Position numbers and translations under genes: made by a program
Shown here: positions 1 to 59,215 of the stretch, piece by piece
Layout of the letters: every line of letters starts with the position of its first letter
Position numbering within the stretch: the stretch's first letter is position 1
Virus record (IMG/VR): IMGVR_UViG_3300021961_000106
Location: 1-59,215 of that record
DNA length: 59,215 nt
Source of the DNA: a virus
Strand: one strand, 5' to 3'
Notes under the pieces: generated by a model
What the model saw: the letters and a program-made list of their open reading frames with translations, nothing else
What the model was told of the DNA's origin: nothing
Database searches by the model: none

Positions 1-207
1 AGCGACATTGCTAAAATCATTGCTATATTGAAACAAATTCCAAGGCACATTCTCAACCAACCCCGAAGAATTTACACGGGTGCCGTCAGAGGCCCTTGTG
101 AAAACAAGGTCCGCGCTTCCGTCGATAGGGATTTCAGAATATACTACGTCCTCCTTGTATCCGCTCGGGATCATTACTAGGGACGCTTTTTCAAGTAGTG
201 TGCTCAT
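1..207 (-). CDS. Tail fibre / LamG-type structural protein, N-terminal fragment
   Basis: This gene is cut by the left window edge; 69 codons are visible, starting at ATG 207. The protein begins MSTLLEKASLVMIPSGYKED and continues with a LVFTRASDGTRVNSSGLVE stretch and a WNLFQYSNDFSN stretch. I recognise these as the usual opening of phage tail or head-spike proteins that carry a concanavalin/LamG-like jelly-roll domain further on. The jelly roll itself lies outside the window. The gene follows 211..465 on the minus strand with a 3-bp gap, so the two are probably co-transcribed as part of the fibre/spike block. Family assignment rests on remembered motifs. Confidence 0.7.
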   Translation of the reverse strand, partial: MSTLLEKASLVMIPSGYKEDVVYSEIPIDGSADLVFTRASDGTRVNSSGLVENVPWNLFQYSNDFSNVA

Positions 208-210
208 TTT

Positions 211-465
211 TTATTGTATGATGGATAGTGCCTGCAGACCCTTCTCAGCGCATGAGAGCGCCTCATAGTACCCGCTGTCTTGTGTTATTCTTGTTGCGTA
301 TGATGATTTGATGGACCAGCCTCCTAGCTTATTACGCAGGCACCCAGTGCCCTCGTAATAGCCTCCGTCTGCTGTTACACGGTTGTTGTATAGCGTTACC
401 AAATAGTAATCGTTCGTCTCTAAAAAGACGCTCGAGCCAACTATATTAGCAATACTTATCTGCAT
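211..465 (-). CDS. Small protein with two tandem YYE repeats, likely fibre-associated
   Basis: An 84-residue protein lying 1 bp from the upstream gene. It contains an internal duplication: residues about 29-44 (RVTADGGYYEGTGCL) and about 58-72 (RITQDSGYYEALSC) share the pattern R-[VI]-T-x-D-x-G-Y-Y-E-x-x-x-C. No signal peptide or membrane segment is visible. Its place between a spike-base-like gene and a fibre gene suggests a virion accessory protein. The function is unknown; small repeat proteins of this type are common next to fibres in environmental Bacteroidota phages. Confidence 0.7.
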   Translation of the reverse strand: MQISIANIVGSSVFLETNDYYLVTLYNNRVTADGGYYEGTGCLRNKLGGWSIKSSYATRITQDSGYYEALSCAEKGLQALSIIQ

Positions 466-466
466 C

Positions 467-733
467 TTACCAAAGGGCTACGATGTCAGTTGCGCTGGTT
501 CCAGTAGCGTAAACCTTAATCACCTGCACAGGCATAAAGGTACCTCCGTTCACTCCAGCGAATGTAATATCGTCTCCACCAATGGTGCGAACCTTAATGT
601 CTCCGTATCCACCTACATACAGCACGCAGCCGTTGTTGCCGGATCCGTTCTGAGTGGATACGCTAAGGATATTGGTGCTGTCGCTCGGAGTGACTGCAGC
701 AGCACGGGATATTTGTAGCTTCTGATAGGCCAT
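467..733 (-). CDS. Spike-base-like protein (Rcc01079-type), copy 1
   Basis: An 88-residue protein with the pattern of the small beta proteins annotated as gene-transfer-agent 'spike base' (Rcc01079 family): PSDSTN near the N-terminus, LYVGGYGDIKVRT, GGDDITF, GGTFMPVQVIKVYATGT, and a terminal DIVALW. It is a paralogue of 2846..3208, which has the matching GGDDVTF and GGTFMPVHVTKVFATGT motifs. The start is ATG 733, with a TAAATTTG -7 box ending 7 nt upstream. It probably sits at the base of a receptor-binding spike. Family recall is fairly firm; the role in this virion is inferred. Confidence 0.75.
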   Translation of the reverse strand: MAYQKLQISRAAAVTPSDSTNILSVSTQNGSGNNGCVLYVGGYGDIKVRTIGGDDITFAGVNGGTFMPVQVIKVYATGTSATDIVALW

Positions 734-740
734 GATACTG

Positions 741-748
741 CAAATTTA
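741..748 (-). promoter_or_regulatory. -7 box TAAATTTG upstream of 467..733
   Basis: The minus strand reads TAAATTTG-CAGTATC-ATG. This matches the Bacteroidota -7 element TAnnTTTG and would leave almost no 5' leader. No matching -33 TTG was found at the usual spacing. Confidence 0.5.
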
Positions 749-772
749 AGCAATCTTAGGCATTAAATAAAA

Positions 773-790
773 AGGGCCCCGCAGGGCCCT
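773..790 (-). terminator. Rho-independent terminator
   Basis: A 7-bp perfect stem AGGGCCC/GGGCCCT with a 4-nt loop is followed on the minus strand by TTTTTATTT. It lies directly downstream of the 56-residue gene 796..966 and separates that transcript from the spike-base unit. Confidence 0.85.
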
Positions 791-795
791 CTCTT

Positions 796-966
796 TTAGT
801 CTTCTTTCTCGACTAGCTTGATCTCGCCAAACTCAACGTCCGGTTGTTCGTTTAAGTGCTCGATGGCCTTGACGATGTTACTCACTTCGAGAAGTCCGAA
901 GCATCCTTTTTGGATGGCAATGTTGAGAGCCTCGTTTACGATTTGAATTGCAGTTTTATTGTCCAT
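796..966 (-). CDS. Small acidic protein of unknown function (56 aa)
   Basis: ATG at 966 and TAA at 796-798 give a 56-residue protein beginning MDNKTAIQIVNEALN and ending LVEKED. It is predicted to be mostly helical, with an acidic C-terminal tail. It sits between 973..1311 and a strong terminator, so it is the last gene of that transcript. I do not recognise a named domain. Similar short helical proteins are common between fibre genes in aquatic phages. Confidence 0.65.
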   Translation of the reverse strand: MDNKTAIQIVNEALNIAIQKGCFGLLEVSNIVKAIEHLNEQPDVEFGEIKLVEKED

Positions 967-972
967 AATTTT

Positions 973-1311
973 TTAAATAGTTGCCCAAGGTAGGGGTGTG
1001 TTTTCGGGAGATACAGGGGGGTTGATTTGCGAATCAATTTGACCTTGAATACAAGCCTCCAAGTTGTTAACGCCATCAATACCCAACTGGTCAACAATCC
1101 ATTGCAGAACTTGAGCCTCTGTCAAGTCGGCATAGGGGATGTAGTTAGGTTGGTCTGCGATAACCTCAAATTGTGCTGAGTTAGAAAGCGAAGCGGTGTA
1201 GTTTCCGTCTACGCCTGTTACAAGGTAGAGAGCCGTTACAACGTAATCGGGTTCGTTTGTTACGGGAATGGTGTACAAGTTCGTAACCTCCCAAGTGTAA
1301 GTAGTTGCCAT
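973..1311 (-). CDS. DUF7936-like fibre-region protein
   Basis: 112 residues. The N-terminal MATTYTWEVTNL, the central beta-rich part, and the segment YIPYADLTEAQVLQWIV match a small family widespread beside phage fibre genes (I recall the domain as DUF7936). The first two thirds look like one immunoglobulin-like beta sandwich, followed by a helical tail ending in a proline-rich stretch. It is 16 bp downstream of the 499-residue repeat protein on the same strand, suggesting it decorates or assembles with that fibre. The exact function is unknown. Confidence 0.65.
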   Translation of the reverse strand: MATTYTWEVTNLYTIPVTNEPDYVVTALYLVTGVDGNYTASLSNSAQFEVIADQPNYIPYADLTEAQVLQWIVDQLGIDGVNNLEACIQGQIDSQINPPVSPENTPLPWATI

Positions 1312-1327
1312 TTTTCAAATATACTAA

Positions 1328-2827
1328 TTAGACGCTTAACATTATTTTGTAGTCAGTTCCATTGATTTTCACGTCCCATAGGAATTGGGCCGGTACGTCT
1401 GCGGTTGGGTTTACTGCACCAGCGGGATAAGCAGCCGAACCGACTACGAATTGGTTGGAGGCTGTGGCTGTTGCATCACGACCTAAAATTATAGAAGCAT
1501 CAAAGTTGCCATTATTTGTCCCCGAACCTATTGCCGTATTGCTGGAACCCGTTGTGTTACTAAACCCAACTGCTCCAAACCCAATGGCAACATTATTTGT
1601 TCCCGTTGTGCTTGAGTTTAGAGAAGCGAAACCAAGAGCCGTATTTCTATTTCCGCTTGTTTGTGATTGTAAAGCAACATAACCGACCGCAACATTTTCG
1701 TTGCTTGTGCTATTTTGTAATGCTTGATACCCGATTGCAGTATTCTCTCTGCCCGTTGTAACAACCGATAATGCTTGATACCCTAAAGCGGTATTAAAAT
1801 TACCCGTACTTACTCTCAACGCTTGATACCCTATTGCAGTAATACCAGTCCCACTCGTATTACTAAACGCTGCCTCAAAGCCTACAGCGGTGTTGTTGGC
1901 AGCGGTGTTGTTGCGTAGAGAATCACGGCCTACTGCTGTATTAGCATTTGCGTTTACACTTGTTAAAGAACCTGTACCTATTGCTGTATTACTGATTCCT
2001 GTAGTGTTTGTCAATAAAGCACCATCACCGAATCCCGTATTTGCTATTCCCGTTGTATTGGCCGTTAATGCCTTAAAACCTACAGCGGTGTTGTAACCAC
2101 CAGTAGAACTTCTCAATGCCTGATAACCTACAGCAGTTATCTCTACCCCACTCGTATTGCTCAACGCTGCCTCAAAACCTACAGCGGTGTTGCTTGAGGC
2201 GGTGTTACTTTCTAACGCACTACGACCTATGGCGGTGTTTGCACTACCAGTTACGTTATAGTACAATGAAGCAGTACCTAATGACGTATTGTAGTCGCCA
2301 AGGCTGTTTGAAAATAAACTTGCACGGCCAACCGATGTGTTTTGCGTACCAGTTGTATTATTATATGCAGATTGATAACCCAATGCTGTATTGTAACTAC
2401 CCGTACTATTTCGCAACGCCTGATAACCTACTGCGGTAATTTCTACCCCACTCGTATTGAATTTTGCAGCCTCATAACCTATACCAACATTGCTGTTAGC
2501 AGTAGTGTTACTATTTAACGCATCGCTCCCCAACGCCACGTTATACGCACCTGTGGTATTGCTATTCAGCGTGCCTGTACCTATGGCCGTGTTGTAATCG
2601 CCAGTAGTAGAGGCGCTTCCAAGGGCGTTCTCTCCGAAGGCAGTGTTGTTAGCCACTCCAGCCTTACCATTACTAGTTACAGAGCCGGTGCTCAGTTTAA
2701 GAGGGGTATCGTTGCCCAAGCCATCGGTGATGGTCTTCAGCGATCCAGTCAGTTGGTCGTTATCAGTGGTCTTGATTAGACCATCGTATGTGTTCTTAGG
2801 GGTTAAGCCAGTTAGAGAAGTTCCCAT
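1328..2827 (-). CDS. Tail fibre built of adhesin-head-like tandem repeats
   Basis: 499 residues. After about 60 residues (MGTSLTGLTPKNTYDGLIKT) the protein consists almost entirely of degenerate 14-17-residue repeats of the form NTAxGxxAL-x-SNTTG, repeated about 25 times between residues 60 and 445. This resembles the left-handed beta-roll of trimeric autotransporter heads and many phage fibres. The last 45 residues (QFLWDVKINGTDYKIMLSV) are a small beta domain typical of fibre C-termini. The likely role is host-surface binding as a trimer. The start is ATG 2827, 4 nt after a TATCTTTG box. Repeats such as these expand, contract and recombine easily. Confidence 0.85.
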   Translation of the reverse strand: MGTSLTGLTPKNTYDGLIKTTDNDQLTGSLKTITDGLGNDTPLKLSTGSVTSNGKAGVANNTAFGENALGSASTTGDYNTAIGTGTLNSNTTGAYNVALGSDALNSNTTANSNVGIGYEAAKFNTSGVEITAVGYQALRNSTGSYNTALGYQSAYNNTTGTQNTSVGRASLFSNSLGDYNTSLGTASLYYNVTGSANTAIGRSALESNTASSNTAVGFEAALSNTSGVEITAVGYQALRSSTGGYNTAVGFKALTANTTGIANTGFGDGALLTNTTGISNTAIGTGSLTSVNANANTAVGRDSLRNNTAANNTAVGFEAAFSNTSGTGITAIGYQALRVSTGNFNTALGYQALSVVTTGRENTAIGYQALQNSTSNENVAVGYVALQSQTSGNRNTALGFASLNSSTTGTNNVAIGFGAVGFSNTTGSSNTAIGSGTNNGNFDASIILGRDATATASNQFVVGSAAYPAGAVNPTADVPAQFLWDVKINGTDYKIMLSV

Positions 2828-2831
2828 GTTG

Positions 2832-2839
2832 CAAAGATA
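2832..2839 (-). promoter_or_regulatory. -7 box TATCTTTG upstream of the repeat fibre gene
   Basis: The minus strand reads TATCTTTG-CAAC-ATG. The box ends only 4 nt before the start codon, so transcription would begin at or next to the ATG. Confidence 0.6.
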
Positions 2840-2845
2840 CGTTAA

Positions 2846-3208
2846 TTACTTATTACAATTATTCCAATTCGTGTCCCAGTCTTCCCAGACGACAGGTGTG
2901 ATAAGCTCCCACAAGTCAGTTGAGTAGCAGCCGTCACTCGATCCACCCGTCATGTCAAGGGCAATAATACTATCAGCCGTCGTGCCAGTAGCGAATACCT
3001 TCGTCACATGCACAGGCATAAATGTACCACCAGGAACACTATAGAATGTTACATCATCGCCGCCAGCCGTTAGCACGCGTACGTTACCTCCTACGCCAAT
3101 ATATAGCGCTGAATATTTGTTACTCGCAGATAGTTGAAACTGTAACGTCTCCGTGTCAGACGGATACACCAGTGCGCCCTGCGCGTGCTGAAGTTGCTGG
3201 GTAGGCAT
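2846..3208 (-). CDS. Spike-base-like protein (Rcc01079-type), copy 2, with C-terminal extension
   Basis: 120 residues and a paralogue of 467..733. Residues 1-88 carry PSDTETLQF, ALYIGVGGNVRVLTAGGDDVTF, GGTFMPVHVTKVFATGT and DSIIALD. It then adds about 30 residues (DLWELITPVVWEDWDTNWNN) rich in Trp, Asp and Asn that copy 1 lacks; these may form a partner-binding tail. The start is ATG 3208 behind a TAACTTTG box. Having two versions on either side of the fibre suggests two different spike or fibre attachments. Confidence 0.75.
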   Translation of the reverse strand: MPTQQLQHAQGALVYPSDTETLQFQLSASNKYSALYIGVGGNVRVLTAGGDDVTFYSVPGGTFMPVHVTKVFATGTTADSIIALDMTGGSSDGCYSTDLWELITPVVWEDWDTNWNNCNK

Positions 3209-3212
3209 GGTG

Positions 3213-3220
3213 CAAAGTTA
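3213..3220 (-). promoter_or_regulatory. -7 box TAACTTTG upstream of 2846..3208
   Basis: The minus strand reads TAACTTTG-CACC-ATG. The same 15-base arrangement occurs again before 3588..3932. Confidence 0.6.
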
Positions 3221-3226
3221 ATGAAT

Positions 3227-3373
3227 TTACCCTTGACCGCGATTCGGTTTGCGGTAGTTCTTGCTGCCCTTAGTCTTAGAGGTCTTCGTCTTAGCATGAA
3301 CGCCAGGTCTTCTAACCTTCGGTTTGACCTTGTACGAAGAGGAGTTTAGCGAACCGCCTTTAGCCTTTGCCAT
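3227..3373 (-). CDS. Small Lys/Arg-rich protein (48 aa)
   Basis: ATG 3373 to TAA 3227 encodes 48 residues starting MAKAKGGSLNSSSYKV and including RRPGVHAKTKTSKTKGSKNY. It overlaps the 3' end of 3360..3518 by 14 bp. I recognise this as a recurrent tiny basic protein of Bacteroidota phages; its role is not known to me. Composition (about one third Lys/Arg, no hydrophobic core) suggests nucleic-acid binding or packaging with the genome. It belongs with 3360..3518 and 3588..3932 to a run of small basic genes. Confidence 0.75.
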   Translation of the reverse strand: MAKAKGGSLNSSSYKVKPKVRRPGVHAKTKTSKTKGSKNYRKPNRGQG

Positions 3374-3518
3374 ATGGGAACGCCTTGTTTAGAGCCTCCT
3401 TGCGCTTAGAGCAGCCGCAGTCCTTGCCAGTAATCTTACTATATTTGTCAGCCATCTTCTTGATGCCCGTGGCGATGGTCATCTTCTCGATCGTATCGCC
3501 CAATCCCTTTGATTTCAT
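3360..3518 (-). CDS. Small basic protein with DCGCSKRK motif
   Basis: I place the start at ATG 3518 (MKSKGLGDTIEKMT...), not at the in-frame ATG at 3542, because the upstream codons overlap a TATATTTG -7 box that ends 4 nt before 3518. The 52-residue product has an amphipathic helix, a conserved D-C-G-C-x-K-R motif and a C-terminal NKAFPYGKG. The two cysteines could bind metal. I remember this as a family common in Flavobacteriia phages, function unknown. Confidence 0.75.
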   Translation of the reverse strand: MKSKGLGDTIEKMTIATGIKKMADKYSKITGKDCGCSKRKEALNKAFPYGKG

Positions 3519-3522
3519 ATAG

Positions 3523-3530
3523 CAAATATA
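3523..3530 (-). promoter_or_regulatory. -7 box TATATTTG upstream of 3360..3518
   Basis: The minus strand reads TATATTTG-CTAT-ATG, again with 4 nt between box and start codon. This supports the shorter start for the gene. Confidence 0.55.
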
Positions 3531-3587
3531 GCACATGTTCACATGTGCTATCTATGAAGTATTGTGGCTCTCTCTGAAGTAACGTGG

Positions 3588-3932
3588 TTATCTCCGCACA
3601 GCCTTCACCCTAGCACCCATGCCTACTCTTGACTTCTCTCTTTTCTTGGCGGCAAGCTTAGAGCCGCTCATCTCTGACTTTGTCACCGGAGTCTTCGAGC
3701 TCACGCGCTTAGTGGGGCGGCAGTACTCGTTCTTACCACCAGCTCCGCATGGCTTGCCTGTCTTTGTGTCCTGCCACTTCTCAGCGCCCCAGCGCTTTAG
3801 GCTAGCGCCTTTCTCGCTCTTGGTGACGTTGCCACTTGCCTTGCGGCACTTGGCAATGGCCTGTGAGGCACGAGCACTAGGAAAGATCTTGTACTGGGCC
3901 TTTACTTTGCTATAGCAGGCATCTTTTGGCAT
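3588..3932 (-). CDS. DUF5872-like basic protein
   Basis: 114 residues, very basic. The N-terminal half (MPKDACYSKVKAQYKIFPSA, ASQAIAKCRKASGN) and the C-terminal half (SLKRWGAEKWQDTKTGKPCG, YCRPTKRVSSKTP) match the two linked segments of DUF5872-type proteins found in large DNA viruses and phages. Cysteines in CGAGGKNEYC could form a metal site. The function is unknown; a virion or DNA-associated role is plausible from charge and from its neighbours. The start is ATG 3932, 4 nt after a TAACTTTG box. Confidence 0.75.
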   Translation of the reverse strand: MPKDACYSKVKAQYKIFPSARASQAIAKCRKASGNVTKSEKGASLKRWGAEKWQDTKTGKPCGAGGKNEYCRPTKRVSSKTPVTKSEMSGSKLAAKKREKSRVGMGARVKAVRR

Positions 3933-3936
3933 GGTG

Positions 3937-3944
3937 CAAAGTTA
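3937..3944 (-). promoter_or_regulatory. -7 box TAACTTTG upstream of 3588..3932
   Basis: The minus strand reads TAACTTTG-CACC-ATG. It faces away from the plus-strand gene at 4031, so this short gap is a divergent promoter region. Confidence 0.6.
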
Positions 3945-4006
3945 GCGTAATCTATCAAACATATTTGTGTTTGAGAGTCTGACTACAAAGTCTTCGTATG
4001 TTATAG

Positions 4007-4014
4007 TAAATTTG
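4007..4014 (+). promoter_or_regulatory. -7 box TAAATTTG upstream of 4031..4555
   Basis: TAAATTTG lies 16 nt before ATG 4031 in an AT-rich stretch. No -33 TTG is found at about 20 nt upstream, so the promoter may need an activator. Confidence 0.45.
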
Positions 4015-4030
4015 TGCCAAATCTACTACA

Positions 4031-4555
4031 ATGACATACGATTTCATGAAATTCTGGAGGCCTGTGCGCATCTGGACCCTTAGAGAGTACAAGCTCAAGA
4101 ACTCAGAGCTGGATATGATGCTCTTCCTTTACTCCGAGAACTGGTTTACACGCGGAGATTTCGACCTTATTGGCGATGTCATGTCTTGGGACCGCAAAAT
4201 CTTTGACGATATCATGAACAAAGGCTATATCATCAAGGTCAAAGAGCACGTTCCCTACCGATCAAAGGCCAGATACGCCCTTTCTCAGCACGCCAAAGGC
4301 ATTGTCGCCCATATGTACAGAAAACTCACCGGCGAAGAGTCTCTAAAGAGGTTCTCCGGCGGTGAGTTCACCACAAAACGCTATAACTTGCTCCAGGAGC
4401 GTATGGCTAGCACACGAGAACTACGTCCTGCTCCCGTATCACGTAACACGAGACACCGTTTACCAAAATCGGATGGCCGGCGGTCTTATCGACATACAAA
4501 AGAAGGCCTTCCTTCAAAGCGTGGTGGCACTCAGTCCCCACCGCCAGAACAGTAG
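4031..4555 (+). CDS. Winged-helix-like small protein with C-terminus antisense to groES
   Basis: 174 residues. Residues 1-115 (MTYDFMKFWRPVRIWTLREY, ELDMMLFLYSENWFTRGDFD, RYALSQHAKGIVAHMYRKL) look like a MarR/winged-helix fold. I recall this protein in Bacteroidota phages ending near residue 125. The remaining about 60 residues are Arg/Pro/Ser-rich, low in predicted structure, and encoded entirely opposite groES (overlap 4407-4555). That tail may be an extension of the frame by loss of an earlier stop. Likely role: transcriptional regulator or capsid-associated DNA-binding protein; uncertain. Confidence 0.65.
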   Translation: MTYDFMKFWRPVRIWTLREYKLKNSELDMMLFLYSENWFTRGDFDLIGDVMSWDRKIFDDIMNKGYIIKVKEHVPYRSKARYALSQHAKGIVAHMYRKLTGEESLKRFSGGEFTTKRYNLLQERMASTRELRPAPVSRNTRHRLPKSDGRRSYRHTKEGLPSKRGGTQSPPPEQ

Positions 4556-4688
4556 CCTTCTTGTAGCGCATGTCGTTGCTATCCTTGACACCCAACAACA
4601 GCCCACTCTCGCTAGTTTTCTCTTGCTCCACGACCTCCTCGACCAGTATGTACTTGCCGATGGCCTTGATATTGTCTAGTTTGCTCAT
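4407..4688 (-). CDS. groES: Co-chaperonin GroES
   Basis: 93 residues with GroES features: N-terminal AIGKYILVEEV strand, mobile loop EKTSESGLLLG (residues about 23-33), VLAVGTE, LLYVDKTAG, and a final EQDVVLVC in place of the usual ESDILAI. It forms the seven-subunit lid of the chaperonin. The ATG overlaps the groEL stop (ATGA at 4685-4688), so translation is probably coupled to groEL. The order groEL then groES is the reverse of the normal bacterial operon. The mobile loop is close to bacterial GroES, so it could act with either the phage or the host GroEL. Confidence 0.9.
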   Translation of the reverse strand: MSKLDNIKAIGKYILVEEVVEQEKTSESGLLLGVKDSNDMRYKKATVLAVGTECHHALKEGLLLYVDKTAGHPILVNGVSCYVIREQDVVLVC

Positions 4689-6214
4689 AAATCTCTTACA
4701 TTAGATACAATAACTGACGTTCCCATGATGGTAGAGGCCACACTTACTGCGTTCTGCAGTGCCGTTCTGGTTACCTTCGCTGGGTCAGTCACCCCCATCT
4801 CAATCATGTTGCCGTAGCGCTGCGTTCTCACGTTGAACCCTAGCCCTGGCTCGTCCATCTGACCCTCCACGTAAGCCCAATCGTCGCCAGCGTTCTTCAA
4901 AATCTGACGCATTGGCGCCTTCAGAGCCTCTTTTAGGATGGCTGAGGCCTTGGAGTTTGACTCGACTAGTGCTGTAGTAGCGTTATGTAACGCTACTCCG
5001 CCACCAGCGAGGATCCCCTCCTCGAGGGCTGCGCGCACAGCGCACACAGCGTCGTCCACCCTGTCCTTCTTCTCCTTCTGCTCAATCTCAGAGTCAGCCC
5101 CAACGTATATGATACCAATGCCGCCCGTCAAGTTTGCCAGCCTCTGCTGCTCAAATGCGTCTGTTGAGCCCTTTAGCGCCTCGATGCGGGCGTCCACCAC
5201 GCTCTGCTCGCCACGACCGCCCACAATGACCGTCTGCTCCTGGCTTGAGATGACCTTGTCAGCCTTACCCAACCAGTCCATACCAACCAGGCTCAGCTCG
5301 TCGCCCGTGTCCTCGCTCACCAACCGAGCGCCGACCATGGCAGCGATGTCCTCCATCAGCTCCTTGCGTCGGTACCCAAAGTCGGGAGGTAAGATCTGGC
5401 ACACCTTGATCGTGCCCTTCATGGCGTTTACGTTCAAAGTGTTCATAGCGTTCATCCCCATCTCGGAGATGATGAGCAAACTGTCGCCGTTCTGCACAAT
5501 AGGTGCCAGCACGTGCTCGAGCTTGGAGAGGTTCTCAATCTTCTGATCGGAGACGAGGACGTAGGGGTTCTGAAGAACCCCTTCATTCTTCTTCTGATCC
5601 GTGATGAAGAACCTGGAGCCAATGCCCCTGTCAATCTTAATGCCTTGGATAATCTCAGAGTATGTCTCTGACGTCTTTGAGTCAGCCACGCTCACGTAGC
5701 TCACCTGCTTGTAGGCATCAGCAATGAGCTCGCCTATCTCAGCGTCACCGTTGGCGCTCACTGTCGCCACGTCCACCAGCGTCTCGTCCGTCACTGGCAC
5801 TGCCATCTCCTTGAGCGCGTCCACCACCTTGGCGGCAATGGCCTGCAGCTCACGGGTCACCGTTCCCATGTCCACGGCACCACCCAACTGCTTGCGGGCC
5901 TCGTTGATGATGGCCTGCGTCAGCACAATGCTCGTGGTCGTCCCGTCTCCAGCCTGAGTGGCTGTCTTCTCGGATGCCTCACGGGCAATGCCCACAGCCA
6001 TGTTCTCGACAGGGTCAAGAAGGTTAATGGACCTTGCCACCGAGACACCATCCTTGGTAATGACCACGCCATGGGTGTGGTTCTCAGACTCGATCAGCAC
6101 CGTGCGCCCCTTTGGGCCCAGTGTGCTCTTGACAGCGTCAGCCAGCGTGTTGATGCCGCTGATTAGTTTCTCTTGGCCATCCTGACCAAAATGTACATGC
6201 TTTAAAATTGCCAT
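4685..6214 (-). CDS. groEL: Chaperonin GroEL
   Basis: 509 residues when started at ATG 6214 (MAILKHVHFGQDG); the in-frame upstream codons cover a promoter and are not coding. Diagnostic motifs: TLGPKGRTVLIE, GDGTTTSIVLTQ (ATP site, residues about 80-91), an apical domain around residues 180-360, RVDDAVCAVRAALEEGILAGGG (Asp of the ATPase plus the hinge), and DPAKVTRTALQNA. The protein lacks the Gly-Gly-Met tail of bacterial GroEL and is about 40 residues shorter, with shortened segments. It presumably folds capsid or other phage proteins in the cytoplasm, alone or mixed with host subunits. Confidence 0.93.
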   Translation of the reverse strand: MAILKHVHFGQDGQEKLISGINTLADAVKSTLGPKGRTVLIESENHTHGVVITKDGVSVARSINLLDPVENMAVGIAREASEKTATQAGDGTTTSIVLTQAIINEARKQLGGAVDMGTVTRELQAIAAKVVDALKEMAVPVTDETLVDVATVSANGDAEIGELIADAYKQVSYVSVADSKTSETYSEIIQGIKIDRGIGSRFFITDQKKNEGVLQNPYVLVSDQKIENLSKLEHVLAPIVQNGDSLLIISEMGMNAMNTLNVNAMKGTIKVCQILPPDFGYRRKELMEDIAAMVGARLVSEDTGDELSLVGMDWLGKADKVISSQEQTVIVGGRGEQSVVDARIEALKGSTDAFEQQRLANLTGGIGIIYVGADSEIEQKEKKDRVDDAVCAVRAALEEGILAGGGVALHNATTALVESNSKASAILKEALKAPMRQILKNAGDDWAYVEGQMDEPGLGFNVRTQRYGNMIEMGVTDPAKVTRTALQNAVSVASTIMGTSVIVSNVRDL

Positions 6215-6231
6215 AGATTTGATTCTTGGTG

Positions 6232-6262
6232 CAAATATACCAAGACCATACCAATTAGGCAA
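6232..6262 (-). promoter_or_regulatory. groEL-groES promoter with both -33 TTG and -7 TATATTTG
   Basis: On the minus strand TTG (6262-6260) is followed by a 20-nt spacer and TATATTTG (6239-6232), then 17 nt to ATG 6214. It is one of the two best full matches to the Bacteroidota vegetative promoter that I found in the window, suggesting the chaperonin operon can be read by host sigma factor without a phage activator. Confidence 0.7.
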
Positions 6263-6293
6263 GGACTGACAAGGTGTCTTGTGTGAGCCCCAA

Positions 6294-6314
6294 CCTAACA
6301 GCGTAGCTGCTAGG
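6294..6314 (-). terminator. Hairpin after the amidase gene
   Basis: A 9-bp stem with one G-T pair (CCTAGCAGC/GCTGTTAGG on the minus strand) and a 3-nt loop begins directly after the amidase stop codon. It lacks a strong T run (TTGGGG follows), so it may be a weak terminator or an mRNA 3'-end stabiliser rather than a full stop. Confidence 0.45.
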
Positions 6315-6968
6315 TCACAACCCCTTCAGCATCGCAATGAGGTTCGCGGCAGGGTAGCAGTCGCTCTTGTCCGTGCGGTAGCTGGTGTGGTTCCAAATGC
6401 CAGGGGCGCCACTCATGGCCTCCTTGCTGATGTCCCACATGTCCTCGTTGTATACCAATGGTATGTCGTAGACACGAGTCCAGTACTTGAGTAGCTTCTC
6501 CACCGACTCAATCTGCTCGTCAGTGTATGTGTGCCAGAACTTGTGCTTCTTGAATGGTGTCTCCAACTCCTCAACCTCCTCGTTGGGGATGGTTTGACCA
6601 TATATGGTCTTGAATACACCTGCCTCGTATTTCAAGGGGCCATACGCACAAATTTCAATGCCAATACTACTCTTGTCCAGGTTCTGGTACTTGAGACCAA
6701 GAGGTGTGAAGTGCTTGGTGCCTAGCCCCAAGTGGCTGGCCCAGTACTTTGAGCTGTAGGCCTGGTGGATCACACCATCGCCACCAACCACCACGGCAGT
6801 GGCAACTCTCTCCGGGGTCTTGTCCCACCCACGGATTACATTGGCAGCGTTGCGGTTGCTAACCGTATGGTGCAATACAATCTGCGTCTTTTTTGGCATC
6901 TCCTTCACGTACTGACTCGCACTCAATGGGGTCTGTACAATATTCAAATCATCAAGCATAATTGGCAT
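6315..6968 (-). CDS. N-acetylmuramoyl-L-alanine amidase (Amidase_2 endolysin)
   Basis: 217 residues. IVLHHTVS (residues about 31-38) supplies the first zinc ligand, SSIGIEICAYG the central strand, HTYTDEQIESVEKLL a surface helix, and GIWNHTSYRTDKSDCYP (residues about 190-206) the second His and the Cys ligand with the catalytic Lys/Asp region. This is the T7-lysozyme/PGRP fold that cuts the bond between muramic acid and L-Ala. There is no signal peptide, so it needs a holin. The start is ATG 6968, 4 nt after TATCTTTG. It lies apart from the holin-like genes at the right end. Confidence 0.9.
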   Translation of the reverse strand: MPIMLDDLNIVQTPLSASQYVKEMPKKTQIVLHHTVSNRNAANVIRGWDKTPERVATAVVVGGDGVIHQAYSSKYWASHLGLGTKHFTPLGLKYQNLDKSSIGIEICAYGPLKYEAGVFKTIYGQTIPNEEVEELETPFKKHKFWHTYTDEQIESVEKLLKYWTRVYDIPLVYNEDMWDISKEAMSGAPGIWNHTSYRTDKSDCYPAANLIAMLKGL

Positions 6969-6972
6969 ACCA

Positions 6973-6980
6973 CAAAGATA
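6973..6980 (-). promoter_or_regulatory. -7 box TATCTTTG upstream of the amidase
   Basis: The minus strand reads TATCTTTG-TGGT-ATG. It lies at the edge of the repeat-rich region 7010-7260. Confidence 0.6.
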
Positions 6981-7009
6981 TGGACTAAAACAGATATTCT
7001 GCAGTGATT

Positions 7010-7260
7010 GACATAAATGTCAAACAATGTAGAAATGCTGAAACTTTTTCTCTTTTCTAGAAATATATTTTTATGTATCTATCTTATTTTTTTTTTTTTA
7101 TTTTCAGCTAAAAAAAACAGCATTTCAGCATTTTAATAGATAAATATAAGAAAATCAATAAGTTACACGATGTAGAAACGAATGCTGAAGAGTGCTGAAA
7201 CTACCGTGAAACTGTGAAACAGCACTATTTAACATAATGTTATGTCATAGAAATGTCATT
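7010..7260. repeat. Iteron-like regulatory or origin region, copy A
   Basis: An AT-rich gap between the amidase start and the end of 7353..7490. It contains multiple GCTGAAA/TTTCAGC motifs, a block CGTGAAACTGTGAAACAGCA at 7205-7224, AGCATTTCAGCATTTTAA at 7119-7136, and ATGTCA motifs at about 7240-7256. Each of these recurs in reverse orientation and in the same order at 12528-12770 (copy B): the 20-mer with one mismatch, the 18-mer exactly. I infer a shared binding site for a phage regulator or a replication initiator. Confidence 0.75.
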
Positions 7261-7352
7261 ATCGTATTATTGCGATAGAGATGATGAGAAAGTTTTAGCA
7301 CTTATCAAAGTGTTTAAAAACACCTCGAGCGATGGACTTATTTACCGATTGG

Positions 7353-7490
7353 TCAAATCCAGGCAATCGACAAGCGGATGATCAATAGGTCTAAAACAAC
7401 CTCGTAATAAGGATCCTCCTTGTCAGGGTTGTACAGCTGGAAGCCTACCAAAAGGCCATAGCGGAGTCGGGACTCTAAGGTAATGGTCAT
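7353..7490 (-). CDS. Small hydrophobic-rich protein (45 aa)
   Basis: Start at ATG 7490, preceded by ACCTTTG-CACC, the same spacing seen at the other -7 boxes. The product begins MTITLESRLRYGLLVGFQLY and ends LLIIRLSIAWI. I recognise the pattern YGLLxGFQxY...HPYxE(V/I)xxxL as a small protein found in Bacteroidota phages. It could be a soluble two-strand, one-helix peptide; no clear membrane segment. The function is unknown. It lies between copy A of the repeat region and the long non-coding stretch. Confidence 0.65.
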   Translation of the reverse strand: MTITLESRLRYGLLVGFQLYNPDKEDPYYEVVLDLLIIRLSIAWI

Positions 7491-8018
7491 GGTGCAAAGG
7501 TCAACAAAATTTGTTAGACGTATGGGGGTTGAGGGTAATAATATAATTTCACAGTCCCCGACCCGATCGGAAAGTCGATTTTTTCGGATAGGGGGGGTCG
7601 GGATTTTGGCTCGCCGTTCCCGAATTTTTGGGGTTTCCTGTGGGTACCTGTTGGCCATACTAGGCACGGCACAGCCCCACAGCCTAGCCCGTCGCTTGCC
7701 GCAGTCTAGGACCTAGGACCTAGCCCGTTTTGCTTCCCCGATTCCTAGGCACGCTCACAGAACAAGTGTCAACATGACGCTTCTGCTGTGAGACGGGGCA
7801 ACCGGAAAACTGCAGCCCCACCTTCCCCCACTTTGCCCCAATTCTAGGGCCTAGAAAGAGAGGGTTTCCCCCACCGAACCCCACATTTCCCCGCCAACAA
7901 GTCACCCCCGATAAAAAGGGCCAAAAACTTTATAAAAAAAAATATTTGCCCTAACTGATTGATTTTCAATTAAATCCCATTTAGAATGATTCTAAATTAA
8001 CACTTTTTTTCACAAAAA
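7491..8018. other. Gene-free GC-rich stretch with CTAG motifs and a long hairpin
   Basis: About 530 bases without a credible gene. The first part is C/G-rich and holds clustered CTAG words (TCTAGGACCTAGGACCTAG at 7705-7723), a perfect palindrome TTCTAGGGCCTAGAA (7842-7856), and a two-part hairpin at 7754-7792: a 7-bp outer stem, a 3x3 internal loop, an 8-bp inner stem with one G-T pair, and a 3-nt loop. Past 7910 it turns AT-rich up to the promoter at 8019. Open frames on both strands here lack recognisable content. It may be an origin or a regulatory zone. Confidence 0.5.
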
Positions 8019-8050
8019 TTTGGTAGTCACAAACCCGCGCCCCAACTTTG
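8019..8050 (+). promoter_or_regulatory. Early promoter TTTG-N20-CAACTTTG
   Basis: TTTG at 8019-8022, a 20-nt spacer, then CAACTTTG at 8043-8050. This is a strong -33 and a near-consensus -7 (C for T at the first base). An AT-rich tract precedes it. Transcription would start near 8055 and run through a structured leader of about 250 nt into the early operon. Confidence 0.6.
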
Positions 8051-8246
8051 CATCATCGTTCTGATACATCACCGCCCCACTTCACCCGTGACCCTTTGGG
8101 TATGGCGGTACCGGTTCCACCTTCTAGACCACTGCGGTGCAGTGCTCGCCGGACCCGTTCTTTGACTTATTGATACTACCGCATGGCGCCGAGAGACGGC
8201 TCTCTCCACCCACATCCTGTAGCCCATGGATGAGCGCCACCTACAA
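8051..8246 (+). ncRNA. Structured 5' leader of the early operon
   Basis: About 200 non-coding bases with several predicted stems: ACCGCC/GGCGGT around an ACCC-TTT-GGGT hairpin (8061-8108), CACTGC-GGT-GCAGTG (8129-8143), and GGCGC/GCGCC (8185-8239) enclosing the hairpins GAGAGA-CGGC-TCTCTC and CATCC/GGATG. It has no convincing start codon and ends where the first tRNA-like element begins. It may be a regulatory leader or a further class of processed RNA; I cannot match it to a known riboswitch. Confidence 0.45.
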
Positions 8247-8295
8247 ACCCAAGCCAATTGGCTTGCTGCCCGTTCGAGTCGGGCCTTGGGTTCCA
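8247..8295 (+). ncRNA. tRNA-like element 1 (acceptor + T-arm + CCA)
   Basis: A 7-bp acceptor-like stem pairs ACCCAAG (8247-8253) with CTTGGGT (8285-8291). Between them lie a 14-nt segment able to form GCC-AATT-GGC and a 5-bp arm GCCCG/CGGGC with the 7-nt loop TTCGAGT (8273-8279), an exact T-loop consensus. The 3' strand is followed by T then CCA (8292-8295). There is no anticodon arm, so it is not a tRNA. It ends 15 nt before ATG 8311. The minihelix of acceptor and T arm plus CCA is the minimal form known to be recognised by RNase P and CCA enzymes; function here is inferred. Confidence 0.75.
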
Positions 8296-8310
8296 CCTAA
8301 AACTAACATC

Positions 8311-8502
8311 ATGAAAAACAAAAATTCAATGACCAACACAGAAATCAAAATTGCCGCCGCTGAGTACTTCGTAAAGCATATGCTTCAAGTTTATCGCGAT
8401 GAAAAGAAATATGACAAAAGAGCGGCCGAAGACACCGAGTACATCCTTTGCCTTATTGATAAGTACAAGGAAGAACTTTTGGAAAAAGGGCGAGGCTTCT
8501 AG
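8311..8502 (+). CDS. Early helical protein of unknown function (63 aa)
   Basis: The start is ATG 8311 (MKNKNSMTNTEIKIAAAEYF), just after tRNA-like element 1; a longer frame upstream only covers structured RNA. The product is predicted to be all helical and highly charged, ending EELLEKGRGF. An internal ATG at 8329 is an alternative. Its TAG stop (8500-8502) overlaps the first base of the hammerhead ribozyme. I do not recognise the family. Confidence 0.7.
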   Translation: MKNKNSMTNTEIKIAAAEYFVKHMLQVYRDEKKYDKRAAEDTEYILCLIDKYKEELLEKGRGF

Positions 8503-8551
8503 TCAAACTGATGAGTCCTAAATGGACGAAACGCCTACGGGCGTCTTTGAC
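8502..8551 (+). ncRNA. Hammerhead self-cleaving ribozyme, type I
   Basis: All parts of a hammerhead are present in order. Stem I is GTCAAA (8502-8507) with TTTGAC (8546-8551), open-ended, hence type I. The core CTGATGA is 8508-8514. Stem II is GTCC/GGAC with loop TAAAT. GAAA is 8528-8531. Stem III is CGCC-TACG-GGCG (8532-8543). The cleavage triplet GTC ends at 8545. Predicted self-cleavage between 8545 and 8546 separates the 8311 gene from the 8567 gene and leaves a 5'-OH leader of 21 nt on the downstream RNA. Confidence 0.93.
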
Positions 8552-8566
8552 ATAACCCTAAACATT

Positions 8567-9067
8567 ATGAAAGCAATCAAAATCACCCCCGACCAATTAC
8601 GCCAAGAGCCACCAAGAGCCTACAACCCCAAGGAATGGGACGCCTCTGTCGACAGGATGCTGAAGTATGGCGATGTCATCTTCTACAAGGTAGACAAGGC
8701 CGATGGGGCCTATGGATGGGATAAGTACTATGCCGAGTACACCATCCCCGAAGGCATCCGACTCCTAGGCCAATTCAGTTACGGAGGCGCCATCACCAAC
8801 GGCGGCTTCTATCAACTACACAAATCCCAAAAGACTCCCGACGGCCGCGGGCTCGAGCAGGTGCTAGACCTAGCACAAGAGGGCAAGATGGACGAGGCTA
8901 AGGCCCTAATGGTCGAGATAGAAAAATCCGATGTAGTCGAGTTGATGCTAGGCACATTCCAAAACGAACACGGCGAAGAATGCCTAATCGGAACTAGCAA
9001 GGAAGCGAGAGCCGACATGGCTGAGCGCTCTAGAAAGTACGGCTCCGTCTTCACCAAGGGGTTCTAA
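8567..9067 (+). CDS. Early protein of unknown function (166 aa)
   Basis: The start is ATG 8567 (MKAIKITPDQLRQEPPRAYN), not the upstream in-frame ATG inside the ribozyme. The mixed alpha/beta protein has GDVIFYKVDKADGAYGWDKY, a YTIPEGIRLLGQFSYGG region, a Gly-rich AITNGGFYQL, and a helical C-terminal half ending KYGSVFTKGF. No catalytic motif is evident. Its RNA would start at the ribozyme cut. Leucine is often encoded by CTA, as in other genes of this operon. Confidence 0.75.
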   Translation: MKAIKITPDQLRQEPPRAYNPKEWDASVDRMLKYGDVIFYKVDKADGAYGWDKYYAEYTIPEGIRLLGQFSYGGAITNGGFYQLHKSQKTPDGRGLEQVLDLAQEGKMDEAKALMVEIEKSDVVELMLGTFQNEHGEECLIGTSKEARADMAERSRKYGSVFTKGF

Positions 9068-9073
9068 CCCCCA

Positions 9074-9123
9074 TCCCCTGTCTACACCGGTAGCGAGCAG
9101 AGCGAGACTGCACAGGGGAGCCA
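9074..9123 (+). ncRNA. tRNA-like element 2 (three-way junction + CCA)
   Basis: An 8-bp acceptor-like stem pairs TCCCCTGT (9074-9081) with ACAGGGGA (9112-9119). Inside are a hairpin CTAC-ACCG-GTAG (9082-9093) and a hairpin GCAG-AGCGAGA-CTGC (9097-9111) whose 3' strand abuts the acceptor. G and CCA follow (9120-9123), 5 nt before ATG 9129. The loop keeps the C-R-A of a T-loop but not TT. It fills almost all of the gap between the flanking genes and resembles element 4 closely. Confidence 0.7.
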
Positions 9124-9128
9124 CCATT

Positions 9129-9353
9129 ATGAAAATCAAGACATTTAACATCGGAGAGTATGCCATCGGAGGCAGAGTACAGGTCGAGAGACTAGGTAAT
9201 GGCACCTATCGGGTGCGCTGCTTAGATTGGGACACGAGAAAGTTAGTGCACGATGCACTATGCTCAGACCTTAACGACCTACAATCACACCTAGAGCAAG
9301 AGGTAACATCTTGCTATTGGGCAGATGAGATTTACAATCACTTCAAAAAGTAA
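9129..9353 (+). CDS. Early protein of unknown function (74 aa)
   Basis: Begins MKIKTFNIGEYAIGGRVQVE, and continues with a YRVRCLDWDTRKLVHD strand-rich part and a helical tail ending EIYNHFKK. It reads like a small beta-alpha fold. It is the first gene after tRNA-like element 2 and heads a run of six tightly spaced or overlapping genes up to 10489, so element 2 would define the 5' end of that unit. Confidence 0.7.
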   Translation: MKIKTFNIGEYAIGGRVQVERLGNGTYRVRCLDWDTRKLVHDALCSDLNDLQSHLEQEVTSCYWADEIYNHFKK

Positions 9354-9358
9354 CCATT

Positions 9359-9526
9359 ATGAAATTCTTTTTAATTAATGACGGCCGCGTAATCGAGGCC
9401 AAGAGCAAGGTAGAAGCCCTTCGCTCAGCAGGCTATGACCTAATTTATTGGCAAGGCATGACCCCATACGCACAAAAGTGGGGCATCTATCCAAAACGAG
9501 TAATCGCTAAACAATACAAACCATGA
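9359..9526 (+). CDS. Early protein of unknown function (55 aa)
   Basis: ATG 9359 to TGA 9524-9526 gives 55 residues starting MKFFLINDGRVIEAKSKVEA and including an aromatic YDLIYWQGM segment. The stop overlaps the next start as ATGA. It looks like a compact beta-alpha-beta protein of the type used in host take-over, but I recognise no family. Confidence 0.65.
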   Translation: MKFFLINDGRVIEAKSKVEALRSAGYDLIYWQGMTPYAQKWGIYPKRVIAKQYKP

Positions 9527-9726
9527 AACCAATTAAACTAACAGCCCTAGGCGGAGGCGATGTCTTCGTCAACCCCAATCAAATCGGCCACATCTGCGTC
9601 ATTACTGACCTGTTGGACAAAAAGACCTACACTATCGTGGGAGTCACTACTCACAACAACGGCGGCCTAAAGATAAAGGAGACGCCCGAGCAAATCATTA
9701 AACTAATTGAACAAACAAACCAATAA
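9523..9726 (+). CDS. FlbD-like small protein (67 aa)
   Basis: The sequence MKPIKLTALGGGDVFVNPNQ, then IGHICVIT, TTHNNGGLKIKETPEQIIKL, follows the FlbD pattern (short strand, 'N-P-x-x-I' turn, strand pair, then a V/IKE-[ST]-x-E-x-[IV] helix). FlbD proteins are small beta proteins of unclear biochemical role. Here it is an early phage gene coupled to 9359..9526 by ATGA. Fold assignment is moderately sure; function unknown. Confidence 0.7.
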   Translation: MKPIKLTALGGGDVFVNPNQIGHICVITDLLDKKTYTIVGVTTHNNGGLKIKETPEQIIKLIEQTNQ

Positions 9727-9732
9727 ACAACC

Positions 9733-9825
9733 ATGAACCAAGATTTAAAAGAAACCCTCATCGGCTTTTCAGCCATCATCGCGCTAGGCGTGGCATGTTT
9801 AATCACCTTAATCATTTTCGCATGA
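9733..9825 (+). CDS. Single-pass membrane peptide (30 aa)
   Basis: ATG 9733 to TGA 9823-9825 encodes MNQDLKETLIGFSAIIALGV followed by a hydrophobic ACLITLIIFA end. One membrane helix spans residues about 9-30 with the N-terminus in the cytoplasm. The stop overlaps the next gene as ATGA, which supports its translation. Confidence 0.6.
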   Translation: MNQDLKETLIGFSAIIALGVACLITLIIFA

Positions 9826-10190
9826 ACAAGCGCATTTTAGCAATCAGCCTAGGGCTCAACCTTATCCTGTTGGGCTCTAGTTTCACGAGTGACGCAAGGT
9901 CTCGCATCATCAGCAACCTAGAAGACCTACGCGAATGGATGGAGCAAGACTTCGAGGCGGCTCTCGACCACGGCGACACCGGTACGGCTGAGCACCTTGC
10001 TCAGTACATGGAGACAATCGAAGAGACGCTAGAGCACGCCTACGACAAGCCCATCGAGCAACCCGAGTTCAACCACTTCGTATACACAAAGGACGCCAAG
10101 GTCGTGACCGACAGCGCCGGCAATGTGAACTGCGTATGGGTAGACGGACAACCTTACACCTTAGACCTAACAATACTAGAAAACTTATGA
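9822..10190 (+). CDS. Early membrane-anchored or exported acidic protein (122 aa)
   Basis: The start is ATG 9822 (MNKRILAISLGLNLILLGSS), which overlaps the previous stop. Residues 1-20 form a signal-anchor or signal peptide. The rest is an acidic helical domain (REWMEQDFEAALDHGDTGTA, YMETIEETLEHAYDK) and a short C-terminal beta part with VDGQPYTLDL. It presumably acts at the inner membrane or in the periplasm together with 9733..9825. Confidence 0.7.
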   Translation: MNKRILAISLGLNLILLGSSFTSDARSRIISNLEDLREWMEQDFEAALDHGDTGTAEHLAQYMETIEETLEHAYDKPIEQPEFNHFVYTKDAKVVTDSAGNVNCVWVDGQPYTLDLTILENL

Positions 10191-10489
10191 AAACCACAAC
10201 AGGAGCCCTAGGCAACACGGGCATGCATTCAAACGGAGGCGGAGGCGTAATCGCTGAGCGTCGCAGACCCGAACTATTCTTCCGAGACGAGACAGGCCAC
10301 ACTCAGTACCTGTGCCCAAACAATGATGTCCACTACGACAACGACGGCAACCCGTACTTGCTAGTCAAACTCGACAGGTTCCGTCAGTTCATGGCCTACC
10401 TAGACTTGACAGGCCAAGACATTGACGACGTGTGCTACGGATACATGGGTAGGGTAGGGGACGCTGTTCGTGTCGACATCCACTTCTAA
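10187..10489 (+). CDS. Early protein of unknown function (100 aa)
   Basis: ATG 10187 overlaps the previous stop as ATGA. The protein begins MKTTTGALGNTGMHSNGGGG, a flexible Gly-rich lead, and then has a compact domain with ELFFRDETGHTQYLCPNND and a C-terminal YMGRVGDAVRVDIHF. It is the last gene before tRNA-like element 3. Family not recognised. Confidence 0.7.
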   Translation: MKTTTGALGNTGMHSNGGGGVIAERRRPELFFRDETGHTQYLCPNNDVHYDNDGNPYLLVKLDRFRQFMAYLDLTGQDIDDVCYGYMGRVGDAVRVDIHF

Positions 10490-10496
10490 CATTTGC

Positions 10497-10542
10497 TCCC
10501 GCCATGGTGCATGGCTTGGTTCGACTCCAAGCGCGGGACCCA
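10497..10542 (+). ncRNA. tRNA-like element 3 (acceptor + T-arm + CCA)
   Basis: A 6-bp stem pairs TCCCGC (10497-10502) with GCGGGA (10533-10538). Inside are CATG-GTG-CATG (10503-10513) and GCTTGG-TTCGACT-CCAAGC (10514-10532), whose 7-nt loop is an exact T-loop consensus. All three helices meet with no unpaired bases, and C-CCA follows (10539-10542). ATG 10560 is 17 nt further on. It fills the gap 10490-10559 between two early genes, as the other elements do. Confidence 0.78.
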
Positions 10543-10559
10543 ACCTAAACTAAAATATT

Positions 10560-10931
10560 ATGAACAACGAGACAACAAAATTCACCTACCTAGTAGAGAT
10601 TAACGGAAACCTTGAATACCTCCTCATGACAGAGGGGCAGTTCCTAAATTACAGGTCATTAAAATATGGTGACAAGACCTGTGAGGAGTTTAATGTCGTA
10701 AGCAAGGAGCCATTCATCGACCCAAGAAACAAGACAAGATGGCATTTCACCATAGAGCGCACATTTAAGACTCGCCTTTCAGTAATGGCATCTGATGCAG
10801 AGGAGGCTAAGCAACTATTCTCTGACATGACTTTTGATGAGCTTCTAGAACAAGAAAGAGCCCAATATCATGTAACATCAACGCAAGTGCGTGTGACAAA
10901 CTTTGAAAGCGGCGCTGACTTTGAATTATAA
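10560..10931 (+). CDS. Early protein of unknown function (123 aa)
   Basis: Begins MNNETTKFTYLVEINGNLEY. An alpha/beta protein with two strand-helix repeats: a FTIERTFKTRLSVMASDAEE segment resembles the strand then 'DAxxAxxLF' helix seen in small DpnD/PcfM-like and phage inhibitor folds. The next gene, 10945..11130, carries a similar strand-helix unit (TFSTRVVVDADNEDEALEHI), suggesting they are paralogues of different length. Function unknown. Confidence 0.7.
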   Translation: MNNETTKFTYLVEINGNLEYLLMTEGQFLNYRSLKYGDKTCEEFNVVSKEPFIDPRNKTRWHFTIERTFKTRLSVMASDAEEAKQLFSDMTFDELLEQERAQYHVTSTQVRVTNFESGADFEL

Positions 10932-10944
10932 TAAACACATAATC

Positions 10945-11130
10945 ATGAACTACGAATTCATCATTTGGCATACCTTCTCTACCCGTGTGGTAGTAGATGC
11001 TGACAACGAAGATGAGGCCTTGGAGCACATCAAACTCATGGACAAAATGGGTAACCTAGACAACCTAATGCTAGAGCAAAACGACTTGGTCGACAAGACC
11101 ATCGAGAGCCGAGGCGAGATAAACAACTAA
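10945..11130 (+). CDS. Early protein, shorter relative of 10560..10931 (61 aa)
   Basis: The start is ATG 10945 (MNYEFIIWHTFSTRVVVDAD) rather than the in-frame ATG at 10903 inside the previous gene. The strand-turn-helix with VDADNEDEALEHI parallels VMASDAEEAKQLF in the preceding protein. The C-terminus is helical and acidic. Unknown function. Confidence 0.7.
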   Translation: MNYEFIIWHTFSTRVVVDADNEDEALEHIKLMDKMGNLDNLMLEQNDLVDKTIESRGEINN

Positions 11131-11135
11131 TCATT

Positions 11136-11420
11136 ATGAAAATCAAAGACATTCGATCCTTGCAACAGGAGATTGGCTACGCGCCACTCCAACGACTAGT
11201 AGACACAGGACAGGCGTGGCACATGGAAGGCTCAACGGGCCGCCTGTGCATGAGCCTTCTTAAGGTAGGCGCCCTGTTCTTGCCGCGCAAAGACTTCCGC
11301 GATGCCTATGGCAACATAGTCCCATCACGGACAAAACTCAAGGCCGGCACGACAGGCACGCTAGAACTATCAATCCAATACTACACCAACAAACTATTCG
11401 CAACCGATGAGAGCATCTAA
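11136..11420 (+). CDS. Early protein of unknown function (94 aa)
   Basis: Begins MKIKDIRSLQQEIGYAPLQR. An amphipathic helix is followed by a beta part (GRLCMSLLKVGALFLPRKDF) and a Gly/Thr-rich GTTGTLELSIQYY hairpin. It overlaps the next gene by 14 bp in another frame. No family recognised. Confidence 0.7.
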   Translation: MKIKDIRSLQQEIGYAPLQRLVDTGQAWHMEGSTGRLCMSLLKVGALFLPRKDFRDAYGNIVPSRTKLKAGTTGTLELSIQYYTNKLFATDESI

Positions 11421-11604
11421 ACTAATCAGACAACTTCAAGAGATTGCCGACGAGCACGGCCTGTCTCTAGACGACATCAACGTGAACTTCCGCTACGACT
11501 ACAATAGCGATGTTCATAACATCAACCACGTGTTCGAGGACCTGTACGACGAGAAGACAGGGACCATCCTCGAGAGCATCAGCCTACTAGCAGAATTTGA
11601 CTAA
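11407..11604 (+). CDS. Early acidic protein (65 aa)
   Basis: MRASKLIRQLQEIADEHGLS is a clear opening helix, followed by LDDINVNFRYDYNSDVHNIN and a strongly acidic end. The strand 'INVNFRYD..DVHNINHVFED' resembles small proteins with a DUF-type 'xxxIxxVxxD' core. Unknown function. Confidence 0.65.
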   Translation: MRASKLIRQLQEIADEHGLSLDDINVNFRYDYNSDVHNINHVFEDLYDEKTGTILESISLLAEFD

Positions 11605-11605
11605 C

Positions 11606-11836
11606 ATGGAACTGAAACAATTTGAACAACTGCTAGAGAGACAAGGCGCTCGCATCATGCGTAATGATGGACGACTAATCTTCATCAACGCAGAGGCAAC
11701 GCCCGACCTGTTTGACTATTGGGACGAAGAGTTCTTTGTATTGGGTGTTCACCCCGAAATGCAAGCCATTGCCGATGATAACGGATGGTACTTTGAGTGG
11801 GAGAATGCCGGCACAATTGTCGCTGTTCCTGACTAG
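11606..11836 (+). CDS. Early acidic protein (76 aa)
   Basis: I use ATG 11606 (MELKQFEQLLERQGARIMRN) because it starts directly after the previous stop. The protein is alpha/beta with DYWDEEFFVLGVHPEMQAIA and GWYFEWENAGTIVAVPD. It is very acidic and Trp/Tyr-rich, like small phage proteins that mimic DNA or inhibit host factors; this is only a compositional remark. It is the last gene before tRNA-like element 4. Confidence 0.7.
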   Translation: MELKQFEQLLERQGARIMRNDGRLIFINAEATPDLFDYWDEEFFVLGVHPEMQAIADDNGWYFEWENAGTIVAVPD

Positions 11837-11843
11837 ACAAACA

Positions 11844-11891
11844 TCCCCGACCCTAAGAAGGCGCGCCGAGCAAGACGGCAACGGGGAACCA
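11844..11891 (+). ncRNA. tRNA-like element 4 (three-way junction + CCA)
   Basis: TCCCCG (11844-11849) pairs with CGGGGA (11882-11887). Inside are a small hairpin CCT-AAGA-AGG (11852-11861) and GCCG-AGCAAGA-CGGC (11865-11879). A then CCA follow (11888-11891), and ATG 11894 begins only 2 nt later. Compared with element 2 the hairpin changes from GCAG/CTGC to GCCG/CGGC, a compensatory substitution, while the loop AGCRAGA is kept. Confidence 0.7.
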
Positions 11892-11893
11892 CT

Positions 11894-12148
11894 ATGAATA
11901 AAAAACAATCAATCCAAATCATTAAGAGCGGGAAGTTCTTCTCCTGTGAGTTCATCAAGAAAGACGGAAGCGTTCGACACCTTCGTGGTCGCTCCGGAGT
12001 AACCAAAGGCCTCAAGCCAAACGCTGGTCCACGACCATACGACGCCTCTAAACTAGGCTACCTGTGCGTGTGGGACTTGGACGCCAAGAACTACCGGCTA
12101 ATTAACCTTCAAACCTTAACCAAAGTAAATCAAATCAAAGTAAAATGA
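11894..12148 (+). CDS. SH3-like beta-barrel early protein (84 aa)
   Basis: The patterns KFFSCEFIKKDGSVRHLRGR, SGVTKGLK and YLCVWDLDAKNYRLINLQTL match the small 'SH3 beta-barrel fold-containing protein' common in Bacteroidota phages: short strands linked by a KKDG turn, a GVTK turn, and a final 'V(W/Y)D-x-x-x-x-x-YR-x-(I/V)N' strand pair. The molecular role is unknown. ATG 11894 follows tRNA-like element 4 immediately; the stop overlaps the next start. Confidence 0.75.
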   Translation: MNKKQSIQIIKSGKFFSCEFIKKDGSVRHLRGRSGVTKGLKPNAGPRPYDASKLGYLCVWDLDAKNYRLINLQTLTKVNQIKVK

Positions 12149-12510
12149 GCAACCTATTATCACTTACCCGAAACGCTGAGACCAACAAGACAGGGTTCAG
12201 TTACAACCTCAACACAGGGGACGAGGCACCAAGCCACGGCTACATGGTGTCAATGGAAGGCCACGAGACAAAGGTCGACGAGGGCCAAGACCTAGTTCAA
12301 CAAACTAAAATCTACATCATGTTTAATGCCGACACACTATATGACGGCGAGGTGTATTTGGGATGTTGGTGGGACCCAGAGACACGGGCATGGTACCTTG
12401 ACATGAGCCTCCACTTCGAGACAAAAGAGGAGGCGATGGCCTATGGTCTGAGAGAAAACCAACGATCGATTTGGGACCTAGAGAATGACGAATCAATCAA
12501 CCTGTCCTAA
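12145..12510 (+). CDS. Early protein related to the C-terminal domain of 13140..13805 (121 aa)
   Basis: The start MSNLLSLTRNAETNKTGFSY and the following GDEAPSHGYMVSMEG parallel MSNLLTFHRTIMDKGEALYN and FNPTSGFFVGLGI in the second half of the DnaA-like protein. The rest, with KIYIMFNADTLYDGEVYLGC and WWDPETRAWYLDM, is beta-rich. It is the last gene of the early operon, translationally coupled to 11894..12148 by ATGA. No function can be assigned. Confidence 0.7.
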   Translation: MSNLLSLTRNAETNKTGFSYNLNTGDEAPSHGYMVSMEGHETKVDEGQDLVQQTKIYIMFNADTLYDGEVYLGCWWDPETRAWYLDMSLHFETKEEAMAYGLRENQRSIWDLENDESINLS

Positions 12511-12770
12511 TTACTAGACACTAAGTAATGTCAGAGAATTGTCACAGAAATGTCACGCTTATGTCAGGCGAATGCTGTTTCACGGTTTCACGCACAAAAC
12601 AGCATCGTTCAGCATCGGCTTTAGCACTCTGTAACTCTCTGACTTTCTTTATCTTAACTCTTAAAATGCTGAAATGCTAAAAAAATCTAGAAATCTAGAA
12701 AAAATAAAAAAGTAAAAAAGTAAAAAAATATATTTAGAAAAAGAGACATTCAAAACTACATTTCTACATC
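12511..12770. repeat. Iteron-like regulatory or origin region, copy B
   Basis: 260 non-coding bases, strongly AT-rich toward the right. It holds TGTCA motifs at 12528-12568, TGCTGTTTCACGGTTTCACG at 12573-12592, CAGCATCGTTCAGCATCG at about 12601-12618, and TTAAAATGCTGAAATGCT at 12661-12678. Then come TCTAGAAATCTAGAA and A-tracts. The 20-mer and 18-mer match copy A (7010-7260) in inverted orientation at 19/20 and 18/18. Both copies head an operon (amidase/groEL leftward, DnaA-like rightward). The adjacency to a DnaA domain IV protein favours an origin, but an operator is equally possible. Confidence 0.75.
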
Positions 12771-13007
12771 ATGACACAAGAACTAATTCAACACATCGAG
12801 TCGCATGATTCATTGGTGGCAATAGCCGACCAAGTATGCGACAGGGTTTTCTTCAAGGACCTCGACCGGTTTGATGCCGCGTTCGAGATTCGTCACAGAC
12901 TCAACCAAGCCTTCGACATGGACTCTGACCTATGGCATTCAGTTCGTGGCGTAGACTTCGTAGAGGTCATCGAACACTTTATGGATAAGAACTATGAGAA
13001 CTATTAA
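12771..13007 (+). CDS. Helical protein of unknown function (78 aa)
   Basis: MTQELIQHIESHDSLVAIAD opens an all-helical, acidic protein with FAFEIRHRL-like (DAAFEIRHRLNQAFD) and FVEVIEHFMDKNY segments. It is the first gene after repeat region B and overlaps 12994..13161. The all-helical pattern could be a small DNA-binding or dimerisation unit; not recognised. Confidence 0.7.
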   Translation: MTQELIQHIESHDSLVAIADQVCDRVFFKDLDRFDAAFEIRHRLNQAFDMDSDLWHSVRGVDFVEVIEHFMDKNYENY

Positions 13008-13161
13008 AGCAATAATCAAATGGTACCTGCACCGCAGGTGGGCACGCAAGAATCGAATCGTTGAGGTGCCACCACGACCATGCCCACAACGGGACAAACA
13101 GATTGACGGATTCGAAGAATTTACTAAAAACCTAGAAGAATGGAGATTAAAGAAGAGATAA
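12994..13161 (+). CDS. Basic N-terminus/acidic C-terminus small protein (55 aa)
   Basis: ATG 12994 to TAA 13159-13161. The N-terminal MRTIKAIIKWYLHRRWARKN is amphipathic and basic; the second half is acidic (FEEFTKNLEEWRLKKR). It overlaps both neighbours by 14-22 bp, as is usual in this packed operon. It may bind membrane or nucleic acid through its first helix. Unknown. Confidence 0.6.
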   Translation: MRTIKAIIKWYLHRRWARKNRIVEVPPRPCPQRDKQIDGFEEFTKNLEEWRLKKR

Positions 13162-13805
13162 GAAAAGCGATACGTAGAGAGACAGGCCTGAGCGCAAGTT
13201 TCATCATTCGCTCAACTAGCCGACAGCGAGAGTTCGTCATCATCAGAAGCATACTCATGCACATTCTGAGAGAAGAGGGGCACACGTTCAAGAAGATTGG
13301 CAAGATGTTCAAGCGAGACCACTCGACCATCATCCACGGATGCAACAGCTTTGACATGTGGGTGCAACTACCCAAGCAGTACAAAGAAGAGAACAGACTA
13401 ATTAAACTACTACTCGATCCCGATCGAAAGCAAAAAACAAATTCAATGAGTAACCTATTAACATTCCACCGGACAATCATGGACAAGGGCGAGGCCCTGT
13501 ACAACATGGAGACACAAGAGTTTAACCCAACAAGCGGGTTCTTCGTAGGCTTAGGCATACGACAGGCCAAGAAACTATCTGACTATTCATTCGAGGACAT
13601 ATTCGAGCCGTCATCCATCATCGTCAAGCACATGCGCCTGCTAGAGGACGACAGCGTGTTCTTGCGTGGACGCATCATCGAGGACTCAATCGAGTTAGAC
13701 ATTGTTCAGGAGTGCCCTGTGTTTAAGGACGCCGTAGACGTAGCCCTTGAGCATCGCATCCGCACCATCTATGACGCATCAACAGGACTGGAGGTGAGCA
13801 TATGA
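13140..13805 (+). CDS. DnaA domain IV-like protein with extra C-terminal domain
   Basis: 221 residues. Residues about 25-75 contain SRQREFVIIRSILMHILREE, then FKKIGKMFKRDHSTIIHG, which matches the C-terminal helix-turn-helix of DnaA, including the 'RDHST-I-HG' signature that contacts DnaA boxes. There is no AAA+ domain. From Met about 103 the protein continues as MSNLLTFHRTIMDKGEALYN..., a domain paralogous to the whole gene 12145..12510. The likely role is replication initiation or control at a nearby origin. An internal start at 13446 could also give the second domain alone. Confidence 0.8.
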   Translation: MEIKEEIRKAIRRETGLSASFIIRSTSRQREFVIIRSILMHILREEGHTFKKIGKMFKRDHSTIIHGCNSFDMWVQLPKQYKEENRLIKLLLDPDRKQKTNSMSNLLTFHRTIMDKGEALYNMETQEFNPTSGFFVGLGIRQAKKLSDYSFEDIFEPSSIIVKHMRLLEDDSVFLRGRIIEDSIELDIVQECPVFKDAVDVALEHRIRTIYDASTGLEVSI

Positions 13806-13969
13806 CGCCTCCCAGTGTGTTCGGACACCTACTGGTGTCGCTAGCCAAGAGCGCACTGCGCATTGCCGGATGCTTAATCGTCATGATTGCTGGCGCTGAG
13901 TATGTCGTTTTCATGGCCATGCTGTTTTTATTTGCCGAGGCCCTTGGAGTATTGGAGGAACTGGTATGA
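13802..13969 (+). CDS. Small membrane protein (55 aa)
   Basis: ATG 13802 to TGA 13967-13969 encodes MTPPSVFGHLLVSLAKSALR, a hydrophobic core (IAGCLIVMIAGAEYVVFMAMLF, two short helices) and a final EALGVLEELV. The pattern of a re-entrant hairpin of about 35 hydrophobic residues ending in ALGVxEEL recurs in phage small proteins I have seen without known role. It is coupled by ATGA to the next gene. Confidence 0.65.
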   Translation: MTPPSVFGHLLVSLAKSALRIAGCLIVMIAGAEYVVFMAMLFLFAEALGVLEELV

Positions 13970-14463
13970 TTACTGGTGAGCAACTATGGCGAAGCGTGTC
14001 GCTGAGTGAGCCTGTGTTTCAGCATGCTGGCCACCACTTCGTCATCAACTATGGGCTCAAGGTATTGCGCAACGACAGGACAGGTGAGATTCACATGCGC
14101 AACACTAGAGTCGGAGGTGACTTCTATGGTCCTGTGGCTGACTATCAGTACCTGTGGGTCTTTACGTATGGCTTTGAGATTGGAGCAAGGCTCATCGCCA
14201 TTGATACCATCGTCAATACCATCAGCAGCATAAACAGCCTTATTCAAAATTCAAGAGGTAACTCACTTGACAAACTAAGGAGCTACCGATCAAACTTAAT
14301 TAAACAAATAATAAAAGAACATGAAAAAATTAATGATTTACAACGAAGAGAACTTAACGATGACGCCGGCCAGAAACTGCAGGCGCTTATTGCTAACATC
14401 ATTACTGGCGAACGTGGGGCTTTTGGCTTGCTTATTGATGAGCCCAGACTCTCAGAGAGTTAA
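13966..14463 (+). CDS. Protein of unknown function (165 aa)
   Basis: Starts MITGEQLWRSVSLSEPVFQH. The first 85 residues are beta-rich (HHFVINYGLKVLRNDRTGEI, YQYLWVFTYGFEIGARLIAI); the rest is a long helix (NSLDKLRSYRSNLIKQIIKE) and a charged end. Its last about 140 bases overlap the glucosaminidase gene in another frame. There are no recognisable catalytic motifs. Confidence 0.65.
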   Translation: MITGEQLWRSVSLSEPVFQHAGHHFVINYGLKVLRNDRTGEIHMRNTRVGGDFYGPVADYQYLWVFTYGFEIGARLIAIDTIVNTISSINSLIQNSRGNSLDKLRSYRSNLIKQIIKEHEKINDLQRRELNDDAGQKLQALIANIITGERGAFGLLIDEPRLSES

Positions 14464-14830
14464 AAAAGAAATCGTCCATATCTTTCACCGAGACACGTTC
14501 AAGGTCGACCCCATGCCATTGACTGACTCAGCCATCACTGCTGAATTGGTAGGACTTGGATGCGTCCTTCCAAACGTGGCGTTGGCTCAATTCAAGTTAG
14601 AGACAGGTCACTTCCGCTCTGCCATATGCCGAGAGAACTTCAACTTGGCTGGCATCAAGACCAGCCGATCCAAGTATGTCATTGGGAAGAACCGAGACCA
14701 CTGCGTGTACCGATCCTATCGTGACTGCCTGAAGGACTACGTCAGAATCCAGAACCGATACCTGAAGAACATTGACGGCAAGTATGCTGCGCCTGGTAAG
14801 TATGTCGAACGCATAACGCAAGTCAAATGA
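14321..14830 (+). CDS. Membrane-anchored glucosaminidase-like lytic protein
   Basis: 169 residues. One membrane segment lies near residues 23-41 (RLLLTSLLANVGLLACLLM). The periplasmic domain has ALAQFKLETGHFRSAICREN, then FNLAGIKTS and YRSYRDCLKDYVRIQNRYL, which is the glucosaminidase/Bax-like pattern (catalytic Glu in the LETGHF motif, 'N-LxGIK', 'F/Y-x-x-Y-x-x-x-x-x-x-DY'). It may cut peptidoglycan glycan strands, possibly to aid entry or modify the wall early. An alternative start at 14360 reduces the overlap with 13966..14463. Confidence 0.78.
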   Translation: MKKLMIYNEENLTMTPARNCRRLLLTSLLANVGLLACLLMSPDSQRVKKEIVHIFHRDTFKVDPMPLTDSAITAELVGLGCVLPNVALAQFKLETGHFRSAICRENFNLAGIKTSRSKYVIGKNRDHCVYRSYRDCLKDYVRIQNRYLKNIDGKYAAPGKYVERITQVK

Positions 14831-15225
14831 ACCACAAACACTACATGCAAATCGCAAACATTGTGGCCAGTGCGTCGTACTGTAACAGGGCACAAGTTGG
14901 TTCAATCATTGTGAAGGATGGCAACATCATTGCCATTGGATACAATGGCACACCTTCAGGTTGGCCGAACATCTGCGAAGATGATAGTGGAAAGACAGAG
15001 GAGTGGGTGCTACACGCGGAGTCAAACGCCATTGCCAAATGCGCAAGGGCTGGCTACTCAAGCGATGGTGCTTCAATTTACGCGACGCATTCACCTTGCG
15101 TAGAGTGCGCCAAGTTGATTGTTCAAGCTGGTATTGCAAAAGTTTATTACGGACAAATTTACCGTTGCACAAAAGGTCTCGGTATATTAATATTGCATGG
15201 CATTGATTGCGAACAAGTTATATGA
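14827..15225 (+). CDS. Deoxycytidylate (dCMP) deaminase
   Basis: 132 residues with the zinc-dependent cytidine deaminase fold: VGSIIVKDGNIIAIGYNGTP, HAESNAIAKCA (His ligand and proton-shuttle Glu, residues about 63-65), and SPCVECAKLI (PCxxC ligands, residues about 89-94), followed by GIAKVYYG. The NGTPSGW loop is typical of dCMP deaminases, which convert dCMP to dUMP for dTTP synthesis. It works with the ribonucleotide reductase at 23814..25670 to supply DNA precursors. Confidence 0.9.
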   Translation: MNHKHYMQIANIVASASYCNRAQVGSIIVKDGNIIAIGYNGTPSGWPNICEDDSGKTEEWVLHAESNAIAKCARAGYSSDGASIYATHSPCVECAKLIVQAGIAKVYYGQIYRCTKGLGILILHGIDCEQVI

Positions 15226-15377
15226 ACATCAGAATTGTAGAAGCCAAAGTAAACGGCATCCCTTTGTGGAGGGTCTATGTCAACCAAAATGTTGAGGCCA
15301 CATTCCCAACATATGAGGCAGCCCTAAAGTACGCCAAGGACCGGTCAAGATTTGGAGATGATAATTCCGTCACTTAA
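15222..15377 (+). CDS. Small protein paralogous to 17306..17458 (51 aa)
   Basis: ATG 15222 overlaps the deaminase stop as ATGA. The product starts MNIRIVEAKVNGIPLWRVYV and continues NQNVEATFPTYEAALKYAKD. It aligns without gaps to the protein at 17306..17458, which has IRIVEAIVNGLLLWRVYVNM and EATFPSYEEALKYAVD. The pair brackets the AT-rich accessory block, so they look like the two ends of an insertion or duplication. Strand-strand-helix fold; function unknown. Confidence 0.72.
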   Translation: MNIRIVEAKVNGIPLWRVYVNQNVEATFPTYEAALKYAKDRSRFGDDNSVT

Positions 15378-15530
15378 CTGACGCTATTTAGCTAAACTCC
15401 GTCAGTCTGGGCTATATATCGGTCATTTATAGCCCAGATTTGACCGATAAAGTCTCATTAAAGGCATAAAAACATGGTCAAATATGACCTATAAAACAAC
15501 ATTATGGCCCAAGGCTGACCTATATGCAAA
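15377..15530 (+). promoter_or_regulatory. Hairpins and TGACC repeats upstream of the accessory block
   Basis: ACTGACG (15377-15383) pairs with CGTCAGT (15400-15406). An 11-bp perfect stem TCTGGGCTATA/TATAGCCCAGA (15406-15438) follows directly. The motif TGACC[GT]ATA or its complement occurs four times: 15417-15425 (reversed), 15441-15449, 15484-15492 (as half of GGTCA-AATA-TGACC) and 15516-15524. The hairpins may end transcription of the deaminase unit; the repeats look like an operator or iteron array. Confidence 0.6.
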
Positions 15531-15656
15531 TAAGTATAATTAAACCTATAAGTTTAAAATAAGCGTTAAAACATATACCCGAACGTGAACAAATGGGCGC
15601 AAATGATTAAAAATAGGCGCAGATTAACCCGAACGGGAACAACACCAAAGCGAGAA

Positions 15657-15869
15657 ATGAAAACACCAATGCAAGAACTATTGGAGTGGGTTAGAACAAC
15701 CCTACCAATGGATTTAGATACATCAAGAATGATTGAGGCAAAGATTGAGTCAATGCTTGAGAAAGAGAAGGAGGTGATTATGAATGCTTATATATTTGGC
15801 ATTCAAGATGAATATGTAATTGGCTCACAAAGATATTATAACGAAACCTTTAACACCAAAGAGAAATGA
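15657..15869 (+). CDS. Phage protein of the MKTPMQELLEW family (70 aa)
   Basis: I choose ATG 15657 because it is preceded by the cassette ACACCAAAG-GAGAA that repeats before other genes here, and because the family normally begins MKTPMQELLEWVRTTLP. An in-frame ATG at 15585 would add 24 residues. The protein is helical (IEAKIESMLEKEKEVIMNAY) with a short C-terminal part ending YYNETFNTKEK. It is very common in Bacteroidota and cyanophage-like contigs, function unknown. AT-rich compared with the preceding genes. Confidence 0.72.
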   Translation: MKTPMQELLEWVRTTLPMDLDTSRMIEAKIESMLEKEKEVIMNAYIFGIQDEYVIGSQRYYNETFNTKEK

Positions 15870-16075
15870 CACAACAAGAAAGAACATCATCAATAAGATT
15901 GGATGAGGTGAAGATAACCCTACCAATCGTGTGGAGTTCAAGGAAATCAAAGATATATTCTTTGATACTAAGGGACTCAGCGGGAGTATACCATTATTTT
16001 AATCCCGATGGTACTTATGATGGGTATTCGTCAGATCCACATATAGATGGAATGACGGGACAAAGTTTGAATTAA
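15866..16075 (+). CDS. Accessory protein of unknown function (69 aa)
   Basis: Overlaps the previous stop as ATGA. It begins MTQQERTSSIRLDEVKITLP. A beta-rich small protein with KIYSLILRDSAGVYHYFNPD and a Gly/Asp-rich end. Low GC and the ACACCAAAGAGAAATGA start cassette mark it as part of the accessory block. No family recognised. Confidence 0.65.
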   Translation: MTQQERTSSIRLDEVKITLPIVWSSRKSKIYSLILRDSAGVYHYFNPDGTYDGYSSDPHIDGMTGQSLN

Positions 16076-16079
16076 CACC

Positions 16080-16139
16080 AAAGAGAAATGAAAACACCAA
16101 TAACAAAACATACGGAGGTAACAAATGAAGATAGAACTA
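16080..16139 (+). repeat. Repeated translation-start cassettes
   Basis: Three near-identical copies of TTAACACCAAAGAGAAATGA occur at about 15849, 16073 and 16500, and two copies of ACATACGGAGGTAACAAATGA at about 16108 and 16748. At 16080-16139 the two types stand next to each other without a real gene between them. The second type has a strong Shine-Dalgarno (GGAGGT), unusual for this phage. They look like recombination points used to shuffle small genes. Confidence 0.65.
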
Positions 16140-16469
16140 AAATGCCCATTTGAAATGGACACATCCACATCAAGTGCCACTAAATGTAAACTTTGTGGTC
16201 TAGAAAAATGGAAACATCAAAAAGAGATGAAAGAAGAACAGAAATTGGATAAACCACTAAAACCGCAACCGAATATACCTGCAGTTGTAAGTAATCCTAT
16301 TGAATTAGTGTCAGTTTTAGCTGAGATAGAACACATAAACAATTTAGGTAAATCAACATGGTATGAAGTTGTTTACTTTGATGGAAACTGGAGATGTTAC
16401 GCTGGTAGTAAAACATTCAAAGATGGTGAAAGAGTTATTAAGTGGAAATATGCTAAGGATTGTTTATAA
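16125..16469 (+). CDS. Putative zinc-ribbon accessory protein (114 aa)
   Basis: Starts MKIELKCPFEMDTSTSSATK behind a GGAGGT ribosome site. Cys at CPFE and the pair CKLCG (residues about 7 to 25) plus a nearby His (KHQKEM) could form a small zinc site. A charged linker follows, and then a compact domain with WYEVVYFDGNWRCYAGSKTF. Function unknown; possibly nucleic-acid binding. Confidence 0.65.
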   Translation: MKIELKCPFEMDTSTSSATKCKLCGLEKWKHQKEMKEEQKLDKPLKPQPNIPAVVSNPIELVSVLAEIEHINNLGKSTWYEVVYFDGNWRCYAGSKTFKDGERVIKWKYAKDCL

Positions 16470-16516
16470 CAAAGATAGAGATAAGATTAAATGTAAACCT
16501 TTAACACCAAAGAGAA

Positions 16517-16768
16517 ATGAAAACACTAATAACAAAACAGATTGCAGACAGATTAGAAGAGCTAGCTGTACAATGGAAAGACCACACATCACAAGCAGAA
16601 GCCTTAATGATGGCAGCTAAAGAAGTAATGACCTTTCAAGAGGAAGAGAAAGAGCAGATGAGATTAATTTATGAAGGATTATTGCAAAACATAGGAACAT
16701 CTATAAAGCAATCGGATTTGCCAACATTTGAAGAATATCATGAACAAACATACGGAGGTAACAAATGA
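16517..16768 (+). CDS. Helical accessory protein (83 aa)
   Basis: MKTLITKQIADRLEELAVQW begins an all-helical protein (AEALMMAAKEVMTFQEEEKE). Its C-terminal codons spell HEQTYGGNK because the coding sequence ends inside the ACATACGGAGGTAACAAATGA cassette that starts the next gene. This shows how the cassette was built into the preceding frame. Family common in environmental phages as 'hypothetical'. Confidence 0.68.
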   Translation: MKTLITKQIADRLEELAVQWKDHTSQAEALMMAAKEVMTFQEEEKEQMRLIYEGLLQNIGTSIKQSDLPTFEEYHEQTYGGNK

Positions 16769-17004
16769 ACGAAGTAACAATCTTTATTAATCGACTCAAG
16801 AAAATAGGTATTGAGTTAGAACTCGCTGGCAATTATCCTTGGATTTATCTTGAGAAGGTGAATGGTAATAGAGTACAGCCTGAAGATTGGATTAATGCTA
16901 ATCACGGCTATACTATAGCTTGGAGCCCAGTACGTAATGATCAAGATTACCGTCTTGACCACGATTGGAAGGAAATGTTTCGCATAATTAGAAAATATAA
17001 ATAG
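16765..17004 (+). CDS. Conserved small phage protein (79 aa)
   Basis: The pattern 'ELAGNYPWIYLEKVNGNRVQ' then 'ANHGYTIAW' and a final 'FRIIRKYK' is a small protein I have seen repeatedly in Bacteroidota phages. It is alpha/beta with an N-terminal helix. It starts behind a GGAGGT Shine-Dalgarno and is coupled to the previous gene by ATGA. The biochemical role is unknown. Confidence 0.72.
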   Translation: MNEVTIFINRLKKIGIELELAGNYPWIYLEKVNGNRVQPEDWINANHGYTIAWSPVRNDQDYRLDHDWKEMFRIIRKYK

Positions 17005-17022
17005 TGCAAAATAAAGCACTTT

Positions 17023-17043
17023 AATTCGGAAAAGTTCCGAATT
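17023..17043 (+). terminator. Perfect 9-bp hairpin ending the accessory block
   Basis: AATTCGGAA (17023-17031), loop AAG, TTCCGAATT (17035-17043). A weaker AGTGC/GCACT hairpin precedes it. There is no T run, so it may be a transcript-end stabiliser or a protein-binding palindrome instead of a classical terminator. Confidence 0.45.
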
Positions 17044-17094
17044 ACGACAGAATTTATACCAATAGTGTAATTTAAGGCTCAATTTCAAACCAAA

Positions 17095-17313
17095 ATGAGC
17101 CACAAATGTCCAATAAATGAACTAAAAAACATGACATACAAAGTAACATATCTACCAGAAAACAAATCTAAAGGAGGTTTCAGAACTCTTAAGGACGCAT
17201 GGGACTACATCGCAGAGAGCTTCTGTGATGAGTGCTACAAAGAATACATAGATCACGGAACACACGGGTCATGCTCAGACCCATGGGACATTGAACAAGT
17301 AGAAGATGAATAA
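17095..17313 (+). CDS. Cys-rich small protein (72 aa)
   Basis: Start at ATG 17095 (MSHKCPINELKNMTYKVTYL); ATG 17131 is an alternative giving 60 residues. YLPENKSKGGFRTLKDAWDY is followed by FCDECYKEYI and HGSCSD, so Cys pairs and His could bind zinc. It overlaps the start of 17306..17458 by 8 bp. Unknown function. Confidence 0.65.
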   Translation: MSHKCPINELKNMTYKVTYLPENKSKGGFRTLKDAWDYIAESFCDECYKEYIDHGTHGSCSDPWDIEQVEDE

Positions 17314-17458
17314 AAACATCCGCATCGTTGAGGCCATCGTCAATGGCCTGCTGCTTTGGAGAGTGTATGTGAACATGCACTTGGAAGCAACATTCCCGTC
17401 ATACGAAGAGGCCCTCAAGTATGCGGTTGATAGAGAAGGAAGGGCCGTAGAGTTATGA
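17306..17458 (+). CDS. Small protein paralogous to 15222..15377 (50 aa)
   Basis: ATG 17306 to TGA 17456-17458. It shares IRIVEA-VNG-LWRVYVN and EATFP-YE-ALKYA with the 51-residue protein at 15222..15377 at roughly 60 percent identity. It is the right-hand boundary of the accessory block. Coupled to 17455..17622 by ATGA. Confidence 0.72.
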   Translation: MNKNIRIVEAIVNGLLLWRVYVNMHLEATFPSYEEALKYAVDREGRAVEL

Positions 17459-17622
17459 TCCGCAATATAATTAGCATGATTTCCATGCGCCCTATTGAAT
17501 TCGCGTATTTTGACGAATACGACAACAAGGACGTTTGGATTCATATTGACAAGTACGGATCTGAGTTTATTGCAAATTTGGGATACATTCCCTTTTTAAG
17601 TATTAGAATAAAAATAAAATGA
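17455..17622 (+). CDS. Small protein of unknown function (55 aa)
   Basis: ATG 17455 overlaps the previous stop. MIRNIISMISMRPIEFAYFD is followed by an aromatic/acidic strand (VWIHIDKYGSEFIANLGYIP). Overlap with both neighbours (ATGA at each end) supports expression. No family recognised. Confidence 0.6.
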   Translation: MIRNIISMISMRPIEFAYFDEYDNKDVWIHIDKYGSEFIANLGYIPFLSIRIKIK

Positions 17623-17798
17623 AAACTTTAGTAATTTTGGCTGTGTACGCTATGAGTATTGGTGGGTTCCAGTATGCATTTAAGGAACCATCTACGGGGC
17701 GCACTGGCCGCATGAGACTACCAGAAGAGATGAAGGTTGGAGATACTGTGGTCATTGACTCCTTGTATAGGATCATAGACTACAGACCCATCCGATGA
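17619..17798 (+). CDS. Exported or membrane-anchored small protein (59 aa)
   Basis: ATG 17619 overlaps the previous stop. The first about 18 residues (MKTLVILAVYAMSIGGFQYA) form a signal or anchor segment. The remainder is a short hydrophilic domain with MKVGDTVVIDSLYRIIDYRP. It is coupled by ATGA to 17795..18034. Unknown function. Confidence 0.6.
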   Translation: MKTLVILAVYAMSIGGFQYAFKEPSTGRTGRMRLPEEMKVGDTVVIDSLYRIIDYRPIR

Positions 17799-18034
17799 TT
17801 GACAATTTGTTAACAACTTCATTTGCACAGGACCTAAAGCCCGGTGTATTTTTGTACCTCCACCAAGAAAAAAGATTTGTCTACATCCACTACATTGAAA
17901 GATACGAAGACTCTGTGCTGGCGGCATTCGCTCACACAGAAGTCGGTGAAGGAAATGTACAGGTGGACATCTTTGACATCGACAAGGATGCCTTGGTGGA
18001 GTACTTCGAACCATGCCAAATACAACTCAACTAA
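17795..18034 (+). CDS. Small beta protein of unknown function (79 aa)
   Basis: MIDNLLTTSFAQDLKPGVFL leads into a beta-rich protein (LHQEKRFVYIHYIERYEDSV, VQVDIFDIDKDALVEYFEPC). Such folds resemble SH3-like barrels. It precedes the DUF3310 gene and follows four ATGA-coupled genes. No assignment. Confidence 0.68.
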   Translation: MIDNLLTTSFAQDLKPGVFLYLHQEKRFVYIHYIERYEDSVLAAFAHTEVGEGNVQVDIFDIDKDALVEYFEPCQIQLN

Positions 18035-18035
18035 A

Positions 18036-18251
18036 ATGGAAGACAACGTAAATCACCCTAAACACTATACCCAAGGAGGTATTGAATGTATCGACGCCAT
18101 CGAATCATCCATGACTCAGCAAGAGTTCCGTGGATACTTGAAGGGGAACATACAGAAATACATCTGGCGGTATGAGTTAAAGAAAAATCCTGCTGAGGAC
18201 TTGAAAAAGGCTCAGTTTTACCTAAACAAACTAATTAATACATTTGAATGA
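18036..18251 (+). CDS. DUF3310 protein
   Basis: The start is ATG 18036 (MEDNVNHPKHYTQGGIECID). The 71-residue product carries the diagnostic NHPxHYxxGGIECIDAI opening, and GYLKGNIQKYIWRYELKKNP with a final AxFYLNKLI helix. DUF3310 proteins are common in phage replication regions and are thought to be nucleotide- or kinase-associated, but no activity is firmly established. The stop overlaps 18248..18889. Confidence 0.88.
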   Translation: MEDNVNHPKHYTQGGIECIDAIESSMTQQEFRGYLKGNIQKYIWRYELKKNPAEDLKKAQFYLNKLINTFE

Positions 18252-18889
18252 AAACAATTTATGAAACCTTGTCGAAGATCAATGTCAACGACAAGACCGA
18301 AAAGAAAGGTAGTCAGACCTACCTATCATGGGCCCATGCATGGGCTGAGATCAAAAAGTTCTATCCTGGCGTTCAGCGTAAGGTGTACGAAGACCACAAT
18401 GGATTCAACTACTTCACAGACGGCAAGACCTGCTGGGTCAAGGTCGGTGTAATTATTGATGAACTAGAGCACATTGATTACCTTCCAATCATGGACATGC
18501 GCAATAACGCTATCCAGTTTGAGAGGGTCACATCATTTGATGTAAACAAAGCCATCCAACGCTCAACGGCAAAGGCTATTGCCATGCACGGACTTGGCCT
18601 GTACATCTACGCCGGAGAGGACATGCCAGAGGCTCCCGTATCTACTAAGGACAGCGTAGTTTCCACCCTTCAGAAAGATGGGTTTAAGATTGCCACAGAG
18701 GCAGACATGGACGCGGCTGGAGTAATTGACTTCAAAAAACTCACCGAGTTCATGAAGCGAGCTGTAGACAGAGGAGACTCATGGGAGACTACCATTGCCA
18801 CAATCGAGGCAAAGAAAGGCGAATTAGCACCAACAACAAAAGGCAATATTCATAATGAATTCAATAGACTTGTTGCGGAGCGACGATAA
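18248..18889 (+). CDS. DUF1071-type single-strand annealing protein (Sak3-like)
   Basis: 213 residues. 'KGSQTYLSWAHAWAEIKKFY', 'YFTDGKTCWVKVGVIIDELE' and 'FDVNKAIQRSTAKAIAMHGL' are the DUF1071 signature ('yLsWa.Aw', 'V.kAiqRaltKaia.hGLGLyiYagED'). This family is regarded as a Rad52-like annealing protein that pairs single strands during phage recombination. The following nuclease and SSB complete the set. The C-terminal 70 residues are a separate helical region. Confidence 0.82.
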   Translation: MKTIYETLSKINVNDKTEKKGSQTYLSWAHAWAEIKKFYPGVQRKVYEDHNGFNYFTDGKTCWVKVGVIIDELEHIDYLPIMDMRNNAIQFERVTSFDVNKAIQRSTAKAIAMHGLGLYIYAGEDMPEAPVSTKDSVVSTLQKDGFKIATEADMDAAGVIDFKKLTEFMKRAVDRGDSWETTIATIEAKKGELAPTTKGNIHNEFNRLVAERR

Positions 18890-19574
18890 TTACTACGGCA
18901 CGGAAGGCCGCAAGTACTTATCAAACTCAGACATCCGCGCACTTCTAAAGGATCCACATTCCTTTCGAAAGGAGCAGCCGAAGTCTGTAGCGATGGTGGA
19001 GGGTTCGTACTTCCACACGGCAATGCTAGAGCCACACAAACTAGACCAATTCAAGTTTGTTGACGCTAGCACACGAAACACAAACAAGTACAAGGAAGAG
19101 GCTGGAGGAGATATTATCCTTTTGGAGAGCGAGAAGGTGGAGCTCGACAGGATGGTTGATGCCCTCCAGTCTAACCTTGAGTTGTACGAGATGATATACG
19201 CTGAAGGTGCTAAGTTTGAAGAGCCCGCCATTGGTGAGATAAAGCATACAATGTGGAAAGGAAAGGCAGATGTTCTGACAGGTGACTACATTGTTGACAT
19301 CAAGACCACATCGTCGATCGATGAGTTTAAGTGGTCAGCGGCTAAGTACAACTATGACTCTCAGGCGTGGATATATAACCAGCTGTTTGGTCGCCCGCTT
19401 GTGTTCATCGCAATCGAGAAGAAGACATGCCGCACAGGCGTATTCGAATGCAGCGAGAACTTCCTTGACAAGGGCAAGGAGAAGGTCATGCGTGCTATCG
19501 AGGTCTACAATAGGTTCTTTGCCCCTGATTCTAAGGAGCTGTTGAGCCAGTATTTTATCAGTGAAACCCTTTAA
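18855..19574 (+). CDS. RecE-like PD-(D/E)XK exonuclease
   Basis: 239 residues. 'YLSNSDIRALLKDPHSF' and 'EGSYFHTAMLEP' are the N-terminal signature of RecE/exodeoxyribonuclease VIII-like phage nucleases. 'MWKGKADVLTGDYIVDIKTT' (residues about 132-151) gives the catalytic Asp and the D-x-K motif; 'YDSQAWIYNQLFG' supplies the Q-x-x-x-Y helix. It resects double-stranded ends to produce 3' tails for the annealing protein it overlaps by 35 bp. Confidence 0.87.
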   Translation: MNSIDLLRSDDNYYGTEGRKYLSNSDIRALLKDPHSFRKEQPKSVAMVEGSYFHTAMLEPHKLDQFKFVDASTRNTNKYKEEAGGDIILLESEKVELDRMVDALQSNLELYEMIYAEGAKFEEPAIGEIKHTMWKGKADVLTGDYIVDIKTTSSIDEFKWSAAKYNYDSQAWIYNQLFGRPLVFIAIEKKTCRTGVFECSENFLDKGKEKVMRAIEVYNRFFAPDSKELLSQYFISETL

Positions 19575-19586
19575 TTATTTATTTAT

Positions 19587-19892
19587 ATGGCTAGTGTAGT
19601 TAGTATTTCGATCGATCTTTCGAAGATCGACAAGAGCAAAATCGTAGAAGGTAAGAACGGCGCCAAGTATTTGGACCTGAACCTATCTATCAACGACGAG
19701 ACAAACGATTATGGTAAGAACGTAAGTGTATTCCATTCTCAAACAAAGGAGGAGCGAGAGGGTAAAGTACCTCGCGACTATGTCGGCAACGGCAAACTTG
19801 TTTGGACAGACGGCAAGATAACAATGGCCGAGTCTAAGCAGAAGCCTAAGCCACAAAAGCAACAAAAGTTCGGGGACGATCTCGGATTCTAA
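19587..19892 (+). CDS. Single-stranded DNA-binding protein
   Basis: 101 residues. 'ISIDLSKIDKSKIVEGKNGA' then 'KYLDLNLSINDETNDYGKNV' and 'YVGNGKLVWTDGKI' resemble the short OB-fold SSBs of Bacteroidota phages. A Lys/Gln/Pro-rich linker and the acidic hydrophobic end GDDLGF mimic the C-terminal tip by which SSBs recruit partners. It completes an annealing protein/exonuclease/SSB cassette and is followed by a terminator. Confidence 0.78.
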   Translation: MASVVSISIDLSKIDKSKIVEGKNGAKYLDLNLSINDETNDYGKNVSVFHSQTKEEREGKVPRDYVGNGKLVWTDGKITMAESKQKPKPQKQQKFGDDLGF

Positions 19893-19901
19893 GTTTCACA
19901 C

Positions 19902-19919
19902 GGGGCCCTTCGGGGCCCC
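19902..19919 (+). terminator. Rho-independent terminator with TTCG loop
   Basis: GGGGCCC-TTCG-GGGCCCC: 7 GC pairs closed by a stable C(TTCG)G tetraloop, followed by TTTC. It ends the recombination cassette ahead of the primase-helicase gene. Confidence 0.8.
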
Positions 19920-19937
19920 TTTCTACCAAACAACAAA

Positions 19938-22337
19938 ATGAACGTAACTATATTCAAAGACATTAAAGACACGTCCACCCCATTCCATAGGGACGTGATG
20001 GTCATCCTTGACCGAATTAGGGATGGGAAATCAAAAGAGATTGTAGGTCGCGTAAGGTCAGAGAAAAATAAGGACATGCGCAACATTGCAAAGCAGGAGC
20101 TTCCGGCGATATGCTTCAGTGGAGAGTTCACAAAGCGAGAGGACAAGGCTATAGTTAAGCACAGCGGTCTTATCTGCATCGACTTTGATAACTTCCCTAG
20201 CAAGAGCGAGATGGGATCAATGCGTGAGTTCTTGATCAATGACAAGTACACATTTAGTGTGTTTACATCTCCTAGTGGAAACGGGCTAAAGGTTCTGGTT
20301 AAGATTCCTGCTGACGCTGACAAGCACCGAGACTACTTCGAGGGTCTGCAGGCTTACTACAACTCAGACTACTTTGATAAGAGCTGCAAGAACGTGAGCC
20401 GTGTGTGTTATGAGTCATATGACCCATTGATCCACATCAATGAAAACAGCGACACTTGGACCAAAATTGCAGAGAAAGAATACAAGCACCTTGAGGTTGG
20501 GATGACAGCTCCAACAATTAGGGTATCAGACAGCAATGAAGTTGTTAGGCGCCTTAAGCTGTGGTGGGAGAAGAAGTATGGTATCGTAGTAGGTGAGCGA
20601 AACAACAATCTGTTCAAGCTAGCTGCCGCGTTCAATGACTTTGGCATTAGTAAGGACATGGCTCACTACTTGATGCTTGAGTATCAGCATGACGGGTTCC
20701 CAGCTTCCGAGATTCGAACCATTGTGGACAGCGCATACAGGGCCACAGAAAAGTTTAATACCAAGTTCTTTGAGGACACCGACGCTCTTGACACTGTAAA
20801 GCGACAGATCAAAATGGGTGTGCCAAAAAAGGAAGTGCGGACTCAACTGCGAGATGCTGGCGTTGAAGACTCCGCTATTGATGCCGTCATATATCGTGCA
20901 GAAGAAGAGAGCAAGTCGGCTGAGTTCTGGACGAAAAGTGAAAAGGGTGTCGTCAGTATCGCCCCACATTTATTCAAGCAATTTTTAGAAGACAATGGAT
21001 TTAGAAAGTATAGGCCAGAGGGGTCGGACGCTTTTATTTTCGTTAAGGTTACGAATAGCCTTATATCGAATACGTCGGAAGACCTCATCAAGGATTTTGT
21101 TTTAAACTACTTGGAGAACCTTGGAGACATGTCTGTGTACAATCACTTTGCAGACAAGACCAAGTACTTCAAAGAGGACTACCTGAAGCTTATGTCTCCG
21201 GTAGATGTATACTTCATACAAGATACCAAGGACACCGCATACCTATACTTCCGCAACTGCGCTGTACAGGTGAAGGCAGATGAGTTTAGGATCATAGACT
21301 ACCTTGACCTAAATGGTTTTGTATGGAAGGACCAGGTTATTCAGCGAGACTTCGAGGACTGCAACAGCACTCGCTGTGATTTCAAGCAGTTCATCCGGAA
21401 CATATCAGGCAAGGACTCTAATCGTATTGCGTCTATCGAGAGCACTATAGGATACCTGATGCACGGATACAAAATGTCGTCAAAGGCGCCTGCTGTCATC
21501 ATCAACGACGAGGTCATATCGGACAACCCAGAGGGCGGTACCGGTAAAGGATTATTTGTCAATGGCGTTAGCAAGATGAAGAAGATGGTAACTATCGACG
21601 GAAAGGCGTTTAACTTCGAGCGCTCATTTGCATATCAGTTAGTATCGGCCGATACCCAGGTCTTGACGTTTGATGACGTTCGAAAGCACTTTGACTTTGA
21701 GCGATTGTTTTCTATTGTAACGGAAGGTATAACGCTTGAAAAGAAGAACAAGGACGCCATTAAGATACCATTTGAGAAGTCTCCTAAGATTGTCATTACG
21801 ACGAACTATGCCATCAAGGGATCCGGCAATTCATTTGCTCGACGTAAGTGGGAACTGGAGTTTAAGAAGTACTACTCTAAGGACTTTACTCCTTACGAAG
21901 AGTTTGGTCGTATGCTTTTCTCTGAGTGGGATACGGATGAGTGGTGCCGCTTTGACAACTACATGATCACGTGCCTTCAGTTATATCTGGAGAACGGACT
22001 AATTGAGAGTGACTTCGTCAACCTTAAGGAGCGCAAGTTCCATGCAGAGACCTGCAAGGAGTTTGCTGACTGGTGTAAGGACGAGATGGGTATTCGCTTC
22101 AAATACAACACGTATATCAGCTTGGCCGATATAATGGCTGCGTTTACCAACGAGTACCCAGACTTTGGAGCACGGGGCAAGTATAGCATATCTACCCGAC
22201 AGATGTCTAGGTGGATGGTGGCATACAACCGATTCATGTTTGGCATGGACACCAAGGAGTCGCGCAACGCAAGAGGAAAAACAATTCTAATCCAAACATC
22301 TTCATCTGAACTAGATGAGGAAGAAATACCATTCTAA
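19938..22337 (+). CDS. Primase-helicase (BT4734-like primase + SF3-type helicase)
   Basis: 799 residues. Residues 1-150 fit the BT4734-like primase N-terminal domain ('LICIDFDNFP', 'FTSPSGNGLKVLVKI', 'SRVCYESYDP'). Residues about 210-270 ('NNNLFKLAAAFNDFGIS', 'IRTIVDSAY') resemble a PriCT linker. The helicase part has Walker A 'NPEGGTGKGLF' (residues about 531-541), Walker B 'VLTFDDV' (about 576-582) and a sensor 'KIVITTNYAIKG'. It primes and unwinds at the phage fork. The C-terminus is acidic (SELDEEEIPF), like a partner-binding tip. The stop overlaps 22337..23581. Confidence 0.88.
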   Translation: MNVTIFKDIKDTSTPFHRDVMVILDRIRDGKSKEIVGRVRSEKNKDMRNIAKQELPAICFSGEFTKREDKAIVKHSGLICIDFDNFPSKSEMGSMREFLINDKYTFSVFTSPSGNGLKVLVKIPADADKHRDYFEGLQAYYNSDYFDKSCKNVSRVCYESYDPLIHINENSDTWTKIAEKEYKHLEVGMTAPTIRVSDSNEVVRRLKLWWEKKYGIVVGERNNNLFKLAAAFNDFGISKDMAHYLMLEYQHDGFPASEIRTIVDSAYRATEKFNTKFFEDTDALDTVKRQIKMGVPKKEVRTQLRDAGVEDSAIDAVIYRAEEESKSAEFWTKSEKGVVSIAPHLFKQFLEDNGFRKYRPEGSDAFIFVKVTNSLISNTSEDLIKDFVLNYLENLGDMSVYNHFADKTKYFKEDYLKLMSPVDVYFIQDTKDTAYLYFRNCAVQVKADEFRIIDYLDLNGFVWKDQVIQRDFEDCNSTRCDFKQFIRNISGKDSNRIASIESTIGYLMHGYKMSSKAPAVIINDEVISDNPEGGTGKGLFVNGVSKMKKMVTIDGKAFNFERSFAYQLVSADTQVLTFDDVRKHFDFERLFSIVTEGITLEKKNKDAIKIPFEKSPKIVITTNYAIKGSGNSFARRKWELEFKKYYSKDFTPYEEFGRMLFSEWDTDEWCRFDNYMITCLQLYLENGLIESDFVNLKERKFHAETCKEFADWCKDEMGIRFKYNTYISLADIMAAFTNEYPDFGARGKYSISTRQMSRWMVAYNRFMFGMDTKESRNARGKTILIQTSSSELDEEEIPF

Positions 22338-23581
22338 TGATAAAACTAAGAGATTACCAAGAGTCAATAGCAAGTGAAGGCTATAAGATACTTAGGAGCC
22401 GAGGCCTTCTGTATCTCTCTATGGAGGTAAGGACGGGAAAGACGCTGACGTCGTTGTCTATATGTGATAGGCTTAGAGTCGACAATGTCCTGTTTCTAAC
22501 AAAGAAGAAGGCTATAAGCTCAATCACAAAGGACAGCGACATGCTATGCCCAACGTATGTTCTGTTTGTAATGAACTATGAGAGCATCCATAAGCTTCCT
22601 CCAATAAAGTGGGACGTGATTATCTGTGACGAGGCCCATACAATGGGGGCGTTCCCAAAACCAAGCAAGCGAGCCAAGCAGGTTCGTGAGCTTCTGAAGG
22701 ACGGAGCCATGCTCATGCTCATGAGCGGAACACCTACGCCTGAGTCATTTTCACAGATGTACCATCAGGTCTATGGCCATAGACGCAACCCGTTCTTTGA
22801 GTTCACAAACTTCTACCGGTTCGCCGATAAGCACGTCACCGTGACTCAGCGTTACCTTGGGCATGGGATGGTGAAGGACTATACCATTGGCAAGCAGTCT
22901 ATCATTGACGCCATGAAGCCATACACCATAAGCTATACGCAGAAGGAGGCAGGCTTTGTTGGTGAGATTGAGGAGGAGGTTCTGTACGTACAGATGAACG
23001 ACCAAACCTACGACATGTGCAAGCAGCTCAAGAAAGATCTGGTGCTAATTGGAAAGGAGGAATCTATCGTAGCCGACACAGGAGCTAAGCTCATGCAGAA
23101 GCTGCATCAGATGTTCAGCGGTACGGTGATCTTTGAATCTGGGAACTACAAGGTGTTTGACCTATCAAAGGCTGAGGCCATACGTGCCAAGTTTGAAGGG
23201 AAGAAGATTGGAATCTTTTACAAGTTCAAGGCTGAGTTCGACGCCATTAAGCAGGTCTTCGGAAAGGAGAATGTTACGCAAGAGGTTGACACGTTTGACA
23301 ACACCGATTGTCAGGTAATAGCCTTACAAATAGTAAGCGGTCGTGAAGGTATATCTTTACGAAATGCCGAGTATCTGATCTTCTACAACATCGACTTCTC
23401 TGCAACAAGTTATTGGCAGGCAAGGGATAGGATGACTACCAAGGAACGCAAATTCAACAAGGTGTACTGGGTGTTTTCTAGAGGTGGCATTGAGGAAAAA
23501 ATCTATCAAAGTGTTAATAAAAAGAAGGACTATACGCTTGAGCACTTCCGTAGAGATTTACTAAATTTGCCCCTCCTATGA
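22337..23581 (+). CDS. SNF2-like DEAH-box helicase
   Basis: 414 residues. 'MIKLRDYQESIASEGYKIL' (Q-motif region), 'EVRTGKTLTSL' (motif I), 'VIICDEAHTMG' (motif II, DEAH), 'LMSGTPTPES' (motif III), and in the second RecA lobe 'QVIALQIVSGREGISLRNA' and 'QARDRMTTKERKFN' (motifs V-VI). It is a compact SF2/SNF2 translocase of the kind common in phage replication regions. It follows the primase-helicase with a 1-bp stop/start overlap and precedes a VRR-NUC nuclease. Confidence 0.88.
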   Translation: MIKLRDYQESIASEGYKILRSRGLLYLSMEVRTGKTLTSLSICDRLRVDNVLFLTKKKAISSITKDSDMLCPTYVLFVMNYESIHKLPPIKWDVIICDEAHTMGAFPKPSKRAKQVRELLKDGAMLMLMSGTPTPESFSQMYHQVYGHRRNPFFEFTNFYRFADKHVTVTQRYLGHGMVKDYTIGKQSIIDAMKPYTISYTQKEAGFVGEIEEEVLYVQMNDQTYDMCKQLKKDLVLIGKEESIVADTGAKLMQKLHQMFSGTVIFESGNYKVFDLSKAEAIRAKFEGKKIGIFYKFKAEFDAIKQVFGKENVTQEVDTFDNTDCQVIALQIVSGREGISLRNAEYLIFYNIDFSATSYWQARDRMTTKERKFNKVYWVFSRGGIEEKIYQSVNKKKDYTLEHFRRDLLNLPLL

Positions 23582-23817
23582 CGGAGCAACAGATTCAATC
23601 AAGGAGAATAAAAGAACTTGAATCTGAAGGGTACTACGTCATAAAACTCATCAAGACCAACAAGAATGGCATCCCTGATCTGATTGCATTGCATCCAGAT
23701 AAGGGAATACTATTCTCCGAAATTAAAACTGCTAAAGGGAGACTCTCTGCCCTTCAGGAGTATCGAATTAAAGAACTGAGAGACAACGGATTTACAGTAG
23801 AAATATACAAACCATGA
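23578..23817 (+). CDS. VRR-NUC domain nuclease
   Basis: 79 residues. 'GIPDLIALHPDKGILFSEIK' gives the catalytic G-x-P-D and E-x-K of the PD-(D/E)XK-fold VRR-NUC domain; 'GRLSALQEYRIKELRDNGFT' is the Q-x-x-x-I-x-x-L helix. Stand-alone VRR-NUC proteins next to SNF2 helicases are typical in phages and probably resolve branched DNA. ATGA overlaps on both sides. Confidence 0.9.
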   Translation: MTEQQIQSRRIKELESEGYYVIKLIKTNKNGIPDLIALHPDKGILFSEIKTAKGRLSALQEYRIKELRDNGFTVEIYKP

Positions 23818-25670
23818 ACATATCACAGAAAATTTTATCAGACATCATTGTGTACTCAAAGTACGCACGCTACAACTCTTTAATTGGTCGCCGTGAGACT
23901 TGGGAAGAAATTGTCACACGTAACAAGAACATGCACATCCGTAAGTTCCCTCACATGAAGGAGCGTATTGAGGCTGCATACAAATTGGTATACGACAAGA
24001 AGATCCTTCCATCTATGCGTTCGCTTCAGTTTGGTGGCAACGCCATTGAGGTAAACAACGCGCGACTATTCAACTGCTCGTACTTGCCTATTGATGACCA
24101 CCGTGCATTCTCTGAGGCATTTTTCTTGTTATTGTCTGGCTGTGGCGTAGGCTATTCTGTTCAGAAGCACCACGTAGATCGTTTGCCTGAGATCAAGAAG
24201 CCAACCAAGCAGCGCAAGTTCTTAATATCAGATGATATTATGGGCTGGGCTGATGCTGTTAAGGCTCTTATGAAGTCATACTTCGGAATGAGCAGCTCTG
24301 AGCCCGTGTTTGACTTCCGCTCAGTCCGCCCACAGGGAGAGCCATTGAAGACCAGTGGTGGCGTAGCTCCAGGCCCTGGGCCATTGCGTGTGGCTCTTGG
24401 TAAGATTAAGGGTGTGCTTGAGAACAAGACTGACGGAGATAAGCTGACACCACTGGAGTGCCATGACATCATGTGCCACATTGCCGACTCTGTGTTGGCT
24501 GGAGGTATTCGTCGCAGTGCCATGATTAGTTTGTTTGACCATGATGACAATGAGATGTTGACTTGCAAGTTCGGTAATTGGTGGGAGCTTAACCCTCAAC
24601 GTGGACGTGCAAACAACAGCGTGGTACTTGAGCGTAACAGTATCTCTCGTGACTACTTCATGGAGTTATGGAAGAAGGTTGAGTTGTCTAACAGCGGAGA
24701 ACCCGGTTTCTACTTTACTCACAACAAAGACTGGGGAACTAATCCATGCTGCGAGATTGGACTGCAGCCTTTCCAGTTCTGTAACTTGGTAGAGGTTAAC
24801 GCAAGCGACGTCAAGGATCAAATTGACCTGAACGAACGTGTAGGGTCAGCTGCTCTTATTGGAACGCTCCAAGCGTCGTACACCGACTTCCACTATTTGA
24901 GGCCCATTTGGCAGCGCACAACGGAGGAAGACGCCCTTCTTGGTATCGGAATGACAGGCATCGCCTCAAATGCTCTTAGAGGGCTTAATTTGAGCGAGGC
25001 TGTTGAGGTTGCTAAGGCCGTCAACAAGGTGGCATCATCTGACATTGGAATCAATGAGGCTGCTCGCATTACCTGTGTGAAGCCAAGCGGAACGTCATCA
25101 ATCGTTCTTGGCACCTCTAGCGGTATCCACGCATGGCACGACCAGTATTATATCCGTCGAGTTCGCGTTGGCAAAGAGGAGCCATTGTATAAGTACTTGG
25201 CTGAGGCTGCTCCAGAAATGCTAGAGGACGATTTTTTCAAGCCAATGGACCAAGCTGTGATCTCTGTTCCTCAATCTGCTCCACAAGGATCAGTACTGAG
25301 AGGCGAAGAAGACGCATTGACTTTTCTTGAGCGCATCAAGCGGTTCTCTATTGACTGGATCAAGCCAGGACACAAGAAGGGAGCTAACACTCACAACATC
25401 TCTGCTACAGTTACTATTGATGATAGTGAATGGAAAGAGGTAGGAGAGTGGCTGTGGGCAAACAAGGATTTTTACAACGGCCTTTCGTTTTTGCCGAAGG
25501 ATTTGGGCACGTACGTTCAGACGCCATTTGAATCAACCACGCAAGATGTGTACGAGTCAATGATGGCTACTCTCAAGGACATCGACCTGCGCAACGTGCA
25601 GGAGGGTACTGACAACACCAACCTGATGGGCGAGGCATCCTGTGCTGGTGGCGCGTGCGAGGTACAATAG
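23814..25670 (+). CDS. nrdJ: Adenosylcobalamin-dependent (class II) ribonucleotide reductase
   Basis: 618 residues, monomeric NrdJ-like. 'MRSLQFGG' and 'NARLFNCSYLPI' carry the first redox Cys; 'NPCCEIGLQPFQFCNLVEVN' (residues about 309-328) holds the N-x-C-x-E active site with the thiyl Cys and catalytic Glu, plus the second redox Cys; 'CVKPSGTSSIVLG' is the phosphate-binding loop. The C-terminus ASCAGGACEVQ contains the Cys pair that re-reduces the site. It makes dNTPs without oxygen and needs vitamin B12, so the host must make or import cobalamin. Confidence 0.92.
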   Translation: MNISQKILSDIIVYSKYARYNSLIGRRETWEEIVTRNKNMHIRKFPHMKERIEAAYKLVYDKKILPSMRSLQFGGNAIEVNNARLFNCSYLPIDDHRAFSEAFFLLLSGCGVGYSVQKHHVDRLPEIKKPTKQRKFLISDDIMGWADAVKALMKSYFGMSSSEPVFDFRSVRPQGEPLKTSGGVAPGPGPLRVALGKIKGVLENKTDGDKLTPLECHDIMCHIADSVLAGGIRRSAMISLFDHDDNEMLTCKFGNWWELNPQRGRANNSVVLERNSISRDYFMELWKKVELSNSGEPGFYFTHNKDWGTNPCCEIGLQPFQFCNLVEVNASDVKDQIDLNERVGSAALIGTLQASYTDFHYLRPIWQRTTEEDALLGIGMTGIASNALRGLNLSEAVEVAKAVNKVASSDIGINEAARITCVKPSGTSSIVLGTSSGIHAWHDQYYIRRVRVGKEEPLYKYLAEAAPEMLEDDFFKPMDQAVISVPQSAPQGSVLRGEEDALTFLERIKRFSIDWIKPGHKKGANTHNISATVTIDDSEWKEVGEWLWANKDFYNGLSFLPKDLGTYVQTPFESTTQDVYESMMATLKDIDLRNVQEGTDNTNLMGEASCAGGACEVQ

Positions 25671-25707
25671 TTAATAAGTTGTTAACCACTATTGATATAT
25701 AGTTGAA

Positions 25708-25715
25708 TATATTTG
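25708..25715 (+). promoter_or_regulatory. -7 box TATATTTG after the reductase gene
   Basis: TATATTTG stands about 40 nt after the reductase stop and about 40 nt before a terminator. The only possible transcript up to that terminator is about 65 nt and contains no gene. Confidence 0.45.
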
Positions 25716-25757
25716 TCATAACAAATTGGTTGTTTTCATTTTGGTATGTTTAGGTAT

Positions 25758-25786
25758 GGGGCTCAGAGATAATCTGGGCCCCTTTT
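25758..25786 (+). terminator. Rho-independent terminator
   Basis: GGGGCTCAGA (25758-25767) pairs with TCTGGGCCCC (25773-25782), 10 bp with one T-G pair and a 5-nt loop, followed by TTTTATT. It closes the reductase transcript. Confidence 0.85.
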
Positions 25787-25800
25787 ATTAAGGACAAAAA

Positions 25801-25971
25801 ATGAACGGTAAAATACTATATATCAATATATTGATGGATAAGCTCAATGATCTTATGATCGAGCTATATGAAGAAATGGCAGATGAGGAGGACAAGAAAG
25901 TTGTCAAAATCTGTGAAAAAATCCAAGACATAATTCGCCAGATAAAGTCTGATCATAGCGAAGAAGTCTAA
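25801..25971 (+). CDS. Small acidic coiled-coil protein (56 aa)
   Basis: ATG 25801 to TAA 25969-25971. MNGKILYINILMDKLNDLMI and then EEMADEEDKKVVKICEKIQD are strongly helical with heptad-like hydrophobics. It sits directly after a terminator and 13 bp before the phosphoesterase gene. Unknown function. Confidence 0.65.
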   Translation: MNGKILYINILMDKLNDLMIELYEEMADEEDKKVVKICEKIQDIIRQIKSDHSEEV

Positions 25972-25984
25972 AAATCAAATAAAC

Positions 25985-27103
25985 ATGTCAAATTACAAAC
26001 AGGAAGCGTTCGAAATGTACCAAGCTGGGTACGGATCGAAGGCCGAAATTGCGAGGGCTCTTAAGAACAAGTACTCTCTGTCAACACCACAAGATACGCT
26101 TCGTAGAAGCATCTCTAAGTACATCCACAAGCAAGAAAGCCGCGGCCTCCAGGAGGAGTGCGAGAAGGTTGGGCTGCCAATGGACAATGTATCTCACTAC
26201 TGGTATAAGGGCAAGCATTACTCGATCAATGTAAAGGGCTCCAATATGCCATCATGGGAAGACGTCAAGGAGGACATGATCTCCGAGATGAAATCACACG
26301 CTTACAATTATGAAAGAATTCAATACCCCAAACAAACCAACGGTCACCTTCTTGTCGTTGATCCGGCGGATGTACACATCGGCAAACTGGCCAGCGCTAT
26401 GGAGACTGGCGAGGCTTACGATTCTCAAACAGCTGTGGCTCGTGTCATTGAAGGTGTCCACGGCATTCTCGAAAAAGCAGAAGGGTTCAAAGTAGACCAA
26501 ATCTTGTTCGTTGGAGGCAATGATATTTTACACATTGACACTCCTAAGCGAATGACTACGAGCGGCACTCCACAGGACACTGATGGCATGTGGTATGAGA
26601 ACTTCTTGACTGCCAAGAAGTTATATGTGCACGTGCTTGAGTTATTGATGGAGAAAGCCCCAGTACACTTCTGCTTTAACCCATCAAACCATGACTATAC
26701 CAATGGCTTCTTTTTGGCTGATGTGATCCAGAGTTGGTTCCACAACTGCGAGGCTATGACATTTGATTGTAGCATTGCACACAGAAAGTACTACCGGTAC
26801 TTTAATAACTTGATTGGTACTACTCACGGTGACGGAGCAAAGCCACAAGATCTTCCACTGCTAATGGCTCAAGAGGCGGCAGCTGATTGGGCTGACACTA
26901 AGCATCGATATGTGTACACACACCACGTCCACCACAAGGTGGCGAAGGACTTCATTGGCGTTACGGTAGAGAGCCTTCGCTCTCCATCAGGGACTGACAG
27001 CTGGCACCATCGCAATGGATACCAGCACAACCCAAAGGCTATTGAAGGTTTCTTGCATTCAAAAGAACATGGGCAAGTCGCAAGACTCACCCATATATTC
27101 TGA
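25985..27103 (+). CDS. Calcineurin-like metallophosphoesterase with N-terminal HTH
   Basis: 372 residues. Residues 1-50 (AFEMYQAGYGSKAEIARALK) form a helix-turn-helix. The phosphoesterase motifs follow in order: 'VDPADVHIGKL' (D-x-H), 'FVGGNDILHID' (G-G/N-D), 'FNPSNHDYT' (N-H-D), 'IGTTHGDGA' (G-H equivalent), 'YTHHVHHKV' (G-H-x-H equivalent). Such two-metal enzymes act as nucleases or phosphodiesterases; the HTH suggests DNA as substrate (SbcD/Mre11-like role). It is the last gene of the rightward region. Confidence 0.86.
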   Translation: MSNYKQEAFEMYQAGYGSKAEIARALKNKYSLSTPQDTLRRSISKYIHKQESRGLQEECEKVGLPMDNVSHYWYKGKHYSINVKGSNMPSWEDVKEDMISEMKSHAYNYERIQYPKQTNGHLLVVDPADVHIGKLASAMETGEAYDSQTAVARVIEGVHGILEKAEGFKVDQILFVGGNDILHIDTPKRMTTSGTPQDTDGMWYENFLTAKKLYVHVLELLMEKAPVHFCFNPSNHDYTNGFFLADVIQSWFHNCEAMTFDCSIAHRKYYRYFNNLIGTTHGDGAKPQDLPLLMAQEAAADWADTKHRYVYTHHVHHKVAKDFIGVTVESLRSPSGTDSWHHRNGYQHNPKAIEGFLHSKEHGQVARLTHIF

Positions 27104-27108
27104 CGGAG

Positions 27109-27131
27109 AGGGCCCCTATGGGCCCTTTTTT
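27109..27131 (+). terminator. Terminator between the converging halves
   Basis: AGGGCCC-CTAT-GGGCCCT (27109-27126) followed by T6. It stops rightward transcription just before the end of the leftward giant gene (stop codon at 27130-27132). Confidence 0.88.
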
Positions 27132-30100
27132 ATTCTCCTTTTGTTATCTCGGCCTTCTTTACTTTGGCCTGAATAACTCCGCCTGATTGGGACTCGGATT
27201 TTCCTTTTTCTAAATCCTTATATAGATCTTTTATTAGAATCCTACGTAAATCTTTGTAAAGAGGAACAAATCCAAGGTTGCCCATTATTTCGAGTGGCGT
27301 TCTTGTTGTTAGTTCTTTCATTCTTCGTTCTCTAGCTTCCTCTGTCTTTAAGTCTGTCTTAGATGCTACCTCGATTGCTCTCGATACAGCAGAAAATGCT
27401 GGAGAAAACGCGCCGGAGAATGTCTTAATATATTGAAGTATATCGCCTTGGTCTCTCTTTTCCTTGGGAATAACTGTGTACTGAATGGCGTCTTTGTAAG
27501 GATCATACTCTCCTGTGCGCATAGAGTCTAGGTATTTTTCATTGAACTTTTCTACGGCTATGTTTATTGGAGCCTTTACTACGTTTCCAAAGTTTCTTCC
27601 CAACAAAAGACCAGTAAGTGCCGATGCTGATGCTTGCGCCATGTCTTGCAATAGCGTGTCGTCATCTTCTTCTTCATCACCAAACAAAGAAGACAACAAC
27701 AATTTAACCAGCTGCGTAGACATAAAGCTATACATAATCATCCTTGATAAGCTTGCTCCTATAATAGCAGCACCTTGTGCTCGTGAAATCTTTCCTTCAC
27801 CCATCAATGCATACACTCCTGTCCTAGCTGTAGAATATTCGTATATCAAGAATCTTGTCATGAAGTTATTGTATTTATTAAAAGCTTGTCTCAAGAAACC
27901 CTGATTCGCAGTGTTAGCGCCCTTCAAGATTCCAGTAAATGGGTTATCTGAAGCACCAACTCGAACGCTTGTTTCGTCAGCCTTTGCGCTTGCTTGTCTA
28001 ATTGCGTCACGGTATTTTGTCAGATAAACCTCATCCCCTTTTGCTATCTTGTTGAAGTCTACGTCTATACCTGTCTGAGCCTTGAACTCTCTAGCAAATG
28101 AGCCAAACCATAATGGTTTCATTACAATTTTATCTGGCGTAGAGATTAAGTAGTCTGACGTCGTTTCTGCTACGTTCTTTACTTTCTTTAGGGAGTTATT
28201 GTATATAATACTAGATGCGTTTGCTACGTCATTTAATGAGCGACCAGCTTTTATTCCGGATGCTTGAGACATCGTTTCTTTATCGATAATCTTACCAGAT
28301 AGTTTACTACCTGGATATAGTCTTTCGATTTGCTCTGAGTTAACATTGCGCATCACATCAAGGCCGTCTTGAGACATTACGATATTCGAATACCCCATGC
28401 CATCAATAAATGATTTTGGATCATATAGTGCTACAAATGATAGGTTAGACGCAAGTTCAGCAAATGCCCTTGGCACACTAGCAAGCATGGCTCTATAGCC
28501 AGTTTTTTCTACGTAGCTAATAGCATCTTCAACAAAGCTAGTCTCTGTATATGAGTTAGCAAGTACGTTTGAAAGTGACTGCTCAAGGACTCTTGATATT
28601 GCGTTTACAATCTTCTTAGCTTCTCCTTTAGTATTGGTTTTTGCGTAGTTAAGAGTTCTCCTTGCCGTACGAATTGGTTCAGTCAAATGGTAATCCATCA
28701 ACAAATACTTTGCCCCACGAACAGTAGAAGAGAAAGGATCAAACACCAAAGGCGTAACCTTGCCTGTGCGCTCCTCTAAGCTTTTAGCCTTAGTAGAAGG
28801 TTTCATTGACGCATTAAATAGGTCAGCGATATTTAGATCCGTCACATCATCAATAGCAGATTTTTCCATCAGCACATTGTGGTGTATGTATTTATTTATT
28901 GATCCAACCTTTCTTCCACGGATAATAGCAGAGGTAAACGAAACCTTATCGCTCATCGAGTCATTGATCTTGGTGATCATCTCAATCGCCCTTTTCTCAG
29001 CCTTATTAAATGTTTCGTATACTGCATCGAGATCAATTTCTTCCTCTGCAAAGAATTTATTACGGATGTCCTTTAGGTTTTGGATATCTTTTTTGCTGTA
29101 TGTGTTTTGGTCATTCTCTTCTGCATAGTTAATGGTCTCATCAAGGAATGCCTTTGCAGAATTGACAGCTTTATCTCCAATGTTTGACTGGTACTCTCGC
29201 TGAAGCATAAACGCCATCATCTTCTGCTTTGAGTATTGAGTCTTGTTTGGGTTGTTCAAGTAAGACTTAGCTACATCAGAAAGTGCCTTGTCTAGGTTTG
29301 ACATAATTGTATTTATATCACCTTGATACTTACTATACGCCTGAGAGACTGGCTTGAATATAGAATTAAATATTGGTCTTGTGTTGAAGTTTCCAAATAA
29401 CTCATCAATAAAGAAAAGAGGGTTTCGCTCAATTGCCTTTACTAATGCACTATTTTCTTTGCCAAATAGAACTTTCATTCTAGATATAACACCTTCAAAA
29501 GGAAGTTTCTTGGCGTTTTTGGCTGCATTGGCAAGCTCTTCTCCACGGTTATACTGGTTCATCTTTTCTTTGATGATCTGTGCATAGTGTGGCAAGAAGC
29601 CATTTTCTATGTTGTCAAGTACGCCTAGTAAATCCTTAAGCTCCTTATTACTCATCTTGTCGATAGCGCCTGTCTTAATGAGCTCATAAATACTTCTAGC
29701 CAAATTACGCTCATCTACGGTTGGAAGCTGAGAGAATATAGGCGTATAAGACTTTACTTGATCAACAAGCTCTAAGCGCTCTTCTTCGATCTCTTCTTCT
29801 GATCTTGGATCTTTTTTGGTTCTCTCCATGATCAATGACTTGTACTTTTTAAGAAGCTCTCCATCTTCTGGAGAGATTGATCCATCGGCTACCATTTTGC
29901 TTATGGTCTCAGAGTACATCAATTTTCCATCTTTGTCTACCTCTTTGTCTTGGTAATTGCTGAATACTTCCTCTAGTGCCTTGACTCGCTCTATTTCACC
30001 CTCTACTGAAGATAGTATGTTTTTTGCCTTGTTTGTTACAATATCTATATCGGTAAGCCCAAGAACAGTTCTACGCTCAGAGAACGTCTCAACAAGCTCA

Positions 30101-33100
30101 GCGTAGTCATTAAACACATTCTTTGGAATCGTATAGGCGTTTAGCGAGAATACTTTTTGCAATAATGGAGAAAGGCCATCTGCGATACCAATCTTTGTTG
30201 CTGCGTTACGCTTTGCTATTTTAAGGCTGTTGTTAAGTTTGTAGGCTCTCTCAGCAAACTCGGCATTCTTCATCACCCTTTCTAGATAGTCAATGAAGCT
30301 TCTAACACTTTCAGCATCTACCAATTTTACTTTTGAAGCTTTGTTGAGTATAGCTCGCATCTGGAAAGCGGTAATTTTACCACTTGTTTTAAGCCTCATG
30401 GCTTCCTTTCCAATGCCACGAAGCATGCTCTGCATAAAGTCCTCTGCATATTTTGCAGCCTTAGCTCTTTCTGCAATGAGATTTGTATTTGTAGTAAGGA
30501 TTTTATCCTCTGGCTTTATGCCTAACACACGATGAACTCTAGGTGCTGACTTGATGCGCTCACCAAGTTCTTTCTTGATATCACGTACCATCTGCTCACG
30601 CTGAGAGTCGTTGGCGATCTCGTACACCTTGCTTGTCTGAAGATATCCTATAGCGTCTTCAAGTATTCTGGCTTTGTTTGCCCCTCTCTCTTTTGCCTTT
30701 TCAATAACTCCATCAAGGTTTTCCCGCATGCGGTCGTAACCAGGAAGATCTTTGTAGTTGATCTTCTGAGAGCGAGCGGTGATTGTAGTGGCTGACTCAA
30801 CGGCAGATACAAGGTTTGGATTTTCTCCGGTTTCTTTTGCAATAATATATGCTCTTGCAACTTGGTTAGACAATACTTGCTTCTTGTTTTTTGGAGTGCC
30901 ATCTTGATTAAATCCATATGCATCAAAATCAAATGGAGAAACCCTTGGTAAATCGGTGGATCCGGATTTCTCATTAATCTTAGCCACTTCTTTATCGGTA
31001 AGCACTCTATTGACTTTCATTTCGCCAGATATAATCCAGCTTCCTGTCATATTTGAATTTGTCTTATACTTATAATTACCAAGAGCTGGTAACTGGTCGG
31101 TTATATGGGCAGTCCTAGGTATAATTTTACCGTCTTTTGTCTTTTCTGCTCTATTATTAGCTTCTGTTTGCCAGTCAAAATCATCACCAACTTCAACTTC
31201 AGCCCATACCTGATCGCTATCTCTTAATGTTGGAGCTTTGTCGCTTGGATTTTTCTTTGATCCAATATGTGTAGCAATTGCGAACTCTCCAGAATGCCAG
31301 CCTGGCCTATAGGCCAATGGTCCAAGAGTTGACTTAACCATAGTCTTTCCTTCTTTTGTTGTGGTCAATTCGCCAGCCTTTGCAGCAATCCAATCTCCAG
31401 TTGTAACAGATTCATTAGCCCCAACAAAAAGTGGAAATAATTCTCCAGGAAATCCCTTCTTTACTTTAAATAATTTGTAGGCTTTTTGTGTTTTATTAGG
31501 TGCTTTTACATCTTTATGAATTAAATCTTTTAAAGATTCAAGTTCATTGTTGTCTAGATTGTTTAATGACGATGAAAGCGCCTTGACCTCAGATGGATTT
31601 ATTTTTTGTGACCTAGCGCTTAATTCTATTTCTCCATCTTGAATACCAAAGTTATCATTGAGCGTTTCAATTTCCTCGGTAGTAAGTTTTACTTCTTTCT
31701 TCTTGGCGGCGCCCGATGTGTCGGTATTTCGTTCTTGAGCGTTATCGATGCCATCTTTGAACTCTTTTACAGAAGAGCCGTATTTGTCGCCCATTGCTCC
31801 ATCCGTTTCTATGTCAGATCCCTCAAGCACAGACAAGTCTCCAGCTTTTAGTTGTTCTAAAGAAAACACCCCGTCATTTACTCTATTAACGAGTCTATTG
31901 GCAGATGATGAATATGTTGCGTCCTCCCTTTGTTTGACCCCTAGATGTCCAAACAGATTTTTCTCATAAATCCACAATATTGCTTGAATGTCTGATACGG
32001 ATAATTTTTGTCCAGACTCTTTAGCTATTTTATCTCTGGCGGCTTCAAATGCCTTTTTTGTAAAGCTTCTAAAGTCCTTTGCATATTGTTTTTTATTTGA
32101 AACACCAGACTCTATGCCTTCAGATATGTCATTAACAACTCCTTGCGCCTTCTTCCATATTTGATCGCCTTTTCTATATGGCTTCAAGGCCTCGTTTCTT
32201 TCGGCCTTTGCAATTCCTTTGTATTTACCACGGCCCCCAAGAATTGCCTGGAATAGTTTTGAATGCTCTTGCGCTAAGGTTAATGCATCTGAATATGACA
32301 CACCATCTATGCCATTGGCTTCTTTAAAATCTTGCATTTCATTTTCAGAAACCTTAGACCTCATATCGCCCTTATACCGATATATGGTTCTAATACACCA
32401 TCTATCAATGGTAGGCGTTCCGTCTAGCCCAGATAGGTTAGAATAAAACGCTCCAATCTTAGGCCCAAATATTAAAACGGACATTGGCAACATTTCATTG
32501 CTATTCCACTCTGGGTCTGTTGCTAAGTTCTGTGACTTCGCCTGTGCATAACTGCTAAGACCAAATTCTTTTAATAGGGTTTTGCTTAAATTTGATACCG
32601 TGTCAATTTGCTGTAAGAACTCGGCTGTTTTTACAGGATCATTATTAAATTTCTTTAATATATTATTGTACCTATCTATACCAGATGCAATAGCGCTTGC
32701 ACCTTTGCCTGTTCCAACATCTGTAGGTACTTTCCTAGTTTTCTTAAACTGATCTATTCCATATATTACCCTGGTTAGATTTTCATATACGGCTGTTGAG
32801 TTTGAAGCAACAGCGATAATAGCAGTGGCGGCTTCCTTTATGGCTGGGTTATTTTTTATATCTGAATCCAGTTTTGAAAGGATGTCAAGTGCTTTTGCAT
32901 AGTCTTCCGTATACCATCCTTTTCCAGAATCAGAGCCAAATTTTGACATCGCAAACAATATCTCATTCTTGGCATAGTCAGATACAATATCCACTGCATT
33001 GTCAGAAAAATCAGTAATTCCTAGTGAGCCGTATGTTTTTTCATAATACTCATTCATTGCAGAGGCAATGTCATAGTTTGTTACCTTTGATTTCCCTGTC

Positions 33101-36100
33101 TTTGGGTTTATTGTTCCAACCTGTATTCCAAGTTTTTCCATTGCGCCATCAAAGGCATCGATAACTTGTTTTCTAGCTGTAATGTCTTCTTCAGTAGCGC
33201 CTTGTTCTTTCTCTTCAAAGAACTGCTCAACTGTCTCGCCTTTTGACACCTTTTCAGAGATGGTCACCATGAAGTCAATGATGTTCTCTGGTGTGGCATC
33301 CTTTAAGAATACCTCTTTGCCAGTCAGCTCAAGAGCAAATTTGTTGATAATGTCCTTGATCTTTTCAAGCAGAGTCTTTTCTTGCTGCGTTAGGTTTTTA
33401 GGATCAAGACCACCCTCTACCAACATGCCACCAAACTCAGCCATGTACTCACGGAACATAGCCTCTGTGCCCTGATCAGCATATTCGTTTGAGAACTTTG
33501 TAAGAGCCTCCGCTACATCTTCGTATCCAGATACCTTCAGCTGGGCATCTATGGCCTTTCTAAACTCTGCAAACTTTTCTGGGTTTTGCCCAAACGCATC
33601 GTTCAGCATCACTTCCCAGGCCTCATGACCAGCTGTGCGGTTATTGGCCTGTGTCTTGTTGATTACAATAGCAATTGGCTTTGCTCCTGCAAACAGGGCC
33701 TGACCACGGACATTTGTGAAGCCATCGGCTACCGCTTGGGCTTTTTCTGCTCCATACCTAGGAGTCAATGCCTCTACAATGCGAGCCTTCGTGTCTTGCA
33801 GCTTATCCCCAACAATAAACTCAACCTCTGGGAATGCAACGCCAAGAGCGGTAGACGCTGCGTCGATGCTCTGCTTAACTTCAGATGGGGTTGATGTTAC
33901 TGTTATTTGCTCTACAGCAGGAGCTTCTTGAAGAGCCCTTGCTTGCTCTACAAAAGAGTCACGATAGGCCATAGCCTTGTCGTAATTATCAAAAGTCTTC
34001 TCCTCAATATCAAGCTGGTTGTTTGGATCATACACCATGGCTACAACATCGGGTGTGCCATGTACTTCTTTGTTCCATCCTTTTGGAGCAAACTCTTCAG
34101 CAAACTCCATTCTTGAAGCAATCCTAAAACCGTTTTTCTTGTATACTTTTGTTAGGTACGTATCAAAGTTGTCTAGCTTGATACCACCATTTTTTACAGC
34201 CTCTTTCAAGACGTCATCTGCCACTCCTTTTCGAGTAGTTTCTGGAGTCTTAAACACGCCCTTAATGTCGCCTTCTGGAGATACAAATCCATAGCCGCCA
34301 TCAACAGATACTATAGTACCACTCTTTGCTGTTTCGAGTTCAACTGGATCTACGCTCCAGTAAAGTGTTGGGTCAGACACTTTTGTACGGTCGAGCTCCT
34401 GTACGTAAAACTCGGGCGTTACTTCTTCGACTTTACCTTCTTCGATAACGACTTTAGGTTTTGTTTCTGTTTTTGTTTCTCCATTCTTTTTCAGGATAGG
34501 CAAATCTATCTTTACGACGTTTCCATCTTGTCGTATGTTACTTTCATTTAGTCCAAGTTTTTGAATATATGGCAATACAGCTTCTTTGACTTTGTTAAAT
34601 TGCTCATCATTATATACCCCTACTGGTGAAAATTTATCAGAAGGAATGGGTACTCCTAAATCATTAACTATAGAGGCTCCATTAATACGCACTTCAGTTG
34701 TTTCTACATTCCCATTTTCGTCGTATTGCAATTCATATCCTCTATCTAATTGTTGATTCCAAAACCTAAGTCCATCTGTAGATATGCTTGTTTTTTCTGT
34801 GTATTCGTGTCCAATGGGGAGCATTGACTGGACGCCAGCCAACATTATTTTTAAATTCTCTTTGTTTCTAGATGCATTCTCTAGTTTTGAGCTCCATTTA
34901 TTAGTTGGTTTCCCGTCTTCATAAAGACGATAGAATCCTACAAAATTACCAGCTGAAGTTCCTGTTACAACCACATCAATAGAGCCTGTTTCTGGGTTTG
35001 CATATTTTACAAATTCAATTCCATTGTTTTTTGCATAATCAACAGGAACTGCATCAATGTTGCTTTTGCCTAGTGCTCTAGAGAATTTACCAGCTGTGAG
35101 AAAAGTTTTTTGTTCTATCTTAGATTCTGTTTCTTTTCTTCTGTCTTCTATCTCATTTACTGGGATTATGTTTTCTTCGACTTTACCTTCTTCGGTAACG
35201 ACTTCAGGTTTTGTTTCGGGTGCTCCTTCCGCCATTTCTTCGCCAACTCGGGCTTCTGGCTGAACAGGAACTTCACTTGTTGTTTGCTTTTGAACGGCAT
35301 TGTTTTTTACTCTTTGAACTAGTTCTTGTCTTTTGTTTATTAATGAAATAGCGCTTGACTTAAGATTCTCAAGTGCAATTTTCTTTGCATCTTCACTCAT
35401 TGTAGTGCTAGCTTTAATAGCATCGGCATCTGCAATGTTTTTATTTAGTTTTGACTTTATCTCAAGCATTTCAACAATGTCTTGATTAGTCATATTGTCA
35501 ACGAAATCAGAAGCTCCTTGAAGAACTTCTTCTCTCTTTAATACAATTGATCGTGCTGCAAATGACAAAGCAGCCAACTCTGCTGGATCATTTGTGCTAG
35601 TCATAGCACCTTGTAGACTCGCTAGTTGTTGGTTTGACTCGCGAAGCCAGTTTGTAGCTTCTTTGGTCATTGCGCTAACCTCAAGATATGGCTTTACCTT
35701 TTCTTTATATGCGGATATTGACAGTGATGGAGCCGACATTCCCCCTCCGCTAAAAGCACCAATGAGTGCGGCATCAAAAACACGCTCAGAGAATTGTTGT
35801 AAAGTGATTGGCTTGCCTAAAACTAAAGCGTCTGCACCTTCTTGGACAACAGATGTAAGCCCTTCTGTCGTTCCCTCTAGTCCAACTGCGCTAATAAATT
35901 CGCCAGCTATATTTTCGGAAATCTGTTTAGACGCAATTGAATTTCCTATAGACGCTCTGGCTAATCTATTCATACCAGCCGATCCAACCCCTTCTAGAAC
36001 GCCTTCTGCAAGACCATTAATAACGGCCGTGCCAAGCAATTCTTTAGATATTGTATTCCCTTCCTTCAGTTCTTGGTCTATCTTGTTTACAGCCGTTACT

Positions 36101-37236
36101 GCTCCAAGTCCAAGTATAGGACCAGCTGCAAAATAAGATTCTATACCAGCTGTCCCAGCTGCTGGGCCCATTGTCATTGCCGCTAGTGTATACGGTATGC
36201 TCCCGATGGCCTCTGTTGCTGTTCTAAATGCAGCTTGAGCAATATTTCCGTTAGCTATATCTGATTGTATAGATGTGTCGTATTCCTTTGTTTTTTCCCT
36301 TTGGCTTTTTGCATACCTCCTAAACCTTTCAGCAACATCCCCTAGCGAATAAAAGTATGCACCAAGACCGCCAACCCCGGATTGACCAACAACTGGAATG
36401 CCAAGCTCGATGGCCATGGCCTCGTCTCTTTTTTCTTCTGGTAGTTTATTTATTCTAGCTATTTGATCTTTTGATAATCCTCCATAGCCTAGCATTTGCA
36501 TGGACTTGTATTTGGTCCATGGGAAATCTAAAGCCCCAGCGGTAAACTCTGCAGCCGTAGCATTAAATTTATTTACAGCATCAAACCAAGAGGCTTCGTC
36601 AGATGAAGCAGACAAGTCTTTTGCCTCTTCATCTATAAGCCTATTTTTTACTTCTGGTATATTTAGTACGTTTTTAGTTGCTTCGACTTTGTCTACTGCG
36701 CTAAGCTGATCATAATTTTCTGGCAAGTACCCTCTTATAATCTGATCAGTCGTTACAAAAGGCATAAACTCTGTAAGTTCTGCTTTTGATAGAGAGATAG
36801 GCGCAGGAGCTACCGGGGCAGCTTCTCCAAACAAGCCCGTCTTAGGAGCCTCTTCCTCAAATGAAATATACTCTTGAGCCTTGGGCTGCTGGGCCTGCTG
36901 CTGTTGATACTGTTGGTAGATTGGACCTAGATCATATAGTTGACCTTCTCCAGAAGACGCCAACTGCTGATCCTGTGCCATTGCACTGGTACCCAATAAA
37001 CCACCGTCTGCCAAAGGCTGCAAAGGCAAGCCCTCTTCTTTTTTTTTTAATATATCGCCAAAGAATTGGTTCTGAAAGTCAGCTAATGGCTTAGTGTACA
37101 GGTTATCTTGTCTAAGAGCAGTATGCAGTTTTTGAATACTTTCTGGAGTTGAGAACTGATTCTTGAATTCTTCAAGACTCTTGGTGTACAATCCATCTTG
37201 TTTTAGGGCGGTATAAAGATTATCTATTCCGGGCAT
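27130..37236 (-). CDS. Giant polyvalent internal virion (ejection) protein
   Basis: 3368 residues from ATG 37236 (MPGIDNLYTALKQDGLYTKS); the in-frame TTG at 37263 is part of a -7 box. Residues 1-60 hold two repeats of 'LYTALKQDxLYTKxLxxFxxQF'. There is a hydrophobic Gly/Ala region around 340-390, an 'AGHEAWEVM' segment near 1200 (zincin-like or relic), and a beta domain near 1960-2080 with 'YRPGWHSGEFAIATHIG'. Long helical stretches follow, and hydrophobic helices lie near 3140-3210 ('IIGASLSRMIMYSFMSTQLV'). This is the build of very large proteins injected with the genome. It is the last gene of the late operon, after two ejection-like proteins. Confidence 0.85.
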   Translation of the reverse strand: MPGIDNLYTALKQDGLYTKSLEEFKNQFSTPESIQKLHTALRQDNLYTKPLADFQNQFFGDILKKKEEGLPLQPLADGGLLGTSAMAQDQQLASSGEGQLYDLGPIYQQYQQQQAQQPKAQEYISFEEEAPKTGLFGEAAPVAPAPISLSKAELTEFMPFVTTDQIIRGYLPENYDQLSAVDKVEATKNVLNIPEVKNRLIDEEAKDLSASSDEASWFDAVNKFNATAAEFTAGALDFPWTKYKSMQMLGYGGLSKDQIARINKLPEEKRDEAMAIELGIPVVGQSGVGGLGAYFYSLGDVAERFRRYAKSQREKTKEYDTSIQSDIANGNIAQAAFRTATEAIGSIPYTLAAMTMGPAAGTAGIESYFAAGPILGLGAVTAVNKIDQELKEGNTISKELLGTAVINGLAEGVLEGVGSAGMNRLARASIGNSIASKQISENIAGEFISAVGLEGTTEGLTSVVQEGADALVLGKPITLQQFSERVFDAALIGAFSGGGMSAPSLSISAYKEKVKPYLEVSAMTKEATNWLRESNQQLASLQGAMTSTNDPAELAALSFAARSIVLKREEVLQGASDFVDNMTNQDIVEMLEIKSKLNKNIADADAIKASTTMSEDAKKIALENLKSSAISLINKRQELVQRVKNNAVQKQTTSEVPVQPEARVGEEMAEGAPETKPEVVTEEGKVEENIIPVNEIEDRRKETESKIEQKTFLTAGKFSRALGKSNIDAVPVDYAKNNGIEFVKYANPETGSIDVVVTGTSAGNFVGFYRLYEDGKPTNKWSSKLENASRNKENLKIMLAGVQSMLPIGHEYTEKTSISTDGLRFWNQQLDRGYELQYDENGNVETTEVRINGASIVNDLGVPIPSDKFSPVGVYNDEQFNKVKEAVLPYIQKLGLNESNIRQDGNVVKIDLPILKKNGETKTETKPKVVIEEGKVEEVTPEFYVQELDRTKVSDPTLYWSVDPVELETAKSGTIVSVDGGYGFVSPEGDIKGVFKTPETTRKGVADDVLKEAVKNGGIKLDNFDTYLTKVYKKNGFRIASRMEFAEEFAPKGWNKEVHGTPDVVAMVYDPNNQLDIEEKTFDNYDKAMAYRDSFVEQARALQEAPAVEQITVTSTPSEVKQSIDAASTALGVAFPEVEFIVGDKLQDTKARIVEALTPRYGAEKAQAVADGFTNVRGQALFAGAKPIAIVINKTQANNRTAGHEAWEVMLNDAFGQNPEKFAEFRKAIDAQLKVSGYEDVAEALTKFSNEYADQGTEAMFREYMAEFGGMLVEGGLDPKNLTQQEKTLLEKIKDIINKFALELTGKEVFLKDATPENIIDFMVTISEKVSKGETVEQFFEEKEQGATEEDITARKQVIDAFDGAMEKLGIQVGTINPKTGKSKVTNYDIASAMNEYYEKTYGSLGITDFSDNAVDIVSDYAKNEILFAMSKFGSDSGKGWYTEDYAKALDILSKLDSDIKNNPAIKEAATAIIAVASNSTAVYENLTRVIYGIDQFKKTRKVPTDVGTGKGASAIASGIDRYNNILKKFNNDPVKTAEFLQQIDTVSNLSKTLLKEFGLSSYAQAKSQNLATDPEWNSNEMLPMSVLIFGPKIGAFYSNLSGLDGTPTIDRWCIRTIYRYKGDMRSKVSENEMQDFKEANGIDGVSYSDALTLAQEHSKLFQAILGGRGKYKGIAKAERNEALKPYRKGDQIWKKAQGVVNDISEGIESGVSNKKQYAKDFRSFTKKAFEAARDKIAKESGQKLSVSDIQAILWIYEKNLFGHLGVKQREDATYSSSANRLVNRVNDGVFSLEQLKAGDLSVLEGSDIETDGAMGDKYGSSVKEFKDGIDNAQERNTDTSGAAKKKEVKLTTEEIETLNDNFGIQDGEIELSARSQKINPSEVKALSSSLNNLDNNELESLKDLIHKDVKAPNKTQKAYKLFKVKKGFPGELFPLFVGANESVTTGDWIAAKAGELTTTKEGKTMVKSTLGPLAYRPGWHSGEFAIATHIGSKKNPSDKAPTLRDSDQVWAEVEVGDDFDWQTEANNRAEKTKDGKIIPRTAHITDQLPALGNYKYKTNSNMTGSWIISGEMKVNRVLTDKEVAKINEKSGSTDLPRVSPFDFDAYGFNQDGTPKNKKQVLSNQVARAYIIAKETGENPNLVSAVESATTITARSQKINYKDLPGYDRMRENLDGVIEKAKERGANKARILEDAIGYLQTSKVYEIANDSQREQMVRDIKKELGERIKSAPRVHRVLGIKPEDKILTTNTNLIAERAKAAKYAEDFMQSMLRGIGKEAMRLKTSGKITAFQMRAILNKASKVKLVDAESVRSFIDYLERVMKNAEFAERAYKLNNSLKIAKRNAATKIGIADGLSPLLQKVFSLNAYTIPKNVFNDYAELVETFSERRTVLGLTDIDIVTNKAKNILSSVEGEIERVKALEEVFSNYQDKEVDKDGKLMYSETISKMVADGSISPEDGELLKKYKSLIMERTKKDPRSEEEIEEERLELVDQVKSYTPIFSQLPTVDERNLARSIYELIKTGAIDKMSNKELKDLLGVLDNIENGFLPHYAQIIKEKMNQYNRGEELANAAKNAKKLPFEGVISRMKVLFGKENSALVKAIERNPLFFIDELFGNFNTRPIFNSIFKPVSQAYSKYQGDINTIMSNLDKALSDVAKSYLNNPNKTQYSKQKMMAFMLQREYQSNIGDKAVNSAKAFLDETINYAEENDQNTYSKKDIQNLKDIRNKFFAEEEIDLDAVYETFNKAEKRAIEMITKINDSMSDKVSFTSAIIRGRKVGSINKYIHHNVLMEKSAIDDVTDLNIADLFNASMKPSTKAKSLEERTGKVTPLVFDPFSSTVRGAKYLLMDYHLTEPIRTARRTLNYAKTNTKGEAKKIVNAISRVLEQSLSNVLANSYTETSFVEDAISYVEKTGYRAMLASVPRAFAELASNLSFVALYDPKSFIDGMGYSNIVMSQDGLDVMRNVNSEQIERLYPGSKLSGKIIDKETMSQASGIKAGRSLNDVANASSIIYNNSLKKVKNVAETTSDYLISTPDKIVMKPLWFGSFAREFKAQTGIDVDFNKIAKGDEVYLTKYRDAIRQASAKADETSVRVGASDNPFTGILKGANTANQGFLRQAFNKYNNFMTRFLIYEYSTARTGVYALMGEGKISRAQGAAIIGASLSRMIMYSFMSTQLVKLLLSSLFGDEEEDDDTLLQDMAQASASALTGLLLGRNFGNVVKAPINIAVEKFNEKYLDSMRTGEYDPYKDAIQYTVIPKEKRDQGDILQYIKTFSGAFSPAFSAVSRAIEVASKTDLKTEEARERRMKELTTRTPLEIMGNLGFVPLYKDLRRILIKDLYKDLEKGKSESQSGGVIQAKVKKAEITKGE

Positions 37237-37260
37237 TGCTAGAAGTCTTTGCGACTCCTG

Positions 37261-37268
37261 CAAATATA
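37261..37268 (-). promoter_or_regulatory. -7 box TATATTTG upstream of the giant gene
   Basis: Minus strand TATATTTG, then 24 nt to ATG 37236. It shows that the nominal TTG start codon lies within a promoter. Confidence 0.55.
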
Positions 37269-37289
37269 CGCAATATTACCATTGCGGTC

Positions 37290-38777
37290 TTAAAGATATT
37301 CATATCTTCCAGGACTAGAAGCCTTTCTCCAGTATCCCAAAATATCATTTGACTGACTCTCTTGCTGTGGTCTAAGCCATGGTGCTGTTCTTATGCCCTG
37401 GTTTGTGTCAAGTAGATTTTGGAACTCTTCCATTGATATTTTATACTCAGGATCAGTAGCCTTTGCGTTTGCAGCATCATTGTACAATGAACTTAACTCG
37501 GCTAAATTATAATCCTGGGAGCTCTCAATGATACTATCTCCAGACGGGGTTTTAAACGTAACCTTGTATTGGCCACCAAGCGTACGTTCAATTTTAGACA
37601 CAGTACCTAGTCCTTCAACTTTAGCACCCTTGATATATTTCCAGGGGCCTTGTGGGTTAGTTGGGTCTACCAAAAACTCGTTAATGTTTTTTACCCTCTC
37701 CTGTATAAGGTTACCCTTTTGTGCACTCTTTCCAGCTGCCGCTTTTCTACCTTCAGAAAGGGCCGTATATTGAAGTCCAAGAGACTTTCTTTGATATTCA
37801 GTCATCCCCTGCTCTTCCTTATAGTCAACCTGTGCCATGATAGCCTGCTTAACAACCTCTTCTGCCTGTGCCATAAGCTCAGGAGTGATCTCTGGAGTGT
37901 ATATACCTTGAGCGTTTGGCTTTACAACTACAGCCTTTCTTTTTTCTTCTGGAGAAAGCTTAGCGTAATCTTCTGGGCTTACTGCTTCGAATCCAGTAGC
38001 ATTGTCCAACAACACAGACGCTATAGCCTTGTTATTGGAAAGAATTGCCGCTGTGGTTTCTGTAAGAATCTTGTCCTTTTGATTCAAGTCAATACCAGCC
38101 AAAACATACTTCCCGGTTACAGGATCTTTTCCTCCATACTGGCCGAAGCGCTTCACATAGTTATTTACAGCAGCGCCAAGATCAAGCTTAGTTACCTTTT
38201 GGTTCAAGGCGTTGTTGATGGTCTTAACGTCCATCAGGCCTTCTGTGATCACCTGACCAGTCTTTGGATCTGTTTTAGCAATGTATAGATTTCCGTCAGC
38301 GGGGTTAATGTATAGTTGCTTGTTCACCAAGTCTGTCATTGACAGATATTTCTCACGAGCAAACTTTTCCAATGCAGAAGCCGTATCACCATCTACGCGC
38401 TCCAAGAAGTCAGCGTAGTCTTGGTTGAAGGTCTTCATGTTGTTGGCGTATGCACCCCATCCCTCTTGGGCTCTCAATACATTTATCTTGTACTGAGCTG
38501 GCGTAAGCATTCCTTGCTTGAGTAGCTTGTTCTGAGAGGCCATGTAGTCACGCATGGTGTTGATACCATTCAGCGTAAACTCGTTGACTGTTTGGGACTT
38601 GCCCATCTCGATCTTGTTGACCTCCGCCATGGCGTCGGACTGCATCTGATCAAGCTCAGCCTTTTGGTTCTCACGATCTTTATATACCTCTTGCAGCCCA
38701 GTTGAGAGTTCACGGGTGATTGCTCCCCAGTCTGTGCGAGGAACCTGTGGTGCTACGTATTGTGCAAATGTTGCCAT
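37290..38777 (-). CDS. Internal virion/ejection protein (495 aa)
   Basis: Largely helical: 'DRENQKAELDQMQSDAMAEV', 'NGINTMRDYMASQNKLLKQG', 'MLTPAQYKINVLRAQEGWGA'. A beta section lies near residues 395-420 ('KIERTLGGQYKVTFKTPSGD'). No enzymatic motif. Its place between the Ala-rich 294-residue protein and the giant protein parallels the three-protein ejectosome of podoviruses (gp14-15-16 type), which forms a channel across the cell envelope. Start and previous stop overlap as TAATG, indicating coupled translation. Confidence 0.75.
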   Translation of the reverse strand: MATFAQYVAPQVPRTDWGAITRELSTGLQEVYKDRENQKAELDQMQSDAMAEVNKIEMGKSQTVNEFTLNGINTMRDYMASQNKLLKQGMLTPAQYKINVLRAQEGWGAYANNMKTFNQDYADFLERVDGDTASALEKFAREKYLSMTDLVNKQLYINPADGNLYIAKTDPKTGQVITEGLMDVKTINNALNQKVTKLDLGAAVNNYVKRFGQYGGKDPVTGKYVLAGIDLNQKDKILTETTAAILSNNKAIASVLLDNATGFEAVSPEDYAKLSPEEKRKAVVVKPNAQGIYTPEITPELMAQAEEVVKQAIMAQVDYKEEQGMTEYQRKSLGLQYTALSEGRKAAAGKSAQKGNLIQERVKNINEFLVDPTNPQGPWKYIKGAKVEGLGTVSKIERTLGGQYKVTFKTPSGDSIIESSQDYNLAELSSLYNDAANAKATDPEYKISMEEFQNLLDTNQGIRTAPWLRPQQESQSNDILGYWRKASSPGRYEYL

Positions 38778-39661
38778 TAGAATTCAAGCGGGTTTGTAAA
38801 TGCAGACATTGGATTGTACGCAGTTGGGGCGTATGGATTATATCTAAAATCAGATGGCGGCAAGAACTGAGGGGTAAATTGATTTGTTGGTGCAGCAAAT
38901 GCAGAACCAGTGTATGGTGACTTAGGCTGCGTCAATCCAGCATATGGTGACATTGGAAATGCAGTTCCTGGAGCATATGCGGCTTCTGGAGTAAAGAATG
39001 TTCCTTGTGGAGCATTAGCAGCCAGTGATTGATCGAACGTCTGCGGCCCATAACTAGACGGAGAGTACCCTGTTTTTTGTAGTTCTTTTCCAACTTGTTG
39101 CTCTTTATACAACGGCATCGTGCTATAAATATCAAGACCAGCCTGCGCAATGCCAGATGCCGCGCTAGTAATTGCGGCTCGCTTCTCTGATTCAGCTTGA
39201 GCGGCAGCCTGTTGAGCGCCACCCAATTCCATGGCTTGAATACCAAGCTCCTTGTTAATATTGGCCTCTGAAATTGCTTGACGGTTTCTGGCTAGTTCAA
39301 GATTCCTGGCATATTCTAGCTGATCAAGTTCAGCCATTCTAGCCAAGTCTTCTTCAGCGCCCATAGCGGCAAGTCCTGGTGTTCCACCAAGAACAGCAGC
39401 GCCTCCAGCCTCTTGTAGGGCCTGGATCTGCATGGCTTCACGCTGAGCTTGTTTCTCGGCAGACTGCTCTGCTCCCATCATGGGGATTTGAAGACCAGCC
39501 ATTGTGTCTTCAAAACGCATAGCACGCATTTTGGCAGCGGCAGCATCTGCTGCAGCCTCGGCTTCTTTACGTCGCTTAGATGCATTTACTGCCTGAGCTG
39601 CGTTTAGGCCAGATCCTATAAGCGTAGTGGCTATTGGTATTACTAGTGCTGGTAGCGGCAT
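38777..39661 (-). CDS. Ala-rich internal virion protein (gp14-like)
   Basis: 294 residues. 'MPLPALVIPIATTLIGSGLN' is a hydrophobic start followed by an Ala-rich coiled coil ('KRRKEAEAAADAAAAKMRAM', 'ARNLELARNRQAISEANINK') and a Pro/Tyr/Gly-rich tail ('YAPGTAFPMSPYAGLTQPKS'). This matches the smallest ejection protein of podoviruses, which enters the outer membrane first. The start is ATG 39661, 4 nt after TATCTTTG, so this box could drive the three ejection genes. Confidence 0.75.
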   Translation of the reverse strand: MPLPALVIPIATTLIGSGLNAAQAVNASKRRKEAEAAADAAAAKMRAMRFEDTMAGLQIPMMGAEQSAEKQAQREAMQIQALQEAGGAAVLGGTPGLAAMGAEEDLARMAELDQLEYARNLELARNRQAISEANINKELGIQAMELGGAQQAAAQAESEKRAAITSAASGIAQAGLDIYSTMPLYKEQQVGKELQKTGYSPSSYGPQTFDQSLAANAPQGTFFTPEAAYAPGTAFPMSPYAGLTQPKSPYTGSAFAAPTNQFTPQFLPPSDFRYNPYAPTAYNPMSAFTNPLEF

Positions 39662-39665
39662 ATTG

Positions 39666-39673
39666 CAAAGATA
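39666..39673 (-). promoter_or_regulatory. -7 box TATCTTTG upstream of the ejection genes
   Basis: The minus strand reads TATCTTTG-CAAT-ATG, the 4-nt spacing seen repeatedly in this genome. Confidence 0.6.
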
Positions 39674-39680
39674 CTATATA

Positions 39681-40409
39681 TTATGGGTAACTCTTGAAGA
39701 CCTCTGAAGATACTGAGAATAACTCAACGTCTGTAATGCTATCATTGGTGAGCTCGACTTGCATATAATATCCACGAGCACCAAATGATTCGGCTTGGCT
39801 ATTCTTGATATAAAGAATAAATGCTCCTGGAGAAGGGCTGCTCAAAAGTGTTGCGACAGTTATGGAGGACCCTGTGTGTGCTGTAACAACACCAACTTGC
39901 AGGATAGTTCCTGCGTTGTCATAATAAACAACATCACCTACGCTAATCGCAGAAGGTACAGAGAATGTAAAGTTAAGAGTAGTGCCTACTATCGATTGCA
40001 ATGCACCTATTCCCTGAGCAGATAACAAATCCAAATCTGTGGCACCTGTGTTTCTACGGATATACGTGAAGTAGTTACCTTCCTTCAGATCATAGTAAGC
40101 AGCATCCATAGACCCAGACGACATGTCTGTAGTGATAACGGTGTCCCAAGGGCTGTCGCTCTCAAGCTCCATGGTCTTAAACATCTTAGCCTCTAGTGGG
40201 TCTTGGTTAAATACCATTGTTACTTGAGAAGGCGTGAATGTTCCATAGAATGTATTCCTATCTTCATTTGGGTCGTTATGAACATATATCTCACCGTTCT
40301 TAAAGGTATAGAATCGGCCAGACATCCCAATCATCCACTCTGGATAATAGGAATGGAAGGACGTCCATCCGTCAGCCTGTGGTGAATATGTAAGTGTATA
40401 TGTAGCCAT
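39681..40409 (-). CDS. Tail/nozzle-associated structural protein (242 aa)
   Basis: Beta-rich. The segment 'GWTSFHSYYPEWMIGMSGRF' then 'YTFKNGEIYVHN' and 'NTFYGTF' is a motif I associate with the C-terminal part of crAss-like 'stabilization' or nozzle proteins; here it is a separate gene directly after the 1779-residue protein. The stop of that gene and this start overlap (TAATG), so the two probably act as one assembly at the tail hub. Confidence 0.72.
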   Translation of the reverse strand: MATYTLTYSPQADGWTSFHSYYPEWMIGMSGRFYTFKNGEIYVHNDPNEDRNTFYGTFTPSQVTMVFNQDPLEAKMFKTMELESDSPWDTVITTDMSSGSMDAAYYDLKEGNYFTYIRRNTGATDLDLLSAQGIGALQSIVGTTLNFTFSVPSAISVGDVVYYDNAGTILQVGVVTAHTGSSITVATLLSSPSPGAFILYIKNSQAESFGARGYYMQVELTNDSITDVELFSVSSEVFKSYP

Positions 40410-43400
40410 TAGCAGTTTTCTATGTTTGTTACTTTTCCGTTTGCGTCAATCTGAATGGTTTGACCATTGTTCATTTGATACCACAAGTTACTACCATCGA
40501 CAGGTGCTACTTTGTTTTGGTCTGCATAAATATAGTCATCAATTACAGGGAATGTATATTCACCGCTGTGGTATCGAATGTTTATGTTTGCCACAACTCC
40601 GCAAGATAAAGCCGATGTTGCATATCCGGTTGAGTCTAATCCAAATGGAGTAAGAACGATAGACTCATCTTGAACTTGAATCAAGAAGGTCTCATCTGCG
40701 CTAGTTCCAAAGCAGTTGGTCGCATTGACTGTTACTTCAAATGTTCCAATGGTTTCAGATACACCATAAATAACCCCGCTCAATCCATCAAATGAAATAC
40801 CATCTGGCAGAACCTCGTTTACGCAAACTCCATTACTAGATGATATTGCATCAACCCCGATGTTTTTGATAAAAACAGCAGAAGAACAAGAATATATTGT
40901 TTCGTTTGCATTTACAGACACCACTTTTGGCAAGCCTGTTTCACAATCTATACCAGAAAAGACACCGCCACTATTTCCTCCGTATAGCTCATAGCTAACG
41001 CAAGAAGAAACAAGATCCCACTCAATCGGGTTATTTGATGCCTCTAGTGATACGTATATACTTTCGTTAGGCGCGAAAGATACGTCTGACTGAGTGATTG
41101 TTGGAGCGGCAACCTCAGAGCACGTGCACGACTCGAATGATATTACATATCCATCTGTATCAATTACGGTATAATCGTTCCCAGCAGGCCCCACTCTGTG
41201 GTATGCATTCGCTCCATTGAATGGCGTTGTTCCAGCCGAGTCTGTGTAAATACGAGCACCTAAGTCAACAGATCCAGTGGTGCTATCTGTATAATACGTA
41301 CCATACGATGTTTGCGAACAAACGTTTGAAGATGTGCCATTTGTTGGATCGATCTCAATTGGTATCAACGCTGGACAATTCATAGTGGCAGAAAAGTCTA
41401 TAGTTCCTCCGCCAATGTTTTCATTAGTTATAATCAAAAGAGCTGTCGTTGGAGTAGATGTTCTCTTTACAAATGAAAGAGTTCCACTGGTGGAAACAAC
41501 TCCAGAGTCAGCCACAACGACTCCATCGTATTGAATTTGGAACCGCATATTACCCGAGTTTACCGTGTATGACACGTCAACCAAACCAATGTTACCCCCA
41601 ATAGTGTATTCAATCGATGTTTGACCCTCAGTACCAACATAAGAACCGGATGTTCCACAGCTCAACCCGCTACGATAATCCCATATCAAATACAAATAAT
41701 CATCGTTAGATGGATTCGAGTAAGAGAATGTGGCGTCATAGTTTCCTCCAACAAGAGATGGCGTTATTGGCGTAGAGGCAGCAATTAACGCATTGTAGTC
41801 CCCTTGCTCGTACTTGGTATTTGAAACCAAATAATACATTTTGTTTCCAATACTGGGAACAAATGGCTTTGCAATACCTCCGTTTATCCCTGTCGTCTCA
41901 TCGTATCCACGAACAGTAACAGTTTCTGATGGCAAAGGAATTTGTCCATCTCCAGAATACCCAGCATATACATCATACAAAGAAACACTAGTGTTTTTCA
42001 ATACTGTGTCCACGAACTGAATCCCCAATCCACCAGTGCTGGTCATGTTGTAAAGTTGTGTAGCAACCTTTGTGGCATCAATTGGATTATTAACCACGAC
42101 AGCAACACGTTGCACTTTTGATGATGGCGATTGCTCTAGTGTGAACGATTCGTTTCCAGAACAACCAGCAATAGTTAATACAACAGACCTAACTGTGGAT
42201 CCGTTGTTTTGAGCTAGCGTTCCATATATATCTTGGTTACCGCTACCGCTAACAACTACATTGGTTAGCCATGCTGCTGAGTAAGTAATAGTCCAAGAGC
42301 TATTGCTTCTAATAGAGAACAAGTACATATTGCTACTTGTTTTGGACACAAGCAGCTTGTTCCTAGAAATGTCAAACTCACAGGCAACTGCTGGAGTTTC
42401 CGTAGACGTAAGAACATACATATTGTGGTATGGGTCGTATGCTCCAATCTTTTGAGTATCTCCGTCCGCAATGAATAGATCACGGAACCAATCTCTCATG
42501 CCCTGAGATGAAATCTCAAACATACCATCTTGGCCTAAACGAAGCGCAGCATTTCTACGCTGATCAGTAAAGAATACATTGTTCCCCCATTGAGCAAAGC
42601 TTTCTGGGTTATTTGAAATACCGTATTCTCCGCTATACGCAATCTGAGTGCCAAGAACCTGTGGTATTGAAGCCACGGTCCCCCCACCAACAGAGTCGCT
42701 AAGCAAGTTCTTCTCGTATAACACTTTGGATACCTTGTTTTCTTGGAAAACAATCAAATCCGTATCTCGAGAGTATAACTTTTGGATGCTACCAAATTCT
42801 TGGTCTAGGTATTTAAAGTTGGCATTTGACAAATTGAACTCGTTAAGTTTATTTAAGCCAGATGTAACTTGGTACACCCCACTATATGTCAAAGCGTTTT
42901 TAACTCTCTCCTCTGCATACTTGTCAGTAGTTGTTAAAGCTCGAGGGCTATACTTCATTGTAAACGAATTAAAGTCGTCTCTAATTCGATAGCATTCTGC
43001 TCCATTGCCAAATGTGAATGCATTAAAAGAAGGAATCTGTACAATAGCTGGCTTCTGTGTTGTTGACACGCTGCTTCTTGTTTGATTCTGCTCCCCAGAA
43101 AGACCAGCACTTTGATGAAGACCATCTACAATTTCATAAGTATATGGAAGTTCATGGTAGACATCAATGTCCGTATCATTGGGTACTGTCTCTATAATTA
43201 CAGAGTCAGTCAGTTGCGATACCTCAACTTCTACTATAATAAAGTTTCTTTCGCAAGAAAGATAGTTTAGGGCATTGCTGGTAAAGTTCTTCCTAGAATC
43301 ACCATATCCCTTCAATACCATGTATAAGGAATCTTTAGCCGTAAGGAATGGAGTTCCAGAATCTTGGAACAACATGTCCACTCGCGCTCCATCATTTTGT

Positions 43401-45748
43401 CCAGTATCTAGACTGCTACCTCTTCTGAAAAATACACTCTTGGCACCCTTGTTTGTATTTGGAGCATCGCCTACGGCTGGACCAGAGAGCATCTTAAAGT
43501 TGTTGTAAATGCCATCTTCAAAGAACCACTCCTCTAAGTTTTCATAAGTTTTAGAAGAAGTAAATATTTGTTCTGGCTGATCTTGTACGTTTTGGCTTTC
43601 TGATATCTTGAACTTTATCTGAGCTCCAGTATTAATCGTATAGTCTGATGGTATTATAGCAAAACCACCTTCACGTTTATTTGGGTCGAATACAGTTGGA
43701 AGGCCAAATACATTAGGGCCGTTAGCTGATCGCGCATTTACAATCCAATAATCGCCAGCAACAAGACCGCTAGTTGACGTGAACATGATGTATGCTACAT
43801 CAGTTCCATTTGGCGTGTCTTTTAAAGAATATTCTGTATTCGCAGTAATAACTTGATCTGAAGCCATTACAGGCACAGAAGATCCAAATATATAATAATT
43901 AAAGCTTGGGTTAGCAGATCCTGTTGCTGTTGTGATTTCGACTTTATATCGAATATCCGATGTGCCAAAAAAGTTGTTACCCCTAGCGGCAATTAGCTTT
44001 GTCTTAGAGTTTGGGGAAGCGGTGTATCCAATTGGATTTTCTACCATTGGTTTCCAGCTTCCAGCCATTACAGGTCCTCTTGTTTTTCTGTGACACTTTA
44101 GACCAGTTACAGCTCTCAATCCATCGGTAGAGTTTGCTCCTTGTCCTTTGTATTTAGATACCTGTATGATGTCCTTATTGATAGACACGTCATTATCTAT
44201 GACGATTTTTATATAAACACCTTCAACAGATGGGATTCCAGTGCCTATTGCATCCTTGCTTAAGTATGAAACGTCAAGGACTTTATATTGAGTTCCAATA
44301 TTAACAACTCCGTTTGAGTCTGTTTTGAATACAACATAGTCATTGGTCTTTACTTTATCTACGTCAGATTGGTTTATCTTGAAGTATTTGAAAGACCCGT
44401 CCTCGACAAAAAAGGTGGGATAAATATTATAGTAATCGCCTTTTGTTTGCTTTATAGCTAGTCTATAATGGGTAGCAAAACATGGTGCCTCGTTGTAAAT
44501 GTTTATTCGAAGACTATTCTTATCGTCAGAATAGCTCGGGTCAATGAATATGCTATTTGTTGGACTAGTCTGAACAGTTGTCATTCTTCCATAGTCGTCC
44601 AAGTAAACAATTCCAAATTCGTAGTCCCTATTTGATTTCCATGTTTCTTGTGGAGATCCGGAGTTTAAAGAGAGCTCATCATAAGTCTCGGAATTAAGCT
44701 CTATGTTAAATGACGGGAAAATGCCAACTCCATCGCAGTCTCTAATATCATAAAATTGAACATAGTTTCCATATGCCAATCTATTTCCTATGATCTCTTG
44801 AGCCTTTGCCTTTAGAGGAACATTATCAAAAAGTCTAGTTAATTGGTCTGTTGGTAATGGTGCGTAGATTTTGTTGTTAGAGAAAGAAAATGAATAAACA
44901 GTATTGTCGTCATACTTTAACTCTGCTTTATTCAAGGTTTCAATAATATAAGCATTGATCTTGCTTGTGTCAAAAAAGATTAATTGAATGTCAGTGACAG
45001 AGTCTTCTCCAGAATTGAACGATATATCATACACATTGTTAGCGTTCAACATCCCTTCGTTTACACCACTATTTCCATTTACTGCAAATGTTTTAGGGAA
45101 AAATGCCACTTCCGAGAAAGGAGATAGAGAACTATATTCATCGTCAACATATCTATATCTGTACCCAAAATACAAGAACCTATCAGAAAGACTGTCTGAT
45201 GATACGGTGCTGTCGTTTCTTCCAACTATGGTAGGTGGATTCAAAGGGGGTTTTACTATTACATTGACGTCATCTTCATAAAATCCATTAACACCATAAG
45301 ACTTTGCTCTTTGTATGTTTATCTTTCTAGGAGGATTATAGTCGTCAGTCCAACACAAGAATCCATTGATATAGTTTACGCCGGTTATTAAGTGTTCGCT
45401 ATCAAAGTTCAGAACATTATTTGCGCCAGGTCTACTATCTTTTAATACTATACTTACAGCATCTGTCGATTGGTTATATTCATAGATATAATTAGCATCA
45501 TTAGCCTTGACAAACCAATATATACAACCAACTTCTTCTGCGGTAACAGCTCCAATTGAAATGCCATTGGTGTGAGAGTATGTTCCCTTCTTTAGGTTGC
45601 CATACTCGTTCTCTATTGCGCCCATGTTCGTGGATTCAGAAGAACCCACTTGAATGTTCATAGCATCCACATACTGGCCGTCTGGTATCAGACGCTCATC
45701 GAGGTCCTTGTTCATGACCCCTGCGACGAAGCTCTTGGTTATCTTCAT
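40409..45748 (-). CDS. Very large tail nozzle/stabilisation protein with BACON and Ig-like domains
   Basis: 1779 residues. The first about 1100 residues look like a tail tubular protein B/stabilisation protein beta-propeller ('GVMNKDLDERLIPDGQYVDA', 'INGFLCWTDDYNPPRKINIQ', 'NNVFFTDQRRNAALRLGQDG'). A BACON-like domain follows at about 1145-1210 ('SIRSNSSWTITYSAAWLTNV', ending LEQ). A DUF5977-like repeat lies near 1475-1520 ('YYTDSTTGSVDLGARIYTDS'), a He_PIG Ig-like domain near 1640-1680 ('LPDGISFDGLSGVIYGVSET'), and a second DUF5977-like end. The glycan-binding C-terminal additions suggest it doubles as a receptor-binding part. Confidence 0.82.
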   Translation of the reverse strand: MKITKSFVAGVMNKDLDERLIPDGQYVDAMNIQVGSSESTNMGAIENEYGNLKKGTYSHTNGISIGAVTAEEVGCIYWFVKANDANYIYEYNQSTDAVSIVLKDSRPGANNVLNFDSEHLITGVNYINGFLCWTDDYNPPRKINIQRAKSYGVNGFYEDDVNVIVKPPLNPPTIVGRNDSTVSSDSLSDRFLYFGYRYRYVDDEYSSLSPFSEVAFFPKTFAVNGNSGVNEGMLNANNVYDISFNSGEDSVTDIQLIFFDTSKINAYIIETLNKAELKYDDNTVYSFSFSNNKIYAPLPTDQLTRLFDNVPLKAKAQEIIGNRLAYGNYVQFYDIRDCDGVGIFPSFNIELNSETYDELSLNSGSPQETWKSNRDYEFGIVYLDDYGRMTTVQTSPTNSIFIDPSYSDDKNSLRINIYNEAPCFATHYRLAIKQTKGDYYNIYPTFFVEDGSFKYFKINQSDVDKVKTNDYVVFKTDSNGVVNIGTQYKVLDVSYLSKDAIGTGIPSVEGVYIKIVIDNDVSINKDIIQVSKYKGQGANSTDGLRAVTGLKCHRKTRGPVMAGSWKPMVENPIGYTASPNSKTKLIAARGNNFFGTSDIRYKVEITTATGSANPSFNYYIFGSSVPVMASDQVITANTEYSLKDTPNGTDVAYIMFTSTSGLVAGDYWIVNARSANGPNVFGLPTVFDPNKREGGFAIIPSDYTINTGAQIKFKISESQNVQDQPEQIFTSSKTYENLEEWFFEDGIYNNFKMLSGPAVGDAPNTNKGAKSVFFRRGSSLDTGQNDGARVDMLFQDSGTPFLTAKDSLYMVLKGYGDSRKNFTSNALNYLSCERNFIIVEVEVSQLTDSVIIETVPNDTDIDVYHELPYTYEIVDGLHQSAGLSGEQNQTRSSVSTTQKPAIVQIPSFNAFTFGNGAECYRIRDDFNSFTMKYSPRALTTTDKYAEERVKNALTYSGVYQVTSGLNKLNEFNLSNANFKYLDQEFGSIQKLYSRDTDLIVFQENKVSKVLYEKNLLSDSVGGGTVASIPQVLGTQIAYSGEYGISNNPESFAQWGNNVFFTDQRRNAALRLGQDGMFEISSQGMRDWFRDLFIADGDTQKIGAYDPYHNMYVLTSTETPAVACEFDISRNKLLVSKTSSNMYLFSIRSNSSWTITYSAAWLTNVVVSGSGNQDIYGTLAQNNGSTVRSVVLTIAGCSGNESFTLEQSPSSKVQRVAVVVNNPIDATKVATQLYNMTSTGGLGIQFVDTVLKNTSVSLYDVYAGYSGDGQIPLPSETVTVRGYDETTGINGGIAKPFVPSIGNKMYYLVSNTKYEQGDYNALIAASTPITPSLVGGNYDATFSYSNPSNDDYLYLIWDYRSGLSCGTSGSYVGTEGQTSIEYTIGGNIGLVDVSYTVNSGNMRFQIQYDGVVVADSGVVSTSGTLSFVKRTSTPTTALLIITNENIGGGTIDFSATMNCPALIPIEIDPTNGTSSNVCSQTSYGTYYTDSTTGSVDLGARIYTDSAGTTPFNGANAYHRVGPAGNDYTVIDTDGYVISFESCTCSEVAAPTITQSDVSFAPNESIYVSLEASNNPIEWDLVSSCVSYELYGGNSGGVFSGIDCETGLPKVVSVNANETIYSCSSAVFIKNIGVDAISSSNGVCVNEVLPDGISFDGLSGVIYGVSETIGTFEVTVNATNCFGTSADETFLIQVQDESIVLTPFGLDSTGYATSALSCGVVANINIRYHSGEYTFPVIDDYIYADQNKVAPVDGSNLWYQMNNGQTIQIDANGKVTNIENC

Positions 45749-45750
45749 AT

Positions 45751-46668
45751 TTATTTAATCCACTTGTCCTGTCCTCTCAGGTTCATTAAGAGACGACCGG
45801 GGTGAAGGTTGCTTAAACGAATCTTTGCGTTACGCAAATTTGCTGTCTTTTCTTTATTGGCTCGGTTGACAACATACTCTTGGATTCCAAACTTGTTGTT
45901 GAGCAGTGCCCACTTGATGTAGGCATACAAGAACTCTTCTGCAAACTTGTGAATCTTTACACTATCGTCATCTCCGTTCTCCATTCCATCTGATACGTAC
46001 TCAAGAACAATCAATTGGTTGGCTACGCCTGAGCTAAAGTTTATCACGCCACCGGCTTTGTTTACACGGAAGCTTGGGTTGATGTTAGCAGTCTCGGTGT
46101 TCAAACCAAAGGCTCCTCCAACATTGTAACCGAAGTACCACGCACCATCAACTTCCCATCCGTATTGACCAGCATAAAGGCCCGCTCCATTGTAAAGTGT
46201 TTGGGGCAAGCCAGCTAGGCGGTTGGCGTCTAAGTCAGATGTGCCAGTAAGTACATTCCCATCTTGGTCAAACAACACATTCAAGTTGTTGTCCTGTAGG
46301 TATGCGGAGGCGTAGTTCACTTGAGTATTCTCGTGCAATGGATACAGCACACCATTGATCTGTACGGATACTCGAATGTAGTTCACGTAGTCAGGGGGAA
46401 GAATAAGGCGAAGGTCATCTCCAACCTCAATCTCAACCACCTTGGTATTTTTCAACGCATCGTAGTTAATCTCCTGGATACCACGCTTAGCATGGAACAA
46501 GACATTGTAGCGATTGACGTTATTGACGAGCTTGTCGTCACCGACATACATCAACATGAAGTTGTTCACTAGGTCAGCAAGGCTGACATACTGATACTCG
46601 CCCCAGTTCTGATCCGTTGGCGCAACTCCGTTGTTGGTGTAGTATTGATAATTACTAATGTATGCCAT
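45751..46668 (-). CDS. Neck/ring or tail tubular A-like protein (305 aa)
   Basis: Mixed protein with 'YQYVSLADLVNNFMLMYVGD', 'HAKRGIQEINYDALKNTKVV', 'LILPPDYVNYIRVSVQINGV', 'KFAEEFLYAYIKWALLNNKF' and a basic C-terminus. The helix-strand order fits gp4/gp11-type adaptor or ring proteins that join portal and nozzle. It is coupled to 46668..47375 by TAATG and lies 2 bp before the nozzle gene. The assignment is by position and fold pattern. Confidence 0.72.
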   Translation of the reverse strand: MAYISNYQYYTNNGVAPTDQNWGEYQYVSLADLVNNFMLMYVGDDKLVNNVNRYNVLFHAKRGIQEINYDALKNTKVVEIEVGDDLRLILPPDYVNYIRVSVQINGVLYPLHENTQVNYASAYLQDNNLNVLFDQDGNVLTGTSDLDANRLAGLPQTLYNGAGLYAGQYGWEVDGAWYFGYNVGGAFGLNTETANINPSFRVNKAGGVINFSSGVANQLIVLEYVSDGMENGDDDSVKIHKFAEEFLYAYIKWALLNNKFGIQEYVVNRANKEKTANLRNAKIRLSNLHPGRLLMNLRGQDKWIK

Positions 46669-47375
46669 TATTCTCCTTGTTGTTTATTCATCATCTCTTC
46701 TTGCTTTGCAAACTGAGTCACTTCGTACTCGCGGATGTTGACACCAGCGTATTGTAGAATTCGCAGAATCAAGTCATTGGCATCAGAGAGAGGTAGTTCA
46801 AAATCTTGGTAATCAACTGCCGATTGGTTAAACAATGGGTTTCCACCAATCTGAGTATATGTCCATTTAGGATCCAGTGGGTATCGCACATAGAATGCGC
46901 TTACTCCAGCGGTAATGGTTGTTGGATATACAGTAATCAAATCACTACCATCAGCTGCTCTGTCACGCTTAACATAGGCAGGGTAAGCTGTGGTAGGGGC
47001 AGTCAGATTAGAAGCTAAAAGGTTTAGTGACTTGTATTGCGTAATAGGCTCAACCTCTTTCCCGTTGTAGTAAACCACATTGATGGAGTAGTAGTCAGAT
47101 GGCAACTTGAAGCTGCTGCCAGCATCTAGTGTGAGCGAAGCATTGGCTGAGAATGAGTCAATCACCTCTGCTGTTTGCTTCAGTTTATCTGCATAGCCAC
47201 TATTGTACGCTCTGTTGTTTTGCTTTACAACACCATCAACATAACGAAAGAAGTAGTCCTCAAATACTTCAAGCTGGGCCTGCTTGGCGAAAAGGTTGAA
47301 CTCCTCGGGCGTAATGTAGCCGTTGTTGTCCTTGCTGAGGATCGCCATCACAGTATTTCTGACCTCGTTGATCAT
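46668..47375 (-). CDS. Head-tail ring/adaptor protein (235 aa)
   Basis: I use ATG 47375 (MINEVRNTVMAILSKDNNGY); the GTG two codons upstream adjoins the -7 box. 'NGYITPEEFNLFAKQAQLEV' and 'FELPLSDANDLILRILQYAG' are characteristic helices. The centre is beta-rich ('FKLPSDYYSINVVYYNGKEV', 'YPTTITAGVSAFYVRYPLDP'), typical of head-tail connector proteins in crAss-like and other podoviruses. A terminator and its own promoter stand upstream. Confidence 0.72.
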   Translation of the reverse strand: MINEVRNTVMAILSKDNNGYITPEEFNLFAKQAQLEVFEDYFFRYVDGVVKQNNRAYNSGYADKLKQTAEVIDSFSANASLTLDAGSSFKLPSDYYSINVVYYNGKEVEPITQYKSLNLLASNLTAPTTAYPAYVKRDRAADGSDLITVYPTTITAGVSAFYVRYPLDPKWTYTQIGGNPLFNQSAVDYQDFELPLSDANDLILRILQYAGVNIREYEVTQFAKQEEMMNKQQGE

Positions 47376-47380
47376 TTGCA

Positions 47381-47388
47381 CAAAGATA
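47381..47388 (-). promoter_or_regulatory. -7 box TATCTTTG upstream of the ring protein gene
   Basis: The minus strand reads TATCTTTG-TGCAA-ATG, directly after a terminator, so the neck and tail genes restart here. Confidence 0.6.
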
Positions 47389-47397
47389 ACAAAAAAA

Positions 47398-47419
47398 GGC
47401 CACCCGAGGTCGGATGGCC
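47398..47419 (-). terminator. Rho-independent terminator
   Basis: Minus strand GGCCATCC/GGGTGGCC, 8 bp with one T-G pair and a 6-nt loop, followed by T7. It ends the 47441..48169 transcript. Confidence 0.85.
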
Positions 47420-47440
47420 CTTTCCTGTAGGCTATTGCTA

Positions 47441-48169
47441 TTAAAGGAGTTTAATCAACATATCTTTTGCTTCAATACCATCTTCTGTCATCAGCCACGC
47501 TGACAACACGTCAATAGGATCTTGACCATAAGGAGTTGAACAGATCTTCTTCTTATTGTCTGGTAAGCTGAAGTAAATGTCGTTGTTTCGGCGGATTGTA
47601 ATCAAGCCATCACTAACGAAGCGATGAGCATAGTCATCCAGCTCCATGTCTGGGTCATCTAACATCTCCAAAAAGTCACGTGGACGCTCCTTGGCAAACA
47701 ACAACAAGTCTCGCTTAAGTTCAGAAGAAGACATCTTAGCTACGTTCAAGCCAAGCGCTACTCGGCAAATGGCTTCCACCTTTTCAATGGGCAAAGACTT
47801 AGCCGCAATCAAAGCGTCAATCTCGTAGTTGATGTTGTCGAGGGCTTTTTCAGCATCCTTCTCCATGTCTGCTTCTTCAAACAATGTTCCATTCTTTGGG
47901 TGAAGCTCAAGGAATCTATTTAAAATGGTGTTGTGTTTGTCAACTCTTAAAACACCATCTTCAAATACGATAGGCTCCAAGATTGCGTGCTCGTCCTGCT
48001 CATCCATAAACGGGCTCTTTTGATTTCGAGCATAACGCAATGGACGATTGACACCGGTCTTGGGGTCAAAGTGAAGAAGAGGGGCTCTGTGGGTGTGGCG
48101 AGATGCCAATGTAAACGTCAAGGGACTACTCTTTCCCTTTAGTACGTAGATTCGATCTTTAAATTCCAT
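47441..48169 (-). CDS. Conserved virion-region protein (242 aa)
   Basis: Located between capsid and neck genes, with its own promoter and terminator. The N-terminus ('RIYVLKGKSSPLTFTLASRH', 'PLLHFDPKTGVNRPLRYARN') is beta-like; the rest is helical and acidic ('ADMEKDAEKALDNINYEIDA', 'ELKRDLLLFAKERPRDFLEM') and ends in a small winged-helix-like part. I have seen this protein next to capsid genes in Flavobacteriia phages but know no activity for it. A head-assembly or minor head role is plausible. Confidence 0.65.
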   Translation of the reverse strand: MEFKDRIYVLKGKSSPLTFTLASRHTHRAPLLHFDPKTGVNRPLRYARNQKSPFMDEQDEHAILEPIVFEDGVLRVDKHNTILNRFLELHPKNGTLFEEADMEKDAEKALDNINYEIDALIAAKSLPIEKVEAICRVALGLNVAKMSSSELKRDLLLFAKERPRDFLEMLDDPDMELDDYAHRFVSDGLITIRRNNDIYFSLPDNKKKICSTPYGQDPIDVLSAWLMTEDGIEAKDMLIKLL

Positions 48170-48195
48170 TGTATATAATATTAGATTTAACGATA

Positions 48196-48203
48196 CAAAG
48201 ATA
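48196..48203 (-). promoter_or_regulatory. -7 box TATCTTTG upstream of 47441..48169
   Basis: Minus-strand TATCTTTG, followed by 26 nt of AT-rich leader to ATG 48169. It stands immediately after the capsid terminator. Confidence 0.55.
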
Positions 48204-48214
48204 ATACAAAAAAA

Positions 48215-48236
48215 AGAGGGGGATTTCTCCCCCTCT
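48215..48236 (-). terminator. Strong terminator after the capsid gene
   Basis: Minus strand AGAGGGGG/CCCCCTCT with a short loop, followed by T8. It should make the capsid mRNA an abundant, discrete transcript. Confidence 0.9.
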
Positions 48237-48257
48237 ATTTGTTAGATACACTAATTA

Positions 48258-49652
48258 TCAATCCTGAAATAGGAAGAAATTATTAGCTCCCATAGTGCAC
48301 AAAGCACGCTCAGACAAGAAGTGAACTTCCATTGCGTCCAAGTCGCTGTTGCTAGCACCACCAGCAGAACCAGTCATCCAAGTCTTGTAACGACGATTCT
48401 CGGTCTCAGAAGCACGGTAACGAACGTGCAAGAAAGGACGCTTAGCGTTCTTACCCAAAACCATATCATAAACGGTGGTAGAACCAGCAGGAACCAAAAC
48501 GCCATTGATAGCACCAGCTACCAAACCGCCACGCAAGGTGGGATCGTTCAAGTATTTCCAGTCAGTCTTGTAGAACTCATAACCACGCTTGAAGCCAGTG
48601 AAGCCCAAGTTCAAAGCCATTTGCTCGCTGTTGTTGAACAAACCGTAGCTAGTTCCGTTAGCACCGTAGCTGTTTTGAGCAGCCAACATATCGTCGATAT
48701 CGAAGCTGAACTGACGGTTAACGAACAAAGCGTTCTCTTGGATAGCACCTTGCTTGTCCAAACGCTGGATAACAGCGTCGAAATCACCCAAAGTGGTTGG
48801 GTTACCACCACCCCATACGTTACCGCGGTTTTCGATGGTGTAGAACATACCTTCGGTACCTTTGTTTCCTACATCACCAGTAGCAGCGATAGCACCAGAT
48901 GCAGTCTCAGCAGGAACACCTTCTACCATAGACATTTCCAAGTAGTCTTCGAAACGCAAACGAGTCTCGTGCTCGCTCTTCAAGTACCACAAGTAACCAG
49001 TAGCACCATTCTCAGTAGTAACTTCTACCCAGCCGATCTGAGCCATGTCAGAACCGCTAACAGCATATTTGTCCTTGATGATGATGGGGCTGTTTTCAAA
49101 GATATCGTCTTCAGCTTCCAAAGATCCAACCATACCGTTAGAACCTTTCTTGAACTCAGAACCGTAAACGAAACAGGTAGAAGCAGTAGAGGCAGCCATA
49201 GTTTGGCCACCAGCTTCGTAGTAAGCAACGGTGAAAGTCAAGCCAGATACAGCAGTAATGATGGCTTTGTTAGAGAAAGTAGAAGAAGCGGTGTTATCAG
49301 AAATGAAAACAGTTTGACCTACGCGGAAGTTACAAGCAGTAACACCAGGGTCAGCGACAGTCCAAACAGCAGTGTCAGCAGCGGCAGCAGCAGCAGAAGT
49401 ACAAGAGGTGTACTTAGTGTGCAAACGGCCTTGCTCAGCCCATTTGATCAAGTCAGAGTTGGAGGGCATTTCTGCACCTACCATGCGCAAGAAAGAAGCG
49501 ATGGAACGATTTCCATAACGCTCGAATTCCTTCTCGTAGGTATCGGGAAGATACTGGTTCAAGAAGTCAAAGTTAGTAATGTAGTTCGTGGGCAATGTAG
49601 CCTTCACTGAACTAGGGGTCAGGTCATAACCTGGTACGCTTAATACAGCCAT
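48258..49652 (-). CDS. Major capsid protein
   Basis: 464 residues. Opening 'MAVLSVPGYDLTPSSVKATL', then 'NRSIASFLRMVGAEMPSNSD' and 'LIKWAEQGRLHTKY', which I recognise from crAss-like and related Bacteroidota phage capsid proteins. An inserted Ala/Thr-rich beta domain spans about 85-165. Later comes a spine-helix region ('HETRLRFEDYLEMSMVEGVP') and 'FLHVRYRASETENRRYKTWM'. HK97 fold inferred. Codon choice is very regular here, as expected for the most expressed gene: even the antisense strand lacks stops for 1290 nt. Confidence 0.85.
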   Translation of the reverse strand: MAVLSVPGYDLTPSSVKATLPTNYITNFDFLNQYLPDTYEKEFERYGNRSIASFLRMVGAEMPSNSDLIKWAEQGRLHTKYTSCTSAAAAAADTAVWTVADPGVTACNFRVGQTVFISDNTASSTFSNKAIITAVSGLTFTVAYYEAGGQTMAASTASTCFVYGSEFKKGSNGMVGSLEAEDDIFENSPIIIKDKYAVSGSDMAQIGWVEVTTENGATGYLWYLKSEHETRLRFEDYLEMSMVEGVPAETASGAIAATGDVGNKGTEGMFYTIENRGNVWGGGNPTTLGDFDAVIQRLDKQGAIQENALFVNRQFSFDIDDMLAAQNSYGANGTSYGLFNNSEQMALNLGFTGFKRGYEFYKTDWKYLNDPTLRGGLVAGAINGVLVPAGSTTVYDMVLGKNAKRPFLHVRYRASETENRRYKTWMTGSAGGASNSDLDAMEVHFLSERALCTMGANNFFLFQD

Positions 49653-49681
49653 TTTTGTGTTTTTTTAAAAGGTTATTGTTG

Positions 49682-50776
49682 TTATTGTTTAATCTTTATG
49701 CGTAAACCATTACCCGAATCGCTATCCAACGATGACACCTTTAGTCCGCTGAAGTTGCTGGCTGGTTGAGCAGATTGTCTAACACCCATTTGAATGTTCT
49801 TACTTTCTTTGCTCATGCCATCAACTGCATCTGCCTTGCCCTTGTCATAGAAGAACTTAGCTAATGCATCAGCATTTAAAGCTGCCGCCATTGCTTTGTG
49901 ATAACCAGCTGCATCTTTGACATATCCATTTTCATCGATGAATTTGGAGATGAAGTTGTTGATGTCTGATTGAGAAGTCTTAATTTTCTCAGTGTCTCCT
50001 GGCTTGAACTTCAAGGATGATTCTCCGACACTAAACTCGAAACCTTCGAATCCGTCATTGAATACCTCGTTAGTTTTCTGCAAGAAAAACTCAGACCGCT
50101 TCAACTGTTCCTGTTGCACCTGGGTGAGATCTTGGTTATACTTCTTGTAAGCCTCGTATCCCTCACGATCGGCATCAGGAACTGAGGTTGCCTTAGACTC
50201 TAATGGCACCTTGTACTGCTCCTTCTGTTTCTCGAAGTGACCCTTGGCTTTAGCAAGTTCACGTTTCATAGCCAGCTTTTGTTTCTTGATAGTCTTGTCG
50301 TCGTCCAAGTCTTCGTCATACTTGAAGTTCTCCAGCTCCATCATTACATCCTCATCGTCATACATAGGATTGGTGTCCTTGATGTAAGATGCCAAAAGTT
50401 GTTCGGGTGACATCTTCTCAAAGTCTTGATTCAACTTCATGAAGTCGTCTAACCCTCGGCCAGTCTCTTTTTTGTACTTCAAGAATGTAGCGACATCTTC
50501 TGGAAGTTCTTCTGACGGCTGCTCTCGCTTGGCCAAAATTTCGTCCATCGAATTAAACTCTACATCCTTGTAGCGGTTTTTGATAAATGTAAGAACGTCT
50601 TCCTCCGAAAGCTCAACGGGTTGAACTTTTGGGGTTTCTTCAACTACAGGAGTTTCCTCGGTAGTTTGTTCTACAGCATTTTGCTGTTCTTCATGCTTCT
50701 GCAAAAGTGCCTCTTCAACCTCTTGGATTGACTTTGGCTCTTCAGCAGAAACTTCTTTAATTTTAATTTCTGCCAT
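49682..50776 (-). CDS. Scaffolding protein
   Basis: 364 residues, highly charged and acidic at the N-terminus ('VSAEEPKSIQEVEEALLQKH', 'EQTTEETPVVEETPKV'), with long helices ('KTIKKQKLAMKRELAKAKGH') and a basic C-terminus (NGLRIKIKQ) that would bind the capsid protein. It lies 30 bp upstream of the capsid gene and after the portal, the normal scaffold position. The TAATTTTG -7 box precedes ATG 50776 by 17 nt and may drive scaffold and capsid together. Confidence 0.82.
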   Translation of the reverse strand: MAEIKIKEVSAEEPKSIQEVEEALLQKHEEQQNAVEQTTEETPVVEETPKVQPVELSEEDVLTFIKNRYKDVEFNSMDEILAKREQPSEELPEDVATFLKYKKETGRGLDDFMKLNQDFEKMSPEQLLASYIKDTNPMYDDEDVMMELENFKYDEDLDDDKTIKKQKLAMKRELAKAKGHFEKQKEQYKVPLESKATSVPDADREGYEAYKKYNQDLTQVQQEQLKRSEFFLQKTNEVFNDGFEGFEFSVGESSLKFKPGDTEKIKTSQSDINNFISKFIDENGYVKDAAGYHKAMAAALNADALAKFFYDKGKADAVDGMSKESKNIQMGVRQSAQPASNFSGLKVSSLDSDSGNGLRIKIKQ

Positions 50777-50793
50777 GATATTAGATTTTGTTA

Positions 50794-50801
50794 CAAAATT
50801 A
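50794..50801 (-). promoter_or_regulatory. -7 box TAATTTTG upstream of scaffold and capsid
   Basis: Minus-strand TAATTTTG with 17 nt to ATG 50776. No clear -33 element. Confidence 0.5.
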
Positions 50802-50808
50802 GGTATTT

Positions 50809-53238
50809 TTATCTAGGCTCAAATTGCGATAAATCGAAGCCATCCAAGGTGTCCTCAGTTGACTCGAAGTTTATTGGAGGAAGATCTTTCTTCCTCTGCT
50901 CAATGAGCTTTGATTGCTGTGTGTTCTGTAAGCTAATGCGATTGTCCTTAGCCTTCTCTTTCTCCATCTCACGATTCTTTAGGCTATCGACCTCAACGCC
51001 TTTTAGTTGCATCTGCATTTGGAACTCACGCTCCATCAACTGCAACTTCAGATTGGCCTCAGACTGCATCTTCTCAATCTCGAACTGATTCTTGGCCTGC
51101 TCAATCTGCATCTTGGCCTGAGCTTCTGCTTGGATCTGCTGGAGCTTAGATTCGGCAGCGGCTTGAGAAGACTGGATGTTCCCTTGCGTCTGCATCTGAA
51201 CCCTCTGCTGCTCGTTCTCCATGTCTTGCTTTTGCTTATGCTTGCGCTTCATCTTCAACAACTCGTTAGCCAGCTTGATATTCTTCATCTGACGGATATC
51301 AATGGCATCCTCCAATGAGATTTGATCACGGCTCAAAGCCATCTGAATATTGGCTTCAAGCTGAGCCTTCTGCTCTTCGTCAGGAGAAACCTCAATGAAG
51401 ATACCAAAGTCGTAGATGTATAGGTCCTTCATTTCGTCAAGAACACCAACATTGTTCTTGCCAATCTGCATAGCAAACTCTTCGGCAAAGTCAGCGTACT
51501 CCAAAACGTCAGCCACACGGCAAGACAATGCCTCCGCCAATCTCTTGGTGATATTCAATGATCCCTCAAGGATATGTCGAGTGGCTGTGTTGCTATTAGC
51601 GGCAGCCAACTTCTGTAGACCAACTAGTGAGTTAGGATCTGGCATAGACCCATCACGGGCCTCGTTCAATCCAGTTACGTCACGCAGTTGCTGCATGTAC
51701 TGGTTGTATGCTCCGATGAGGCTAGCCATCTTGGCTTGACCACTGTTCTTGCTAAGCTCTTGGATAGGAACACGAGCGTTGTTAAACTCTCCGTCTTGTG
51801 TATATGAGCGACCAATTACACTACCCGTTTGGAAGTACAAACGAAGTGCATCCTCTGGGTTGTAAGCGGCTCCATTTCCAAGATCAACCTCGTTCAAACC
51901 ATCTGCGTCAATGAACACACCATCAGGTACAATCTTAGAAAGAACCTGCTGTAGCTTCAAGTGGGTGATTTGGATCAAGTCAGCGAATGGAATCATTCGG
52001 CGAACCAAAGACTCAATCACGCCCTTATACATGCGAGGGGCTACAGCGATATAGCTTGGAATGCTATACTGAGATGCAGACTTAGGACGTACCATGTTGG
52101 ACTGGAGTTCCCACTTCAACAAGTAGTTTGAACCCATAACCATCACACCATCGTACCAAACGTCAATGCGCTTCTCGATGCGCTCAAAACGCTCCTTCTC
52201 ATCCATTGGAGGATTGAATGTGTCATCCTTGCGGATTACACGCTCACCACCATTGTCTAGGAACTTCTTCTTGTATACAAACTTCTTGTCAGTCTTGTAA
52301 CTGAAGTAGAGCAACGTAACAGTGTCACGGTCGAATACGCTATCGCGGTATGGCCGAATTGCAGGATAAGCGTCCCACCAGTTGTACCCAATCTTCGAAA
52401 TCTCCTCCAGCTCCTCCTTCTTGATATCAGGCTTAATCTTCTTAATCTCTGTAATTGGGACCGTCTTGACCTCTCCGTAGTAGAAGCAGTCATCGAACGT
52501 AGGAGATTCCGTGTATGAATAAACGACATTAGCAGGATCAACGTAATCAACTTTAACACCATTGGCCATGTCGAAGGAATGCTTAACCATTCCAAGGCCC
52601 AGGACTGTAATGTCATAATCAACGCGCTTACGAACCTCATCATAGCGGTTCTTATCAAGCAAAGTGTGTATAGCTTCTTCTTCTGCAATTTCAATGCTTG
52701 GCTTGTAGTTGATCTGCATGTACAGATTCAACTCCTCGTCACTACCAGGCAGCTCGTCTTGTGGCACGTTAAATGCATCTAGGCCAAACATTTCTTTAGC
52801 CTGAAGCAAGAAGTCTTTAGCCACCATGTCGGCTTCGACCATGTCCTGGTACTTGGAGCGCTTCTCTGCGCTCATAGCGTCCTGTGCGTATGCCTTCACG
52901 CTGAATAAGCGATCGGCCATTCCGTTGACAACAATGTCAACAAACTTTGGAATAATAGGAACGGGTGTCCAATCAAGATTCAAATAGGACAAGTCTCCGT
53001 CAACTGCAAGTTCGTTCTTGTACTTGCCAACAGGCTGCTCTCCACGAGCATACAAACGCAATTTATGAAACTGTATCCACTGATCGTAGTAACGGCAGGA
53101 ACCTCCTCCGTTACGGAACCATTCGTATTGAATGCTCTGTCCAACCTGCAAGCCATAGTTCTCGGAAGCCTTCTCGGCATCCGTGGCTAACTGGTTTGGG
53201 AACGATACGTATGGTAGAATAATTTTCTGATCCGCCAT
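50809..53238 (-). CDS. Portal protein
   Basis: 809 residues from ATG 53238 (MADQKIILPYVSFPNQLATD); the TTG at 53250 belongs to a -7 box. 'KYKNELAVDGDLSYLNLDWT' and 'IPKFVDIVVNGMADRLF', 'VYSYTESPTFDDCFYYGEVK', and 'RRMIPFADLIQITHLKLQQV' fit crAss/P22-like portals: the N-terminal wing, the clip, and a long stem helix. The last about 170 residues are a Gln/Met/Lys-rich coiled coil ('EAQAKMQIEQAKNQFEIEKM') forming a barrel. It is the dodecameric DNA entry vertex, next to terminase. Confidence 0.87.
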   Translation of the reverse strand: MADQKIILPYVSFPNQLATDAEKASENYGLQVGQSIQYEWFRNGGGSCRYYDQWIQFHKLRLYARGEQPVGKYKNELAVDGDLSYLNLDWTPVPIIPKFVDIVVNGMADRLFSVKAYAQDAMSAEKRSKYQDMVEADMVAKDFLLQAKEMFGLDAFNVPQDELPGSDEELNLYMQINYKPSIEIAEEEAIHTLLDKNRYDEVRKRVDYDITVLGLGMVKHSFDMANGVKVDYVDPANVVYSYTESPTFDDCFYYGEVKTVPITEIKKIKPDIKKEELEEISKIGYNWWDAYPAIRPYRDSVFDRDTVTLLYFSYKTDKKFVYKKKFLDNGGERVIRKDDTFNPPMDEKERFERIEKRIDVWYDGVMVMGSNYLLKWELQSNMVRPKSASQYSIPSYIAVAPRMYKGVIESLVRRMIPFADLIQITHLKLQQVLSKIVPDGVFIDADGLNEVDLGNGAAYNPEDALRLYFQTGSVIGRSYTQDGEFNNARVPIQELSKNSGQAKMASLIGAYNQYMQQLRDVTGLNEARDGSMPDPNSLVGLQKLAAANSNTATRHILEGSLNITKRLAEALSCRVADVLEYADFAEEFAMQIGKNNVGVLDEMKDLYIYDFGIFIEVSPDEEQKAQLEANIQMALSRDQISLEDAIDIRQMKNIKLANELLKMKRKHKQKQDMENEQQRVQMQTQGNIQSSQAAAESKLQQIQAEAQAKMQIEQAKNQFEIEKMQSEANLKLQLMEREFQMQMQLKGVEVDSLKNREMEKEKAKDNRISLQNTQQSKLIEQRKKDLPPINFESTEDTLDGFDLSQFEPR

Positions 53239-53247
53239 GGCTTTCTG

Positions 53248-53255
53248 CAAAGATA
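53248..53255 (-). promoter_or_regulatory. -7 box TATCTTTG upstream of the portal gene
   Basis: The minus strand reads TATCTTTG, then 9 nt, then ATG 53238. It overlaps the nominal TTG start. Confidence 0.55.
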
Positions 53256-53258
53256 AGG

Positions 53259-55454
53259 CTATTTCCTTATCTCGCTAACATAACCCTTGTTGGAGTAGGT
53301 AGGTAGCTTGATACTAATCTTTTCACTTTTAGTGTCTGTGTTTAGTATGAACTTTTGATTTGCCATCAGTGCTAAACCAGAACTAATAGCTGCGTCATAC
53401 TTTGTTCGATTGTTAATATCAAAGCGAGCCCAGTCTTGTAGAGTCCTTGAAAAGTACATGTTCCCTATCTCGTCGGGCTCTCTGTATGTCCCGTCCATGT
53501 CAAAGCCAACGTATTTCTCGATATAAGCCTCAATAGAGGTCGCGTGAGCCTGTTTCACGTCCTCGGACGAGTTAGGTATACCCCCGAGCTCTTTCTCGGT
53601 CTTAGAGAGCATATTTACCTTTCTGTCTGGCCTGTTCATAGAAAACGGTCTGTAGCCCCTTTCCTTGAAATAGTACAGCAGTCGAGCCTTGTTGTTCTCG
53701 GCAAGGATCGGCATACCATAAAAGTGACAGGCCATCAGAACCTCCTCAAAGAATATCTCTGCTGTCTGTGGCCTTGCCACATACTCCAAGAAGAATGTGT
53801 TGCTTGGACCCTCGTCCATGTGGAACTTCGTCATGCCATGCAGAGCACCTGCCGACCCCCTGCCAAATGTTACAGCAGAGATGTCATACGGGTCACAGCC
53901 AAATGAGCCCATGTGCTCGTTGCCAGGATACTTCAGTCCATTTCTTGTGATGACTTTGTTTCGCTGGTGCTGCGACGGGAGCCAAGAAACGAGAAATCGA
54001 CCACTTGGGTCAGGCGTCCAAATAACTTCTGTGTCTTGCTTGCCATCTCTCCAGTGAAATCGCCCACGAGTGAGCACACGGTCTTTAATAAGTGTGTCAT
54101 TATAGTCTATCTGTTGATATATCTTAGTTAGGTTGAACAAAGAGTTCTTGCTCTCGTCCCTGAATGCGTGCGCCTCTGTGCGGGGGAACTGACGATAGAA
54201 CTCGTTGAGTGCGTCTGAATCGCTTTTGAGAGACTTGACTTCGTTCTCCCAGTACTGGACTACGCTGATGTCCACGTAGTTCCCTTCTGAGTTTATCACG
54301 TCCTCTCCGTTAGTCTCAAGGATAGGCCAGCCGTACTCATCAAAGTACCCTTCAAAGTTCCACTCCATTGGAATAAACAGAGCATACAGGCCGCTCTTGG
54401 TCTGCCCGTTTGCATTTCTGTTAGATGGGTTAGAGTCCTCGTATAGTCTCTTGAAGTTGTCACCACCTCTATCTAATGCATTGCAGGTAGAGCCCATCAT
54501 GCACTTACCAATGACCTTACTACCCAAGCGCAAACACGTCTTGGTTACACGCCAGTTGTTTAGAATGTTGTTAGGCTTTTCCCACTTTCCGCTCTCGTCA
54601 TGGACCAGCATACGCATCTTCTCGCCGTCATAGCTGTTGTCGTCTGTATTGCGCCAGTCAATGGTGGTATCAAGACCCTCCAAGTCCTCCTCCTCTTTCG
54701 TGTCTATGTTCTTTCGTGTAATCTTAGACGCAGGAACACGGTATGCTAGCTCTGTCTTTGGCTTGTCCATACCGTCTTGGATAGGCTTGAAGAAGAATGG
54801 GTAGTTGCTTGAGATTGGCACCACCTTGTCGGTGAACATCTTCTTGGCGTCAGCACCTGTCTTGGAGAGTATGCCAAAGCGTGAGTCACGGGTGATTGTA
54901 CCTTGGTTTACCATCTCTGCGCTTGACATGAACGAGAAACCAGAACGTCGGTTCTTTAGGTAGCACATTCCGAAGCTTCTCATGTCAGCTTTACATGCTT
55001 CCCAAAAGATGAAGAATATTCGGTTGGCCTCACGAAACTCTGGGTGACCTACGTCAATCTTCGTCCACTGTAAGTACATATAGTGGCTACCTGTGATATA
55101 AGTAGGCTTGCCGTTGTTCATGAACCAGTGACCATTGTCTCTACGATCAAACTCCTGCTCGATGTAGTCTACCCACTTAGCCTTGAACGCATTGTCTCTG
55201 CGGTTCCAGTCGAATATGCTCTTGACCTTCTCGAGCTCCTTTGGGAGTTCTTTTGGAGCCCATTTGTTAGACTTGGTGTCTATTGGGTCACTAAGCTTAG
55301 GAAGACCAACCTTGAGTCCATTGATGTTATACACCTCTCCAACGGTTCCATCCTTAGAGATGACAACCATGTCGGTATCAGCGTCATAGCCGTAGCTCCA
55401 GTGCTTGCGCCTTGGAAGCTTCTCGTCTAATATCTCATACAAGCCATAGTTCAC
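53259..55454 (-). CDS. terL: Terminase large subunit
   Basis: 731 residues from GTG 55454, which overlaps the previous stop as GTGA. The ATPase domain has a deviant Walker A 'LKNRRSGFSFMSS' (residues about 165-177) and Walker B 'MRMLVHDESGKW' (about 278-289). The RNase H-like nuclease domain begins with 'GSFGCDPYDISAV' (Asp near residue 520) and continues through 'MPILAENNKARLLYYFKERG'. It cuts and pumps DNA into the procapsid. No intein or frameshift is seen. Confidence 0.9.
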   Translation of the reverse strand: MNYGLYEILDEKLPRRKHWSYGYDADTDMVVISKDGTVGEVYNINGLKVGLPKLSDPIDTKSNKWAPKELPKELEKVKSIFDWNRRDNAFKAKWVDYIEQEFDRRDNGHWFMNNGKPTYITGSHYMYLQWTKIDVGHPEFREANRIFFIFWEACKADMRSFGMCYLKNRRSGFSFMSSAEMVNQGTITRDSRFGILSKTGADAKKMFTDKVVPISSNYPFFFKPIQDGMDKPKTELAYRVPASKITRKNIDTKEEEDLEGLDTTIDWRNTDDNSYDGEKMRMLVHDESGKWEKPNNILNNWRVTKTCLRLGSKVIGKCMMGSTCNALDRGGDNFKRLYEDSNPSNRNANGQTKSGLYALFIPMEWNFEGYFDEYGWPILETNGEDVINSEGNYVDISVVQYWENEVKSLKSDSDALNEFYRQFPRTEAHAFRDESKNSLFNLTKIYQQIDYNDTLIKDRVLTRGRFHWRDGKQDTEVIWTPDPSGRFLVSWLPSQHQRNKVITRNGLKYPGNEHMGSFGCDPYDISAVTFGRGSAGALHGMTKFHMDEGPSNTFFLEYVARPQTAEIFFEEVLMACHFYGMPILAENNKARLLYYFKERGYRPFSMNRPDRKVNMLSKTEKELGGIPNSSEDVKQAHATSIEAYIEKYVGFDMDGTYREPDEIGNMYFSRTLQDWARFDINNRTKYDAAISSGLALMANQKFILNTDTKSEKISIKLPTYSNKGYVSEIRK

Positions 55455-55738
55455 TTGCTACGCCTTTCCGCAAATCCTTTTGTAGATGTAATAGACTCTG
55501 ATACCACAGAGTCCTCAGAGGCTAGCATATTGCGCTCCTCGTCTATTCTGCGAAGAATATCGAACGCGTCCATAATGGCCAATCGCTTGGCAGCAGCAGC
55601 GTTCTTTAGCCTATCGGCAGCCAGATCACTCTCCATGTCGCCAGTTACAATAGGTTCCTTAGCGACCTTGATGAGCTCCTTTACAGCATGCTCGCCAGCT
55701 GAGATAATCTCCTCTTTTAGCTTTCTTGTATTAGACAT
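55451..55738 (-). CDS. Probable terminase small subunit (95 aa)
   Basis: Helical protein 'MSNTRKLKEEIISAGEHAVK', 'LAADRLKNAAAAKRLAIMDA', 'FDILRRIDEERNML'. It ends 'STKGFAERRSK'. It is directly before and coupled to the large subunit (GTGA), and has the size and all-helical, basic-tailed character of a small terminase. I recall the same protein beside terL in other Bacteroidota phages. DNA recognition is inferred. Confidence 0.7.
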   Translation of the reverse strand: MSNTRKLKEEIISAGEHAVKELIKVAKEPIVTGDMESDLAADRLKNAAAAKRLAIMDAFDILRRIDEERNMLASEDSVVSESITSTKGFAERRSK

Positions 55739-56292
55739 ATATTTGAATCGTACATTCTGTAAAGTTTCTCGCCGTCTATCCGAAACTCATACTCGGACTC
55801 TGGCTGAAACGAAATAACAGCTCCAGGTTCTACACCAAGATCCTGTAGCCTTGCATTTGGGTAAACCATGTGGCCCCATAGCTCACGTTCTTCACCCTTG
55901 CGTTTTATGAATGTGTCTTCTTCGTGCTTGATTGGCTTTACAAAGCAGTAACGCCCAACAGGGACCCATGTCTCTCCAGGCTTTCGGTATGCATACATCT
56001 GCATATCGTCAAGATAGTATAGGTTCTCTCTGATGAAGGAGTAGGAGTCAATCTCCTTTCCTCTCATATCAAACATCTTACGAAAAACATTGTGATGAAC
56101 AATAACATCATCACCGATAGCGATAGGACCGCTATATCCGAAGGGGACATTAATGACTTTGGCGAGCCTGCTCGTGACGGTATGGTCCTCTTGCGAGGTG
56201 CTGATGATGAACTCCTTGCCTCCGTAGTTCCGAGTGTTGTCGTACCTTTTTCCATCCACAGGCTCTACCACAAAATAGTAGAGCGATTGCAT
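55717..56292 (-). CDS. Possible double GroES-fold protein (191 aa)
   Basis: Two similar halves. Residues about 45-100 have 'IGDDVIVHHNVFR' and 'YLDDMQMYAYR'; residues about 110-191 have 'VGRYCFVKPIKHEED', 'EPGAVISFQPESEYEFRIDG' and 'LYRMYDSNICLI'. The order 'V-x-P', 'GD-V', 'dG..Y.m..sdI' follows the GroES barrel, including the last 'E/DSDI' strand. I suggest a co-chaperonin-like fold used in packaging or assembly, separate from the true groES at 4407..4688. It overlaps the small terminase gene by 22 bp. Confidence 0.6.
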   Translation of the reverse strand: MQSLYYFVVEPVDGKRYDNTRNYGGKEFIISTSQEDHTVTSRLAKVINVPFGYSGPIAIGDDVIVHHNVFRKMFDMRGKEIDSYSFIRENLYYLDDMQMYAYRKPGETWVPVGRYCFVKPIKHEEDTFIKRKGEERELWGHMVYPNARLQDLGVEPGAVISFQPESEYEFRIDGEKLYRMYDSNICLIQES

Positions 56293-56293
56293 A

Positions 56294-56515
56294 TTAAAAA
56301 TCTATATTGTATTCGATTGAGCATGGCATAGATGGCATGAAAGCCTTCCACAACATGATCTCTTTACCTTCATTCATAACCCAAACCTGGACAGCTCCTT
56401 CTTTTGTTTGGATAATGTTGGTTACAGTATGGGTGCCATTAAGGATTGTTTGACCCTTAATATAGTTCATGGCATTCTTGTAGTCAGATCCGATTGAAAT
56501 TTTGCGAATGTCCAT
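56294..56515 (-). CDS. Conserved small protein (73 aa)
   Basis: 'MDIRKISIGSDYKNAMNYIK', 'GQTILNGTHTVTNII', 'VWVMNEGKEIMLWKAF' and the end 'PCSIEYNIDF' match a small beta protein that I remember as very common upstream of terminase in Bacteroidota phages. The C-terminal 'SIEYNIDF' is the most constant part. No role is known; size and conservation suggest a structural or packaging cofactor. Confidence 0.75.
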   Translation of the reverse strand: MDIRKISIGSDYKNAMNYIKGQTILNGTHTVTNIIQTKEGAVQVWVMNEGKEIMLWKAFMPSMPCSIEYNIDF

Positions 56516-56516
56516 A

Positions 56517-57122
56517 TTAGGCTCCTATCTTCCAAATCTGCAAATTAGCAGATGGCACGTTGTCCCAGCTACTTGCAGTAACGTGATCGTACAAACCGCC
56601 ATCATTTACTCCAGAGCTATCACGCAAGATTTCAAATGTAAATGTAGTGCCTGCTACAGATACATAAAAAGGAATGGTGATTTCGTATGGCATCATAGAT
56701 TGGCTTGTTCCAATGTCAAACCCTTTTACAACGCCAACAGGAGTTCCATTTACCAATGGACGAAACAACAAAGTAGCGACCCCGCCAGATCCAGAGCGCT
56801 CTACATTACCCATTCCATTCACAAGGTAAAGTCCTGTTTGGTTGAACGTAACTAAACCAGCTGCGCTAACCATTACAGGGTCAGAAGACGTTCCTTGTGC
56901 GGCTCCAAAGTTTACCTGGAGAGCGACATCAAGTCCACTTGGCACTTGATCGCTATAGCTGGCAGCATTAAGCACTTGGGTGGCAGACATTTGTCCGCCA
57001 ACAAAAGCAGCAATGCTTGATACCGTAAAGTTCTTGGTAGCGTCAGATGCGCTTGTATCAGTTCCGATGAGAAGGTCAGTCCCGGTAGGAGTGACGGCAG
57101 CGTATGAAGAGATCTTAGTCAT
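56517..57122 (-). CDS. C1q/TNF-like jelly-roll virion protein (201 aa)
   Basis: 'MTKISSYAAVTPTGTDLLIG' and 'ATKNFTVSSIAAFVGG' form an N-terminal attachment segment common in phage decoration and fibre proteins. Residues about 60-201 are all beta with 'VNFGAAQGTSSDPVMVSAAG', 'GLYLVNGMGNVERSG' and 'VTASSWDNVPSANLQIWKI', the pattern of a C1q/TNF-type trimeric head. Likely a head or fibre knob that binds host surfaces. Confidence 0.75.
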   Translation of the reverse strand: MTKISSYAAVTPTGTDLLIGTDTSASDATKNFTVSSIAAFVGGQMSATQVLNAASYSDQVPSGLDVALQVNFGAAQGTSSDPVMVSAAGLVTFNQTGLYLVNGMGNVERSGSGGVATLLFRPLVNGTPVGVVKGFDIGTSQSMMPYEITIPFYVSVAGTTFTFEILRDSSGVNDGGLYDHVTASSWDNVPSANLQIWKIGA

Positions 57123-57336
57123 TGATTTGTCCTGTTTGCATGTTTATCTTTACGTCTCCATACTTGGTGTGTAGACCGGCTTGGAAGTCTCCTAGCTCTG
57201 TCATCACCGCCTCATACTCGACGACTTTTTTTAGTTTGTGCATCTCCACCTGGGCAATGTCTTGCTCAAGGGTTCTGCGTCTTTCGACCAATTGCCTCAA
57301 CTGGTCAAATTCATTTGATTCTAATTGCTTATCCAT
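57115..57336 (-). CDS. Coiled-coil small protein (73 aa)
   Basis: 'MDKQLESNEFDQLRQLVERR' and 'RTLEQDIAQVEMHKLKKVVE' form one long amphipathic helix; the C-terminus 'KYGDVKINMQTGQIND' is a short strand pair. It overlaps both neighbours. Such proteins often act as scaffolding or chaperones for tail parts in phages; unproven here. A TAAATTTG box lies 7 nt before ATG 57336. Confidence 0.7.
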   Translation of the reverse strand: MDKQLESNEFDQLRQLVERRRTLEQDIAQVEMHKLKKVVEYEAVMTELGDFQAGLHTKYGDVKINMQTGQIND

Positions 57337-57740
57337 TTGCCTACAAATTTAAGCAAATTTGTGATGGCAACCAATGCAAACAAAATAAGTAACCATTTGA
57401 GGGTTACCTGCCAGTCACACTTCTTCTCAGTGATCATGACCTGTGGCGGTAATGTCTTGGTGATTCGTACCGTATCCGCCTTACACTTGGTATATACTTT
57501 TATGATATCCTTTTCTCGTATCACTTGAGTATATACGAACGAGTCTTCCAATGTAACAGTGTCGTACTCAGTCGTCAAGAAGGTGTCGTGCAATACCTTC
57601 TCCTCACGAATAATGATCGTGTCGAAAACCGTAACGTGCGTTAGGATTCCAGGCTCCTTCTTTACGGCCCTTTTGATGTGCCAGTTGGCAGAGCAGGACG
57701 TAAGAAGCAGCGCAATTAAAATAGATTGCAGTGCGCGCAT
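57321..57740 (-). CDS. Candidate unimolecular spanin (lipoprotein + C-terminal TM)
   Basis: 139 residues. The N-terminus 'MRALQSILIALLLTSCSANW' has a lipobox (LLTSC), so Cys16 would be lipidated in the outer membrane. A periplasmic beta-rich middle ('HDTFLTTEYDTVTLEDSFVY', 'ADTVRITKTLPPQVMI') follows, and the C-terminus is a single membrane helix ('WLLILFALVAITNLLKFVG'). This layout, anchored in both membranes, is that of u-spanins, which fuse the membranes at the end of lysis. Confidence 0.7.
   Translation of the reverse strand: MRALQSILIALLLTSCSANWHIKRAVKKEPGILTHVTVFDTIIIREEKVLHDTFLTTEYDTVTLEDSFVYTQVIREKDIIKVYTKCKADTVRITKTLPPQVMITEKKCDWQVTLKWLLILFALVAITNLLKFVGKWISN
57344..57351 (-). promoter_or_regulatory. 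-7 box TAAATTTG inside the spanin gene end
   Basis: The minus strand reads TAAATTTG-TAGGCAA-ATG (57336). It lies inside the last codons of the upstream gene and would start transcripts for 57115..57336 onward. Confidence 0.45.
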
Positions 57741-57745
57741 GCTAG

Positions 57746-57808
57746 TTACTTCTTAGGCTTAGGCATCGTAGCTGCCTTGATTTTTGAGGTGCAGGGTTTG
57801 CTTTTCAT
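57746..57808 (-). CDS. Tiny Lys-rich peptide (20 aa)
   Basis: ATG 57808 overlaps the stop of 57805..57954 as ATGA and the frame ends at 57746, giving MKSKPCTSKIKAATMPKPKK. The coupling to a real gene and the similarity in composition to the neighbouring basic proteins are the only support. It may be a remnant of a longer protein. Confidence 0.4.
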   Translation of the reverse strand: MKSKPCTSKIKAATMPKPKK

Positions 57809-57954
57809 TTCTTTTTCTTTTTAGACATCATCATTTTCTCTTTCTTTTCCATGCTCTTGCCTTCGGCTTTCTCATGCATTTTCATTTGTCTCTTTGAGCC
57901 GTAGGACTCCATCCCACCGTACTCTTTAATCATTTTCTTCTTTGGGTTCTTCAT
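57805..57954 (-). CDS. Lys/Met-rich small protein (49 aa)
   Basis: The start is ATG 57954 (MKNPKKKMIKEYGGMESYGS), in the gap after 57956..58261. The C-terminus 'KKEKMMMSKKKKK' is remarkable: nearly only Lys and Met. Proteins of this style recur in Bacteroidota phages among virion genes. The function is unknown; charge suggests DNA or RNA binding or a packaged basic peptide. Confidence 0.65.
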   Translation of the reverse strand: MKNPKKKMIKEYGGMESYGSKRQMKMHEKAEGKSMEKKEKMMMSKKKKK

Positions 57955-57955
57955 A

Positions 57956-58261
57956 TTAACTTCCTTTCTTCCATTTTTTGCTTGGAGAAGCGGTCTTGCT
58001 AGGACTCCATTTAACTTTATCTGCCCAATAGGCAGCAGACATCTTTCCTTTAGAAATGTTCTTTGCGTGACGAGACTTAAATGCCTCACGCTGACCAGCC
58101 GTTTGGTTGGTCTTTACGCCTTGTTGACCAAAGCGAATAGTCTTTACCTTGTCACCTTCTTTAGCCACAACAACATGGCTTTTCTTTGGGTGACTTGGAG
58201 TTCTCTTAGGCTTGTTAAACCCAGACACGCCAGCTCGAACTAAGCGAGGATCTTTAGCCAT
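57956..58261 (-). CDS. Conserved basic protein (101 aa)
   Basis: The start is ATG 58261 (MAKDPRLVRAGVSGFNKPKR). 'TPSHPKKSHVVVAKEGDKVK', 'TIRFGQQGVKTNQ' and 'FKSRHAKNISKGKMSAAYWA', 'DKVKW' form a conserved family that I recall from phages and large DNA viruses, often near capsid genes. Strongly basic throughout with a Lys/Ser tail. The role is unknown; a histone-like or capsid-cementing function would fit the charge. Confidence 0.78.
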   Translation of the reverse strand: MAKDPRLVRAGVSGFNKPKRTPSHPKKSHVVVAKEGDKVKTIRFGQQGVKTNQTAGQREAFKSRHAKNISKGKMSAAYWADKVKWSPSKTASPSKKWKKGS

Positions 58262-58280
58262 TTTGTTTGTTTTTTTTTTT

Positions 58281-58314
58281 ATTTTGGGACAGGCATTAAA
58301 GCCTGTCCCAAAAT
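58281..58314. repeat. 14-bp perfect inverted repeat between basic-protein genes
   Basis: The left arm is 58281-58294 and the right arm 58301-58314, around ATTAAA. The core is TTTTGGGACAGGC and its complement. On the minus strand it is followed by an A run, not a T run, so it does not look like a normal terminator for the leftward genes; it could terminate rightward antisense RNA only weakly. It may be a processing or stabilising hairpin. Confidence 0.7.
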
Positions 58315-58319
58315 GGATC

Positions 58320-58499
58320 TTACCTTTTCTTTGCCTTTTTATAAAGCTGTCCGCTCGGTGTTGCGTAATCTGCTTTCTTAGCCAAGTATTTGTACTCGGC
58401 TTTTTTACCAGCAACCTTACCAACAACTTTACCAACAGCTCTACGAGTGGCTGGCAATTTTTTCATTCCCGCAGGGGGAGTAGACTTTGTGTTTTTCAT
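58320..58499 (-). CDS. Basic Gly/Val-rich protein (59 aa)
   Basis: ATG 58499 to TAA 58320-58322. It begins MKNTKSTPPAGMKKLPATRR, has a 'VGKVVGKVAGKKAEYKYLAK' core and a 'GQLYKKAKKR' end. The central GxxxG-like pattern could be an amphipathic helix. It belongs with 57805..57954 and 57956..58261 to a run of small basic genes between lysis and terminase. Confidence 0.68.
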   Translation of the reverse strand: MKNTKSTPPAGMKKLPATRRAVGKVVGKVAGKKAEYKYLAKKADYATPSGQLYKKAKKR

Positions 58500-58518
58500 A
58501 TTTTTGTTTTTAAAAGGG

Positions 58519-58740
58519 TTATTTATTTGCGAACTTCTCCAGCACAGAGCCGAAGACGGTTGACATTACCAGGTACTCAACAGCGCTCACCAGCTCAGGG
58601 CTAGGCGCAATATCAATACTGGAAAAAGAATTAGCGACCATAGTAGCAACCAAAGCCAAGAAACCGATGGATCCGAGGACTCGTTTGTGTGAGATGTCTC
58701 CGTCCTTTGAAGAGATCATTTGTTTAAAAAAGTTTTTCAT
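58519..58740 (-). CDS. Two-TM membrane protein, candidate holin (73 aa)
   Basis: 'MKNFFKQMISSKDGDISHKR' is a cytoplasmic start; TM1 is about residues 22-38 (VLGSIGFLALVATMVAN) and TM2 about residues 49-66 (VSAVEYLVMSTVFGSVLE). Small two-span proteins of this form are widespread in Bacteroidota phages and are the best holin candidate here, since the amidase at 6315..6968 has no signal peptide. The start overlaps the previous stop as ATGA. Confidence 0.7.
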   Translation of the reverse strand: MKNFFKQMISSKDGDISHKRVLGSIGFLALVATMVANSFSSIDIAPSPELVSAVEYLVMSTVFGSVLEKFANK

Positions 58741-59090
58741 TTCTCGTTTATTTTCATCATGTTGGACGTGCGAACAGAGTCATCAAACCACTGCTCACGA
58801 TCCTTTGGAACTTCAATGTTATTGGTCTCGAGAACGACCATCAAAAGCTCGGTCTTCTTCTTCATCTCCTCAGCCTCCTGCTTTACCTCCTCCATCTTAG
58901 TAACGACCTCCTCAATGGCAGCATCGTTCATCTCTTTGACCTCCTCGATGGCAGCCTTGGTCATCTCAATGCTGGCCCGAGCGTGATCGAGCTGCATGGA
59001 GTACTTTTTGTACGGATCAGCAGAGCTAAGCTCTGGAGCGACAGGAACAGCAGCAGCTGTCAAAGATGCAAGCAAAATGATGTGTTTCAT
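58737..59090 (-). CDS. Exported coiled-coil protein (117 aa)
   Basis: 'MKHIILLASLTAAAVPVAPE' is a cleavable signal peptide (cut near residue 16). The rest is a single long acidic coiled coil ('ASIEMTKAAIEEVKEMNDAA', 'EEVVTKMEEVKQEAEEMKKK'). It may span part of the periplasm in the lysis pathway with the spanin-like and holin-like proteins. No family recognised. Confidence 0.7.
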   Translation of the reverse strand: MKHIILLASLTAAAVPVAPELSSADPYKKYSMQLDHARASIEMTKAAIEEVKEMNDAAIEEVVTKMEEVKQEAEEMKKKTELLMVVLETNNIEVPKDREQWFDDSVRTSNMMKINEK

Positions 59091-59215
59091 TATTTGATAA
59101 TGCCCATTTTTTGGTATGTTGTTAACTCAGCACGAAGCGCAGACGAGATGGAGTCTTGCGTCTTGAGCATGGAAGAAAACTGATCCAGTTTAGCTTCGCA
59201 TTTACTCAAGCGATC
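59090..59215 (-). CDS. Coiled-coil protein, C-terminal fragment
   Basis: Only the last 41 codons lie in the window, beginning at the right edge in frame: DRLSKCEAKLDQFSSMLKTQ..., ending YQKMGIIK. The TAA overlaps the next ATG (TAATG). It is helical throughout. It is probably part of the same lysis or tail cluster; its start lies outside the window. Confidence 0.6.
   Translation of the reverse strand, partial: DRLSKCEAKLDQFSSMLKTQDSISSALRAELTTYQKMGIIK

Follow-up and report, generated by a model that had tools for sequence, protein, structure and literature searches.

The early region of an uncultured phage (IMG/VR record IMGVR_UViG_3300021961_000106; the whole stretch analysed, 59,215 nt, is referred to as the window) contains four short tRNA-like sequences ending in CCA, which raises the question of whether they represent an RNA class of their own and what they do between genes. 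All four (E1 to E4) are present where the original prediction had placed them, with stems, 7-nt loops, an unpaired discriminator and an encoded CCA in each case (Table 1).

Table 1. Positions of RNA elements and genes in the early region of the window.
Feature	Coordinates	Strand	Details
Bacteroidetes-type promoter-like sequence TTTG-N20-CAACTTTG	8019..8050	+	found by eye; conserved in G002 by alignment
E0, three-way-junction structure in early leader	8184..8239	+	fold z −2.4 (G002, −2.2)
E1, tRNA-like element	8247..8295	+	leader of first early gene; acceptor ACCCAAG/CTTGGGT; T-arm GCCCG-TTCGAGT-CGGGC; discriminator T; CCA
First early gene	8311..8502	+	63 aa, no family
Type I hammerhead ribozyme	8502..8551	+	Rfam RF00163, 37.5 bits (gathering 34)
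Early gene between hammerhead and E2	8567..9067	+	166 aa
E2, tRNA-like element	9074..9123	+	P1 8 bp; P3 4 bp; loop AGCGAGA; G-CCA
E3, tRNA-like element, widespread family	10497..10542	+	P1 6 bp; P3 6 bp; linker ATGGTGCATGG; T-loop TTCGACT; C-CCA
E4, tRNA-like element	11844..11891	+	P1 6 bp; P3 4 bp; loop AGCAAGA; A-CCA

Anatomy and setting of the four elements

In all four elements the 3' arm, counted from the loop to the discriminator, is exactly 12 nt long, as in tRNA (7 acceptor plus 5 T-stem nucleotides), and the loop-closing pair is always G-C, like tRNA pair 53-61. The TTCGANT T-loop is confined to E1, E3 and the wider family described below; the loops of E2, E4, G2b and G2c do not match this consensus. 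Within the window the discriminator is a purine only in E2 and E4 and a pyrimidine in E1 and E3, the latter also being the case in L195. The anticodon arm is missing, as had been claimed: E1 and E3-type elements have a linker of 11-14 nt and E2 and E4 a three-way junction. The small hairpin that had been described for all four is present in E2 and E4 (3-4 bp), but its conserved part in E3 is a micro-hairpin of two base pairs and a UGG triloop, and E1 is ambiguous. The reported internal covariation is borne out, with P1 pairs 5-8 and P3 pairs 2-4 using up to all four Watson-Crick types.

A descriptor that requires an acceptor stem, a loop of 7 nt, a loop-to-discriminator distance of exactly 12 nt and CCA matches exactly E1-E4 in the 59-kb phage, compared with a mean of 0.35 matches per shuffle (20 shuffles), and its count in the window and the closest relative is maximal only at an arm of 12, a loop of 7 and a CCA tail. 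On these controls a chance origin of E1-E4 was rejected. Single-sequence folding energies are mildly special (z −1.6 to −1.8); folding energy alone is therefore insufficient and the geometry carries the case.

The promoter-like sequence upstream of E0 is the presumed start of the early transcript. Each of the four early-gene spacers of 57 nt or longer carries a single element, tRNA-like in three of them and the hammerhead in the fourth, and the remaining spacers are no longer than 15 nt. The hammerhead, which has the type I core and three stems above the Rfam gathering score, overlaps the last base of the preceding stop codon and is predicted to cut after C8545, 21 nt 5' of the ATG at 8567. 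E2, E3 and E4 follow their upstream stop codons by 6, 7 and 7 nt, respectively, and the distance from CCA to ATG is 15 nt for E1, 5 nt for E2, 17 nt for E3 and 2 nt for E4, in agreement with the predicted range of 2-17 nt. No informative protein family was found for the early genes flanking the elements.

Conservation in related and other uncultured phages

The original prediction had named a lack of structural conservation in related phages as grounds for rejection; such conservation was looked for and found. The close relative G002 keeps the element layout with compensated stems and encodes four elements with R-CCA. In its E1 ortholog the outer P1 pair is changed, stem II of its hammerhead ortholog covaries, and E0 shows covariation in the outer stem and first hairpin. 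The genes between elements differ between the window and G002, and in comparison with G002 the gene at 11606-11836 and E4 together form an insertion. At the orthologous junction after w10187/L022:43-309 a tRNA-like element is kept, and its sequence subtype and the downstream gene differ. Odd tRNA genes occur in other relatives.

Among 105 primase relatives, a strict CCA descriptor yielded 7 matches versus 8 expected, thus the CCA form is not general, and the family was revealed after the CCA and P2 hairpin requirements had been dropped. A first IMG/VR pattern, derived from the AGANNGCG subgroup, returned three matches in GC-rich coding sequence, which were judged to be chance. A pattern restricted to the linker and T-arm, leaving the acceptor free, gave 60 distinct IMG/VR matches, 44 of which have at least 6 of 7 acceptor pairs (3.6 expected), an unbiased test of the acceptor. 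The 42 aligned members fit a common fold in which 99.7% of cells are paired, compared with 41-55% in slid controls, and show compensatory double changes in 13 of 14 pairs; pairs 7-13, 8-12 and 18-36 played no part in selecting members, and RNAalifold alone recovers the same 6+6 pairs. CCA is absent in 39 of the 42 members of this alignment (A11) and present in the window, G002 and L195. The linker of E3 is identical in L063, and arrays reach up to 13 elements, L195 containing at least 13. Such tRNA-shaped, anticodon-free RNAs lie between early genes in many other uncultured phages too.

The family model R3 (P1 of 6 bp, W-UGG-W micro-hairpin, P3 of 6 bp, TTCGANT) scores E3, a member of its training set, at 56.5 bits and E1, which is outside that set, at a weak 14.5 bits (E=0.0043), and matches neither E2 nor E4. 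As their loops also deviate from the T-loop consensus, E2 and E4, together with G2b and G2c, may form a separate subgroup. A second model, R1, built from E2, E4 and three G002 elements, matched only its own elements among relatives and none of 79 further loci, so the subgroup's known members come from just two phages. In GTDB, matches were found in 4 of 296 genomes of the phylum of G018 and in 0 of 298 other genomes of the phylum of G015; the match in G139 has a stop-element-ATG layout. A blastn search of the elements and of L195 and L212 against phage isolates retrieved no relative of known biology, and a Porphyromonas phage match, retaining the T-arm and CCA alone, was rejected.

The differing genes between elements and the odd tRNA genes could suggest that the elements are remnants of phage tRNA genes or, at the DNA level, joints at which cassettes are exchanged. 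We consider this scarcely credible, as the compensatory changes indicate selection on RNA pairing and the differing helix sequences leave no homology for recombination.

Elements begin between −8 and +12 nt from the upstream stop codon in 56 of 65 cases (4.4 in random placement), and 25 of the 65 begin exactly on the last stop base (0.2 random). The next ATG lies anywhere from about 2 to more than 100 nt away; an ATG does follow, as implied by the predicted location just before early genes, but this association is weaker than that with the upstream stop. Such tight association, by which every terminating ribosome would meet an element, might point to uncut structures with an influence on termination, re-initiation or mRNA decay. 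However, an exact 12-nt arm, a 7-nt TTCGANT T-loop and a discriminator would be needless for a generic block, and self-cleaving ribozymes are found at equivalent sites, which makes this explanation distinctly unlikely. Action in trans, as decoys or inhibitors titrating host tRNA enzymes or tRNA-targeting defence nucleases, would suit the tRNA mimicry and the many copies per genome, as in L195. It is very improbable in our view, because RNAs without an anticodon are not targets of anticodon nucleases and the strict one-per-junction placement beside stop codons speaks for a role in cis.

Comparison with known RNAs and ribozymes

No element is covered by a gathering-score match in Rfam 15, including mascRNA-menRNA (RF01684), and E1-E4 contain neither a catalytic core of known ribozymes, including the hammerhead, nor an Rfam match to one. 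ARAGORN called no tRNA or tmRNA in the window and none in the family members checked, and literature searches found no description of such elements, consistent with the earlier statement that no described class has this layout. The window elements share the 12-nt 3' arm, 7-nt T-loop, discriminator and CCA of functional tRNAs but lack the anticodon arm.

Several known systems are similar in part. The tRNA-like domain of tmRNA (RF00023), whose T-arm gives weak Rfam matches, also combines acceptor and T-arm without an anticodon arm. Unlike tmRNA, the elements have no mRNA-like domain or tag and are single pieces of 43-50 nt, many per genome; the tmRNA alanine identity pair G3-U70 is present in at most 1 of 42 members (pair 3-40, G-U). 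In mascRNA and MEN-beta (RF01684), a tRNA-like structure determines, via RNase P and RNase Z, where the 3' end of the long RNA preceding it is formed, but these RNAs are eukaryotic and nuclear, whereas the elements lie one per junction between phage genes. Similarly, tRNA structures between genes are the cut sites of mitochondrial polycistronic RNA; those are working tRNAs with anticodons, whereas the phage elements are unable to decode. Minimal RNase P model substrates share the 12-bp acceptor/T-arm helix, T-loop and 3' RCCA but are laboratory constructs, whereas the elements are natural and genomic; all four window elements have the 12-nt arm and CCA, but the discriminator is a purine in just two, E2 and E4. 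The theta ribozymes found close to phage tRNAs are HDV-like and mature real tRNAs (PMC10879173). They are likewise phage RNAs tied to tRNA 3'-end processing, mostly from Bacteroidota phages in which CCA is rarely encoded, but possess a ribozyme core that the elements lack.

Hammerhead or pistol ribozymes take equivalent junctions in relatives. Descriptor hammerheads number 11 versus 0.33 expected and mostly begin at the upstream stop, and pistol ribozymes are present in L063 and L209, that of L063 just 5' of the gene preceding its first mini-tRNA. For phage hammerheads that flank single genes, a role in splitting phage transcripts has been proposed (Perreault et al., 2011; PMC3088659). Such hammerheads (RF00163) resemble the elements in the kind of junction, the start at the upstream stop, the similar distance to the ATG and presumed transcript splitting, but have a self-cleaving core (CUGAUGA...GAAA) that is missing from the tRNA-like elements.

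Proposed role as cut marks

Based on these sequence features, we propose, with a probability of roughly 0.6, that minimal tRNA mimics recruit host tRNA-maturation enzymes and thereby split the polycistronic early RNA; putative processing by RNase P or RNase Z, as previously suggested, is the leading reading. The mimic would consist of the 12-bp acceptor/T-arm stack, the T-loop and a short linker, without an anticodon arm, at gene junctions. The UGG of the linker probably docks on the T-loop, and cleavage would follow recognition of the stack by the host enzymes. Judging from the anatomy, the cut is more likely to fall 3' of the discriminator or CCA. The upstream mRNA would then keep the mimic as a potentially stabilising, CCA-tailed 3' end, and the downstream mRNA would begin anew some tens of nucleotides 5' of its ATG; RNase P might cut on the 5' side in addition or instead. 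Hammerhead and pistol ribozymes, which need no enzyme, could serve this purpose at equivalent junctions. RNase P accepts substrates lacking a D-loop given a T-loop-like loop (PMC4919913), and 3' RCC(A) pairs with RNase P RNA (PMC12710915). Encoded CCA (window, G002, L195) would block RNase Z in E. coli-like hosts, so these elements may depend on RNase P or another nuclease. This counts against the explanation, as do the pyrimidine discriminator of E1, E3 and L195, which implies poor RCCA pairing, and the deviating loops of E2, E4, G2b and G2c.

RNase P might alternatively cut the 5' end of the element, leaving the structure on the downstream mRNA as a cap-like 5' end or for later trimming. The 12-bp stack with encoded CCA (window, G002) would constitute a minimal bacterial RNase P substrate, E2 and E4 end in R-CCA, as do four elements of G002, and RNase P requires the T-loop and not the D-loop (PMC4919913). 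However, such a cut would hit the upstream stop codon in 25 of 65 members and produce non-stop mRNA, the E4 stem, about 6 nt before the ATG, would hinder initiation, and most members beyond the window and G002 lack CCA; we regard this alternative as unlikely.

It appears an even call that the elements are undescribed, widespread natural anticodon-less tRNAs whose sole role is to mark cut sites in phage operons and which are interchangeable with self-cleaving ribozymes, the mRNAs ending in a host-made CCA-tailed, perhaps aminoacylated, tRNA-like structure. If so, phages would have independently evolved mitochondria-like tRNA punctuation using non-decoding tRNAs of 43-50 nt, mini-tRNAs and hammerhead or pistol ribozymes would replace one another at such sites, and transcript splitting would become testable as the purpose of phage self-cleaving ribozymes. 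The elements would also supply RNase P, RNase Z and the CCA-adding enzyme with natural substrates of minimal size, offer a compact signal for producing monocistronic messages and serve as a warning that such RNAs evade tRNA gene finders.

The protective 5' structure considered in the original prediction is less likely, since elements abut or overlap the upstream stop and the protective-looking hairpin of relatives is on the 3' side. In favour of the proposed cut marks, hairpins of at least 5 bp downstream of the elements number 28 compared with 9.4 in shuffles, beginning directly after CCA in L195 and 2-3 nt past the discriminator in L212, L197 and L225.

Early operon and element geometry

The 59,215 bp of the window represent one entire IMG/VR virus record. 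The primase, terminase, portal and GroEL/GroES genes group the phage with podoviruses, its relatives being Flavobacterium (Elemovirus) phages, Cellulophaga phages and Podoviridae sp. ctfjg026 (MW202828). Its early genes run rightward from ~8.3 kb. The early operon (8311-12510) contains four spacers of 57-70 nt, which carry one element apiece (a hammerhead ribozyme and the anticodon-less tRNA-like elements E2, E3 and E4), and the remaining spacers are at most 15 nt long or replaced by gene overlaps and carry none. In this survey, the frames of two small genes, near 9734 and 10947, are approximate. The distance from the upstream stop codon to the element start is 6 nt for E2 and 7 nt for both E3 and E4, and the hammerhead starts on the final base of its upstream stop codon.

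The original prediction of four such elements, E1 to E4, was correct in position, and the structures drawn for them were reproduced by RNAfold. Their folding z-scores are unremarkable (-1.6 to -1.8), and geometry is the stronger evidence. The stretch between the 3' end of the 7-nt loop and the discriminator (the unpaired base before CCA) is exactly 12 nt long in each of the four, although this arm is divided differently between the T-arm stem (P3) and the acceptor-like stem (P1), as 5+7, 4+8, 6+6 and 4+2+6; in tRNA, the corresponding distance consists of a T-stem of 5 and an acceptor of 7. A G-C pair closes the loop in every case. A descriptor of these features matched E1 to E4 and had no further match on either window strand, compared with a mean of 0.35 matches in shuffled genomes, and when arm length, loop length and terminal trinucleotide were varied in the window and its closest relative, counts peaked only at 12, 7 and CCA.

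Conservation and the wider mini-tRNA family

The close relative G002 (IMGVR_UViG_3300025647_000034), with a primase 81% identical to that of the window, shares the element layout, and each of its elements is preceded by a stop codon and followed by an ATG. In the aligned leaders, the small gene between E1 and the hammerhead is far less conserved than E0, E1 and the hammerhead. The outermost pair of E1 is A-U in the window and U-A in G002, hammerhead stem II has been rebuilt in sequence with pairing retained, and up to four Watson-Crick types occur at P1 pairs 5-8 among seven elements compared. E0 is a three-way junction in the early leader that covaries in G002, with a conserved unpaired TCCACCCA. 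The genes upstream of E3 and of the third G002 element are homologous (33% identity, E 6e-16), whereas the downstream genes are unrelated and the element subtypes differ in sequence; furthermore, compared with G002, the window has an insertion comprising E4 and the gene at 11606-11836. Thus, the element is kept at the junction while its own sequence and its downstream neighbour change.

Positions of elements, ribozymes and other features in the window and its relatives
Feature	Sequence	Position	Strand	Remark
E0	window	8184-8239
E1	window	8247-8295	plus
Hammerhead ribozyme	window	8502-8551
E2	window	9074-9123	plus
E3	window	10497-10542	plus
E4	window	11844-11891	plus
E1 ortholog	G002, L022	2359-2310	minus
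Hammerhead	G002, L022	2113-2064	minus
Further element	G002, L022	1815-1767	minus
Further element	G002, L022	1122-1074	minus
Further element	G002, L004	79-127
Pistol ribozyme	L063	1677-1747		overlaps upstream stop codon; ends 22 nt before next ATG
Pistol ribozyme	L209	4383-4449
Four tandem tRNA-like genes	L006	458-1196
Two tandem tRNA-likes	L047 (MW202828.1)	523-696
3377-aa open reading frame	window	27130-37263	minus	single
Small gene	window	15207-15377		VEAKVNGIPLWRVYVNQN...
Small gene	window	17306-17458		VEAIVNGLLLWRVYVNMH...

A search of 105 primase-relative loci for anticodon-less tRNAs, with CCA and hairpin both optional, identified L107, L133 and L063 in addition to the previously found L054. 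The E3 linker, ATGGTGCATGG, is identical to that of one L063 element. A pattern of linker plus T-arm (TGGWGCANNNNNNGGTTCGANTCC), which left the acceptor free, matched 62 IMG/VR stretches; in 44 of 60 distinct matches, the linker adjoins an acceptor stem with 6/7 or more pairs formed (3.6 expected from random places on the same contigs), and the T-stem is fully paired in 50 of the 60. ARAGORN called none of the family elements in the 40 loci checked. The ungapped consensus of 42 members comprises a 6-bp P1, a 2-bp micro-hairpin with a UGG loop, 4 nt, a 6-bp P3 with the loop TTCGANT, and the discriminator. Of the cells in this alignment, 99.7% are paired, and double changes occur at 13 of the 14 pairs; members were chosen for P1/P3 pairing, so that the unbiased evidence is the free-acceptor result and pairs 7-13, 8-12 and 18-36, which lay outside the selection. 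Sliding one strand lowered pairing to 41-55%, and unguided RNAalifold recovered the same twelve P1/P3 pairs. In tRNA, G18-G19 docks on the T-loop, and the UGG loop may plausibly take this role.

E3 fits this consensus. E1, which was outside the training set, scored weakly against the E3-type family model R3 (14.5 bits, E=0.0043; second-best match of its region). A separate subgroup, which does not match the consensus, comprises E2, E4 and two G002 elements (G2b and G2c). R3 is specific: 292 of 296 genomes from the phylum of G018, full of normal tRNAs, gave no match, and the only genome matched in the phylum of G015 was G015, the source of phage contig L063.

Rfam 15 contains no family covering the elements, and no description was found in a library of open-licence papers. 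Familiar counterparts are the anticodon-less domain of tmRNA, tRNA punctuation in mitochondria, mascRNA and phage hammerheads; what appears to be new is their combination, together with the arrays and the exchange with ribozymes.

Placement at gene junctions and ribozymes in equivalent positions

R3 identified 13 elements within ~4 kb on the L195 record, and eight matches each in the L215 and L212 records, five each in those of L199 and L225, and four in that of L197, some of the L215 and L212 matches being partial T-arm matches. Element starts fall within -8 to +12 nt of the upstream stop codon in 56 of 65 cases (4.4 expected) and exactly on its last base in 25 (0.2 expected). The distance to the following ATG is less constrained (median 37 nt). 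In 28 cases, a hairpin with a stem of 5 bp or more occurs within 30 nt after the element, compared with 9.4 in shuffles; these hairpins start directly after the encoded CCA in L195 and 2-3 nt past the discriminator in L212, L197 and L225. L197 and L225 also carry AGGAG Shine-Dalgarno-like motifs downstream of their mini-tRNAs, suggesting hosts outside Bacteroidota, whereas the window leaders are A-rich.

Self-cleaving ribozymes occupy equivalent junctions. The hammerhead that separates two early genes of the window is a bona fide type I ribozyme, and its G002 counterpart shows conservation with covariation. A hammerhead descriptor gave 11 matches among relatives (0.33 expected), which mostly start a few nt from a stop codon and 13-28 nt ahead of an ATG, the latter read by eye in a few cases where the scripted reading frame of the next gene was missing. 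In L063, each of the next three junctions after a pistol ribozyme carries a mini-tRNA. Hammerheads flanking phage genes, including one in HF1/HF2 located 13 nt before a start codon, have been proposed to cut long transcripts into single-gene mRNAs (Perreault et al., PMC3088659).

Candidate route to separate early mRNAs

We hypothesize that the mini-tRNAs are cut marks that split early polycistronic phage RNA. Covariation supports a fold in which a 12-bp acceptor/T-arm stack carries a T-loop, and enzymes of tRNA maturation may then take the element for a tRNA. RNase P substrates require a T-loop or similar loop, but not a D-loop (PMC4919913), and RNase P pairs with the 3' RCC (PMC12710915). Equivalence with the self-cleaving ribozymes suggests that the element is cut, probably on its 3' side, which would account for the overlap with stop codons, the ribozyme topology and the presence of hairpins immediately downstream. 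The side of the cut is the least certain step: RNase P could instead cut on the 5' side, as the CCA encoded in the window favours by textbook E. coli rules, but the stop codon would then be lost at 25 of the 65 elements. Cleavage at the mini-tRNAs would yield separate early mRNAs with defined ends.

Odd tRNA-like genes occur in other relatives. Those of L006 share a leucine-like D-arm and the same acceptor (AGTCAGG), with odd anticodon regions (40-127 nt inserted between acceptor and T-arm), and some lack a clear anticodon arm. The pair in L047 lies where the early region ends, ahead of a hairpin, and its second member lacks an anticodon arm. In the window, the two small genes listed in the table are paralogous and lie ~2 kb apart, and the minus strand carries a single open reading frame of 3377 aa.
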